Positions 1 through 44,080 of a stretch of DNA of 44,080 nucleotides are shown one piece after another (the stretch's first letter is position 1; every line of letters begins with the position of its first letter). The translations under genes were made by a program, and so were the position numbers. Under the pieces are notes generated by a model. That model did not search any database. It had not been told where the DNA came from and worked only from the letters and a program-made list of their open reading frames with translations. Origin of the DNA: Candidatus Oscillochloris fontis (GTDB taxonomy: Bacteria; Chloroflexota; Chloroflexia; Chloroflexales; Chloroflexaceae); contig NZ_RYFD01000038.1 in the NCBI RefSeq assembly GCF_004138135.1, positions 1-44,080 of the forward strand, given 5' to 3'.

Positions 1-74
1 TCTTGGTTTTTGTTCCTACTTCCATGATGACACAAAAGAGCTTCCTTGGCTGTTTTCTTAGCTTGAGGGGTATA

Positions 75-94
75 GGGCGCATCGCGATGCGCCC
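75..94. repeat. 20-bp perfect palindrome, GCATCGCGATGC core
   Basis: A perfect palindrome with core GCATCGCGATGC, followed by CCCCTAC, lies in the 146 bases upstream of the first gene. The same core recurs at about 3417-3433 and 3649-3665. It resembles the CCCCTAC-ended intergenic repeats found elsewhere in the window. Nothing else is recognised in positions 1-146. Confidence 0.6.
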
Positions 95-146
95 CTACGG
101 ATGGGATGCCGGGCATTCAATGGGGTTCACACAAAGGCGAGGAACC

Positions 147-3053
147 ATGACCGACAATAACGACGAACTCCAGCGCCTGTTGCCGACGCTGCCACCAGAG
201 GAGTTGGCGCGCCTGCTGGCAACCTACGGTGCGCCACCGCCGCCCGCCATCGAGGTTGACCAATCTGGTCACTCCGGGGGCAACAGCGGCGGTGCAGCGA
301 ATACCTATGGCGACCAGACCCAGATTGGCGATACGGTTCACGGCCCGAAGATCGAGGGTGGGGTGGAGAGTGAGCGCGATACCAATCTCGCGGGGCGCGA
401 TCAGATCATCAACAACTTTTATGGTGCCGATGCGGCTGATGTAGCCCCCCTGCTGCGCAGTTACCTCGCCGAGCTTGCCGGTACCTGTGATCGCCTCGCG
501 CTCGCCGATACGGATAGCGATGACCCCCACAAGGCCGCGCTCAAACTGCAAGCGGTCTATGTTGGCCTGGAGGTGCGGCGTGAGGTGGCGTTGCCGCCCG
601 AAGATCCGCAGCAGGTGCGCGAACGGGCGATCAAAGTGATTAAGGATTGGGGATATGCCAGCCCTGAGGCGTATGCGGCGGCCTATGATGTGTCACTTGA
701 AACGGCAATCAATCATGTCATCAAGCAACTCAACCCCCGCGAGCAACAGCGCCGATTGCGGGCGGTCGAGGTGTTGGCCGCCCATCCGCGCTTGGTGATC
801 ACGGGTGCTCCCGGCAGCGGCAAGAGTAGCTTCGTCAACTTTGTGAGCATCTGCCTTGCCCAAGCCTGGATTGGCGGCGCAGATTGGCTCGATCACCTGG
901 GGGCAGATTGGCCCCACGGTCGCTTGATCCCGATTCGGGTGGTGCTGCGCGAGTTTGCGCATTGGCTCGCGGGGCGTGCGCATCCTGCGAGCGTCGATCC
1001 GGCTCTCTTCTGGCAGTGGCTCGAACACGGGGCGGGGCATCCACGCCTGCTGGTGCAGCACCTGCGCGCCGCCTTCGCCGATGGTCAGGCCATCCTGATG
1101 CTCGATGGCTTGGACGAGGTATCGTCGGATGCGACTGGCCAGCCGTTGCGCCATCTGCTTGCGATCATCACGACGCTCGCCAACGGGCAGGGGCGCTGTG
1201 TGCTGACCTGCCGGGTGCTCGATTACCAGCGCCCGGAGCGCCAATTGGCCGACTGGCCGGTCGAAGAGATTGCGCCGCTGGCGCTCAGCCTGCGCGACCA
1301 ACTGATTGCCCAGTGGTTCGCCGCACTCGATGTGCTGAAGCGCCCCATGCGTGGCAATGCGGACACGCTGCGCGATGGTCTGCAACGGGCGATCCGGGTA
1401 CGCCCGGAGTTGCAACGGCTGGCTGGGAATCCGCTGCTGCTCACCATGATGGCGCGCCTCCAAGCCCACGATGGCGATTTACCCGGTGAGCAGGTCAAGC
1501 TCTACGAGCGCAGCCTGACCCTGCTGCTGCTCCAATGGCGGCGCGATGCGCTGGGGCGAACCGCGCTCGGTGAACAGTTGGGGCTGCCGCAGTGGAGCGA
1601 TTCGCACATGGATCGCCTGCTCGACCGACTCGGCTATGTGGCGCATACCCGTGGGGTGAGCGGTGATGCCGAACAGGGTGCGGATCTCCCGCGTTCCGTG
1701 CTCCGCGATGCCGCCGAAGCCTTCTTTGATGCCTATGGGTCGGATCAGAGTGTCATCCGCGCCCAAACCTTCTTGAACTATATCAGTGCCCATGGCAACG
1801 GCGTGCTTCAGCAGCACGACCAGAAGATCTACCGCTTTCCGCACCGCACCTTCCAGGAGTACCTAGCCGGACGGCGCTTAATGAGCGATGAGGGCTGGGA
1901 GCACGCGGACGAACAGGAATTTGTTGATCGGGTGCTGAAGGTCAGTGCCGAGGGGCCACAGTGGCGCGAGGCGGTGCTGCTGGCGATCAGCGACTATGCG
2001 ATCCGGGGGCAGACGCGCCCCGCCCTGAACGTGAGTGAGGAGTTGTTGCGGCGTGCCGAGCGCGAGGGGCATGGCCGCGACACCATCCTCGCCGCCGAGG
2101 TGCTGTTAGAAGTCGGGCGCGAACGGGTCATGGCGCGTTCTCCGGAACTCTGGCAACGCCTGCGCCGTGCCATCACCGCGCTGCTTCAGCGCCGCACCCC
2201 TGATGGCAGCGCCACCCACCCGGTGGCCGAACGGGTACGGGCGGGCTTCCTCTTGGGGCAACTGGGTGATGAGCGCATGCCGGTGCGCAGCGCCGAGTGG
2301 CAGGCACACTGCACCCAGCGCAGCGGCGATGGCTACTTCTGCCCCATCCCCGCCGGGAACTACCAGATAGGCAGCAGCGATGATGATCCTGATGCTGATG
2401 ACGATGAACAACCGCAGCACACGGTCAAACTCGAAGCCTATTGGATCGCCCGCTTCCCCATCACCAACGCGCAGTGGCAGGAGTGGGTTGCAGCCGGTGG
2501 CTCACCCGCTCGCTACGCCGATGATGATGACGTGAACCAGCCCAACCAGCCGGTGGTGGGCATCACCTGGCACGAAGCGAACGCCTTCTGTGACTGGCTC
2601 ACAACACAGGTGGCTGCGGTGTTACCAGCGGGCTATGTCGTGCGCCTACCCCGCGAGGCGGAATGGGAAACAGCGGCGCGCGGACCAACGGGGTGGCGCT
2701 ACCCCTGGGGCGCGACGTGGCAGCCTGACTGCGCGGCGATGGGAGATGATCAGGATGCCCGTGGCGCGTACTGGACGGTGCCGGTGGGCTGCTACCCATC
2801 CGGCGCAGCAGCCTGCGGGGCGCTGGATCTGGCCGGGAATGTTTGGGAATGGACATGTGACCGCTGGCAGTCGTACCCCAACGCGAAGAAACCTTTTACA
2901 CAGGAGAAGTTCGTGGTGGTGCGGGGAGGGGCATACTACAGTAATAGAACATATGTTCGCTGCGGGGCGCACGGCAGGCTTCTTCCCGACGCCTGGGACG
3001 ACAACGACGGTTTTCGGGTGGTGGTGGCCCCTCCGCTCGCACAAACGTCCTGA
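147..3053 (+). CDS. NACHT NTPase with C-terminal FGE-sulfatase (C-type-lectin fold) domain
   Basis: 968 residues. I chose ATG 147 because AGGCGAGGA precedes it and the upstream in-frame stretch is repeat DNA. Order of parts: a short helical N-terminus (1-30); a Gly/Asp/His-rich motif (about 37-95) containing QIGDTVHGPKIEGGV; a helical linker; a NACHT domain with Walker A GAPGSGKSS (K226) and Walker B LDGLDE (319-324); a helical region; and an FGE-sulfatase domain (about 725-965) with motifs LPREAEWE, GNVWEW and GFRV. True formylglycine-generating enzymes carry two cysteines just after the GGS motif. Here that stretch reads GGAYYSNRTYVRC, so FGly catalysis is unlikely and a ligand-binding role is more plausible. 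Known family logic: STAND/NACHT proteins are signalling switches in conflict and cell-death systems of multicellular bacteria. The N-terminal motif is shared with the CHAT protease at 3846, which suggests an effector partner (inference). Confidence 0.88.
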   Translation: MTDNNDELQRLLPTLPPEELARLLATYGAPPPPAIEVDQSGHSGGNSGGAANTYGDQTQIGDTVHGPKIEGGVESERDTNLAGRDQIINNFYGADAADVAPLLRSYLAELAGTCDRLALADTDSDDPHKAALKLQAVYVGLEVRREVALPPEDPQQVRERAIKVIKDWGYASPEAYAAAYDVSLETAINHVIKQLNPREQQRRLRAVEVLAAHPRLVITGAPGSGKSSFVNFVSICLAQAWIGGADWLDHLGADWPHGRLIPIRVVLREFAHWLAGRAHPASVDPALFWQWLEHGAGHPRLLVQHLRAAFADGQAILMLDGLDEVSSDATGQPLRHLLAIITTLANGQGRCVLTCRVLDYQRPERQLADWPVEEIAPLALSLRDQLIAQWFAALDVLKRPMRGNADTLRDGLQRAIRVRPELQRLAGNPLLLTMMARLQAHDGDLPGEQVKLYERSLTLLLLQWRRDALGRTALGEQLGLPQWSDSHMDRLLDRLGYVAHTRGVSGDAEQGADLPRSVLRDAAEAFFDAYGSDQSVIRAQTFLNYISAHGNGVLQQHDQKIYRFPHRTFQEYLAGRRLMSDEGWEHADEQEFVDRVLKVSAEGPQWREAVLLAISDYAIRGQTRPALNVSEELLRRAEREGHGRDTILAAEVLLEVGRERVMARSPELWQRLRRAITALLQRRTPDGSATHPVAERVRAGFLLGQLGDERMPVRSAEWQAHCTQRSGDGYFCPIPAGNYQIGSSDDDPDADDDEQPQHTVKLEAYWIARFPITNAQWQEWVAAGGSPARYADDDDVNQPNQPVVGITWHEANAFCDWLTTQVAAVLPAGYVVRLPREAEWETAARGPTGWRYPWGATWQPDCAAMGDDQDARGAYWTVPVGCYPSGAAACGALDLAGNVWEWTCDRWQSYPNAKKPFTQEKFVVVRGGAYYSNRTYVRCGAHGRLLPDAWDDNDGFRVVVAPPLAQTS

Positions 3054-3137
3054 TTTCTTGCTTCTGAATCCTGATTTCTGCATTGCTGAATCCTTACGGG
3101 TGTCAAGGGTTTCTGGTGGTTGATCGCCAAGAGTATC

Positions 3138-3164
3138 CGCAGATTACGCAGATTACGCAGATTA
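3138..3164. repeat. three tandem CGCAGATTA units
   Basis: Three perfect head-to-tail copies of the 9-mer CGCAGATTA lie 85 bases after the NACHT stop codon. Confidence 0.85.
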
Positions 3165-3216
3165 TTGGGTAAGCTATGGTTCAGAAGGGGCACACCTGCT
3201 TGATACATGCGGTGTG

Positions 3217-3269
3217 GCCCTCGCCCCCCTCTCCTGTGGGCGAAGCCCACGGGAGAGGGGGGCGAGGGC
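3217..3269. repeat. long hairpin of the CCCCTCTCC / GGGCGAAGCCC family
   Basis: Two 25-bp arms with one mismatch flank a GAA loop; the core is TGTGGGCGAAGCCCA. The preceding GGTTCAGAAGGGGCACA and the GC-rich arms recur at 19677-19850, and a diverged relative is at 5377-5446. This is an interspersed palindromic repeat family, and the strong stem could also stop transcription. Confidence 0.75.
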
Positions 3270-3344
3270 TGTTCGGCAGCGCCGTAGGCGCGAATCGGGG
3301 TATTTTTTTGCCCCATCCTCTGCGCACCTCGGCGTCCTCTGTGG

Positions 3345-3808
3345 TTTCGATTCGTCTACCGCAGAGGACACAGAGGGACGCAGAGGATGGGGGCGGATTG
3401 GCAGATATGCTGGCTGGGCGCATCGCGATGCGTTTCTCCATCCCATCCTCTGCGCCCCTCGGCGTCCTCTGCGGTGGATCACATCTCCCATTCTTCAACC
3501 GCAGAGGAGACAGAGGGACGCAGAGGGGGCGTTGTTGCGATGGTTTTTCCTCTGCGTCCCTCTGTGTCCTCTGCGGTTTCGATTCGTCTACCGCAGAGGA
3601 CACAGAGGGACGCAGAGGATGGGGGCGGATTGGCAGATATGCTGGCTGGGCGCATCGCGATGCGTTTCTCCATCCCATCCTCTGCGCCCCTCGGCGTCCT
3701 CTGCGGTAGATCACATCTCCCATTCTTCAACCGCAGAGGAGACAGAGGGACGAAGAGGGGGCGTTGTTGCGATGGTTTTTCCTCTGCGCACCTCGGCGTC
3801 CTCTGTGG
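3345..3808. repeat. 232-bp tandem duplication of CCGCAGAGG-type repeats
   Basis: Two nearly identical 232-bp units (3345-3576 and 3577-3808) differ at a few bases. Each unit contains inverted pairs of CCGCAGAGGACACAGAGGG-like sequence around the spacer GCATCGCGATGCG. The block is bounded by CCTCTGCGCACCTCGGCG on the left (about 3315) and again inside the right end (about 3780), which suggests duplication by slippage or unequal exchange. Confidence 0.85.
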
Positions 3809-3845
3809 TAGAACAAAGGAACACATCCCCAAATAGCGAGGCTCC

Positions 3846-5306
3846 ATGAACGACAAGAAGATTGACCAATCCCACCACTCCGGGAGCAACAGCGCCGGGG
3901 CGGGCAACCACTTCGCTGGCCCGGTGCAGATTGGCAATACCGTGCATGGCCCGGTCATCCACGGCGGGGTTCAGAGCGGGGGCGATACGTATATCGCCGG
4001 GGGTGACCAGACCATCCACCATGCGGATCGGGATGCGCCGGAGGTTGCAGCGCCCCCACCCACCCCGCCGTCGCTGCGGCTCAGCGCCTCGCAGGAGGGC
4101 GACGGTGACCACCTGGAGGTTGGTGCGGAGGCGCTGGTGCATCTTGAACTCACTGCCCCCACCCATGCCGACGCGATCACCCTCTTCTTTGCCCGTGGTG
4201 GTGAGACGGTGCGCCTCGTGTTGCTCGAACGTGGCCAGAGTTGGGATGTTCCCCTGCCCCTCACCGACCATGACCTAGCCAGCCTCACCCAGCGCGCCCA
4301 TACGACGTTGCGCGACCTCATTCTGCACCAACCTGGCCGCGCCCTGAGCGGGACGCTACGGATTGCGCCTGTGGTGCGGGATGCGACGTTGCGCCGCTTG
4401 GCCGATGTGGGGGCTGGGCTGTGGACGGGGTTGTTCCATCCGCATGGCGCGTCGAGCGACCTGCATGACCTGCGGGCGCACCTTGCGGCGCGCAGCCAGC
4501 GCGGCCCGCTCCAGATCACCATCGTCGGCCACCGCGTGGCCTTGCCCTGGCAGTTACTCTTTGTGGGTCAGCCCGATCCGGCGATTCGTGCCGACTCGTT
4601 CTGGGGCTTGCGCCACGAACTGGCCGTGCAGCCGCTCCAGGGGCGACGGCGGGCGAGTACGCTCACCCCCGCAGCGTCCGCGCCGCGCACTGCGCTGCTC
4701 GCTTTCAACCTTGGCATTGACGATCAGGTGAAGCTGCCGGTGATCGCCCCGCAGCGTGCGGCGCTGGCTGTACTGGGCCTCCGCATCCACGAAGTGACGA
4801 CCGAGGCTGGTCTGCGGGACGCGCTCAGCAGTGGCAGTGATGCGGCGCTGGTCTACCTCTACGGCCACATGCGCAGCCCGCTGCGGCGACCGAGTGGGCC
4901 AACGGTGGATATAGATCAGATGGAGATCGAGTTGACCAGCCCCGCGCAGGCGATCAGCCTGGAGGAACTGCGGCGCGTGGCGGCGGTGGAGCATGAAGCC
5001 CGGTTGCGGGCTGGCCCCTTGGTGCTGATCAACGCCTGTAGCAGTGGCGAACAGACCCCGCTGAGCTTCGGGGGCCTCGTGCCCTACCTGCTGGATCTGG
5101 GGGCGCAGGCGGTCATCGGTACCGCCGTGGAGACCCCCATTCACTTCGCGGCGGCCTTTGGCCCGGATGTGATCGGGCGGGTCTTTGGCGCGGGCCAACC
5201 CGTGGGCGCGGCGCTGTTGGCGGCGCGTAGCAGCGCCCTAGAGCAGCACGACAACCCGTTGGGGTTGCTCTACGAACTCTTCGGGAATGCGACGGTGCGG
5301 GGGTAG
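3846..5306 (+). CDS. CHAT-domain caspase-like protease with NACHT-shared N-terminal motif
   Basis: 486 residues; ATG 3846 follows GCGAGG. Residues 6-57 carry a Gly/His/Asp-rich motif including QIGNTVHGP, GGV and DTYIAG. It aligns closely in protein and DNA with residues 37-95 of the NACHT protein at 147. A Pro-rich linker and a probable beta-sandwich (about 75-180) follow. The CHAT peptidase occupies about 190-486, with the expected His in LYGHM (H341) and Cys in LINACSSG (C398), so the dyad is intact. CHAT proteins are caspase-fold cysteine peptidases used as effectors in bacterial immune and cell-death systems. No TPRs are present, unlike many CHAT proteins. Inference: this is the effector of the NACHT receptor upstream, recruited or co-assembled through the shared motif. 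The substrate is unknown. Confidence 0.88.
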   Translation: MNDKKIDQSHHSGSNSAGAGNHFAGPVQIGNTVHGPVIHGGVQSGGDTYIAGGDQTIHHADRDAPEVAAPPPTPPSLRLSASQEGDGDHLEVGAEALVHLELTAPTHADAITLFFARGGETVRLVLLERGQSWDVPLPLTDHDLASLTQRAHTTLRDLILHQPGRALSGTLRIAPVVRDATLRRLADVGAGLWTGLFHPHGASSDLHDLRAHLAARSQRGPLQITIVGHRVALPWQLLFVGQPDPAIRADSFWGLRHELAVQPLQGRRRASTLTPAASAPRTALLAFNLGIDDQVKLPVIAPQRAALAVLGLRIHEVTTEAGLRDALSSGSDAALVYLYGHMRSPLRRPSGPTVDIDQMEIELTSPAQAISLEELRRVAAVEHEARLRAGPLVLINACSSGEQTPLSFGGLVPYLLDLGAQAVIGTAVETPIHFAAAFGPDVIGRVFGAGQPVGAALLAARSSALEQHDNPLGLLYELFGNATVRG

Positions 5307-5376
5307 AATGTAAGGGCGCATCATACGCATCAATCGAAGACAAGGTTCGTAGCAATGCGATCAATTGCCGCCGAAT

Positions 5377-5446
5377 GGCGCTCACCCCCAGCCCCTCTCC
5401 CATGGGCTTCGCCCACAGGCAAGGGAGGCTAGGGGGGGGGAGCGCC
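5377..5446. repeat. palindromic repeat between CHAT and prpE genes
   Basis: An imperfect inverted repeat begins GGCGCT and ends AGCGCC, with core CATGGGCTTCGCCCACA and G-rich/C-rich arms. It belongs to the same family as 3217-3269. It could act as a terminator for the CHAT gene, although no T-run follows. Confidence 0.6.
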
Positions 5447-5472
5447 AATGACGTTAACCTGCTCTTTTGCCC

Positions 5473-5503
5473 TTGCACAAGCACGGGGTAAATCGTGTAC
5501 AAT
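5473..5503 (+). promoter_or_regulatory. candidate sigma70-type promoter for prpE
   Basis: TTGCAC (5473-5478) and TACAAT (5498-5503) are separated by 19 bases, somewhat long. The site is 51 bases upstream of the prpE start. It was judged by consensus likeness only. Confidence 0.4.
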
Positions 5504-5554
5504 GTACTCCCGTACCCTGTTCTGACAAACACCCCTCAGAGAGGAGGCACTCGC

Positions 5555-7453
5555 ATGGGATATGATGATACCCATCGCCGGTCAATCGAAGATCCAGCCG
5601 GCTATTGGGGCGAGTTGGCCGAAGAGCTGCACTGGTATAAGCGTTGGGATAAGGTTCTCGACGACTCGCAGGCACCCTTCTATCGTTGGTTTGTTGGTGC
5701 TGAAACAAACCTTTGCTATAACGCTGTAGATCGTCACGCACTCGGTACGCGCCGAGGTCAGGCGGCATTGATTTGGGAGAGTGCGGAGACGGGGCAGTCC
5801 CGCACGCTGACCTATTTTGAACTCTACCGTGAGGTAAACCGCCTTGCAGGGGTGCTGAAGAATCTGGGCGTACAGAAGGGCGACCGGATTATCATCTATA
5901 TGCCCATGGTGCCTGAGGCGATCATCGGGATGCTCGCCTGTGCCCGTTTGGGCGCGATCCACTCGGTGGTCTTTGGTGGTTTTAGTATTACCTCACTGGC
6001 CTCGCGGATTGATGATGCCGAGCCGGTGTTGATCATGACCGCCGATGCCAGCATCCGTAAGGGTATTCCTGTTCCGCTCAAAGAGATTATTGACCACGCC
6101 CTCGAAGCGGCGGAGGGCGATAGTGTCCGCAGTGTGCTGGTACTCAACCGTGACATGGTCACATGTGAGATGAAAGAGGGCCGGGATCTAGATTGGAAAG
6201 AGCAACTGGAGAAGCGCGGCGAGAAGTATGTCGAGCCAGTGCGCGTTGCGAGTACCGATCCGTCCTACATTCTCTATACCTCTGGCACGACTGGCAAGCC
6301 CAAGGGTGTGGTGCGCGATACCGGCGGGTATATGGTCGCGCTGCACGCCAGCATGAGCCAGATCTACAACTGCGGTGATGGCGATGTCTTCTGGTCTACC
6401 TCGGATATTGGCTGGGTGGTGGGCCATTCCTACATTGTCTATGGGCCGTTGCTCAAGGGTGTGCCGACGGTAGTCTATGAGGGTCGCCCCGATCATCCCG
6501 ATCCGGGGGTCTGGTGGCGGGTGATCGAGAAGTATGGTGTCACCCATGTCTTCACCGCGCCGACGGCACTGCGCGCACTGCGCAAGTTCCCCGACCAGTG
6601 GATGAAGAATAGCGACATTAGCTCGATGCGGATTCTCTATGCCGCTGGTGAGCCACTGGATGCGCCGACCTATGAGTGGGCCAAGGAGACTCTAGGGGTG
6701 CCGGTGATTGATCACTACTGGCAGACCGAGAGCGGTTGGAGTATGCTCACCAACCCGGTGGGGGTGGAGTTGCTGCCGATCAAGGCCGGGTCGCCTACGA
6801 AGGCCGCGTTTGGTCACTTCTTGGAAGTGGTGGATAGTGATGGCAACCCGGTGGCGCGCGGGGAGAAGGGCTTCCTCATTGATAATGGCCCACTACCACC
6901 CGGTATGCTCATGACGCTCTGGAACGATGATGATCGTTATGTCCAGAGTTACTGGAACCACTTCAAAAACAAGCTGATCTACATGACGGGCGATTATGCC
7001 ATTCAGGATGAGGATGGCTATTTCTGGATGCTTGGGCGCGCCGATGAAGTGCTGAATGTGAGTGGCCACCGCCTGGGTACCCGTGAAATTGAAGAAGTGA
7101 TCGCCTCGCATCAGGCCGTGGCCGAGAACTGTGTGATCGGTGTGCGCCACGAACTGAAGGGCGAGGGCGTGTTGGTGGTGGTGGTGCTCAAGCAGCATAT
7201 CGCCCCCGCCGACCAAGATGGAGTGGCACGCGAACTGCGCACGCTGGTGCGCGAGCGGATTGGGCCAATTGCCAGCCCCGATGCGGTTCACTTTGTCAAT
7301 ATGCTCCCCAAGACCCGTTCGGGTAAGATTATGCGCCGCGTGATCCGGGCGGTCTATCAGGGTGATAACATTGGTGACTTGAGCACCATCGAAGATGATG
7401 CGACGGTTGATATGGTTCGTGAGGCGGTGGACGTGCTCAAAGGCGAGCTTTAA
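5555..7453 (+). CDS. prpE: propionyl-CoA synthetase-like AMP-forming acyl-CoA ligase
   Basis: 632 residues. ATG 5555 was chosen for the strong GAGGAGG (5541-5547). It is an ANL-family ligase that activates a short acyl acid to acyl-AMP and then acyl-CoA. Visible motifs are the P-loop-like SGTTGKPKG (243-251), the adenine-site motif YWQTESGW (near 389) and the C-terminal catalytic lysine in TRSGK (K591), the site acetylated in regulated family members. DTGGYMVALH, SDIGWVVGHSYIVYGPLL and YWQTESGW are typical of PrpE, whereas acetyl-CoA synthetases show TWWQTETG, as in the next gene. Likely substrate: propionate (or another short acid). It is followed after 149 bases by acsA in the same direction. 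It is not the trifunctional propionyl-CoA synthase of the 3-hydroxypropionate cycle, which is much longer. Confidence 0.82.
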   Translation: MGYDDTHRRSIEDPAGYWGELAEELHWYKRWDKVLDDSQAPFYRWFVGAETNLCYNAVDRHALGTRRGQAALIWESAETGQSRTLTYFELYREVNRLAGVLKNLGVQKGDRIIIYMPMVPEAIIGMLACARLGAIHSVVFGGFSITSLASRIDDAEPVLIMTADASIRKGIPVPLKEIIDHALEAAEGDSVRSVLVLNRDMVTCEMKEGRDLDWKEQLEKRGEKYVEPVRVASTDPSYILYTSGTTGKPKGVVRDTGGYMVALHASMSQIYNCGDGDVFWSTSDIGWVVGHSYIVYGPLLKGVPTVVYEGRPDHPDPGVWWRVIEKYGVTHVFTAPTALRALRKFPDQWMKNSDISSMRILYAAGEPLDAPTYEWAKETLGVPVIDHYWQTESGWSMLTNPVGVELLPIKAGSPTKAAFGHFLEVVDSDGNPVARGEKGFLIDNGPLPPGMLMTLWNDDDRYVQSYWNHFKNKLIYMTGDYAIQDEDGYFWMLGRADEVLNVSGHRLGTREIEEVIASHQAVAENCVIGVRHELKGEGVLVVVVLKQHIAPADQDGVARELRTLVRERIGPIASPDAVHFVNMLPKTRSGKIMRRVIRAVYQGDNIGDLSTIEDDATVDMVREAVDVLKGEL

Positions 7454-7458
7454 TCGGA

Positions 7459-7552
7459 GCAAAGTCCTTGGGGCTACGCCCCAAGCCCTAAATCGTCGGG
7501 GCGGCTGCGCCGCCCCCAAACCCCACCAGGGGTGGACTTTGCACATACTCTG
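7459..7552 (-). mobile_element. degenerate copy of the CAGGGCATRTGCAAARTC mini-element
   Basis: In reverse orientation this matches the elements at 25702 and 32365: GCAAAGTCCTTGGGGC at the left, a GGGGCGGCTGCGCCGCCCCC hairpin in the middle, and GGACTTTGCACAT at the right. The left terminus is decayed and no target duplication is visible. It sits between prpE and acsA. Confidence 0.6.
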
Positions 7553-7602
7553 TGACGTGTCCTTTATTCTGTGAACTGTGCAGCGTAACAAGGAGGTTCC
7601 CT

Positions 7603-9537
7603 GTGGCCGAGTCCCCTGAGATGGTTGCCCCTAATACCAGTGAGATCTACCACCCCAATGCGTCCATCGTTGAGCAGAGCAATGTGATGGCTTATGCACG
7701 CAGCAAGGGTATCGAGAGCTATGAAGAGTTGCACAAGTGGACGCTAGAGCACAACGAAGAGTTCTGGGTCGACATGGCCAACGAGTTGGAGTGGTATGCA
7801 CCTTGGGAGAAAGTTCTCGACGACAGCAATAAGCCCTTCTACAAGTGGTTCACCGGCTCCAAGACCAATATTGTCCACAATGCGATCGATCGCCACCTCA
7901 AGACTTGGCGCAAGAATAAGCTGGCGCTGATCTGGGAGGGTGAGGATGGCTCGCATCGCACCTTCTCCTTCTTTGCGCTCAACCGCGAAGTGAGTAAGAT
8001 CGCCAACGTGCTGAAGAGCATGGGTGTCAAGAAGGGTGATATTGTCACCATCTACATGCCGCGCATCCCAGAACTGATGTTCAGCATGCTCGCATGTGCC
8101 AAGATCGGTGCTGCGCACTCGGTGGTGTATGGTGGCTTCTCCGAGGCCGCATTGGCCGACCGTCTGGCTGATGCGAAGAGCAAGGTGCTGATCACCGCCG
8201 ATGGCGGCTTCATGCGCAACAAGGTCATTGAGCTGAAGAAGATTGTGGACGAGGCACTGTCGCGCACCCCCACGGTTCAGACCTGTCTGGTCTTCAAGCG
8301 CACCGGCCATGCCGTCGAGATGGTGCAGGGCCGCGATCTCTGGATGCACGATCTGCTCAACCTGCCAATCGCCAACACCTACTGCCCGACCGAGGAGATG
8401 GATGCTGAGGATATGCTCTTCATCCTCTACACCTCCGGTACTACCGGCAAGCCCAAGGGCGTTGTGCATACGCACGGCGGCTATCAGGTAGGCACGAGCA
8501 CCACGCTGCGCTACGTCTTCGATGTGAAGGATGAGGATCGCTACTGGTGCGCCGCCGATCCGGGCTGGATCACCGGACACTCCTTCATCGTCTACGCCCC
8601 GTTGTTGTGTGGTGTCACCTCGATCATGTACGAGGGTGCCCCGAACTATCCCTACCCAGATCGCTGGTGGCAGATTGTGGCCCGCACCGGGGTGACGATC
8701 CTCTATACCGCGCCGACCGCCATCCGTGGCCTCATGCGCTTCGGTGAACTGTGGCCAACCCGCCACGATCTGAGCAGCCTGCGTCTGCTGGGTTCGGTGG
8801 GTGAGCCGATCAACCCCGAAGCCTGGAAGTGGTTCTACGAGGTGATTGGGCACAAGAACTGCCCGATTATGGATACCTGGTGGCAGACTGAGACCGGCCA
8901 CTTTATGATTACGCCCACCCCGGTGGTGCCGCTGAAGCCCGGTTCGGCCACCAAGGCGTTCCTGGGGATCGAGGTGGATGTGGTTCACGAGGACGGTTCG
9001 CCCTGTGCCCCCAACGAGGATGGTCTGTTGGTGATCAAGCGCCCCTGGCCGGGAATGTTGCGCAACGTGCTCAACGATCCGCAGCGCTATGTAGACAACT
9101 ACTGGTCGCGGCTGGATGGCATGTATGCGGCGGGTGACAGTGCCCGCAAGGATGAGGATGGCTATATCTGGGTGATCGGGCGTCTGGATGATGTGATCAA
9201 GGTCTCCGGTTACCGCCTGGGCACCGCCGAGGTGGAGAGCGCCCTGGTCAGCCACCCGGCTGTTGCCGAGGCGGCGGCGATTGGTCTGCCCCACGAGGTG
9301 AAGGGCAATGCCATCCACGCCTTTGTCATCCTGCGGTCGGGCTTCGAGGGCAACCACGCCCTAGAGGAGCAGTTGCGCGCTCACGTTGGCCATGAGCTTG
9401 GGCCGATTGCGCGCCCCGACTCGATCACCTTCACGCCCTCGCTGCCCAAGACGCGCTCCGGCAAGATCATGCGCCGCGTGCTCAAGGCGCGGGCGTTGGG
9501 TCAGCCTGAGGGTGATGTTTCGACTCTGGAGGAGTAG
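7603..9537 (+). CDS. acsA: acetyl-CoA synthetase (AMP-forming)
   Basis: 644 residues. GTG 7603 lies six bases after AAGGAGG (7590-7596); the next ATG at 7621 is too far from that site. It converts acetate, ATP and CoA to acetyl-CoA. Motifs: SGTTGKPKG (278-286), TWWQTETGH (W426-W427, acetate-pocket tryptophan context), GYRLGTAE, and the catalytic lysine in TRSGK (K621), a known target of reversible acetylation in this family. Its length matches Acs enzymes. With prpE upstream and isocitrate lyase and malate synthase at 26060-29125, it supports growth on acetate or re-assimilation of acetate. Codon use and GC resemble the neighbours, so there is no sign of recent transfer. Confidence 0.92.
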   Translation: MAESPEMVAPNTSEIYHPNASIVEQSNVMAYARSKGIESYEELHKWTLEHNEEFWVDMANELEWYAPWEKVLDDSNKPFYKWFTGSKTNIVHNAIDRHLKTWRKNKLALIWEGEDGSHRTFSFFALNREVSKIANVLKSMGVKKGDIVTIYMPRIPELMFSMLACAKIGAAHSVVYGGFSEAALADRLADAKSKVLITADGGFMRNKVIELKKIVDEALSRTPTVQTCLVFKRTGHAVEMVQGRDLWMHDLLNLPIANTYCPTEEMDAEDMLFILYTSGTTGKPKGVVHTHGGYQVGTSTTLRYVFDVKDEDRYWCAADPGWITGHSFIVYAPLLCGVTSIMYEGAPNYPYPDRWWQIVARTGVTILYTAPTAIRGLMRFGELWPTRHDLSSLRLLGSVGEPINPEAWKWFYEVIGHKNCPIMDTWWQTETGHFMITPTPVVPLKPGSATKAFLGIEVDVVHEDGSPCAPNEDGLLVIKRPWPGMLRNVLNDPQRYVDNYWSRLDGMYAAGDSARKDEDGYIWVIGRLDDVIKVSGYRLGTAEVESALVSHPAVAEAAAIGLPHEVKGNAIHAFVILRSGFEGNHALEEQLRAHVGHELGPIARPDSITFTPSLPKTRSGKIMRRVLKARALGQPEGDVSTLEE

Positions 9538-9546
9538 GTTTTTCTT

Positions 9547-9581
9547 GTTCTTGTGTGGCGGCTGCGCCGCCACACAAGAAC
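9547..9581. terminator. 16-bp perfect hairpin between convergent acsA and CHAD genes
   Basis: GTTCTTGTGTGGCGGC and its exact complement are separated by the loop TGC, nine bases after the acsA stop and 46 bases from the end of the oppositely oriented CHAD gene. There is no U-run, so intrinsic termination is inferred from position and stem strength. The GGCGGCTGCGCCGCC core recurs in other intergenic repeats here. Confidence 0.5.
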
Positions 9582-9626
9582 ATGTACGATCTTTGGGGCA
9601 CAGCCCCAAACCCCGAACCCCCACCC

Positions 9627-11153
9627 CTACAATTTGACAATCAACTCCATCAAGCGCCGCCGATAGGTGGCGCTTGTAATTTTTGCCCAGCGGGCGGGGA
9701 GGCTGGCTTGGGCGCTGCGGCGTTCGTTCTCACGCAGTGCGAGGTAGGTGGTTACGGCGGGTTGGCTCGTGGGGCTGAGGGTGACGCTCTCTAGAATCAT
9801 TTCGGCCACAATTGTATCGTTGAGGATACCCAGATCATCCTGGAGGTTGGTGAGTTGATCCACCACCAGATCGGCACGTTCGTTGAAGCTGGCGGCGAAG
9901 AGTTCGAGCACATAGCGCAGCTTTTTGGCGTCAATGCGGAGGGCATGCATTGGTGGGCCATCAAGCGGCATGTGGCCTTGATCATGGGCGCGCAGCGCTT
10001 CGTAGTGGCGCCAGATGGTTGAGCCAGCGAGATCGCGCACCTGGGGTTGCTCGTTCCATCCCTCGGCAGTGTTGATCAGGTGGGCAAAACGCTCCTTGAA
10101 CTGGGCATAGTCGGGGCTATCAAAGAGCGTGATCAGGCGTTGGTAGGCCGCGCTGCGCTGATCGGTGAGCGTGGCGACCAGTTCATCCAGACCGACATGC
10201 AGATCAGTGGGGAGATCGGCGCGGCTTTGCGCGAGATGTACGAGCAGTACATCACGGTCGCGCACGGCCCCGGCAGATCGGGCGAGGCGGCGGATGGCCT
10301 TGTGGATGGGGCGCAGGTGCTTGGCCGGGGCCACTGGGGCAAGTAGGTGCAGGGTGGCACGCAACCGGCGCGAGGTAACGCGCAAGACGTGGATCTCTTC
10401 ATGATCACGGTCGGCACGAATGGCACGTTCTGTGGCGATGAGACGGCGCAGGTAACGACGGAGGAGCACGCGGCCCAGTTCGGCTAACGTGGTGGTCGGA
10501 GCGGCGTACCACGGTGGCAGAAGTGGATGCTCCTGGACATCCGATTCTGGCGCGATCACCGCCACTTCAGCGGAGGTCACAACCACACCCAACTCCAACG
10601 GCAGATCGAAGCTGCGCTGCCAGAGATCGGCCTTGGTGATGGCGCGGGCACCATCGCTGGCGGCTTGGGGGCCTTCTAGGTTCAAGCGGTAGGCCGTCGC
10701 GCTTGGTTCAAGCGCCACGATGCGCGTAGATTGGGTGTGGCTATAATCTAGGCCATCGGCCACGCGCAATATGGCCGCCAGTTGCAGTACCAACGGACGT
10801 TGCTTCTTGGGTAGGCTGAGGAAAGCGGGTTCCTGCTGCGGGCGCACCCGCTTGCGGTGGAAGGCGACCAGACACGCCACCATCCCGCGTTCAGTCGGGG
10901 TCAGATCGGCGATCTGGTGGTGAAGCACAATGTCACGACCCGCCACATGATGGTTGGGCGGGTCGCTACTCAAGCCGACATCGTGCAGCAGCCCGGCATA
11001 TTCGAGCAGCAAGCGCGAGTGATCGGGCCACGAAAGATGATCGGCAAGCGCATCAAAGAGCGCCAGCGCGTGCGCGGTAACTGCACGGACATGCGAGAGA
11101 TTGACCCGATAGGTGGTCAGAATTTCAGCCAGCGCAGCACCAGGTTCATGCAT
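9627..11153 (-). CDS. HD-domain (exopolyphosphatase C-terminal type) fused to CHAD domain
   Basis: 508 residues. Residues 1 to about 190 resemble the HD-like C-terminal domain of Ppx/GppA exopolyphosphatases (LLHDVG near 55-60, the AFHRKR stretch, LRVADGLDYSHTQ). Residues about 220-505 form a CHAD domain: a conserved-histidine helical bundle with R/H/K-rich HVLRVTSRRLRATL, RDRDVLL and HALRIDAKKLRYVLE. CHAD domains bind polyphosphate, and CYTH domains hydrolyse triphosphates. This gene starts with a TGATG stop/start overlap with the CYTH gene upstream, implying coupled translation. Inference: a polyphosphate-associated complex. The HD-CHAD fusion is less usual than CYTH-CHAD. It ends convergently with acsA. 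Confidence 0.85.
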   Translation of the reverse strand: MHEPGAALAEILTTYRVNLSHVRAVTAHALALFDALADHLSWPDHSRLLLEYAGLLHDVGLSSDPPNHHVAGRDIVLHHQIADLTPTERGMVACLVAFHRKRVRPQQEPAFLSLPKKQRPLVLQLAAILRVADGLDYSHTQSTRIVALEPSATAYRLNLEGPQAASDGARAITKADLWQRSFDLPLELGVVVTSAEVAVIAPESDVQEHPLLPPWYAAPTTTLAELGRVLLRRYLRRLIATERAIRADRDHEEIHVLRVTSRRLRATLHLLAPVAPAKHLRPIHKAIRRLARSAGAVRDRDVLLVHLAQSRADLPTDLHVGLDELVATLTDQRSAAYQRLITLFDSPDYAQFKERFAHLINTAEGWNEQPQVRDLAGSTIWRHYEALRAHDQGHMPLDGPPMHALRIDAKKLRYVLELFAASFNERADLVVDQLTNLQDDLGILNDTIVAEMILESVTLSPTSQPAVTTYLALRENERRSAQASLPARWAKITSATYRRRLMELIVKL

Positions 11154-11764
11154 CAGAGTTCCTCCATCAAGGCCAAGCCGCGCTGAAGTTTGGAGCGCGA
11201 TTCGGGGTGAAGATCAATAATGGTGCGGAGCGTATCCGCGATGGCCATCAGATCCGATTCGGAGCCGCCGGGGAGAAGTTCAATTTCAAGTTCACTAAAG
11301 GGCTGCTCGTGTCCAGATGCGTAGATCATGCCCTGATCCAGACAGATCTCGGCCACCGTGCGATCCTGGTAGGCGGCAAAGATGATCTTGCGGTGGGTCA
11401 TGATCGTCACGGTCGGAACCAGCCTCGCGTTCCCAATCAGCGCCAGGGCCAGTTCACGCGCCGGGCCAGCCGGCCAAGTGTGGGGGTCGGGATCGGTGTG
11501 ATCAAACTCATACTCGGCGCGACGGTGAAGGCCATTCGAGACCTCAGCGGGGCCTTTGAGGGTCACCAATGAGCGCGCAGGTAGCTCGCGCAGCCGCAGA
11601 CCATAGCGCGCCTGAGCCAAACGCCGGTCGGGCGTGTCAAAGTAGCGATTCTGTTGATGTTCCGGCTTGGGTTCGGGATGCAGAACGTAGGGGCCAAGCT
11701 GATCGAGTGCAGCAATGACATCCATGTCACGCACACTGACCACGTATTTCGCCTCAACTTCCAT
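11153..11764 (-). CDS. CYTH domain protein (predicted triphosphatase/adenylate cyclase fold)
   Basis: 203 residues. The N-terminal MEVEAKYVV is the metal-binding E-x-E-x-K signature of the CYTH triphosphate tunnel metalloenzymes. Further tunnel residues are visible in RYFDTPDRRL, GLRLRE, TLKGP, RAEYEF and SELEIELLPG. Likely activity is inorganic triphosphate or polyphosphate-end hydrolysis; a class IV adenylate cyclase is less likely given the CHAD partner. It is the first gene of a two-gene operon whose stop (TGA) overlaps the ATG of the HD-CHAD gene by one base. Divergent to the 11870 gene. Confidence 0.85.
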   Translation of the reverse strand: MEVEAKYVVSVRDMDVIAALDQLGPYVLHPEPKPEHQQNRYFDTPDRRLAQARYGLRLRELPARSLVTLKGPAEVSNGLHRRAEYEFDHTDPDPHTWPAGPARELALALIGNARLVPTVTIMTHRKIIFAAYQDRTVAEICLDQGMIYASGHEQPFSELEIELLPGGSESDLMAIADTLRTIIDLHPESRSKLQRGLALMEEL

Positions 11765-11869
11765 AGTTCAGCGGGTCCTATGCTATACTCATCGCTTACA
11801 GAGCGCCAGCCCAACCGGGATGATAACGGAGGCGCGGGCTGACATGTATGTATAGAATACCACACGCCG

Positions 11870-12694
11870 ATGAGCCAGCGCATCATCCAGATCTCCGATG
11901 TCCCCTTACCAACGCCCGATCCCTGGGCCGATGATGCAGCGGGAACGCGGCGTTGCCCGGCATGTGCGTTGGTTGATCCGGGCAAGGATCGCTGTCGGCG
12001 CTGCAAGGAGCCGCTCACACGCCAGATTCGGCAACGCAAACCAATTACGGCCACTATGGCCAATCTGTTGGTGATGCTGACCGGGCGCGGCCCATTGTTG
12101 ATCATCATTGCGGCGGTTTACCCGCCCGAAGGTATGGGGATCGTTAACCCCTGGTCGATCCTGTTGACGCTTGAAGCTGCGATCTATGTCGCCTGTGGCA
12201 TCGGGATGGCTCTTTTGCGCTGGCGTTGGACATGGTTCATGACCATGGCAGTCATGCTCTTAGATTCGGTCATCCAGATCGTTTTTCAATATATTTTTCA
12301 AGGCAATGCGCTCGTTCCAGTCGCTGCGGTTATCAGCAACTTCATGGTGCTAGGAATGATGCTGATTGTCTATGATGAGGTACGCATCGAGACTGCAATC
12401 ATCGGTATGCCACCCGATTATGCGCTGCCCAAGACGCCCCAAGGCTCGTACAATGTAGGGGTTGAATATAGCAAACTGGGGCAGTGGTATTTTGCGGCGC
12501 GGTTATGGCAGCGTGCCGTGGCACTCGAACATAGCGAGGGGCGCTACCGGCGGGCGTTGGGCACCGCCTACTTACATTTAGGTGAACGCGGCGCCGCCGC
12601 CCACGAGATTGCGGCTGCACACTGGCTCATGCCGGATGATGAGCAGACGCGCAAGTTAATGAAGATAGTTGAGGCGCATGTGGATGCGTCGTGA
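11870..12694 (+). CDS. zinc-ribbon, multi-TM and TPR membrane protein of unknown function
   Basis: 274 residues, function not recognised. A zinc-ribbon-like CPAC-x(10)-CRRC pair lies near residues 29-46. Four hydrophobic segments lie between about 63 and 180 (for example LLIIIAAVYPP, AAIYVACGIGMALL, AVMLLDSVIQIVF, NFMVLGMMLIVYDEV). The C-terminal third (about 195-270) has helical TPR-like repeats (YNVGVEYSKLGQWYFAARLW and YRRALGTAYLHLGERGAAAH). No Shine-Dalgarno is seen before ATG 11870. A -10-like TATAGAAT (11851-11858) ends 11 bases before the ATG, so the leader is at most a few bases. Likely a membrane-anchored scaffold; it could be associated with cell-envelope or polyphosphate physiology, but this is guesswork. 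Confidence 0.75.
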   Translation: MSQRIIQISDVPLPTPDPWADDAAGTRRCPACALVDPGKDRCRRCKEPLTRQIRQRKPITATMANLLVMLTGRGPLLIIIAAVYPPEGMGIVNPWSILLTLEAAIYVACGIGMALLRWRWTWFMTMAVMLLDSVIQIVFQYIFQGNALVPVAAVISNFMVLGMMLIVYDEVRIETAIIGMPPDYALPKTPQGSYNVGVEYSKLGQWYFAARLWQRAVALEHSEGRYRRALGTAYLHLGERGAAAHEIAAAHWLMPDDEQTRKLMKIVEAHVDAS

Positions 12695-12732
12695 CGCACC
12701 CACATGACCATGGGGCTACGCCCCAAACCGAT

Positions 12733-12783
12733 GGTTTTGGTGGTGCGTTTGGCCGCAAAGCGGCCAAACGCACCACCAAAACC
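12733..12783. terminator. 24-bp perfect hairpin between convergent genes
   Basis: A perfect 24-bp stem (left arm 12733-12756, right arm 12760-12783) has a 3-base loop and lies between the end of the zinc-ribbon/TPR gene and the end of the AlbA_2 gene. A small TGGGGCTACGCCCCA hairpin precedes it. The position suggests a bidirectional transcription stop. Sequence similarity to other hairpins here suggests it is also a member of an interspersed family. Confidence 0.55.
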
Positions 12784-12837
12784 ACAAATTTCGTGGGAGC
12801 CTGCGGCCTCCACACCCTCGCTACGGGCGCTGCCCCC

Positions 12838-14223
12838 CTACTTCAGAATATAGTACGTCGCCCGTTTCTCCCCTACCCGCAGTAACATCCCGCGCTCGAC
12901 CAGATCGGCCAGATCGCGGCGGATGGTTTCGGGGCTGACATCGGGGTGACGATCCTGAAGATCGCGGTTGGTGATGCGGCGTTGTTCCGCGAGGAAGATC
13001 ATGGCATCAATCTGGCGCTGGTTGAGGCCCAGACGCACCCACGCACGGGTATCTATCGTGTCAGGGCCGCGATCTTCAAGCAGTTGGCCCTGGAGCGTGA
13101 CCAGAAAACCCGCCGCTGTTTCGCGGAACTGGGGTGGTGGCAGACCGGCATCCTCCATGTGGCGCAGCATGCGGTCAATGCCATAGCCGAGGCGCTCGAT
13201 CAGGCCCAGATCGGCCAACACCTGCACGATGCTCTCGTTGCGAGAGAAGCGTTCAACCACGATATTCTCAAGCGTTACGTGGCCGGGCAGCCGCCCCGGT
13301 GAGTAGCATTCCAGGCGATCCGCAAAGAGACCAATCCGCACCCCCTCGCCACGCACGCTATAGTCGCGGTGAGCCACCGCATTCACCAGCGCCTCGCGCA
13401 CCGCAGCGGGCGGAAACTGGGTCCAGTCGTGGCGTTCGAGGCCGACCATGCGGCTGCCCTTGCGCATATGCTCGCTGAGCCAGCGTTCGGCGCGGCGGAT
13501 GGCTTCGGGCAGGGTATCGCGCACATCTTCGCGCTCAAAGGCATCGCCCATATCGCGGCCCTGGTAGTGAACCAGAGTGATCTCGGCTTGGGGATAACGC
13601 ACTTCAACACTGTGCGCAAAGAGGAGCAACCCGGCATTCGTCGGCAGCGCCGGATCGTCGGACACCAAGCACCCGCGCCGCCGGAGCAGATCGCGGGGAT
13701 CTTGTTCGGCCTGCGGGCCAACCCGGCGCGCATAGGCATGCACTTTATGCGGATCGAGTTCGGCCAGACTGACAGCGGGGGGCGTGCTGCGATCCCAGGC
13801 GACATCGCCACGGGCGATCAGGAGGCGGCGCAGCGCATCGGGGGCGAGGGGTTGGTTGGTGGCGGCAGAGCGGGCCAGATACTTGCCGTGTAGGCTATAG
13901 ACCTGGGCCAACCCGGTGGGGATACGACAGAGGAGCAGATCATGATCGGCGTAGCGGATATGATGCGGCAAGGGCAGGATGAGCGGGGGGGTACAGGCCA
14001 GCGCCGCTTCGAGGAGCAGTTCGTGGGCGGCAGCAAGATCGCTCAGCCCTTCAAGCTTGGGTTTGGTGTGGCCACTCACCCCTAAGAGCAGATCGCCACC
14101 CTGCGCATTGGCAAAGGCCACCATCGTCTCGGCCAGATCCTCCAAGCGGGTACGCTCGCGGGCAAACGCGAGGCGCGGGCCAGCGGGGGTTGTGAGCAGG
14201 GTAGAGATCTCGGCGTCGTCCAT
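12838..14223 (-). CDS. AlbA_2 (Schlafen-type) DNA-binding / RecG-like ATPase-fold regulator
   Basis: 461 residues; ATG 14223 was chosen because GGAGGGG precedes it. The N-terminal AlbA_2 domain (about 1-130) is recognisable from LVAFANAQGGDLLLGV-like spacing (VAFANAQGGDLLLGVSG). A middle region resembles the GHKL-like C-terminal domain of the same family (PPAAVREALVNAVAHRDYS, DRLECYSPGRLP, GLIERLGYGIDRM). The C-terminus (about 390-461) is a winged helix of DeoR-like type (NRDLQDRHPDVSPETIRRDLADLVERG). Such proteins are often called ATP-dependent DNA helicase RecG-related or transcriptional regulators; helicase activity is not expected. The nearby TATACT (14258-14263, minus strand) may be its -10. 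The amidase gene lies 60 bases upstream in the same direction. Confidence 0.85.
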   Translation of the reverse strand: MDDAEISTLLTTPAGPRLAFARERTRLEDLAETMVAFANAQGGDLLLGVSGHTKPKLEGLSDLAAAHELLLEAALACTPPLILPLPHHIRYADHDLLLCRIPTGLAQVYSLHGKYLARSAATNQPLAPDALRRLLIARGDVAWDRSTPPAVSLAELDPHKVHAYARRVGPQAEQDPRDLLRRRGCLVSDDPALPTNAGLLLFAHSVEVRYPQAEITLVHYQGRDMGDAFEREDVRDTLPEAIRRAERWLSEHMRKGSRMVGLERHDWTQFPPAAVREALVNAVAHRDYSVRGEGVRIGLFADRLECYSPGRLPGHVTLENIVVERFSRNESIVQVLADLGLIERLGYGIDRMLRHMEDAGLPPPQFRETAAGFLVTLQGQLLEDRGPDTIDTRAWVRLGLNQRQIDAMIFLAEQRRITNRDLQDRHPDVSPETIRRDLADLVERGMLLRVGEKRATYYILK

Positions 14224-14283
14224 AAGGCTCCCCTCCAAGCACTGCGGGTGTGTGGGTAGTATACCAGAATTCGCCCGAATGTG

Positions 14284-15774
14284 CTAGAGTAATGGACGCC
14301 GCTGTGCCCATGGGCGGGCGCGTTCAAGCTGGCCAGCGAGACGGAAGAGAGTGGCTTCATCGCCATAGCGAGCGGCAAACTGCATCCCAATCGGCAATCC
14401 TTCGCCGCTCCAGATCAGCGGCACCGACATGGCTGGTTGGCCGGTGATGTTGAAGAGTGGCGTGTAGGGCATGTAGTCATAGAGCTGATTGGCGATCTGG
14501 TGTGGAACCGTGAGGGCGCGCAGCATCCAGCCCGCCCCTAGACGATTGACCACCCGGAGGAGGAGAGCTTGGGGTGGGGTGAGGGCAAAATGGCCGAGCG
14601 GCAGCGGTGGCTGGGCGAGGGTGGGGGTCAGCAGGACATCATAGTAGGTGAAGAACTGACCCACCTCGCGGGCGGTCTGGCGCATACGCCGCCAGGCGGC
14701 CATATACGCCTGGAGACTATAACTCGCGCCGAGTAGGCCCAGCGCATAGGTGGCCGCCTCAAAGTCCTCTGGGTGCGGGCGCCGCCCGGCCAATAACGCC
14801 GCCTCCACAAGTGCGGCGCGTACCTCAGCGGACACCACGATCATCATCGCCTTGGCACACACCCCGCCATCTATACGCGGGGCATCCTCAACCACCTCGT
14901 GGCCGAGTTGTTCCAACATGCGCGCCGTAGCCCGCACCCCAGCGCGACACTCGGGGTGAACCGCATGACCAAAGAAGGGGTGGTCGGTAAAGGCGATCCG
15001 CAAGCGACCCGGCTCACACGTCACCTCATCCAAGAAGGGGCGCTGCGGTGCTGGCGCAGCGTAGGGTGCGCCCACATCCATCCCGGCGGTAGCATCGAGC
15101 ATCGCGGCACTGTCACGCACGGTGCGGGTGATCACATGTTCCACGCCTAGCCCGCTCCACATCTCGCCATGATCGGGGCCGGACGGGGTGCGTCCGCGTG
15201 AGACCTTGAGGCCAAAGAGGCCACAACAGGCGGCGGGCATACGGATCGATCCGCCACCGTCTGTCGCACTCGCAATCGGCACCATACGGGCTGCAACCGC
15301 CGCCGCAGAGCCACCGCTCGATCCCGCCGGAGATCGGCGCAGATCCCAGGGGTTGCGGGTTGGCCCGAAGGCGGCTGGCTCGGTGGTAGGCTGAAGGGCA
15401 AATTCGGGGACATTCGTCTTGCCCAGAATGATCACGCCACTCGCCTTCCAACGCCGAACCATTTCGCTGTCACACGGACGAGGAAAGTGGCGTAACATCG
15501 CATTGCCATCGCTGGTAGGTACCCCGGCGCATGTGGCCCAGAAATCCTTGAGCAACATGGGCACCCCGGCAAATGGTGCATCAGGAAGCGGAGCCTGCGC
15601 TGCCGCCCGTGCATGATCAAAGAGCGGGAAGGTGACCGCATTCAGGGCGGGATTATGCGCCATAATCTGCGCAATCGCCGCCTCAACCAACTCCAGCGGC
15701 GTTACCTGACGGGTACGAACAAGATCGGCAAGGCCGAGGCCATCATAGTTAGGGTAGTCGCTGAAGGGTGACAT
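14284..15774 (-). CDS. amidase-signature family hydrolase
   Basis: 496 residues. ATG 15774 is preceded by GAGGC at the right distance; the longer upstream frame is poorly supported. The Ser-cisSer-Lys triad is complete: K76 (LLKDFWA), S152 (in SPAGSSGGS) and S176 ([10 protein letters not shown]). The S152-S176 spacing of 24 equals that of fatty acid amide hydrolase. The C-terminal part has [12 protein letters not shown], typical of stand-alone amidases of the 6-aminohexanoate cyclic-dimer hydrolase/indoleacetamide hydrolase type rather than GatA. No gatB or gatC is nearby. The substrate cannot be read from sequence. Divergent from the small membrane peptide gene at 15941. Confidence 0.88.
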
Positions 15775-15940
15775 AGGTGCCTCACATAGTTGGGAGGATA
15801 TACTTGTACAAACTATCCAAACCCACCCCCCCAAAGCTTGGATAGCCTAACCGTAGCGCACAGTGGGTAATTTGGCTATACTGAACACAGTTACTTCATA
15901 CCAAACCGCTCGTGCGGTAACAATAAGTGAGGACACTACA

Positions 15941-16078
15941 ATGGAACTGATCATCGCTCTCGTGCTCTTCTCCGCTCTGGTCGCTACTTGGTTCGTTCTT
16001 CCCGCTACAGCCGTGGATGAGCCCGCCGAGAAGAGCGGAGTGGTGGTGACCAGCAGCGCAGTTGCGCATACCGCGTAG
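15941..16078 (+). CDS. 45-residue single-pass membrane peptide
   Basis: ATG 15941 follows GTGAGGA (15927-15933). The peptide starts MELIIALVLFSALVATWFVL, one hydrophobic helix, followed by a polar Ala/Glu/Ser-rich tail ending VAHTA. A -10-like TATACT lies at 15877-15882, and a perfect terminator follows at 16108. A ribosome site, a TM helix and a terminator make a real small gene likely. The function is unknown; small membrane proteins often modulate a larger transporter. The nearest candidate is the metal ATPase encoded convergently (inference). Confidence 0.6.
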   Translation: MELIIALVLFSALVATWFVLPATAVDEPAEKSGVVVTSSAVAHTA

Positions 16079-16107
16079 GGTTCCAGTAGGTCTCTCGTAA
16101 ACTAAAA

Positions 16108-16139
16108 AAGCAAGATTGAGTATACACTCAATCTTGCTT
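16108..16139. terminator. bidirectional intrinsic terminator
   Basis: A perfect 14-bp stem (AAGCAAGATTGAGT and its complement) with loop ATAC. It is followed by CTTTGTTT on the plus strand and, read on the minus strand, by TTTTTTAGT. It can end the small peptide gene (+) and the metal ATPase operon (-). Confidence 0.85.
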
Positions 16140-16158
16140 CTTTGTTTGTGGGGTACGC

Positions 16159-16268
16159 AGAGACGCCATGGGGAGGGGTAGAGACGCCATGGGGGGGGGT
16201 AGAGACGCCATGGGGGGGTAGAGACGCCATGGGGGGGGGTAGAGACGCAATATCTTGCGTCTCTACCC
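16159..16268. repeat. AGAGACGCCATG tandem repeats with G-runs and a terminal hairpin
   Basis: AGAGACGCCATG occurs at 16159, 16180, 16201 and 16220, each followed by a run of 4-9 G (one interrupted). It ends in a 14-bp perfect hairpin GGGTAGAGACGCAA / TTGCGTCTCTACCC (16237-16268), which overlaps the stop codon of the metal ATPase gene. The GTAGAGACGC motif belongs to a widespread intergenic repeat type. Confidence 0.8.
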
Positions 16269-18194
16269 GCGATAGGCCAATAAGCGCAGCCCGTTCAGCA
16301 CCACGATGATCGTTGAGCCTTCGTGGCCGACAACACCGAGTGGCAGAGGAACCCCGATAGTGAGGGTGGTGACCACCAGGATGACCACTACTGCCAGGGC
16401 GAAGGTGATGTTCTGCCAGACGATGCGCTGGGTGCGCTTGCTTAAGCCAACCGCGTAGGCAATCGCGCCGAGATCGTCGGACATAAGCACAATATCGGCG
16501 GTCTCCAGGGCAGCATCGGTACCAGCGGCACCCATTGCAATCCCACTGGACGCAGCGGCAAGGGCCGGGGCATCATTGACGCCATCACCGACCATCGCTA
16601 CTGGCCCGTACTGTTTGCCCAACTCCTCCACCAGACGCAGCTTATCTTCGGGCAAGAGGCCCGCGTGAACCTCATCAATCTTGAGGCGACGCCCCATTGC
16701 CTCGGCGACACGGGCGTTATCGCCGGTGAGCATCACCACCCGCCCGATGCCCGCCGCCCGCAGCGCGAGAATCTTCTCGGCGGCGTCGGGGCGCTCGCGA
16801 TCCATCACCGTTACCAAGCCGAGCCAGCGCTGACCGCGATGCACGAGTAGCACCGTCCCGCGCCCCTCATCGGCGAGGCGATCCATCTCGGCGAGTAGCG
16901 CGGCAGGCACCTGTAGTCCCGCCTGATTCATGAGGCGCGGCGAGCCAACCAGGGTCTCCTCATCGTCCCAGGTGGCGCGCACGCCCATCCCGGTAACGGC
17001 GGCAAAGTGGGTTGGTTCGGGTGGGGTGAGGTTCTGCGCCGCTGCATAGCTCATGATGGCGCGGGCAATTGGGTGTTCGCTGGGTTGCTCGGCACGCGCC
17101 ACCGCTGCGAGCAGTTCATCGGTGCTCACCCCTGGTTGAGGAACCAGATCGGTCAGTTCGGGGTGGCCAAAGGTGAGCGTGCCGGTCTTATCGAGGGCGA
17201 TAATCTTCACCTTGCTCAGTTCCTCCAGATGCGCCCCGCCCTTAAAGAGCACCCCACGGCGAGCGGCATTGGCAATCGCACTCAGCAGCGCCGCCGGGAC
17301 ACTAATCACCAGCGCACAGGGCGAAGCAACGGTAAGCAGCACCATGCCCCGGTAGAAATTCTCGCTGAAGGGAACCTGGAAGAGCGGCGGCACCAAGGTG
17401 ATGAAGAGCAGCACCGCAACGATGACCCCCACCGCGTAATACTGCTCGGCGCGGTCGAGGAAACTCTGGGTACTCGCCTTACGCGCCTGAGCTTCACTGA
17501 CCATCGCGATGATCCGCGAGAGCGTACTCTCACTCGCCGATTTGGTCACCAAAAGCTCAATCGAGCCATTGATATTGAGCGTTCCAGCCAGCACATGATC
17601 GCCCACATCACGCAGCACCGGCATCGCTTCGCCCGTGATCGCCGCCTCATCGAAACTGCCGCGCCCGCGCTGAATCGTACCATCGAGCGGCACCCGGTCG
17701 CCGGGGCGCAACAGCACCACATCACCGACGGCAACATCCTCAAGCGCGAGTGCCAGCACCTCGTCCTCGCGACGCACATCAACATGATCGGGGCGCAATT
17801 CGAGCAGCGACGAGATCGCCCGTTCGGTGCGGCGCATCGCATAGCCCTGGAGCACATTACTGAGCGAGAAGAGGAAGAGCAGGATCGCGCCTTCAGTCCA
17901 GGCACTCACGTAGGCAGCACCCAGAGCGGCAAGCACCATCAGCAGATCAACCTCGATGGTGCGCTCGCGCAATGCGGCAATAATGGCGCGCATGGCATAG
18001 AAGCCACCCGCTGCATAGGTAGCGATATTGATCGTGAGGAGCAGTTCCGCCGCTAATCCCAGATAATCGATCACCACACCACTTATGATCCCCAGTAGCG
18101 TCAGGGAGACCAACAATGGCTCAATAAACTCATCATTCCATGTGAATGGCCAGCCAGAAGCCGGTTTGATACGGGTTTGTTGGAGGGTAGACAT
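16263..18194 (-). CDS. P1B-4-type heavy-metal-transporting P-type ATPase
   Basis: 643 residues. ATP-driven metal efflux pump of the inner membrane. The phosphorylated aspartate is D335 in DKTGTLT; other P-type motifs are TGEAMP, GDGVNDAPAL and the SPC metal motif (S291-C293). The last helix has HEGST (H624), the signature of subgroup P1B-4 (Co/Zn/Fe exporters such as CoaT, CtpD, PfeT). Zn/Cd pumps of subgroup P1B-2 instead show a DxG motif there. There is no N-terminal HMA domain, as is usual for P1B-4. It lies 18 bases downstream of a TrmB-type regulator gene in one operon, behind a strong promoter/operator at 18993-19054. Inference: a metal-responsive efflux operon; the metal cannot be fixed from sequence. 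Confidence 0.92.
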   Translation of the reverse strand: MSTLQQTRIKPASGWPFTWNDEFIEPLLVSLTLLGIISGVVIDYLGLAAELLLTINIATYAAGGFYAMRAIIAALRERTIEVDLLMVLAALGAAYVSAWTEGAILLFLFSLSNVLQGYAMRRTERAISSLLELRPDHVDVRREDEVLALALEDVAVGDVVLLRPGDRVPLDGTIQRGRGSFDEAAITGEAMPVLRDVGDHVLAGTLNINGSIELLVTKSASESTLSRIIAMVSEAQARKASTQSFLDRAEQYYAVGVIVAVLLFITLVPPLFQVPFSENFYRGMVLLTVASPCALVISVPAALLSAIANAARRGVLFKGGAHLEELSKVKIIALDKTGTLTFGHPELTDLVPQPGVSTDELLAAVARAEQPSEHPIARAIMSYAAAQNLTPPEPTHFAAVTGMGVRATWDDEETLVGSPRLMNQAGLQVPAALLAEMDRLADEGRGTVLLVHRGQRWLGLVTVMDRERPDAAEKILALRAAGIGRVVMLTGDNARVAEAMGRRLKIDEVHAGLLPEDKLRLVEELGKQYGPVAMVGDGVNDAPALAAASSGIAMGAAGTDAALETADIVLMSDDLGAIAYAVGLSKRTQRIVWQNITFALAVVVILVVTTLTIGVPLPLGVVGHEGSTIIVVLNGLRLLAYRG

Positions 18195-18212
18195 AGGGCA
18201 ATCCTTACGTTA

Positions 18213-18986
18213 TTAGTGCAACACCTGTTGATCTTCAGGATCGAGCTTTTGTAACAGATCGGCACCCAAACGAGCAAAGATGCGCTGGGCGAAGAGTTCC
18301 ATCCAGATAAACTGGCGGGCGATGAGCACCATATTGATATTGGTCGTCACCGTGGCATCTGTATGTTGATGACCAGAAGAGATCAAGAACTCACGCTCAT
18401 CAGCAACCACAATCAGCGTCTCCTGCATGCGGTGCAGTTGGGTCTCTCGTTTGGGATGGCGCACCACCTGCCCAAGATCAAAGGGCAGGTCGCCGGTGAG
18501 GATGATGCCTAAAGCGACGCCACGGGTATGAGCAGTAGTGAGATGCGGATGGAGAGCAACCACATCCGCATCGGTGAGGACGAGCATCAATTCATGCTTG
18601 GCCTCATCAATTAAATCTATCGCGTAGTTGATCGCCTCGCGGCGGCCACTAAAATTCCACAGCCGCCCGGTCTTCTCTTGCTGGTAGATCGGTACGAGGG
18701 CGGTTCGCAAACTGGAGGCGAGATCATGGGCTTGGCGCTCATAGCGATCCAGCAGCATCTCCGGATGGACGGGGCGATAGATCGTCGCCTTCTCTTCCGG
18801 CGACTTGAGCACCGCACCGCGCACCTCTAAGCGCCCCAGTGCCTCGTAGACCATGGAGCGCGGCACGCCCGAGGTTTTACTGATCTGGTAGCCGGTGGCG
18901 GGATTTTCGCTGAGCAACGCCAAATAGACCTTGGCCTCGTAGTCGGTCATGCCTAGCGCAGAGAGTTGTTCGAGGAGATTATTCAT
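18213..18986 (-). CDS. TrmB-family transcriptional regulator of the metal ATPase operon
   Basis: 257 residues. The N-terminal winged helix (about 8-75: GMTDYEAKVYLALL, TGYQISKTSGVPRSMVYEAL, RGAVL) is typical of TrmB. A coiled linker and a C-terminal phospholipase-D-like/TrmB effector domain follow (about 100-250: ELMLVLTDADVVALHPHL, GVALGIILTGDLPF, FLISSGHQHTDATVTTNINMVLIARQFIWMELF). Classical TrmB proteins sense sugars. Here the only operon partner is a metal ATPase, and the C-terminal domain has several histidines (HPHLTTAH, SSGHQH), so metal sensing is possible (inference). A perfect 12-bp-arm palindrome starts seven bases upstream of the ATG and covers the predicted transcription start, consistent with autorepression. 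Confidence 0.85.
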   Translation of the reverse strand: MNNLLEQLSALGMTDYEAKVYLALLSENPATGYQISKTSGVPRSMVYEALGRLEVRGAVLKSPEEKATIYRPVHPEMLLDRYERQAHDLASSLRTALVPIYQQEKTGRLWNFSGRREAINYAIDLIDEAKHELMLVLTDADVVALHPHLTTAHTRGVALGIILTGDLPFDLGQVVRHPKRETQLHRMQETLIVVADEREFLISSGHQHTDATVTTNINMVLIARQFIWMELFAQRIFARLGADLLQKLDPEDQQVLH

Positions 18987-18992
18987 ACATCA

Positions 18993-19024
18993 CTCATAGT
19001 AGTTTGAATTAGAACTACTATGAG
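18993..19024. promoter_or_regulatory. operator palindrome for the TrmB-type regulator
   Basis: CTCATAGTAGTT (18993-19004) and AACTACTATGAG (19013-19024) are perfect 12-bp inverted arms with an 8-base spacer. The site lies immediately downstream of the -10 box at 19026-19031 and upstream of the start codon, so it covers the predicted transcription start near 19019. Binding there would block the regulator-ATPase operon. Confidence 0.8.
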
Positions 19025-19025
19025 G

Positions 19026-19054
19026 AGTATAGCGCATCAGAGGTCGTTCGTCAA
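19026..19054 (-). promoter_or_regulatory. sigma70-type promoter of the TrmB regulator/metal ATPase operon
   Basis: Read on the minus strand: TTGACG (19054-19049), 17 bases, TATACT (19031-19026). The spacing is ideal and both boxes are near consensus. It is followed directly by the 18993-19024 operator. Confidence 0.8.
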
Positions 19055-19072
19055 TGGAGAGATACGAAGTAA

Positions 19073-19513
19073 CCGTTCACGATTGGGGTAAAGAACAATG
19101 CGCCCAAGCAGAAGCGCATCCTGGCGAAGATCCACGAGCGGATTGCCAACCGGCGCAGCGACTTCGCCCATAAGGAAAGCCGCAAGCTGGTGAACGCCTA
19201 TCAAGTGATCGTTTTCGAGGATCTGGCCCCAATGGAGATGGGCCGAAGCCGTGGGATGCGTAAGAGCATCTTGGACGTGGCGTGGACACAGTTCATCAGC
19301 ATGACCGTTGCCAAAGCGGAAGAAGCTGGGCGACGGGTGATTCTGGTGAACCCCAAGAACACGACCAAGATGTGCTCGACCTGCGGCGAGATGGTCCCCA
19401 AGGCGTTAAGCGTGCGCGTCCATGCCTGCCCGCATTGTGGGCTGGTCATGGATCGAGACGAGAACGCGGCGCTCAACATTCTGCAACGGGGACTCCTTTC
19501 GCTCCGCCTGTAG
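19073..19513 (+). pseudogene. tnpB: 5'-truncated TnpB (IS200/IS605 family OrfB) remnant
   Basis: About 145 codons of the C-terminal part remain, in frame from just after a TAA near 19070. It includes the conserved helical KQKRILAKIHERIANRRSDF, the RuvC-like glutamate region VIVFEDLAPMEM, the zinc finger CSTC / CPHC and the final aspartate motif MDRDENAALNIL. Intact TnpB has roughly 350-450 residues, so the N-terminal half with the first RuvC aspartate is lost and nuclease activity is not expected. No tnpA and no clean IS ends were found. It lies directly upstream of the metal operon promoter. Confidence 0.85.
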
Positions 19514-19534
19514 CGTTGTGGGATGGGGCGGCAT

Positions 19535-19915
19535 CCCTCAAAAGGTGTCACTTTTTTTAGGGTGCCGTCCCAATGCGGCAAAACGGCTCATGGGTGCGTG
19601 CCAGCACGGGTGCTGCATCAGGACGCGCTCGCGGCGACCGCTTCGGCACGGAAGCCTGCAAAAGCCGTAAGGCATGGGTTCAGAAGGGGCACATCTGCTT
19701 GACCGTTGCGTCATGGCCCTCACCCCCCTAGCCCCCCTCTCCCGTTCGCTGCGCGAACAGGCGAGGGGGGGATACGCTCCGGGGGATACCCCAGCACGGT
19801 GCCCCCCTCTCCTGTGGGCGAAGCCCACGGGAGAGGGGCTGGGGGTGAGGGCCATGCGGCGGCGAACTGCCACGTGGCTACGAACCATGTCTAAAAAAGT
19901 GACACCCTTTGAGGG
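19535..19915. repeat. repeat block with inverted CCCTCAAAGGGTGTCAC-type ends
   Basis: The left end (19535-19560) has CCCTCAAAAGGTGTCAC plus a T-run. The right end (19891-19915) carries the inverted counterpart CTAAAAAAGTGACACCC-TTTGAGGG. Between them lie two copies of the CCCCTCTCC palindromic family (about 19718-19850) and GGTTCAGAAGGGGCACA, shared with 3179. It holds no credible gene and looks like debris of a non-autonomous element next to the TnpB remnant. Confidence 0.6.
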
Positions 19916-19941
19916 CGGCATCCCCTTGAAGCCCAAGAGCT

Positions 19942-20916
19942 TTAGCCTTGGGAGCCGTCACGCCGCCGGAAAGTGAGCAAACTGGGGCGCTCAGGTGCCT
20001 CATTGGGGCGATTGAAGGCATTTTCGCCGGGGCGCAGGTTGGGGCGACTCTCTAGCCAGATGTCGCGCTGCTCTTTGGCGTGACGCAACATAGCCTCAAC
20101 CGACGCGGCATCACCGGACTCAATCGTGTCGCGGGCCTCAACCAGAAAGGCGATCATCGTATTGATCCAGTGGCTCATCGCCTGGGCGTTGGTGAGGCAA
20201 ATATCGCGGTGCATGGTGGGGTCGCCCGATGCTAAACGCGAAACATCGCGGAAGCCACTGGCGGCCAGCGGGGCCATCTCCTTCCACGCCGGGCTACGGC
20301 TGGTGATCGCGGTCAAGCCAACCGAGAGCAGGAAGGGGATGTGCGAAATAGCGGCGACGTAGGAGTCATGTTCGATGGGATCGATATAGTAGGGTTTCGC
20401 CCCGACAGTACGCACCAGCGCCTCGACCGCCTCGACGGCCTGGGGGCGGGCGTGGGGGCTGACGGTCAGGCAGTAGATCGCGCCATTGAAGAGGTCGGGA
20501 TCGGCGGCGGCGGCCCCGGCCTGCTCCTTACCCGCCATCGGGTGGCCCCCGACATAGCTCAGGGTTGCCGGGAGCAGTTCGGCAGCCCACTGGCCCACCT
20601 CGCTCTTGGTGCTGGCCACATCGGTAATGATCGTCCCGGCGGGAAGCAGCGTGGCCAGTTCGGCGAACACATCGCGCATGGCGCGCACCGGGGTTGCCAG
20701 CACCACCATCTGCGCATCGCGCACCGCATCAGCGAGGCTGCGCGCCTCATGATCGATGGCCAAGCGCCCGCGTGCATCCTTCACCGCTCGTGGGTCACGG
20801 TCGTAACCGACAACCTCCAGCGCCCCCAGCGGGCTTTGCTGGGGATCAGCATTGCGCAGCGCCATCCCCAACGAGACCCCGATCAGACCCATTCCTATGA
20901 TACTGATGCGAATCAT
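19942..20916 (-). CDS. tyrA: prephenate dehydrogenase
   Basis: 324 residues. ATG 20916 has AGGAG eight bases upstream; the longer in-frame extension is translation of the neighbouring gene in another phase. It converts prephenate with NAD to 4-hydroxyphenylpyruvate in tyrosine synthesis. The NAD-binding Rossmann motif is GMGLIG at 8-13. Family motifs include DVASTKSEV, GGHPMAGKE, HDSYVAAISHIPF and ASGFRDVSRLASGDP. The length is that of a single-domain TyrA without chorismate mutase or ACT domain. It is preceded by a small membrane protein gene in the same direction (16 bases) and by aroC further upstream, so the leftward block includes two shikimate/aromatic genes. Confidence 0.92.
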   Translation of the reverse strand: MIRISIIGMGLIGVSLGMALRNADPQQSPLGALEVVGYDRDPRAVKDARGRLAIDHEARSLADAVRDAQMVVLATPVRAMRDVFAELATLLPAGTIITDVASTKSEVGQWAAELLPATLSYVGGHPMAGKEQAGAAAADPDLFNGAIYCLTVSPHARPQAVEAVEALVRTVGAKPYYIDPIEHDSYVAAISHIPFLLSVGLTAITSRSPAWKEMAPLAASGFRDVSRLASGDPTMHRDICLTNAQAMSHWINTMIAFLVEARDTIESGDAASVEAMLRHAKEQRDIWLESRPNLRPGENAFNRPNEAPERPSLLTFRRRDGSQG

Positions 20917-20932
20917 CGCGGTGTTCTCCTGC

Positions 20933-21517
20933 TTATTCAGCCTGAACGCGGGCCAAAAAGAGCAATTCGGCCATGGTGAAGGCCAAGGTGAGGAGCAGCA
21001 CATTGCCCCACGTAAAACTACGCAACGCGGCGAGTGCGGCCAGTGCGGCGAGTAAGAGGCCACATTCGTAGGACTGCCGCCGCACGCGGCGCTGGTCGAA
21101 AGCGCGCACGCGATCCGTGAACATGCGCCGACCGAGGGCGTAGAGGATCGGACGAATGATCGCCGCGCTACACAAAAAGATCGCGCCGATCAGGAGCGTA
21201 TAGACCGGCATGTCGGGTGGTGAGAGCAGCCATTCGGTGGGTGGCGGGACGAAGGCGAGCGCGTAGAGGAGCATGGTGACGCCCACCCCACCTTCGACCG
21301 CCAGACCCTTGAGGCGCATACTCCACTCAATCGGGGTGAAGGTGAGAATCGCGGCCCCCAGCACCAACCCGTAGTAGAGCAGGCGCAACTCGGAGAAGAG
21401 CGGCAACTCCGGGCTAAGCCCACCCAAGGCCAGCAGACTCAAGGCACCGGCCCAGCAGAGTCCGGCGGCGAGTGCAGCAATCAGCGAGAGCGGGATTTCG
21501 GTACGTGGACGTTCCAT
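20933..21517 (-). CDS. multi-pass membrane protein of unknown function
   Basis: 194 residues from ATG 21517 (MERPRTEIP); only a weak ribosome site is visible, and a start at 21559 is possible. About five or six hydrophobic segments are seen, such as LIAALAAGLCWAGALSLLAL, LLYYGLVLGAAILTF, VGVTMLLYALAFV, YTLLIGAIFLCSAAIIRPIL and LLLAALAALAAL, with an Arg-rich cytoplasmic loop (FDQRRVRRQSYE). No family is recognised. It ends 16 bases before tyrA in the same direction, suggesting co-transcription, but a link to aromatic synthesis is not implied by its sequence. Confidence 0.7.
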   Translation of the reverse strand: MERPRTEIPLSLIAALAAGLCWAGALSLLALGGLSPELPLFSELRLLYYGLVLGAAILTFTPIEWSMRLKGLAVEGGVGVTMLLYALAFVPPPTEWLLSPPDMPVYTLLIGAIFLCSAAIIRPILYALGRRMFTDRVRAFDQRRVRRQSYECGLLLAALAALAALRSFTWGNVLLLTLAFTMAELLFLARVQAE

Positions 21518-21549
21518 GGGCAAGTACCTACGGATATGTGCGGCGCGGG

Positions 21550-21618
21550 GCTTCGACAAGCTCAGCCACCGCGCCGCTGGCGGTAGCTGAGCCTGCCGAA
21601 GCTGAGCCTGCCGAAGCC
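21550..21618. repeat. GCTTCGACAAGCTCAGC / GCTGAGCCTGCCGAAGC repeat
   Basis: One GCTTCGACAAGCTCAGC and two tandem GCTGAGCCTGCCGAAGC motifs form imperfect inverted repeats between aroC and the membrane protein gene. This is a palindromic repeat type common between genes of many bacteria. Confidence 0.7.
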
Positions 21619-21676
21619 ATGCGGCGCTCCCAGGTTTCTCCCGGCATCACTGACCCGCTGGGGCATTGGTGAGTAC

Positions 21677-22756
21677 CTACGGATAGGTCACCCGTGCGCA
21701 GCGTTGGCGCAGCAGATGATCGGCCAGCACGAGCGCCAACATCGCCTCGGCCACCGGCACCAGACGGGGCAGAACGGTGGGATCGTGGCGGCCATGGACT
21801 TCGATGCTGGTCGGGTTGCCATCACGATCAACGGTCGGTTGGGGTTGAGCAATGCTAGGCGTCGGCTTGGCAGCGAGGCGCACAATAATCTCCTCGCCGG
21901 TCGAGATCCCACCCAGGATACCGCCGTGGCGATTGCTGAGCGTACCGATGCTACCATCGTCACGGCGCACAAAGGGGTCGTTATTCTGCGACCCGCGCAG
22001 ATCGGCGACACCAAAGCCCTCACCGATCTCCACGCCCTTGATGGCGGGGATCGAGAACATCGCCTTACCAATATCGGCCTGGAGCTTATCGAAGACCGGC
22101 TCGCCCAGCCCTGGCGGAACGCCCCGGGCGCGGACTTCCACCACGCCACCTAACGAGTCGAGATCGCGGCGTGCCTGATCAACGCGGGCGATCATCGCTT
22201 CAGCAACGGCAGGATCGGGGCAGCGCATGATATTGCGTTCAATCTCGGCCTCATCAATCTGGGTAGCACGCAGATCGCCCAACTGGAGCGTATAGCCCAC
22301 AATCTGCACCCCAACGTGGGCCAGCAGCAGCTTGGCAATCGCGCCGCCCGCCACACGCCCAATCGTCTCGCGGGCGCTCGAACGGCCACCGCCGCGCCAA
22401 TCGCGCAGGCCATACTTGGCATCCCAGCTATAATCAGCGTGGCCAGGGCGGTAGAGATCTTTGATCGCCGCATAGTGGCTCGACTTAGCATCGCTATTCA
22501 GCACCAGCATCGCAATCGGTGCGCCGGTGGTACGGCCCTCAAAGACGCCCGACATGATCTGCACCTGATCGGCCTCTTGGCGCTGCGAACTGACCTTACT
22601 CTGACCAACCCGGCGGCGATCCAGTTCGCGTTGAATATCTGAATCAGCAAGCGCCAAGCCTGCGGGGCAACCATCAACAGTACAGCCCACCCCCGGCCCG
22701 TGCGATTCACCCCAAGTTGTGAGGCGAAAGATCTGACCAAAACTATTCCCTGACAT
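21677..22756 (-). CDS. aroC: chorismate synthase
   Basis: 359 residues, the usual length. It catalyses the last shikimate step, 5-enolpyruvylshikimate-3-phosphate to chorismate, using reduced FMN. All three family signatures are present: [18 protein letters not shown] (residues 17-34), the [18 protein letters not shown] region near 125, and [17 protein letters not shown] near the C-terminus, plus [12 protein letters not shown]. The start codon lies only six bases downstream of the GT4 glycosyltransferase stop, so the two genes are transcribed together from the promoter at 23978. Product chorismate feeds prephenate, the substrate of the TyrA encoded downstream (chorismate mutase is not in this window). 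Confidence 0.95.
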
Positions 22757-22762
22757 AGCTTA

Positions 22763-23971
22763 CTATTTACCCCAATTCCCGGCCTGCCACTCAGCAAGCA
22801 CCCGCACATAGATCTGAATGGTATCTGCCGCGATAATATCCCACGTATAGGCGCGTTGCACCTCAGCGAAGGCAGCCGCAGCGCGCATCTGGGCCTGTTC
22901 CGGCTCGTGGAGACAATCGAGCACCGCCGCCGCCAGGGCGAAGGGATCACCAGCCGCCGCGATCATGCCCGTCTCGCCGTGGCGCACCACCTCCGCCAAG
23001 CCGCCAGCGTCACTCACCACCAGCGGGCAACCCGCCGCCGAAGCTTCGAGGGCCACAATCCCAAACGGCTCGTAGACCGAAGGAAAGACCGCCACATCGG
23101 CTACGCGATAGATTTTATCACGCTCCTCATCACTCATAAAGCCCGCGAAGTGGATCACATCATACAAACCCATCGCTTCGGCCTGAGATTGGAGCGCATC
23201 GCGGTAGCCACCGGTACCAGCAATAAGGAGGTGCGCATTGGCCCCGGCCATAATCTGCGGCCATGCCTCAATCAAGATCTGCAAGCCCTTTTCGGCGACA
23301 ATCCGGCCCACATAAAAGACGAGGTAGGCATCATCGGGAAGGAAGCGGCGGCGAAAGATACGGCGCTCTTCATCATGACAGTTGGCGAAGGGATCGGGGG
23401 TGAGGGTGACCCCATTGGGCAACACATCAATCTTGTCGCTCGGAGTATGGAAGGAGTCGGTCACTTCACCCAACATAAACTGTGAGCAGACAATAATCCG
23501 CCACGCCTCGTAGGTGAGCAACCACTCCTGATCATTGATCTGTTGGGCAGCGCGGCCATTCAGGCTACCGCGTCCGCGCCCGCGCTCAGTGGCGTGGATC
23601 GTCGCGATCAAGGGAATCTGCCAGAGGTGCTTGAGACGCGCCGCTGCTTCAGCGGTGAGCCAATCGTGGGTATGGATGAGATCGAAGCGGCCCAAGGAGC
23701 CTTGGAGACTGAGTGCGGCCCGTTCCAACTCACGATTACACAGCGCCACAAAGTGGGGATAGTCGGCACCGGGGGCATACTCCATCGGGATACGGTAGAC
23801 ATTGAGGCCAGGGGCGAGCTGCTCGGCATCAGGCCCACCACGTAGCTGCGGAGTGACAATTGACACCCGCAAGCCAGCCGCAGCAAGGGCCGGAGCCAAT
23901 TCCGCCACATGGCGGCCCATTCCACCGACAAGGTGGGGCGGAAACTCCCAGGAGAGTTGGAGGACGTGCAT
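22763..23971 (-). CDS. GT4-family glycosyltransferase (glycogen synthase-like)
   Basis: 402 residues of GT-B fold. The N-terminal acceptor domain shows SWEFPPHLVGGMGRHVAELA with the GGMGRH nucleotide loop near 16-21. The C-terminal donor domain has VGRIVAEKGL and the E-x7-E motif EPFGIVALE (301-309). It transfers a sugar from an NDP-sugar with retention. The REFPP-GG-G-HV style start resembles GT4 glycogen synthase/maltose-1-phosphate synthase relatives, but exopolysaccharide or glycolipid roles are equally possible. It is first in an operon with aroC. The start codon lies six bases after a perfect extended -10 box, and no Shine-Dalgarno exists, so the mRNA is probably leaderless. Confidence 0.85.
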   Translation of the reverse strand: MHVLQLSWEFPPHLVGGMGRHVAELAPALAAAGLRVSIVTPQLRGGPDAEQLAPGLNVYRIPMEYAPGADYPHFVALCNRELERAALSLQGSLGRFDLIHTHDWLTAEAAARLKHLWQIPLIATIHATERGRGRGSLNGRAAQQINDQEWLLTYEAWRIIVCSQFMLGEVTDSFHTPSDKIDVLPNGVTLTPDPFANCHDEERRIFRRRFLPDDAYLVFYVGRIVAEKGLQILIEAWPQIMAGANAHLLIAGTGGYRDALQSQAEAMGLYDVIHFAGFMSDEERDKIYRVADVAVFPSVYEPFGIVALEASAAGCPLVVSDAGGLAEVVRHGETGMIAAAGDPFALAAAVLDCLHEPEQAQMRAAAAFAEVQRAYTWDIIAADTIQIYVRVLAEWQAGNWGK

Positions 23972-23977
23972 AGGCGG

Positions 23978-23986
23978 ATTATAGCA
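23978..23986 (-). promoter_or_regulatory. extended -10 promoter of the GT4-aroC operon
   Basis: On the minus strand the sequence is TGCTATAAT followed by six bases and the ATG of the GT4 gene. TGnTATAAT is a perfect extended -10; the -35 region (TTCGCG at 24006-24001) is weak. The predicted start site coincides with the A of the ATG. Confidence 0.7.
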
Positions 23987-24061
23987 TAAGAGGGTGCGAA
24001 CGCGAACCTACGATTTGCGTGTACCTGTTTATGCTTGGGTAAAACGCAAATGACAATGAGG

Positions 24062-25525
24062 CTACCGGCGATCCAGCACCTGCTGAAGCGCCTGCTGAAG
24101 TGTCGCCATTGCGGGAATCTCGTCGGTAAGTGCCCCCAGCGACACCAACGTCTGCGCAATTTCGGGGCGAACACCAACCAGGATACAGCGTGCCCCAAGC
24201 AGGGCAGCAGATCGTGTCGCCTGGGCCAGCGCCACTGCGCCAGCTTGATCCAACAACGGTACTCCGGTGATGTCCAGCAGCACTAGGCGTGCCCGCTCAC
24301 GCTCAATCGCCTGGAGTAGCAACGCAGTCAACTGCTGAGCCCGTACCGCATCAAAATCACCCACCAGCGGCAACACCAGCACCCCATTGAGGATGGGAAT
24401 CACCGGCAGAGCCAGCGCCCGCACGGTCGCCACGAGATCGTCGCGCTCGCGCTCGCGGGACTCCAACGCCTGCACAGTCGCCGCCAGACGCATGCGTTCG
24501 GCCTCAAGCTGAGCACCGCGCTGTTCTAGTTCGGTCATGTCGCGCCCTAGTAGCAACTGGCCCACCGTATGCCCACGCCGATCACGCACCGACGTGCGGT
24601 TGACTACGACCTGGCGACCTGCCAACGTTAGCGCCACATCCTGCTCGGCCATAGCATCTGTATCGCAAAGCAAATGCTGCGCCTGTTCCGCCGACACCCC
24701 CACGGCAGCCATGGCATCGGCCAACGAACGACCACTGATCAGCCCTAAGTCTTGCGCCGCAGGGTTAGCATAGAGCAACTCTCCATCGGGCGTGATCACC
24801 AGCACCACATCGCGGATAGCCGCCACCGCCAAGTCGAAGGCAGCCTGGGTGGGAACAAGCAACTGGGTACGTAGTACAGCATAGGCAAGCGAACCCAACA
24901 CCGGGATGGCTGTCGCCAGAGTCTGGAGGGAGGCGAGCGCGGGAACCTGAACGACGAGCAACCCACTCAGGATACTGATGCTAAACCCGACCATCAGTAT
25001 CACAATTGTTTTGCGCTGCTGCGGCTGGCGTACAAAACCGGCGATCAACACGGCGACATGTATCAACCAACTCGCACTAAACAAGAAGATCACGAAGGGC
25101 AAGCGAGGATGGATACCCTGTAGCACCATCCGATTTCCTACCTTAGCGATCCCGGTGAAGATCAGGCCGGTTCGTCCGAACAGGTCAATCACTAAGAACA
25201 TTGTCACCAGTAGGTAGGGCAACCCGATCCAGATGATCGGTCGGCGACCCTGCCACCACTCAGGAATGAAGATCCGGCTGAGCAGCAGCAGCACGGAGAT
25301 CGAGACCAAGCCCAGTAGTACCACATTGGTTGAGGCCAACCAATAGGCCAACTCCAGGGTGTCGGCTACCTGGCGGAGGGCAGAGTTAAGTGAGATCGCG
25401 ACAAACAGGGTAATCACGAGCACCAGCAGACGAGCCGGGGGATAGGTACCCGCACGGATGATCACGTAGGTCGCCAGAGCCGCTGCAACAATCATGAGCA
25501 GGTAGCGTGAGAAGAGTTCAAGCAT
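24062..25525 (-). CDS. 7TM-PAS-STAS sensor protein (RsbR-like)
   Basis: 487 residues. Seven hydrophobic helices span about 1-215. A PAS domain lies at about 225-330 (VVLVITPDGELLYANPAAQDL, TVGQLLLGRDMTELE), then a coiled coil, then a C-terminal STAS domain (about 375-487) with the RsbR-like pattern VLVLPLVGDFDAVRAQQL, LDITGVPLLDQAG and GVRPEIAQTLVSLG. RsbR-type STAS proteins form stressosomes and are switched by threonine phosphorylation. Here the Thr normally following the Asp after DITGV is Gln (LLDQ), and the Ser/Thr before G-RPEIAQ is Val, so classical kinase control may be absent. Membrane anchoring of an RsbR-like STAS domain is notable. No RsbS/RsbT partners are in the window. It stands alone. 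Confidence 0.82.
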   Translation of the reverse strand: MLELFSRYLLMIVAAALATYVIIRAGTYPPARLLVLVITLFVAISLNSALRQVADTLELAYWLASTNVVLLGLVSISVLLLLSRIFIPEWWQGRRPIIWIGLPYLLVTMFLVIDLFGRTGLIFTGIAKVGNRMVLQGIHPRLPFVIFLFSASWLIHVAVLIAGFVRQPQQRKTIVILMVGFSISILSGLLVVQVPALASLQTLATAIPVLGSLAYAVLRTQLLVPTQAAFDLAVAAIRDVVLVITPDGELLYANPAAQDLGLISGRSLADAMAAVGVSAEQAQHLLCDTDAMAEQDVALTLAGRQVVVNRTSVRDRRGHTVGQLLLGRDMTELEQRGAQLEAERMRLAATVQALESRERERDDLVATVRALALPVIPILNGVLVLPLVGDFDAVRAQQLTALLLQAIERERARLVLLDITGVPLLDQAGAVALAQATRSAALLGARCILVGVRPEIAQTLVSLGALTDEIPAMATLQQALQQVLDRR

Positions 25526-26059
25526 AATGTCTCACTACAAGACAGGAGCTATCGCAATGGTATCAGCATGGTTCAAATGCGCATGACCACTGGTTCCACA
25601 GGCCAACATAGCCCCCGGTAGTATTGTGTAATTAGAGAAGCTATCGTGCGTCACAGTATACCATTAACCCTATACCATTAACCCTGTGCATAGGTACAGA
25701 GCAGGGCATATGCAAAGTCACCTCCGGTGGGGGTGCGGGGGCGGCTGCGCCGCCAAAACACCACAAAAAATGGGGCTTGGGATGCAGCCCCAAGGACTTT
25801 GCACATGCCCTGAGGTACAGAGGGTGTGACGATACTGCACCTTGATGAATGACAAAAATCTGTGAAATCTGTAACCAGCATGTAACTACCATCGGCTATA
25901 CTCGTCATGTCCTGTGCAATACCTGGGCAGCGGCCCATGTGTCAGCCGATGTCAGCGGAGACTTGCGGCTTATTTGCCTTCTCTGATCTGCGGCGAGCTC
26001 GTGCGCCCTGCTATCATTTGGTCTCTTAACACTAGAAGTCTGTGAAAGGAAGAGGATTC
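25526..26059. other. gene-free region between STAS sensor and aceA
   Basis: This 534-base region contains two tandem copies of TATACCATTAACCC (25657-25684) and one mini-element (25702-25812 with flanking 10-bp repeats). Toward aceA, TATCAT (26012-26017) could be a -10, but no convincing -35 accompanies it. No gene was recognised. Confidence 0.7.
25702..25812. mobile_element. 111-bp mini-element with TIRs and 10-bp target duplication
   Basis: The ends are CAGGGCATATGCAAAGTC (left) and, inverted, CAGGGCATGTGCAAAGTC (right, ending 25812). The direct repeat AGGTACAGAG is immediately adjacent on both sides (25692-25701 and 25813-25822), a perfect 10-bp target-site duplication. The interior has GGGGCGGCTGCGCCGCC and CCACAAAAAA motifs but no gene. 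It is a non-autonomous (MITE-like) element whose transposase is not in this window. Sisters are at 32365 and 7459. Confidence 0.85.
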
Positions 26060-27334
<1,275 letters not shown>

Positions 27335-27374
27335 GCAAATCGCGGTGGTGCGCACTGCAATGTGCGCACCACCC

Positions 27375-27448
27375 GTAGGGGCAAAGCATCGCCTACCATG
27401 TAGCCTTGGGAACACTGACTGGATTGGCAGGCGATGCTTCGCCCCTAC
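27375..27448. repeat. GTAGGGGC(G/A)AAGCATCGCC inverted repeat
   Basis: GTAGGGGCAAAGCATCGCC at the left and its inverse GGCGATGCTTCGCCCCTAC at the right flank about 36 bases. It belongs to the same family as 32548-32610, 34630-34813 and 37516-37588. Confidence 0.75.
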
Positions 27449-27451
27449 TGG

Positions 27452-27473
27452 GGCGGCGTAGCCGCCATTTTTT
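27452..27473 (+). terminator. intrinsic terminator after aceA
   Basis: GGCGGC / GCCGCC stem with a GTA loop, followed by A and six T. It lies between the GTAGGGGC repeat and the aceB -10 box. Confidence 0.55.
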
Positions 27474-27477
27474 CGGG

Positions 27478-27505
27478 TATAATAGAAGTGGAATGCTTTT
27501 CCACT
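27478..27505 (+). promoter_or_regulatory. aceB -10 box with adjacent dyad
   Basis: TATAAT (27478-27483) is followed at once by the dyad AGTGGAA (27487-27493) / TTCCACT (27499-27505). No good -35 is seen. The dyad would cover the transcription start, so it may be an operator or a 5' leader hairpin. Confidence 0.5.
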
Positions 27506-27532
27506 ATATGAAAAAATCAAAAGGACACCCGT

Positions 27533-29125
27533 ATGACCACACTCCCCACCGGCATGAGCATCAGCGGGACGATCAGCCCCGAATTTGCCGCGATCCTCAC
27601 CCCAGAGGCGCTCGAACTGGTTGCTACGCTGCACCGCCGCTTCAATGCCCGCCGCATCGAGTTGCTGGAGCGCCGTCAGCAGCGCCAAGCCGAGCTAGAT
27701 GCAGGCAAGTTGCCCGATTTCCTGCCAGAGACGGCGGAGATTCGGGCGGGGGATTGGACGATTGCGCCCTTCCCTGCGCAGCTTAACGACCGCCGCACCG
27801 AGATTACTGGCCCAGTGGATCGCAAGATGGTCATCAATGCGCTCAACGCCGGGGCCAAGGTCTTTATGGCCGACTTCGAGGATTCGAGCACGCCGACCTG
27901 GGAGAACACGATCCAGGGCCAGATCAATCTGCGCGATGCGTTGCTGCGCACGATCTCCTTTAGCTCGCCTGAGGGCAAGCAATATGCGCTGAAGAGTGAC
28001 GTGGCGGTGCTCTTTGTGCGCCCGCGTGGCTGGCACCTGAACGAGAAGCATGTCACCGTGGATGGTGAGGTGGTGTCGGGCGGGATCTTCGACTTTGCGC
28101 TCTACATGTTCCACAATGCGCGTCAGGCGATCAGCGTGCAGGGTGGCCCCTACTTCTACCTGCCCAAGATGGAGAGCCACCTGGAGGCGCGCCTCTGGAA
28201 TGCGATCTTCGTGGCGACCCAGGAGGCGCTCGGTTTGCCCCAGGGGACGATCAAGGCCACCGTGCTGATCGAGACCATCCTGGGGTCGTTTGAGATGGAT
28301 GAGATCCTCTACGAGTTGCGCGAGCATTCGGCGGGTCTCAACTGTGGCCGTTGGGACTACATCTTCTCGTGTATTAAGAAGTTCCGCCACAACCCCGATT
28401 TTGTGTTGGCCGACCGCGCCCAGGTGACGATGACGACCCACTTTATGCGCTCCTACTCGCTGTTGGCGATCAAGACCTGCCACCGCCGCAAGGCGCATGC
28501 GATGGGCGGGATGGCGGCGCAGATTCCGATCAAGAATGATCCGGCGGCCAACGAGGCCGCACTGGCCAAGGTGCGCGCCGATAAGGAGCGCGAGGCGAGC
28601 GATGGCCACGATGGCACCTGGGTGGCCCACCCCGGTCTGGTTGCGGTGGCGTTGGAATCCTTCGACAAGCACATGCCGACCCCCAACCAGATCGAGCGCA
28701 CCCGCGATGATGTGCAGGTAACCCGCGACGACCTGCTCAACTTCGGGCCGGAGGGGCCGATCACCGAGGCGGGTCTGCGGCTGAACATCAATGTCGGTAT
28801 TCAGTACCTTGGCTCGTGGTTGGCGGGCAATGGCTGTGTGCCGGTCTTCAACCTGATGGAAGATGCGGCGACGGCGGAGATCTCGCGCGCCCAGATCTGG
28901 CAGTGGATTCGCAGCCCCAAGGGCGTGCTCGATGATGGACGCAAGGTGACGGTCGAGATGTTCCGGGCGCTGCTGCCGGAGGAGTTGGCGAAGATCAAGC
29001 AACTGCTTGGCGCAGACTATAGCGCGGGCAAGTACGAGGAGGCGGCGCAACTCTTCGATGAGATCACCACGAGTGATGAGTTTGTCGAGTTCCTGACCCT
29101 GCCGGGGTATGCGCGGATTGATTAG
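27533..29125 (+). CDS. aceB: malate synthase (A type)
   Basis: 530 residues; ATG 27533 follows AAAGGA. It condenses glyoxylate with acetyl-CoA to malate, second step of the bypass. Family motifs: [23 protein letters not shown] (catalytic Arg), [18 protein letters not shown] (metal-binding Glu), [24 protein letters not shown], and [19 protein letters not shown] with the catalytic aspartate. The length of about 530 residues identifies isoform A rather than the 720-residue G form. It works with isocitrate lyase immediately upstream and acetyl-CoA synthetase at 7603. No sign of truncation. Confidence 0.96.
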
Positions 29126-29141
29126 GCTCTGATGCAACATT

Positions 29142-29186
29142 TCCTCGTGCTAGTGCGGTATAGAAGTAACCAATCTAGCACGAGGA
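29142..29186 (+). promoter_or_regulatory. hairpin that includes the radC ribosome-binding site
   Basis: TCCTCGTGCTAG (29142-29153) and CTAGCACGAGGA (29175-29186) are perfect 12-bp inverted arms with a 21-base loop. The right arm holds most of the GAGGAG ribosome site of radC (29182-29187). Folding in mRNA would hide that site; alternatively the dyad is an operator. The loop contains TATAGA. Confidence 0.55.
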
Positions 29187-29193
29187 GAACTGT

Positions 29194-29904
29194 ATGCAGC
29201 CAGCGCCCCAGAGCTACCACCTCCGGATTAAAGAATTCCCTCCCGACTCCCAGCCGCGTGAACGGCTACGCGATGCTGGCCCCGCCGCCCTCTCCGATGC
29301 TGAACTGCTCGCCATCCTGCTGCGCGTGGGCGTGGCGGGCACCAACGTTCTGCAACTCGCACAGCAAATCCTGGCCGAACATGGCGGATGGGTCGGGCTG
29401 CAACGCGCCGATTACAGCGAACTCTGCCGCCGTCACGGGGTCGGCGAGGCCAAAGCGGCGACACTCAAGGCAGCATTGGAGATTGGTCGCCGCATCCTGA
29501 TCACCGGCACCGATGCGCGCCCGCAGATTCGCTCCCCCACCGATGTCGCCAACCTGCTGATGGTCGAGATGGGCCACTTGGATCAGGAGCACTTGCGTAC
29601 CGTGCTGCTCGACACCAAGAACCGGGTGCAGCAGATCAGCACGATCTATGTCGGCTCGGTCAATACCGCCGTGATCCGGGTGGGTGAGGTCTTCCGCGAT
29701 GCGGTGCGCAAGAATAGCACCGCGATCATTATGGTACATAACCACCCGTCGGGCGACCCGACCCCCTCAACCGAAGATATCCTGGTCACCCGCCAGATCG
29801 TCGAGGCGGGCAAGTTGCTCGATGTTGAGGTGCTCGATCACCTGATCATCGGGCGCGGACGCTATGTGAGTATGCGCGAGCGCGGGCAGGGGTTTAGTGG
29901 ATGA
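29194..29904 (+). CDS. radC: RadC family JAB-domain protein
   Basis: 236 residues. ATG 29194 lies six bases after GAGGAG. The N-terminal part contains a helix-hairpin-helix-like UPF0758 region ([35 protein letters not shown]). The C-terminal JAB/MPN domain has the metal ligands [14 protein letters not shown] and an upstream glutamate (VGEVFRDAV). Despite the name, a direct role in DNA repair is unproven; JAB domains resemble deubiquitinating metalloproteases and RadC is often mobile-element associated. It is placed 68 bases after malate synthase with its own leader hairpin, and ends in a strong hairpin. Confidence 0.93.
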
Positions 29905-29911
29905 TAGGCGA

Positions 29912-29942
29912 GGTTCCCGGAAGGTATGACCTTCCGGGAACC
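29912..29942. terminator. 14-bp perfect hairpin between convergent radC and MFS genes
   Basis: GGTTCCCGGAAGGT and its exact complement surround the loop ATG. It starts eight bases after the radC stop and ends 11 bases before the MFS stop. No U-run is present; a bidirectional stop is inferred from position. Confidence 0.6.
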
Positions 29943-29952
29943 CTAGGGGCAT

Positions 29953-31818
29953 TTAGATTTCAGAAACGGTGGGGTGGGCTGGCTCGCTAGTGCGGCGCAG
30001 CGGCAGAGCGGGGATGAAGAATGCGAGGATCAAGGCGACCACCGCCAACACAATCGCATAGCGGTAGATGTTGGCGATACTGTCGGTAAAGGCGTGCTTG
30101 ATCGCCAGATCAACCTCCTGGCCCAACTGCTGGCCCTCGTGCAGCGCCGTAGCCTCGGCAGTGTCAAGATTCTGGAGCACCTGCGCTAAGGTCTGGGAGC
30201 GCATCTCGGCGGGCATCCCCGGTAGCGCCTCTAGCAACGCCCGCAACTCCGGGGTGGTCTGCGGATCGGCTTGGAGTACCTGAATCGCGGTCGGGTCAGC
30301 GGAGCCAAGCGCCTGGGTCAGGAGGGTACGCTGGGTGGCAAAGCGTTCTTCAATCGCCGTGGTGATGCGCGCCACCGGATTGAGCGCCTCGCCGGTGCTG
30401 CCTTCGCCCCCGGCGGTGCCGTTGCGCAGCAGCGCCGGATCAAACTGCGCCGCCATTGCCGGGGGCAGTTTGGCCTGAATCGGAGCCAAATTGGCGGCCA
30501 AGGAGTTGGTCAGGGTGACGGTGAGCACCGCCCCAAAGACTGCTGAACCGAGTACTTGGCCGATCTGCTGGAAGAACTGCCGACTGGCCACCGCCGTGCC
30601 GACATATTCACGCGAGACCGCGTTCTGGATCGCGAGGTTAAGCATGGGCAGTGATGGGCCGAGACCAAAACCGAGCGCGATCATCTGCACCCGTATCAGC
30701 CAGATTGAGGAATCAATCTGGATAGTGGTGAGCCAAAAGAGCGCAGCCACCATGATCATCAGGCCGACAATGATCGCGCCTTTGTAGCGCCCCAAACGCT
30801 GTACGATGGCCGAAGAGACCACCGAGCCAAAGACGAGACTCAAGGTCAGCGGGATAAGCGTGGTGCCCGCTTCGGTAGCGCTCACCCCCAGCACATTGAC
30901 GAGGTAGAGCGAGAGGAAGAAGATCGCCGCGAAGAGCGTGGCACCGACCGCGACACCGATGATATTCACCAGTGTGTAGGTGCGATTGTGAAAGAGGTGC
31001 AGCGGCAGGATGGGAGCCACGGCGCGCTTCTCGGCGACGATGAAGAGCACCAGACCCACGACGCTCAAGGCGAGCAAGCCCAGGATCAGCGGCGAAGTCC
31101 AGGCGTGCTGGTTCTTATCAAAGGTGAGCGCGAGCAGCAGCGGAACCACCGCCACCACCAACGTAAAAGCCCCGAAGAAATCAATCGGGCTGCGCACGCC
31201 ACTATCCAACTTAGGCATCTTGAGCAGAATAAAGACCATCGCCACCAGACCGACCGGCAGATTCACATAGAAGACCCAATGCCAACTGATCAGGTCGGTC
31301 AGTAGGCCACCAGCGAAGGGGCCAATCACGCTCGCCAGCCCAAAGGCGGCCCCGAAGAGACCCATATAGCGGGCGCGTTCGGCTGGCACAAAGAGATCGG
31401 CGGGGATGGCGAAGGCGGTCGAGGTGAGCGCAGCCGCCCCCAAGCCCTGGATACCACGGAAGATCACCAACTGGAGCATGGACTGCGAGAGGCCACACAA
31501 GACCGAGGCAAATAGAAAGACCGCGATCCCAAAGAGCAGAATGATCTTGCGCCCATAAATGTCGGAGAGCTTGCCATAGATCGGCACCATCGTGGTACTG
31601 ACCAGCAGGTACGAGGTGGAGACCCACGCCAACAACTCGATCCCGTGCAGGTCGGCCACGATGCGCGGCAACGCGGTCGAGACAATCGTCTGATCGAGGG
31701 ACGAGAGAAAGAGACTGAGCAAAACACCGACCAGAATCAGCATCTTAGTACGCTGATCGAGCAACGTCGTGTAATCAATACGGGTACCAGTCGGTTGATT
31801 GATTGTGGTTGTAGCCAT
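29953..31818 (-). CDS. MFS drug efflux transporter, DHA2 (EmrB/QacA) family
   Basis: 621 residues with about 14 predicted transmembrane helices, using proton motive force for export. Motif D1 LDQTIVSTALP near the first helix, motif A GKLSDIYGRK and motif C GAAFGLASVIGPFAGGLLT are all present, as expected for antiporters. An extended hydrophilic segment of about 130 residues lies before the last helix (PAMAAQFDPALL to ATALHEGQQLGQEVDLAIKHAF), as in related EmrB-type pumps of Gram-positives and Chloroflexota. It lies 12 bases downstream of a MarR regulator in one operon, so it is likely derepressed by the drug or phenolic ligand of that regulator. Confidence 0.92.
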   Translation of the reverse strand: MATTTINQPTGTRIDYTTLLDQRTKMLILVGVLLSLFLSSLDQTIVSTALPRIVADLHGIELLAWVSTSYLLVSTTMVPIYGKLSDIYGRKIILLFGIAVFLFASVLCGLSQSMLQLVIFRGIQGLGAAALTSTAFAIPADLFVPAERARYMGLFGAAFGLASVIGPFAGGLLTDLISWHWVFYVNLPVGLVAMVFILLKMPKLDSGVRSPIDFFGAFTLVVAVVPLLLALTFDKNQHAWTSPLILGLLALSVVGLVLFIVAEKRAVAPILPLHLFHNRTYTLVNIIGVAVGATLFAAIFFLSLYLVNVLGVSATEAGTTLIPLTLSLVFGSVVSSAIVQRLGRYKGAIIVGLMIMVAALFWLTTIQIDSSIWLIRVQMIALGFGLGPSLPMLNLAIQNAVSREYVGTAVASRQFFQQIGQVLGSAVFGAVLTVTLTNSLAANLAPIQAKLPPAMAAQFDPALLRNGTAGGEGSTGEALNPVARITTAIEERFATQRTLLTQALGSADPTAIQVLQADPQTTPELRALLEALPGMPAEMRSQTLAQVLQNLDTAEATALHEGQQLGQEVDLAIKHAFTDSIANIYRYAIVLAVVALILAFFIPALPLRRTSEPAHPTVSEI

Positions 31819-31830
31819 AGTTCCTCAGGT

Positions 31831-32280
31831 TTAAGGATGGGGTTGCAGCGCCGCAATCGCCTCTTCAAGCAGCGTGCTCAGGCGTTGGACGAGATCTGGC
31901 GGCAAGCGATGAAGCTGCTGTGAGGCATCATTGATACGGATCTCATAGAAGCGCACCACCACATCGCGCCCCTGATCGGTGATCGAAACCGTCTTGTGGC
32001 GGCGATCCTGTTCGGCTTCGCGGCGCTCGACATAGCCGCCCTGCACGAGTTGATCAACCAAGTGGCTGGTGGTAGCCATCGCCAACCCCAGGTGGTCGCC
32101 GATCTGTGAGATCGAGGCCGAGTCGGTACGGTGGAGGTAACTGAGCGTCACCAAGCGCGGGAGTGAGAGATCGGCCTCGCGTAGCAAGGCCATCACATCG
32201 CCGATCAGTTGGACATTCAGCAGCCCATTGAAGCGCATCACCAAGCAGGCGAGATGTTTGATGTCGGAAGTTGGTTCCAT
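31831..32280 (-). CDS. MarR-family transcriptional regulator
   Basis: 149 residues. Winged helix with SISQIGDHLGLAMATTSHLVDQLVQGGYVERREAEQDRR; the DRR wing motif is intact. MarR proteins bind palindromes as dimers and release DNA on binding phenolic or hydrophobic ligands. It precedes the DHA2 efflux gene by 12 bases, the classical local-repressor arrangement. Nested inverted repeats begin seven bases upstream of its ATG (32287-32321). No Shine-Dalgarno is seen before the ATG, so a very short or leaderless transcript is possible. Confidence 0.9.
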   Translation of the reverse strand: MEPTSDIKHLACLVMRFNGLLNVQLIGDVMALLREADLSLPRLVTLSYLHRTDSASISQIGDHLGLAMATTSHLVDQLVQGGYVERREAEQDRRHKTVSITDQGRDVVVRFYEIRINDASQQLHRLPPDLVQRLSTLLEEAIAALQPHP

Positions 32281-32286
32281 ATTCTG

Positions 32287-32321
32287 AATAGTTCGGACTT
32301 TCTAACTATTTGATAGAAAGT
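32287..32321. promoter_or_regulatory. candidate MarR operator (nested inverted repeats)
   Basis: AATAGTT (32287-32293) / AACTATT (32304-32310) and ACTTTCTA (32297-32304) / TAGAAAGT (32314-32321) form overlapping perfect dyads just upstream of marR. Size and placement suit autoregulation. Confidence 0.55.
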
Positions 32322-32364
32322 ACCATATTTCTCGCGTATGTGCAAGATGAGCTACTCCATCATC

Positions 32365-32516
32365 CAGGGCATGTGCAAAATCACCTCCGGTGGGGGTGCG
32401 GGGGCGGCTTCGCCGCCCCCGCAGAACTTTTTTGTGGTGTTTTGGCGGCTACGCCGCCAAAACACCACAAAAATTGAGGTTTGGGGCACAGCCCTAATGA
32501 CTTTGCACATGCCCTG
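32365..32516. mobile_element. 152-bp mini-element with TIRs and 10-bp target duplication
   Basis: Ends are CAGGGCATGTGCAAAATC (left) and inverted CAGGGCATGTGCAAAGTC (right). The perfect direct repeat CTCCATCATC abuts both ends (32355-32364 and 32517-32526). The interior carries two hairpins, GGGGCGGCTTCGCCGCCCC and a TTTTGGCGGCTACGCCGCCAAAA type. There is no gene inside. It is a sister of the element at 25702. Confidence 0.88.
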
Positions 32517-32547
32517 CTCCATCATCACTGGGTTCCGCGATCACCCC

Positions 32548-32610
32548 GTAGGGGTGCGCCAACCTCGTTCAAGTGCCCCTGCTCCATGGCGGGCGATGCT
32601 TCGCCCCTAC
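32548..32610. repeat. GTAGGGG...CCCCTAC repeat
   Basis: It starts GTAGGGGTGCGCC and ends GGGCGATGCTTCGCCCCTAC; the inner CCTGCTCCATGGCGGGCGATG is shared with the right part of the 34630-34813 array. Confidence 0.65.
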
Positions 32611-32637
32611 TACGATGCACGTGCGTTGAGTATGCGT

Positions 32638-32643
32638 TATAAT
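32638..32643 (+). promoter_or_regulatory. candidate -10 box for the jacalin-HhH gene
   Basis: Perfect TATAAT lies 61 bases upstream of the ATG; no convincing -35 at the usual distance. Confidence 0.45.
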
Positions 32644-32704
32644 GTACAAGGTAAGGTAGCGATGCAAGAATCGGCAGGATACAACAATAGGAGAGAGACT
32701 CGCA

Positions 32705-33553
32705 ATGTCAGATATTTTGCAGGGGGAGGCAGGTGGCCTAGGGGGCATCCCATTTACAGGCTACGCCATCCCAGAGGGTGCCCGCCTGACCGAGATTCAC
32801 ATCTTCGCTGATCAATTTGTCAATGCACTCCAATTCGTCTATAGCGACGGCAATGGAGAGCGGATCGAGATGGGGCGCATTGGCGGTGAGGGTGGAACGC
32901 ACGATACATTCATCCTCGGCCCAGATGAGCACATCACCATGATCAGTGGTCTGGCCGACTGGTACATCGATCAGATTCGCTTCCACACCAATTTGCGCGT
33001 CTCGGAGACCTACGGTCGTAATGGCACGGCGATGGACTTTGCCCTAGAGGTACCGCGTAACCATGCGCTGGTCGGGCTGTATGGCCGCGCCGATTGGTTC
33101 ATTGATAGCCTGGGGATCATTTGCCGGAAGGTGGAGCATGCGGCGGAGCCTGCCCCAGAGCCAGAGCCTGCCCCAGAGCCAGAGCCTGCTCCAGAGCCAG
33201 AGCCTGCTCCAGAGCCAGAGCCTGCCCCAGAGCCAGAGCCTGCCCCAGAGCCAGAGCCTGCCCCAGAGCCGGAGCCTGCGGAAACCCGCGAGGCGCGACC
33301 CAAGGATTTAGAAAAGATCGAGGGCATTGGCCCCAAGATCGCAGCTCTGCTGGTCAGCAATGGTATCCTCGATCTGAGCGATCTGGCGGTCACACCAGTG
33401 AAGCGCATCAAGGCCATCCTGAGCGCGGCAGGTTCGCGTTACGCCATTGCCGATCCGACCACATGGGCGGAGCAGGCTGCGTATGGGGCACGCGGTGATT
33501 GGGATGCGATGCTGGCCTTCCAGAAGAAGCTGAAGGGCGGACGGCGAGCCTAG
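32705..33553 (+). CDS. jacalin-like lectin domain fused by EP-rich linker to helix-hairpin-helix domain
   Basis: 282 residues; ATG 32705 follows GGAGAGAG. Residues 1-140 show the beta-prism jacalin pattern: [77 protein letters not shown]. Residues about 148-189 are seven EPAPEP units. Residues about 195-235 form a helix-hairpin-helix ([21 protein letters not shown]), and the rest is a helical tail ending in a basic KKLKGGRRA. Jacalin domains bind mannose/galactose-type glycans; HhH domains usually bind DNA or other proteins. No signal peptide is seen, so the protein is probably cytoplasmic. The combination is unusual and its role is unknown. It ends convergently with, and overlaps by four bases (CTAG), the hydrolase gene at 33550. 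Confidence 0.82.
33146..33271. repeat. seven in-frame 18-bp repeats encoding EPAPEP
   Basis: Seven tandem copies of GAGCCTGCCCCAGAGCCA with C/T and A/G variants code for a charged, proline-rich rigid linker inside the jacalin-HhH gene. Copy number is likely variable between strains. Confidence 0.9.
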
Positions 33554-34614
33554 GGCGTAGCCCGTGTCGTAGCCGCCACCATCTGCGCGACAAGTGGGTG
33601 GTGGCGGTAGGGCGGCGGGGTGCGGTAGGGGTAGGTGCGGTTGGTGAGCAGCACCAGCGCGGCTTGAACCTGTGGGATGATCACGATCACGGTGCCGGTG
33701 AAGCCGGTATGGCCTATCGTCCCCGCTGGGGCTGATCCCATAAAGGCGCTTCGATCCCGCGCCCAGCCTAGCCCACTCGCCAGGGGCTGGCCGGTGGGTG
33801 TCCGCATGTGGCTGGTGTAGTCGCGGAAGGCCAGGGCCACCGTAGCTTCACGCAGGATCTGACGCCCGCCCCACGCCCCGCCTTGGAGCCAGAGGCTGGC
33901 AAAACGCGCCATATCGGCGGCGGTGCTAAAGAGTCCCGCATGACCCGCCACCCCACCCAGCGCATAGGCGCTCTCGTCATGCACGACGCCATGCACCAGA
34001 CCTCCGCGCCAGTGCTCGTCCCACTCGGTGGGCGCGATGCGCTCACGCAGGTGTGGCGCGGGGCAGAAGGTGGTGTCACGCATCTCCAGGGGAGCTAGGA
34101 TTAGTTCGTGGATGGCGGCATCAAGCCCAGCCCCAAAGACCGCCGCTACTACTTCGCCCAAGAGCAGGGTGTTGATATTCGCATACGAGAGGTACGTGCC
34201 GGGTGGGTGCAACGGCTCAAGGTGCTGAATGGCGTCCCGAATCCCCGCCGCCCCCGCTTCACGCAGGCTGGAGAGCCGAATTTCTAGCCCGGCGCTATGC
34301 GTGAAGAGATGGCGCAACGTAACCCCATGCGCCCGCATGGCGGGCAGAAAGCGCTGCAACGGATCATCAAGCCGCAACAGACCGGCATCCATCAGGATGA
34401 GCGCCGCAGTCGCCGTGAAAGGCTTGGTCAATGAGGCGATGTCATACATCATCTCGCACGTCACCGGATGGCTACCAGGATCGCCATACATGGTGTTGCC
34501 GTATGCGGCATAGTGGAGTGTCTGCCCGGCACGCTGCGCATGCACAACTGCGCCAGGGAACATGTGGGCGTGGATGGCCTCGTTGACGAGGGTATCTATA
34601 TGCGTAGCGAACAT
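33550..34614 (-). CDS. serine beta-lactamase-like hydrolase (class C/PBP4* family)
   Basis: 354 residues from ATG 34614 ([10 protein letters not shown]); the frame upstream is repeat DNA. The active-site triad motifs are SLTK (S61, K64), YAN (Y144) and HTG (in [10 protein letters not shown]), plus [12 protein letters not shown]. The family (Pfam Beta-lactamase, often called serine hydrolase or esterase EstB-like) includes esterases, D-aminopeptidases and PBP-like enzymes; antibiotic hydrolysis is not implied. No signal peptide is evident, which argues for a cytoplasmic esterase-type role. The stop codon overlaps that of the jacalin-HhH gene in the shared palindrome CTAG. Confidence 0.88.
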
Positions 34615-34629
34615 GCGATAAAAACCTCG

Positions 34630-34813
34630 TAGGGGCGAAGCATCGCCCACAAGCCGCGTTTGGGTTCTCCTGCTCCATGGCCCATAGCGGGCGAAGCATC
34701 GCCCACAAGCCGCGTTTGGGTTCTCCTGCTCCATGGCCCATAGCGGGCGAAGCATCGCCCACAAGCCGCGTTTGGGTTCTCCTGCTCCATGGCGGGCGAT
34801 GCTTCGCCCCTAC
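34630..34813. repeat. three 56-bp tandem repeats inside GTAGGGGCGAAGCATCGCC inverted ends
   Basis: GCGAAGCATCGCCCAC recurs at 34635, 34691 and 34747 (period 56) with CAAGCCGCGTTTGGGTTCTC in each unit. The array begins GTAGGGGCGAAGCATCGCCC and ends with the exact inverse GGGCGATGCTTCGCCCCTAC (34794-34813). It lies upstream of the beta-lactamase-like gene. Confidence 0.85.
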
Positions 34814-34856
34814 AGGATGATCGGGGAACCCAACGATGATCGGGTTTCTTTGCGTC

Positions 34857-37424
34857 TTAGCGCCTTGGCGTCAAGAAGAAATTTGGCAAAAATCCTCGCC
34901 GCAACGCAATCTCCACCACCCAGAGCAGCAGCGCCATACCCACCAGCAGCGGCCACAGGTTGAAGACTCCCGCCCCCACCGGCGTGGTTCGCGCTTCACC
35001 CACTACCACCGGGCTGAGTTGCCCCCCACTGACCTCGGTGATCGCTTGGAGGAGGGTTGCTCCGTCGGTGGGTGCGTGGTCTAGTTGGTACTCCTCGGCC
35101 ACGGGTTGCACATAGCCCACCACATGTTCTTGGCGCTGTCCATCATACAGCACCACGACCGAGACGCAGTACGCGCCGGGGGTGGGTAGAAGTAACTCTT
35201 GGGTATAGCGCCCCGGCGCACTCTGGCGCACATCAAAGGTGCGCGTTGTGCCGTCGGGAAGGGTGATCAGCGCGTTCACCGTCGCCAGATTGATCGGGAT
35301 ACCGCCGGGTTGCGCCGCATCCACGATCAGGCGTGCGCCCCCCGGCTGGGGATCGAGGCGTACCTGAAGCAGCCCGCTCTCTGGGTCGGGGAGGGTGTAG
35401 CGCACCAACTGAGCCAGAAAACGGCTCGTGCCCCCCCAGGCTTGCCACTGGCCCATCCATGCCGGATCGAGGCCGGGTAGCCAGGCCACGGCACGGCCAA
35501 GCCCGTACTGCCAGGTGGCAAGCAGGGGATCACCAGCGGGGGATTCTAAGATCACCTCGGTCTGCGGGCGTCTACTCACCGCCACATAGCCGCCCAGTTC
35601 TGGCAGATCGGCGGGGGCAATGTCGCGCATGAGTTGGTGCGCCTGGGCGAGTTCGGCGCGCAACGCCTGCTCGACCGCCGGATCGGAACCGGCGATCTTG
35701 CTCTCTAGCAGCGTGAGGCGCGGGATGTCAGCGGGTTGATCGGCGTAGTAGTAGCGCCCGCCACCCCACGCGGCAAGTTGCTTGAGCAGCGCGGTGTCGG
35801 AATCGAGACCAATCGCAATCGTCGAGAGGGTGATCTGTTGGCTGCGGGCGGTCTCGACGAGGCGTTGGTAGAGGGCGGTATCGTTGAGGAAGGAGCGTCC
35901 ATCGGTGAGCAGCACGGCGTGACGCACCTTGGTCGGTTGTTCAGCTAACGCAGGCAGTCCCACTTCTAAGGCGCGCTCGATGCGGGTGCCACCGCCACTC
36001 GGCAGGTTAGCGATCTGCTCCTGGATCTGAGCCACACTCAACCCGCCACTAATCAGTTGGAAAGGCACCACCCACAGGGTCTCGGTATCAAAAGCGAGGA
36101 TACCGATCCGATCCTCTGGTTGCAAGGTCTCGCTGGCCAATTGCGCCGCCTCTTTGGCCATATCAAACTTACTCACCCCAAACGAAGCCAACATACTCGC
36201 TGAGCGATCCATAATCAGCAGGAGCGCCACATCACTGCGCTGCGGGCGCGGGGGCGGCTCCATCAGCACCGGCAACACATCGGCCAGCGGGGTATCCTGA
36301 TAGGAGCCGAGGGTAAACGAGGTATGCCCGCCCAGCACCAGCAGGCCGCGCCCTTCACTGCGCACAAATTCGCGCACCGTGGCCATCTGATCGAGACTGA
36401 GCACCGTGGCGGGCAGATCCAGCAGCACCATACCGTCGTAGGCGGCCATATCGGAGATACGCGAGGGCATGCGCTCCGGGGAGATCTGGCTAGTACGCAG
36501 GCCCTCCTGCTCCAACAACTGCGCCAACCTCGCCCCCAATTCAGCCTGATTGGCCACAATCAGGATCGTGGGCGGACGCACCACCGTCGCCGTCGCACCA
36601 GCCTGGTTATTGGCGGCGAAGGTATCGCTCGCATTCGGATTGGTGATCAGTTCGGCCTGTACCTGAATCACCCCCGGAAGCCCCGCACGCTGGCGAACGG
36701 TGAACTGGGTATCGCCGGGAGTCAACATCAAGGCTTGATCGCTCAGGAGTTGGCCATCCACCCAGAGCCGCAGGCGAGCCGCGAGATCGCCGCCCCCCGC
36801 GTCGGGTTGGTAGCGCATAGTGACGACCAGCGGGAACTCCTCGTCGGGGCGCAGCAGGCGCGGGAGATCCACCCCAACAATCGCCGCATCCGGCAGAAGC
36901 GCCGCCTCAAACGGTAGCACATCAATCGTAATCCCCGCCGCCGCCAGTTGCTGCGCCGCAGACAACGCATCATCACGGGTCTGCACACCATCCGAGAAGA
37001 GCCAGATCCGCCCGCCGTTAGGCAAGAGCGCATGCGCCGCCCGTAGGGCACTCGCGAGGTCAGTTGCCGCCGGATCAACCGGAGTAATCGAACCAGCCGC
37101 CACCACCTGTGCGCCGAAGAAGAGCATACGCGCCTCGCCCGGCACCGCCTGCAAAGCCCGTTCAGCCTCCTGGCGCAACGTCACCCGCCCATCTGGCCCC
37201 AGGCTATCCGACTGATCCACCAACACAATCAGCGGCCCATCGGGAGCGACCTCCACCCCCAGCACCGGGTCAGCCAGCGCCAACACCAGCAGCGCCACGA
37301 TGCCCAAGCGCAGCGCCAGCACCGACACGCCCACCCGCAGCCCGCGCCAGCGCCAGAATAGCACGACGCTGGGGAGGAGGAGGAGGAGCCAGAGCAATTG
37401 TGGAGAACGGAGAAGCATGGTCAT
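34857..37424 (-). CDS. membrane-anchored vWA-domain protein with GATase1-like domain
   Basis: 855 residues. N-terminal hydrophobic helices (LLWLLLLLPSVVLFW, LALRLGIVALLVLALADPVL) and a final helix (LWPLLVGMALLLWVVEIAL) enclose a large presumably extracytoplasmic part. Order: a degenerate first vWA-like segment (VLVDQSDSLG near 70); a beta-rich part; a class-I glutamine-amidotransferase-like segment (about 280-385, YDGMVLLDLPATVLS, GRGLLVLGGHTSFTLGSYQ) without the catalytic Cys; a full vWA with MIDAS DRSASM (D406); a second GATase-like part (YVAVSRRP, WQYGLGRAVAWLPGL); and a C-terminal beta domain. It is last in the leftward vWA/DUF58 cluster, separated from the BatA-type gene by a 216-base repeat-bearing gap and with its own -10 box seven bases before the ATG. 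Function: protein-protein or metal-dependent assembly, not established. Confidence 0.82.
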   Translation of the reverse strand: MTMLLRSPQLLWLLLLLPSVVLFWRWRGLRVGVSVLALRLGIVALLVLALADPVLGVEVAPDGPLIVLVDQSDSLGPDGRVTLRQEAERALQAVPGEARMLFFGAQVVAAGSITPVDPAATDLASALRAAHALLPNGGRIWLFSDGVQTRDDALSAAQQLAAAGITIDVLPFEAALLPDAAIVGVDLPRLLRPDEEFPLVVTMRYQPDAGGGDLAARLRLWVDGQLLSDQALMLTPGDTQFTVRQRAGLPGVIQVQAELITNPNASDTFAANNQAGATATVVRPPTILIVANQAELGARLAQLLEQEGLRTSQISPERMPSRISDMAAYDGMVLLDLPATVLSLDQMATVREFVRSEGRGLLVLGGHTSFTLGSYQDTPLADVLPVLMEPPPRPQRSDVALLLIMDRSASMLASFGVSKFDMAKEAAQLASETLQPEDRIGILAFDTETLWVVPFQLISGGLSVAQIQEQIANLPSGGGTRIERALEVGLPALAEQPTKVRHAVLLTDGRSFLNDTALYQRLVETARSQQITLSTIAIGLDSDTALLKQLAAWGGGRYYYADQPADIPRLTLLESKIAGSDPAVEQALRAELAQAHQLMRDIAPADLPELGGYVAVSRRPQTEVILESPAGDPLLATWQYGLGRAVAWLPGLDPAWMGQWQAWGGTSRFLAQLVRYTLPDPESGLLQVRLDPQPGGARLIVDAAQPGGIPINLATVNALITLPDGTTRTFDVRQSAPGRYTQELLLPTPGAYCVSVVVLYDGQRQEHVVGYVQPVAEEYQLDHAPTDGATLLQAITEVSGGQLSPVVVGEARTTPVGAGVFNLWPLLVGMALLLWVVEIALRRGFLPNFFLTPRR

Positions 37425-37431
37425 ACTGGGT

Positions 37432-37437
37432 AGTATA
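37432..37437 (-). promoter_or_regulatory. -10 box seven bases upstream of the vWA/GATase gene
   Basis: TATACT on the minus strand (37437-37432) ends seven bases before the ATG at 37424. No -35 match and no Shine-Dalgarno, suggesting a leaderless transcript. Confidence 0.45.
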
Positions 37438-37515
37438 CACGTTCACCGCCGAGGACGGACGATGCTTCGCCCCTACGCGGTTGAATAATGGGCGATGGGG
37501 TGTACCGATCATCCC

Positions 37516-37588
37516 GTAGGGGCGAAGCATCGCCCTCCAACTTCGTTCGGGTTCCCCGGCCACATGGAGGGCGATGCTTCGCCCCTAC
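37516..37588. repeat. GTAGGGGCGAAGCATCGCC element with 24-bp perfect arms
   Basis: The left arm 37516-37539 and right arm 37565-37588 are exact complements; the centre is CTTCGTTCGGG-rich. A solitary right arm of the same family lies near 37450-37467 (GATGCTTCGCCCCTAC). It occupies the gap between two vWA genes. Confidence 0.8.
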
Positions 37589-37640
37589 TAACAATGGGTT
37601 CACCGCATCACAATGCGTCCAGCCCGTGTGCCCCCCCCAC

Positions 37641-39482
37641 TCAACGCCGCGCATGCACATAGATCCACTCGCCCAAGACCACCGCCAACCCCAAGCCCAC
37701 CAGCCACGGCCAGAGCAACTGCGGATCACGGCGGAGACTCGCCGCTACCGCCGGAGCGTTACGCGCTGCCGGGAGGGCTTGCGGAGCTAAATTGGATTCC
37801 CGCGCCGCGCCGCTATTGACCGCGAGAATCCCCCGGAAGATTTCGCGCTCGCCCGCCAGTTCGCGTACTTCATAGAGGCCGGGGTGATCCAGGTTCAGAA
37901 TCGGGTGGATAGCGGATTCAACAGGAATACGGTGTAGGATACCGTGTGGATCGCGGATCTCGATCAGATCGCTGCGCAGATCAGGACGCAGGGTGAGGCG
38001 TTGCCCAGCTAAGATCGAAGCCGGAAGATCAGCGGGAGCCAGATCGCGCAGGGTACGTGCAAGGAGTAACGGAAAGGCCAACCGGGTGGTCAGGTTGGTC
38101 TGGGCCAGATCCATATTCCAGATCGCCACGTCGCTCTGCGCTACCTGCCCGCGCAGAATGAGCGGCTGTTCGGCATAACTCAGCAACACCTCGGCCCACA
38201 GCGGCGGCGTAATCGGTGCCATCGTCTCTACCACCACCCCACCCAGACTCAGCCCGGCAAAGAGATCTGGTCGAGCCTGAACCATGATCGGCCCCGCCTC
38301 CACCCGCTGCGCTGGCTCCACATCCAATAAGGGCGAGCCAGTCGGCGGATTCAGCACCAACACCGCCCCCGCTGGCCACTGGTTGGGCAAAAAGCCATCT
38401 AGAATAGTGAGATCCGCCTCGGTTACTTCAACAAACGCCCCCGGACTGATCACCTGCACCTCAAGCCCCGGCATCGCCCGCAAGGCGCGTTCGAGCAGCG
38501 CCGGATTCGCACTGACCAGACGGGTGCGCAGCGGGCGGCTGACGAGACTCAGGTAGGCCACATCATCGGCGGGCAGGTCGTCGTTGCCGTCCAACTCGGC
38601 ACGCACGCCGCGCACACCGGGCGGGATCGTCCACACCTGCTCCACCTCCGCCTGGGGCGGGAAATCGAGGCTCCGGGTATCGAGCAGGCGATCATCGGCG
38701 AAGAGGCGTACATTGCTGCGCTGACGCGCATGGCTGTAGTTCGCGGCGCGCAGATAGATCTGCACCATCCCGCCCTGGTTCTGGGGGCGCGCCGCCAGGG
38801 TCAGAATCGCCCGGTTGGGCAGTTCCGTGCCGATAGGCTCCCAGCGCAGCGCCAAGTGGGTAGGGGCGTTACGCAACTCCGTATCGAGAGCGGGCAGCGC
38901 CGCATCGGTCAGCACCACCACCTGACCTGCGGGGCGATGCTGAAGATCGCTGGCCGCCAACGTCAATGCGGTTGCCAGATCGCTGCCCACTCCGGCGGGT
39001 TGCAGTGCCTCGGCAGCCGCCAAGAGGCGACTCACACCCGCCGGGCCAGCCCGATCCACCAGCCGCGCCTCTGGCCCGGCGCTGATCAGGGTCAGCGTGG
39101 CCTGACCGTTCAGCCCCGCCGCCAACGTGCGCAGCCGCGCCCGCGCCGCATCCAAGCGACTCCCCGATCCCGCCGGAGCCGCCATGCTGGCCGAGGTATC
39201 CACGATCACCACCAGATGTTGGGGACGCCCAAAGAGATCGCTCAACCATTGCGGCTGCGCCAAGGCCAGCGCGAGGAAGAACGCCGCCAGCAGATGCAGC
39301 ACGAGTAGCAGCGTCAACTTGAGATGACGCCGACTGAGCGCATCATGGCGGCGCGGCAGGTGCTGCCAGAGCAGCAGCGCGGGCACCACCACTCGCCGCC
39401 GCCGTTCGCGGATCAGGTGCAACACCACAATCAGTGGCAGGCTGAGTAGGGCGAGTAGCCCCAGTGGAACGAGGAGGCTCAT
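37641..39482 (-). CDS. BatA-type membrane protein with vWA domain
   Basis: 613 residues. The N-terminus matches the BatA/aerotolerance-regulator type (MSLLVPLGLLALLSLPLIVVLHLIRERRRR, VPALLLWQHLPRRH, second helix LLLVLHLLAAFFLALALAQPQWL). A vWA domain follows with MIDAS DTSASM (D95), then beta-rich and GATase-like segments (ADLTILDGFLPNQWPAGAVLVLNPP), and a C-terminal helix (LWPWLVGLGLAVVLGEWIYV). Start codon is three bases after the DUF58 gene stop, so they are co-translated. Bat-type proteins usually act with a MoxR AAA ATPase and DUF58 protein in envelope or stress functions; MoxR is not encoded here. Confidence 0.85.
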   Translation of the reverse strand: MSLLVPLGLLALLSLPLIVVLHLIRERRRRVVVPALLLWQHLPRRHDALSRRHLKLTLLLVLHLLAAFFLALALAQPQWLSDLFGRPQHLVVIVDTSASMAAPAGSGSRLDAARARLRTLAAGLNGQATLTLISAGPEARLVDRAGPAGVSRLLAAAEALQPAGVGSDLATALTLAASDLQHRPAGQVVVLTDAALPALDTELRNAPTHLALRWEPIGTELPNRAILTLAARPQNQGGMVQIYLRAANYSHARQRSNVRLFADDRLLDTRSLDFPPQAEVEQVWTIPPGVRGVRAELDGNDDLPADDVAYLSLVSRPLRTRLVSANPALLERALRAMPGLEVQVISPGAFVEVTEADLTILDGFLPNQWPAGAVLVLNPPTGSPLLDVEPAQRVEAGPIMVQARPDLFAGLSLGGVVVETMAPITPPLWAEVLLSYAEQPLILRGQVAQSDVAIWNMDLAQTNLTTRLAFPLLLARTLRDLAPADLPASILAGQRLTLRPDLRSDLIEIRDPHGILHRIPVESAIHPILNLDHPGLYEVRELAGEREIFRGILAVNSGAARESNLAPQALPAARNAPAVAASLRRDPQLLWPWLVGLGLAVVLGEWIYVHARR

Positions 39483-39485
39483 GGG

Positions 39486-40418
39486 TTATGTCAACAATCG
39501 CCGAAGGCGCAGATAGGGCACCACCTGTTGTTCGAGCGGCCAATCGCTCAGAATCGGGGCATAGATCGCCCCACGCCGCGTACATGTATCGGCCAACTCC
39601 GCCTGCCACGCCCGCAGCCCACGTTGATAGGCGGCGAGGGTCTCGGCATCGAGCACCAGTTCCATGCGTTGCCCACTCTCACTATCCTCCAACTCCAGTG
39701 CCCCGTGGAGATCGGGCTGAAGATCGTGGCGATCCAGCAGATGCAGCACCAGCGGTTGCCAACGCGGCGGGCTGAGAGTACGCAGAACCTCCGCCAAGCC
39801 GTGTGGATCGAGCAGATCGGAGCAGAGCACCACCAGACCACCATGGGGGTAGGTGCGCCCATGCGCACGCACCAGCGCCACCAGATCAGTCTGCGGCTGC
39901 GGTTCAAGTGCCTCGATAAAGCGCAGCATCTCGATGCTGCGCGCCTTGCCCTGTGCAGGGCCAAAGGCGGGCAGCGGGCGATCCCCGAATGGCACAATCA
40001 GCAAGCGGTCGCTATGCGCCAACGCCAAATAGCCGAGTGCGGCCACCAACTGCTGCGCAAGGCGCAAGCGCGAGGGAGCGCCAACCACCATACTACGCGA
40101 GACATCCAGCAGCAGATGGACATGCACATCCTGTTCGGCCTCACCGAGACGCAGGAGCACATGATCGTGGCGCGCATAGGCATTCCAATCCACATAGCGC
40201 AGATCGTCGCCGTGGCTATAGGGCCGATGATCGCTCAGGATGCTCGCAGGCAACTGGTGGCGGCTCAGATGCTCACCACTGGCCGGATTGCCACGCAGCG
40301 TGCGCTGAGCTTGCAGGCTCAAACGCTCCATCCGCCGCAGGAACGCCTCATCAAAGAGCGGGCGTTCGGTAGCCGTAGCAGTATTGGTTTTAGGGCGAAA
40401 AATAGTCTTGAACCACAT
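39486..40418 (-). CDS. DUF58 domain protein (vWA-like)
   Basis: 310 residues from ATG 40418 (MWFKTIFRPK); a GTG at 40454 is an alternative. The DUF58 signature YSHGDDLRYVDWNAYARHD (near 60-80) is intact, followed by a vWA-like fold with DVSRSM and VVLCSDLLD. DUF58 proteins are soluble partners in MoxR/vWA gene clusters. The start overlaps the end of the upstream 40390 gene by 29 bases, and the stop is three bases before the BatA-type gene, so the three form a tight operon. Confidence 0.88.
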   Translation of the reverse strand: MWFKTIFRPKTNTATATERPLFDEAFLRRMERLSLQAQRTLRGNPASGEHLSRHQLPASILSDHRPYSHGDDLRYVDWNAYARHDHVLLRLGEAEQDVHVHLLLDVSRSMVVGAPSRLRLAQQLVAALGYLALAHSDRLLIVPFGDRPLPAFGPAQGKARSIEMLRFIEALEPQPQTDLVALVRAHGRTYPHGGLVVLCSDLLDPHGLAEVLRTLSPPRWQPLVLHLLDRHDLQPDLHGALELEDSESGQRMELVLDAETLAAYQRGLRAWQAELADTCTRRGAIYAPILSDWPLEQQVVPYLRLRRLLT

Positions 40419-41631
40419 CACGCAAATCCGCTGGAATACGCAGAGGATCATCACCCGACTGCACCGGGTCGCTACTCAGTTGCGGATCACCCTGCGAAAG
40501 ACTACCACCATTGCCGACACTCTCCGCCTCAGATTCGGCATTGGCCTGTGCCGGAGTTGAGCCATCGCCCTCGGTTGCCAATTCGAGCGGCACCCCATCT
40601 ACCCCCAAGCGCGGCGACTCCTGGGCACGTTGCGCACCGGGGAAGGCACTATCACCCGCGCCACCCGCCTGGGGCATCCCATCCTGTTGGGCTTGATCAG
40701 CCTGCGCAAGATCCTCGATCATATCCGCGAGCGCCTCCAGCGCCTGGGCCGCCTGATCATCACGCCCCGACTGCAAGCCATCCGCCTGCTGACGCAGTTG
40801 ATTGGCCAGATCGGGATTACCCGCCTCGATCCGATTGGCGGCGCGGCGCAACGCATTGCCCAGATCATTGCGGGCGGACTGGCCAATCTGCCCCGCCTGA
40901 TCGGCCAGTTCGCGCAACTGGCGCGCCGCTGTCTCCAGATCACCGCGATCAAGCGCCTCGGCTGCTGGGCGGGTCAAGCTCTGATCGCGCAGCGCATCAG
41001 CGAGCGCCTGCATCACAGCCGGATCGGGCATACTGGGCGCACTCCCCGGCGCAGTGGCGGGCTGCTCCACCAACGGATCGGGCGGGGGCGGCTGAGTCTG
41101 CGGATCAGGAGGAAGAGCCAGCGGCGGCAGCGGCTGAGCCGAGCCAAGCGGCAGCGGCGGCGCAACACCGATGAGCAGCAACATACCGCCCAGCAACAGC
41201 GCAAGCGTCGTGGTCAGCGCTACCTCAGACCAGGGGAAGGAGCGCTGGTGTTCGACGAAACGCACAATCTGGGCCACATTCTGATCGGCCTGCGCACGCA
41301 GATGCGCCGCGACCCCCACCGGGGTCGAATCAAGCTCCAGCGCCGTCGCAAGCTGCTCATGCAGATTGAAGCGCCGGTCGAGACGGCGCGCCACCAGCAC
41401 CGGCTTCAATGGCGGGCGCAGGAGCAACAGCGCCGCCCCCGCCAGACATGTCAGGACGAGCACCGCCAACCACTCCCAGCGCAGTGGCATGTCGAAGAGC
41501 AGCACCGCACCGAGCAGACAACATGCCAACGCCAAACCCAACCAGAGACCACGCAACAGCAGGCGCACCCCACGCCGCGCCCAGCGGTCACTTGCAAGCC
41601 GAGCCAGTTGGATATGTAAGGGATCGTGCAT
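40390..41631 (-). CDS. membrane protein with Pro/Gln-rich helical C-terminus, DUF4175-like layout
   Basis: 413 residues from ATG 41631 (MHDPLHIQLARLASDR). Two adjacent hydrophobic helices (about 27-75), a third near 142-162 (LTTTLALLLGGMLLLIGVA), a Pro-rich linker, then a long Ala/Gln/Asp-rich helical region (EALDRGDLETAARQLRELAD, ANRIEAGNPDLANQLRQQAD, ALEALADMIEDLAQ) and a disordered Gly/Ser/Glu tail. Members with such a layout occur at the head of vWA/DUF58 operons; no catalytic motif is visible. It is the first gene of the leftward operon, starts without a Shine-Dalgarno, and its promoter (41638-41667) places transcription start at the ATG. Confidence 0.72.
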   Translation of the reverse strand: MHDPLHIQLARLASDRWARRGVRLLLRGLWLGLALACCLLGAVLLFDMPLRWEWLAVLVLTCLAGAALLLLRPPLKPVLVARRLDRRFNLHEQLATALELDSTPVGVAAHLRAQADQNVAQIVRFVEHQRSFPWSEVALTTTLALLLGGMLLLIGVAPPLPLGSAQPLPPLALPPDPQTQPPPPDPLVEQPATAPGSAPSMPDPAVMQALADALRDQSLTRPAAEALDRGDLETAARQLRELADQAGQIGQSARNDLGNALRRAANRIEAGNPDLANQLRQQADGLQSGRDDQAAQALEALADMIEDLAQADQAQQDGMPQAGGAGDSAFPGAQRAQESPRLGVDGVPLELATEGDGSTPAQANAESEAESVGNGGSLSQGDPQLSSDPVQSGDDPLRIPADLRDVVQDYFSP

Positions 41632-41637
41632 GTGGGC

Positions 41638-41667
41638 ATTGTACCCGTCGCAGAGCAGGGGCGTCAA
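41638..41667 (-). promoter_or_regulatory. promoter of the vWA/DUF58 operon, predicted leaderless
   Basis: Minus strand: TTGACG (41667-41662), 18 bases, TACAAT (41643-41638), six bases, then ATG 41631. Both boxes are near consensus; start of transcription is predicted at or within a base of the ATG. Confidence 0.7.
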
Positions 41668-41808
41668 TGCAGGTTGGGTTGGAGATTAGGGCATGGGCAT
41701 CGCCCGCAGTCAATGGAAATAATTGGTTAAAAGTGCAAGGGTGGCAAGTTTATTTGTGTATTAACATGCAAACAATACCGATTTTCAATTTCATTACCAT
41801 ATTTTACC

Positions 41809-41836
41809 TTGACAGAACAAGTACCGGTACTATAAT
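41809..41836 (+). promoter_or_regulatory. consensus sigma70 promoter with palindromic spacer, for CHAT/zinc-ribbon genes
   Basis: Perfect TTGACA (41809-41814) and perfect TATAAT (41831-41836) are separated by 16 bases. The last ten spacer bases are the perfect palindrome GTACCGGTAC (41821-41830), a likely repressor site. The surrounding 41690-41918 is distinctly AT-rich compared with the rest of the window. Confidence 0.8.
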
Positions 41837-41918
41837 CACAGACAGGATAAGGTTATTTACTGAATAATTAACAACATTACCTATCGCTCACTACGCTCAA
41901 ACCACTATGAGGTGAACG

Positions 41919-43796
41919 ATGATATTTCTGTACGACATCGTCAATGAGGATTTTATCCGCTTGAAAGATGACCAGCAAGTATCTCAAGTAAGTGAACTCT
42001 TACAACGGATTACTCCTGCGCGTATAATCATCGTCTCTCAACCTATAGCCCCATCAAACAAAGTTAACTATCACGTATATACCCCGAAAGATCTTCTATC
42101 GCAATTAGCCAAATCCTCATTAGAGCTATCATTAGCAGAGGCGCTCAACCTCAGTAATCAACCAACAACGCCGACTCTCCCCGCCCACACAGATGCCGAA
42201 TCTGCGCCTCCACTCTGTATCATCATTGAAGATGATGATCAGATCATTGGGTTTTATGATGAAGCACTACCTCGTTTAAGCACGAATCGCTATGGCAGCA
42301 GCATAAGAGATAGTGTTGAGGCCGATTCCTCCTACATGCTCACGGCAGATAGTGCAGAACAAGTCACATTCGCGCAAGTTATCCCCCTTCTTGTATCAAT
42401 CGCACATCGATTCACGCCCCAGTCTGCGATTCCGATAGAAACGCTGGCCGGAGCCGAGGTCGATATTGTCGTTAGCGCGAAGCAAGGCTTTATGGTAGAG
42501 GGGCCGAGTGTGGCTCGCTATGTTGTTACTAACGATGCTGAACCATTACCGTTCCAGTTCAAACTGCGCGCCACCAGCATTGGCCCCGGTAAGATCTGGA
42601 TTCAGTGCTTTCACCTTGGACAGCCGCTTGGGCGTCTGACGTTGACACCGCTAGTACTCCCCATCGCTCATGGAACTGACGAGCGCCCCGCTGAGCACAA
42701 GAAAGCGCTGGTATCACCTGTTAACTCACCGCCGGATCTCACGCTGCTGGTCTTTGAGCGTATCGAGCAGGGGCAAATTCAAATCGAGTTCCGTCTCTCG
42801 GCTGCCGACCCCACATTAAACTTGAATCTCAAGCTCTTTCATCCAGCCACGCTGCTACGCCTTGACCCACTGCGCTATTTCCAGCTCTTCTTTCATGATA
42901 TTGAGGATCTGAGCCGATCCGCTGGCGGCAACCCAGCAGTTATTGCCCAACGCCTTGAACGCAAAGGGGCAATGCTCTTTCAGGAGTTGTTGCCCCCTGA
43001 TCTCCAGACACTGCTCTGGAGATTACGTGACCAAATCCATTCGATCTATATCCAATCTGATGAGCCATGGATCCCATGGGAACTGTTGCGGCTACAAGGC
43101 GGAGATGACGGCATCATTAGCGAGGGGCCGTATCTCTGCGAGGCATTTGCAGTCACTCGCTGGTTTCCAGGCATAGGCCAACGACCAACGCTGCGCTTGG
43201 AACGTATGGCCGTTGTCGTCCCACAGGACTCGGGCCTCCCATATGCGCAGGAGGAGCGAAAACACCTCTTGTCATTGGCCCAGGGCATACGGACTGTGGT
43301 GCAGGTGCCTGCGAACTACCTTGATATCCTCGATGTGCTCTCCCAGGGAATATACGATGGCGTGCATTTTACCGGGCACGGCGTATTTGCTGAGGCTGAT
43401 CCGAATCAGTCAGCGATCATGCTTGAGAAGCACGCACGACTGTCTCCTGACGATATCATTGGCAGGGTTAAGAACCTTGGCCGGGCGAGTCCGCTCGTCT
43501 TCCTGAACGCCTGCCAGATCGGACGCCAGGCTATGGCGCTGACGGGCATTGGCGGCTGGGCCAAACGCTTTGCTGAGGCGGGCGCTGCCGCATTTGTCGG
43601 ATCGCTCTGGTCGGTCTCTGACCACGCAGCCTGCGAGTTCTCAAGGGTTTTCTACAATCACCTACTTGCAGGCGAGCCGATTGGCCGGGCGACACAGCAG
43701 GCCCGCGCAGCCATTCGCTCACCTGGCGACCCGACCTGGCTGGCGTATACCGTGTTCGCCGATCCGATGGCGGCTGTCATGGAGCAAAACCTCTAA
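41919..43796 (+). CDS. CHAT-domain caspase-like protease with large N-terminal region
   Basis: 625 residues; ATG 41919 follows GAGGTGA. The N-terminal approx. 170 residues are unrecognised. Residues about 175-255 look like a beta-sandwich (GAEVDIVVSAKQGFMVEGPS, WIQCFHLGQPLGRLTLTPLVL). The CHAT peptidase covers about 320-625 with IPWELLRL, His in VHFTGHGVF (H487) and Cys in LVFLNACQIG (C532): the catalytic dyad is complete. Codon use and GC are visibly lower in the 5' half than in neighbours, indicating transfer. It lacks the N-terminal motif of the CHAT protein at 3846, so it belongs to a different module. The next gene (zinc-ribbon membrane protein) begins 41 bases downstream in the same operon. 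Role in programmed death or defence is inferred from family. Confidence 0.88.
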   Translation: MIFLYDIVNEDFIRLKDDQQVSQVSELLQRITPARIIIVSQPIAPSNKVNYHVYTPKDLLSQLAKSSLELSLAEALNLSNQPTTPTLPAHTDAESAPPLCIIIEDDDQIIGFYDEALPRLSTNRYGSSIRDSVEADSSYMLTADSAEQVTFAQVIPLLVSIAHRFTPQSAIPIETLAGAEVDIVVSAKQGFMVEGPSVARYVVTNDAEPLPFQFKLRATSIGPGKIWIQCFHLGQPLGRLTLTPLVLPIAHGTDERPAEHKKALVSPVNSPPDLTLLVFERIEQGQIQIEFRLSAADPTLNLNLKLFHPATLLRLDPLRYFQLFFHDIEDLSRSAGGNPAVIAQRLERKGAMLFQELLPPDLQTLLWRLRDQIHSIYIQSDEPWIPWELLRLQGGDDGIISEGPYLCEAFAVTRWFPGIGQRPTLRLERMAVVVPQDSGLPYAQEERKHLLSLAQGIRTVVQVPANYLDILDVLSQGIYDGVHFTGHGVFAEADPNQSAIMLEKHARLSPDDIIGRVKNLGRASPLVFLNACQIGRQAMALTGIGGWAKRFAEAGAAAFVGSLWSVSDHAACEFSRVFYNHLLAGEPIGRATQQARAAIRSPGDPTWLAYTVFADPMAAVMEQNL

Positions 43797-43837
43797 CAGA
43801 ACTTGAGTCAGCATGACGGGATTACAGGAGGTAACCA

Positions 43838-44080
43838 ATGGCTACTTATTGCGCTGAGTGCGAATCGATAAATGATGATTCTGCGACAACTTGCTCTGCG
43901 TGTGGTGCAAGTTTAATCGGAGCGAATGCAATAACTGAGGTAGCTAGATCCATAGATGCGGCCACTGAAAGGCCGATAGGTAGTATTTTAATTATATTAT
44001 TATCTCACCTTACGCAGTACGTATGTACGGATAAAGACGGTCTTTCGTGCCAGATCATGCTCCTTGCGTCGCCCGTAGCG
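43838..44080 (+). CDS. zinc-ribbon membrane protein, partial at window end
   Basis: 81 codons are visible and the frame is open to the last base. ATG 43838 follows AGGAGG. It starts MATYCAECESINDDSATTCSACGASL: two CxxC pairs (C5/C8 and C19/C22) make a treble/zinc-ribbon. A polar stretch is followed by a hydrophobic ILIILLSHL segment. Such short zinc-ribbon plus transmembrane proteins are frequent companions of signalling or effector genes. It is co-directional with the CHAT gene (41-base gap). AT-rich codons match the CHAT gene's foreign composition. Function unknown. Confidence 0.72.
   Translation, partial: MATYCAECESINDDSATTCSACGASLIGANAITEVARSIDAATERPIGSILIILLSHLTQYVCTDKDGLSCQIMLLASPVA

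Follow-up and report, generated by a model that had tools for sequence, protein, structure and literature searches.

A jacalin-like lectin domain fused to a mobile helix-hairpin-helix module in Candidatus Oscillochloris fontis, a possible tether between a cytoplasmic glycan and the nucleoid

The stretch of DNA that we analyzed (the window, 44,080 nt of Candidatus Oscillochloris fontis) contains a gene whose product joins a jacalin-like lectin domain to a C-terminal helix-hairpin-helix (HhH) module through an array of EPAPEP repeats. A first-pass annotation had proposed this three-part fusion from the letters of the sequence, and all three parts were borne out by Pfam, TRF, and AlphaFold2. The features of the locus are as follows:

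32689..32693, + strand: AGGAG, a probable ribosome-binding site, read directly and ending 11 nt upstream of the ATG
32705..33553, + strand: jacalin-EPAPEP-HhH fusion gene, 282 aa, ATG start, product without a hydrophobic N-terminus
32726..33118, + strand: jacalin-like beta-prism domain, residues 8-138 (PF01419, PDB phmmer, Foldseek, and motif counts)
33146..33279, + strand: tandem array, 18-bp unit, 7.4 copies (TRF, unit list, and pLDDT of 60-73)
33290..33550, + strand: C-terminal HhH module, residues 196-282 (PF14520, AlphaFold, VIA-align, and occurrence on other host proteins)

The AlphaFold2 model of the full-length protein has a mean pLDDT of 89. Averaged over ten-residue blocks, the jacalin domain scores 88-98, the linker 60-73, and the HhH module 84-98 up to its last two residues; modelled alone, the module reaches 93. 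Structure prediction, the test on which the annotation had staked its two folds, thus modelled both confidently. Since 16 other distinct proteins have the same layout, chance is excluded for the focal fusion, and the possibility of a chance array or spurious ORF is ruled out by these homologues.

The Pfam family Jacalin (PF01419) matched residues 8-138 with 82.7 bits (E 4.3e-23; cut-off 22), and the best PDB match of this domain by phmmer had an E value of 3e-17. Foldseek matched the focal model to plant jacalins (E 2.7e-12). Among the matches listed, single-domain jacalins gave target TM scores of 0.76-0.85, as for the beta-prism I fold, and identity to the structural matches was 20-29% over the 50 alignments listed. 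We take one Gly loop together with D89 and D134 to be sugar-site residues of this fold. The focal protein has Gly loops GGLGG (10-14) and GGEGG (60-64), a degenerate GRNGT (104-108), and distal aspartates at D89 and D134, with N40 in place of the third; thus GGLGG, D89, and D134 are all present, while the third motif is degenerate. Among the 15 aligned members of the family, D89 and D134 are invariant, loop A reads GGxGG in 14, loops B and C do so in 10 each, and the third-motif Asp, an Asn in the focal protein, is kept in 10. Two to three sugar sites also occur in banana lectin and griffithsin, and the pattern of retained residues makes it likely that the jacalin fold here keeps two to three as well. 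In the PDB phmmer alignments, D134 falls on the final Asp of the sequence GDYLDAIG of Parkia lectins, and we presume it to be the counterpart of Asp141 of artocarpin and Asp139 of heltuba. These two residues are named as mannose-binding in a passage of PMC6359319. Because the pocket residues are invariant, the fusion proteins would be expected to bind sugar.

TRF described the linker array (33146-33279) with period 18, 7.4 copies, and 97% matches. As the annotation had counted, seven repeats join the two domains: seven full in-frame EPAPEP units can be read, differing at two positions, both synonymous. The array is probably a disordered acidic spacer. Within a species the array may be prone to changes in length, as the annotation proposed; between species, both sequence and length of the linker vary, from 12 to 323 aa and from a net charge of -75 to +13 over the 15 aligned members. 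Lys/Ala/Pro linkers occur in L029, L030, L032, and L033, mixtures of Ala and Pro in L021, L022, L028, and L031, and long acidic linkers in L023, L024, L025, L027, and L034, and the shortest, of 12 residues, is in L026. Two consecutive EPAPEP units were found in 0 of the 16 other members. Such free variation in length and charge between conserved ends fits a spacer. The long acidic middle regions, about 190-320 aa in proteins of Anaerolineae/Ardenticatenia type (L015, L023, L024, L025, L027, and L034), resemble two alpha/beta repeats by eye; they have no assignable family among the seven Pfam families matched at E <= 0.01 in the 15 members, a set without L015.

The C-terminal module matched HHH_5 (PF14520) at residues 200-238 with 27.6 bits (E 4.3e-6) in the whole protein and with 31.0 bits (E 3.7e-7) when the C-terminus was searched alone, against a cut-off of 27. 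A GIGPK hairpin (207-211) lies between helices and is followed by further helices with the motif DPTTWAEQA and by an LKGGRRA tail. Foldseek with the HhH model returned nothing at E <= 0.001; the highest-ranking entries were HhH proteins. With VIA-align, the module superposed on the HhH domains of Pol theta, NusA AR2, and RadA with Z of 7-9.5, which is moderate for a helical domain; the NusA AR2 structure, a close fold, is in complex with the protein SuhB. Hairpins of the GIGP[KR] type are typical of nucleic-acid-binding HhH motifs. All 17 members of the family carry one, a count that is partly circular because the hairpin also served to find the module. The motif W-x-x-[QE]-A is retained in 16 of 17. 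The net charge of the module ranges from -3 to +4 over 15 members, is negative in seven of them, and is +4 in the focal protein.

A search for the jacalin plus HhH architecture, the check that the annotation had suggested, yielded 17 distinct proteins after removal of duplicates: the focal one, L015, L021-L034, and L080. All except L026, which comes from a 6.3-kb contig binned as gammaproteobacterial, are from Chloroflexota (16/17), the phylum of L015 and L080 having been set by kinship and that of Promineifilum by taxonomy. G495, a genome of the focal protein's family, encodes exactly the L021 protein, which is from a Chloroflexaceae MAG. Both Pfam families were matched at E <= 0.01 by all 15 members of alignment A5; L015 and L080 stand outside alignments A5-A7 and the 15-member counts, and L023, which has masked residues (X), was left out of both structure alignments.

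The lectin gene is patchily distributed. Across 301 genomes of the phylum, there was one jacalin besides the focal one, also with a C-terminal HhH, and in the class of that second jacalin 8 of 199 genomes had a jacalin, four of these with HhH. In the focal order, jacalin was found in 6 of 82 genomes, five of them in the focal family (5/41) and all five with HhH; L084 (G506) was left out of this architecture count. The five other genomes of the focal genus have no jacalin. A scan of genome contigs gave 23 loci, of which 21 were read, 14 with HhH and seven without (L042 and L043, with matches spanning 18 and 22 residues, were set aside).

In a tree of jacalin domains, built without L019, L020, L080, and L084, a branch with support 85/88, recovered in 83% of bootstrap trees, separates the 16 fused proteins from the other sequences. 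Thus, the pairing has lasted through divergence of the module to 35-66% identity. The HhH tree as drawn does not place the jacalin-borne modules in one clade, yet a single clade was not rejected (p-AU 0.287, on a tree from which L029 and a Riemerella row were dropped as long branches). For this reason, we do not claim repeated independent fusion, and a single origin of the jacalin-HhH fusion is possible.

None of the 17 HhH members has a hydrophobic N-terminus, in agreement with the cytoplasmic look that had been noted for the focal protein. Their highest 15-residue Kyte-Doolittle mean is 1.48, compared to 3.14 and 2.35 in two Acidobacteria jacalins, a hydropathy measure that is no signal-peptide predictor. 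Three Acidobacteria proteins (L035, L036, and L037) have two tandem jacalin domains each, and the N-termini of L035 and L037 resemble secretion signals. The exonuclease-endonuclease-phosphatase (EEP) domain is absent from the seven Pfam families matched in the 15 fusion members at E <= 0.01; jacalin-EEP fusions make up 69.6% of bacterial jacalins according to PMC5536079.

We compared neighboring genes in positions 24001-42000 of the window with flanks of up to 4 kb around relatives. No neighbor family was common to more than 5 of the 22 loci and none was shared with the focal locus, which leaves no partner gene as a clue to the cargo; a conserved operon was rejected on the same comparison. Close orthologues of the neighboring serine hydrolase occur in 3 of the 5 other genomes of the genus. 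At L070 and L071, the hydrolase adjoins the same VWA gene, with a different frame at the position of the lectin, and at L072 a different frame also follows the hydrolase orthologue. A phage origin was likewise rejected, as tblastn gave no match to phage records and none was confirmed in viral contigs.

Several other elements of the window were recorded. A palindromic repeat of about 155 bp, dispersed in the genome, lies at 32345-32520, upstream of the lectin gene; at least 39 other long copies with 84-92% identity are present (40 of 382 candidates scored), and the edge of the repeat occurs a second time at 25705-25733. A 56-bp tandem repeat at 34633-34793 (2.9 copies, 100% match) overlaps the 5′ end of the longest serine-hydrolase frame, and similar pieces occur elsewhere in the genome. 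At 3-3053, a single protein combines a NACHT domain (E 6.7e-7) with a C-terminal FGE-sulfatase domain (E 1.4e-44) and recalls conflict-system proteins. The gene at 41919-43796 encodes a protein that resembles CHAT-domain proteases (E 1e-27); PADLOC matched it weakly to BovA and SAVED_CHAT.

Judged by sequence, unrelated host proteins carry the HhH module at their C-termini as a mobile tag. Searching with a profile of the module at E <= 1e-6 gave 25 matches in 17 of 151 Chloroflexota genomes; 21 were read, two were the jacalin fusions L044 and L045, and L058 and L061 were left out. Among the hosts are short proteins in which one membrane-like segment can be recognized by eye (L046, L047, and L049-L052), ribosomal protein bL21 (L048, TIGR00061, E 2.6e-30, and by resemblance L053), and coiled-coil-like proteins, and the focal genome itself encodes an ATP-grasp-like protein with the module (L063). 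In 72,556 plasmid records, the only matches to the profile were in four records of Riemerella, and in three of these the module sits on rplU. The PDB chain of reaction-centre protein-O, 8yy9_O, also matched the profile (E 4.4e-7). The NCBIfam models for bL21, NuoE, and PhaH match L028 and L030 through linker plus module, far below their cut-offs. The focal protein matches these models less well still, among hits to unrelated Pro/Glu-rich models that its linker brings about. Thus, the module is related to those on the phasin PhaH, bL21, and membrane-anchored proteins. The frame of L062 (G144:C162), 659 aa with a membrane-like N-terminus, contains three tandem matches to the module profile; its genome also encodes a jacalin-HhH protein.

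A section of a review reports that PhaM, PhaF, and PhaH bind PHB granules through their N-termini and DNA, non-specifically, through their C-termini (PMC13052382). In the same section, the DNA contact of PhaH is a helix-hairpin-helix domain, PhaM and PhaF use histone-like domains, and the role reported for PhaH is to tie granules to the nucleoid (PMC13052382). Because PhaH is reported to bind DNA and the hairpin is intact, the module of the fusion proteins may by analogy bind DNA.

Our tentative explanation, to which we give somewhat less than an even chance, is that the protein is a cytosolic counterpart of PhaH that carries a lectin as its head and is anchored to the nucleoid. The N-terminal beta-prism would act as a lectin with two mannose/glucose-type pockets, three in many relatives, and would hold a cytoplasmic glycan or a glycan-coated body. 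The disordered linker would serve as a spacer whose chemistry hardly matters, and the HhH module would attach to the nucleoid through non-specific DNA contact, as reported for PhaH and PHB granules. Both folds, the N-terminus without a hydrophobic stretch, and the conserved ends around a variable spacer are observed features of the family that are in keeping with such an arrangement; the tethering role itself we infer. Several observations count against it, among them the low scores with the PhaH model and the lack of a shared neighbor gene. The negative charge of the module in 7 of 15 members makes weak support for DNA binding, the closely similar NusA AR2 has a protein as its partner in the PDB, and such modules also sit on bL21, NuoE, S2, and protein-O, where a nucleoid tether is not obvious.

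Glycogen was considered as the cargo and is not supported in the focal family: strong GlgA (PF08323 above 200 bits; 8 of 41 family genomes overall) was found in none of the 5 lectin genomes and in 8 of the 36 others, a weak test with five lectin genomes of which two are 86-88% complete. In family f58, strong GlgA was present in 4 of 4 lectin genomes. Three genomes (G000, G487, and G494) had PF08323 matches of 59-76 bits, and a GT4-type synthase is possible; in the window, the GT4 gene at 22763-23971 scored 146 bits with glgA_Coryne (cut-off 302) and 151 bits with MshA (cut-off 462). Phosphorylase (PF00343) occurs in 38 of 41 family genomes and is hence uninformative on glycogen.

The tether reading can be widened: one mobile HhH tag on varied cargo-binding heads (phasin, ribosomal protein, membrane anchor, photosystem subunit, and lectin) would serve as a general means of nucleoid attachment, with the jacalin version positioning a glycan-bearing body on the Chloroflexota chromosome. 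We consider this wider form rather doubtful, a little over one chance in four.

The main rival, which we judge unlikely at about one chance in four, is that the HhH module serves generally for docking to proteins or ribosomes and brings unrelated hosts to one common partner. The same distribution over hosts that suggests a mobile tag speaks for it, since the module is C-terminal after flexible linkers on bL21 (L048 and Riemerella rplU) and on the proteins with one membrane segment, and so do the place of NusA AR2 among the closest folds and a net charge near neutral; what it leaves to be explained is the retained GIGP[KR] hairpin, of the type known from nucleic-acid binding. The protein-O study also reports the C-terminal domain of protein-O on NuoE and on subunits of ATP synthase and calls its functions obscure (PMC12079452), a spread that suits docking, while the reported DNA binding of PhaH through its HhH domain (PMC13052382) does not.

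We regard as improbable that the module is a promiscuous tag, gained neutrally or with weak benefit, that has no lectin-specific function. Its spread over unrelated hosts and the patchiness of the lectin gene (in none of the five other genomes of the genus and in 5 of 41 family genomes) would agree with such accretion. However, the position of the 16 fused proteins on one side of a branch (85/88) indicates a long-lasting pairing, and W-x-x-[QE]-A has been retained in 16 of 17 members.

Slightly less probable still is an extracellular lectin, released by lysis or non-classical export and acting in adhesion or aggregation, with an HhH that is incidental or binds biofilm eDNA. Well-studied jacalin-type lectins act mostly on external glycans, and the HhH-less bacterial jacalins L017, L019, L035, L037, and L041 look secreted or anchored by eye, but all 17 HhH members are devoid of the hydrophobic N-terminus. 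A role in defense or sensing, in which the lectin reads foreign sugars such as those of glucosylated phage DNA and the HhH holds nucleic acid, is very improbable: the patchy distribution, the coupling of glucose/mannose-type pockets to a nucleic-acid-type domain, and the NACHT and CHAT genes of the window favor it, but those genes are ~30 kb and ~8 kb away, PADLOC-DB 2.0.0 gave 0 families for the focal protein at E <= 0.01, the compared loci have no conserved defense neighbor, the protein has no effector domain, and the phage searches were negative.

Each half of the fusion belongs to a known family, and the annotation had stated that no standard role was known for the combination. As to role this stands, since our literature searches found no functional study of a jacalin-HhH fusion; the search for 'Jacalin' with 'helix-hairpin-helix' returned one paper. 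The pairing itself is already in print: the Figure 1 legend of a 2017 paper names HHH_5 among the partner domains of jacalin, with the taxon unspecified there (PMC5536079), so the domain pair was already catalogued. For the HhH module, too, a relative has been described, that of the phasin PhaH. To our knowledge, cytosolic lectins of known fold are unusual in bacteria. The cargo of the nucleoid tethers in the review section is PHB and polyphosphate, with no glycans among them (PMC13052382), and the passage on photosynthetic and respiratory hosts calls the function of the HhH tag obscure (PMC12079452). Short, soluble, and well folded, the fusion offers a simple route to the binding partner of this tag.

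The closest relatives of the lectin half are plant mannose/glucose-specific jacalin-related lectins (heltuba, horcolin, banana lectin, and Parkia lectins) and algal griffithsin, which share the beta-prism, Gly loops, and distal Asp motifs; unlike them, the focal lectin is bacterial, cytosolic-looking, and fused to HhH. On the side of the module, bL21 (rplU) of Riemerella and some Chloroflexota carries a similar C-terminal HhH on a ribosomal-protein head, the Riemerella module being 43.8% identical with motifs DPTTWPQQA and LKGGK. Protein-O of the Dinoroseobacter shibae RC-LH1 complex (8yy9_O) also has a C-terminal HhH after a long flexible loop (PMC12079452), but its head is transmembrane.

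The nearest parallel is PhaH of Caulobacter crescentus, which, as far as the review section describes it, has a cargo-binding N-terminus, together with a related C-terminal linker-plus-HhH region; its head is a phasin, whereas that of the fusion is a jacalin beta-prism. The model PhasinPhaH (NF045508) matched residues 150-242 of L028 over profile positions 138-228 (E 5.5e-10, 39.8 bits) and residues 140-223 of L030 over positions 146-228 (E 1.1e-7). The match of the focal protein was weak and partly to the linker (15.3 bits, E 0.017), and TonB and other unrelated Pro/Glu-rich models scored higher; all matches to the PhaH model were far under its cut-off of 250 bits. The N-terminus of the focal protein is jacalin, with the phasin-type granule-binding N-terminus absent. 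Thus, by head and by score, we do not file the focal protein as PhaH, although by analogy it may work like PhaH. PhaF, PhaM, and AlgP share the plan proposed in the same review section, with one end on cargo and the other on DNA (PMC13052382), and they differ in having histone-like DNA-binding parts in place of HhH and PHB or polyphosphate as cargo. On the lectin side, the Deinococcus plasmid jacalin L011 has a Lys/Ala/Pro-rich, histone-like tail without HhH that is comparable to the PhaF type, so that jacalins with the two kinds of tail parallel the alternation between PhaF and PhaH.
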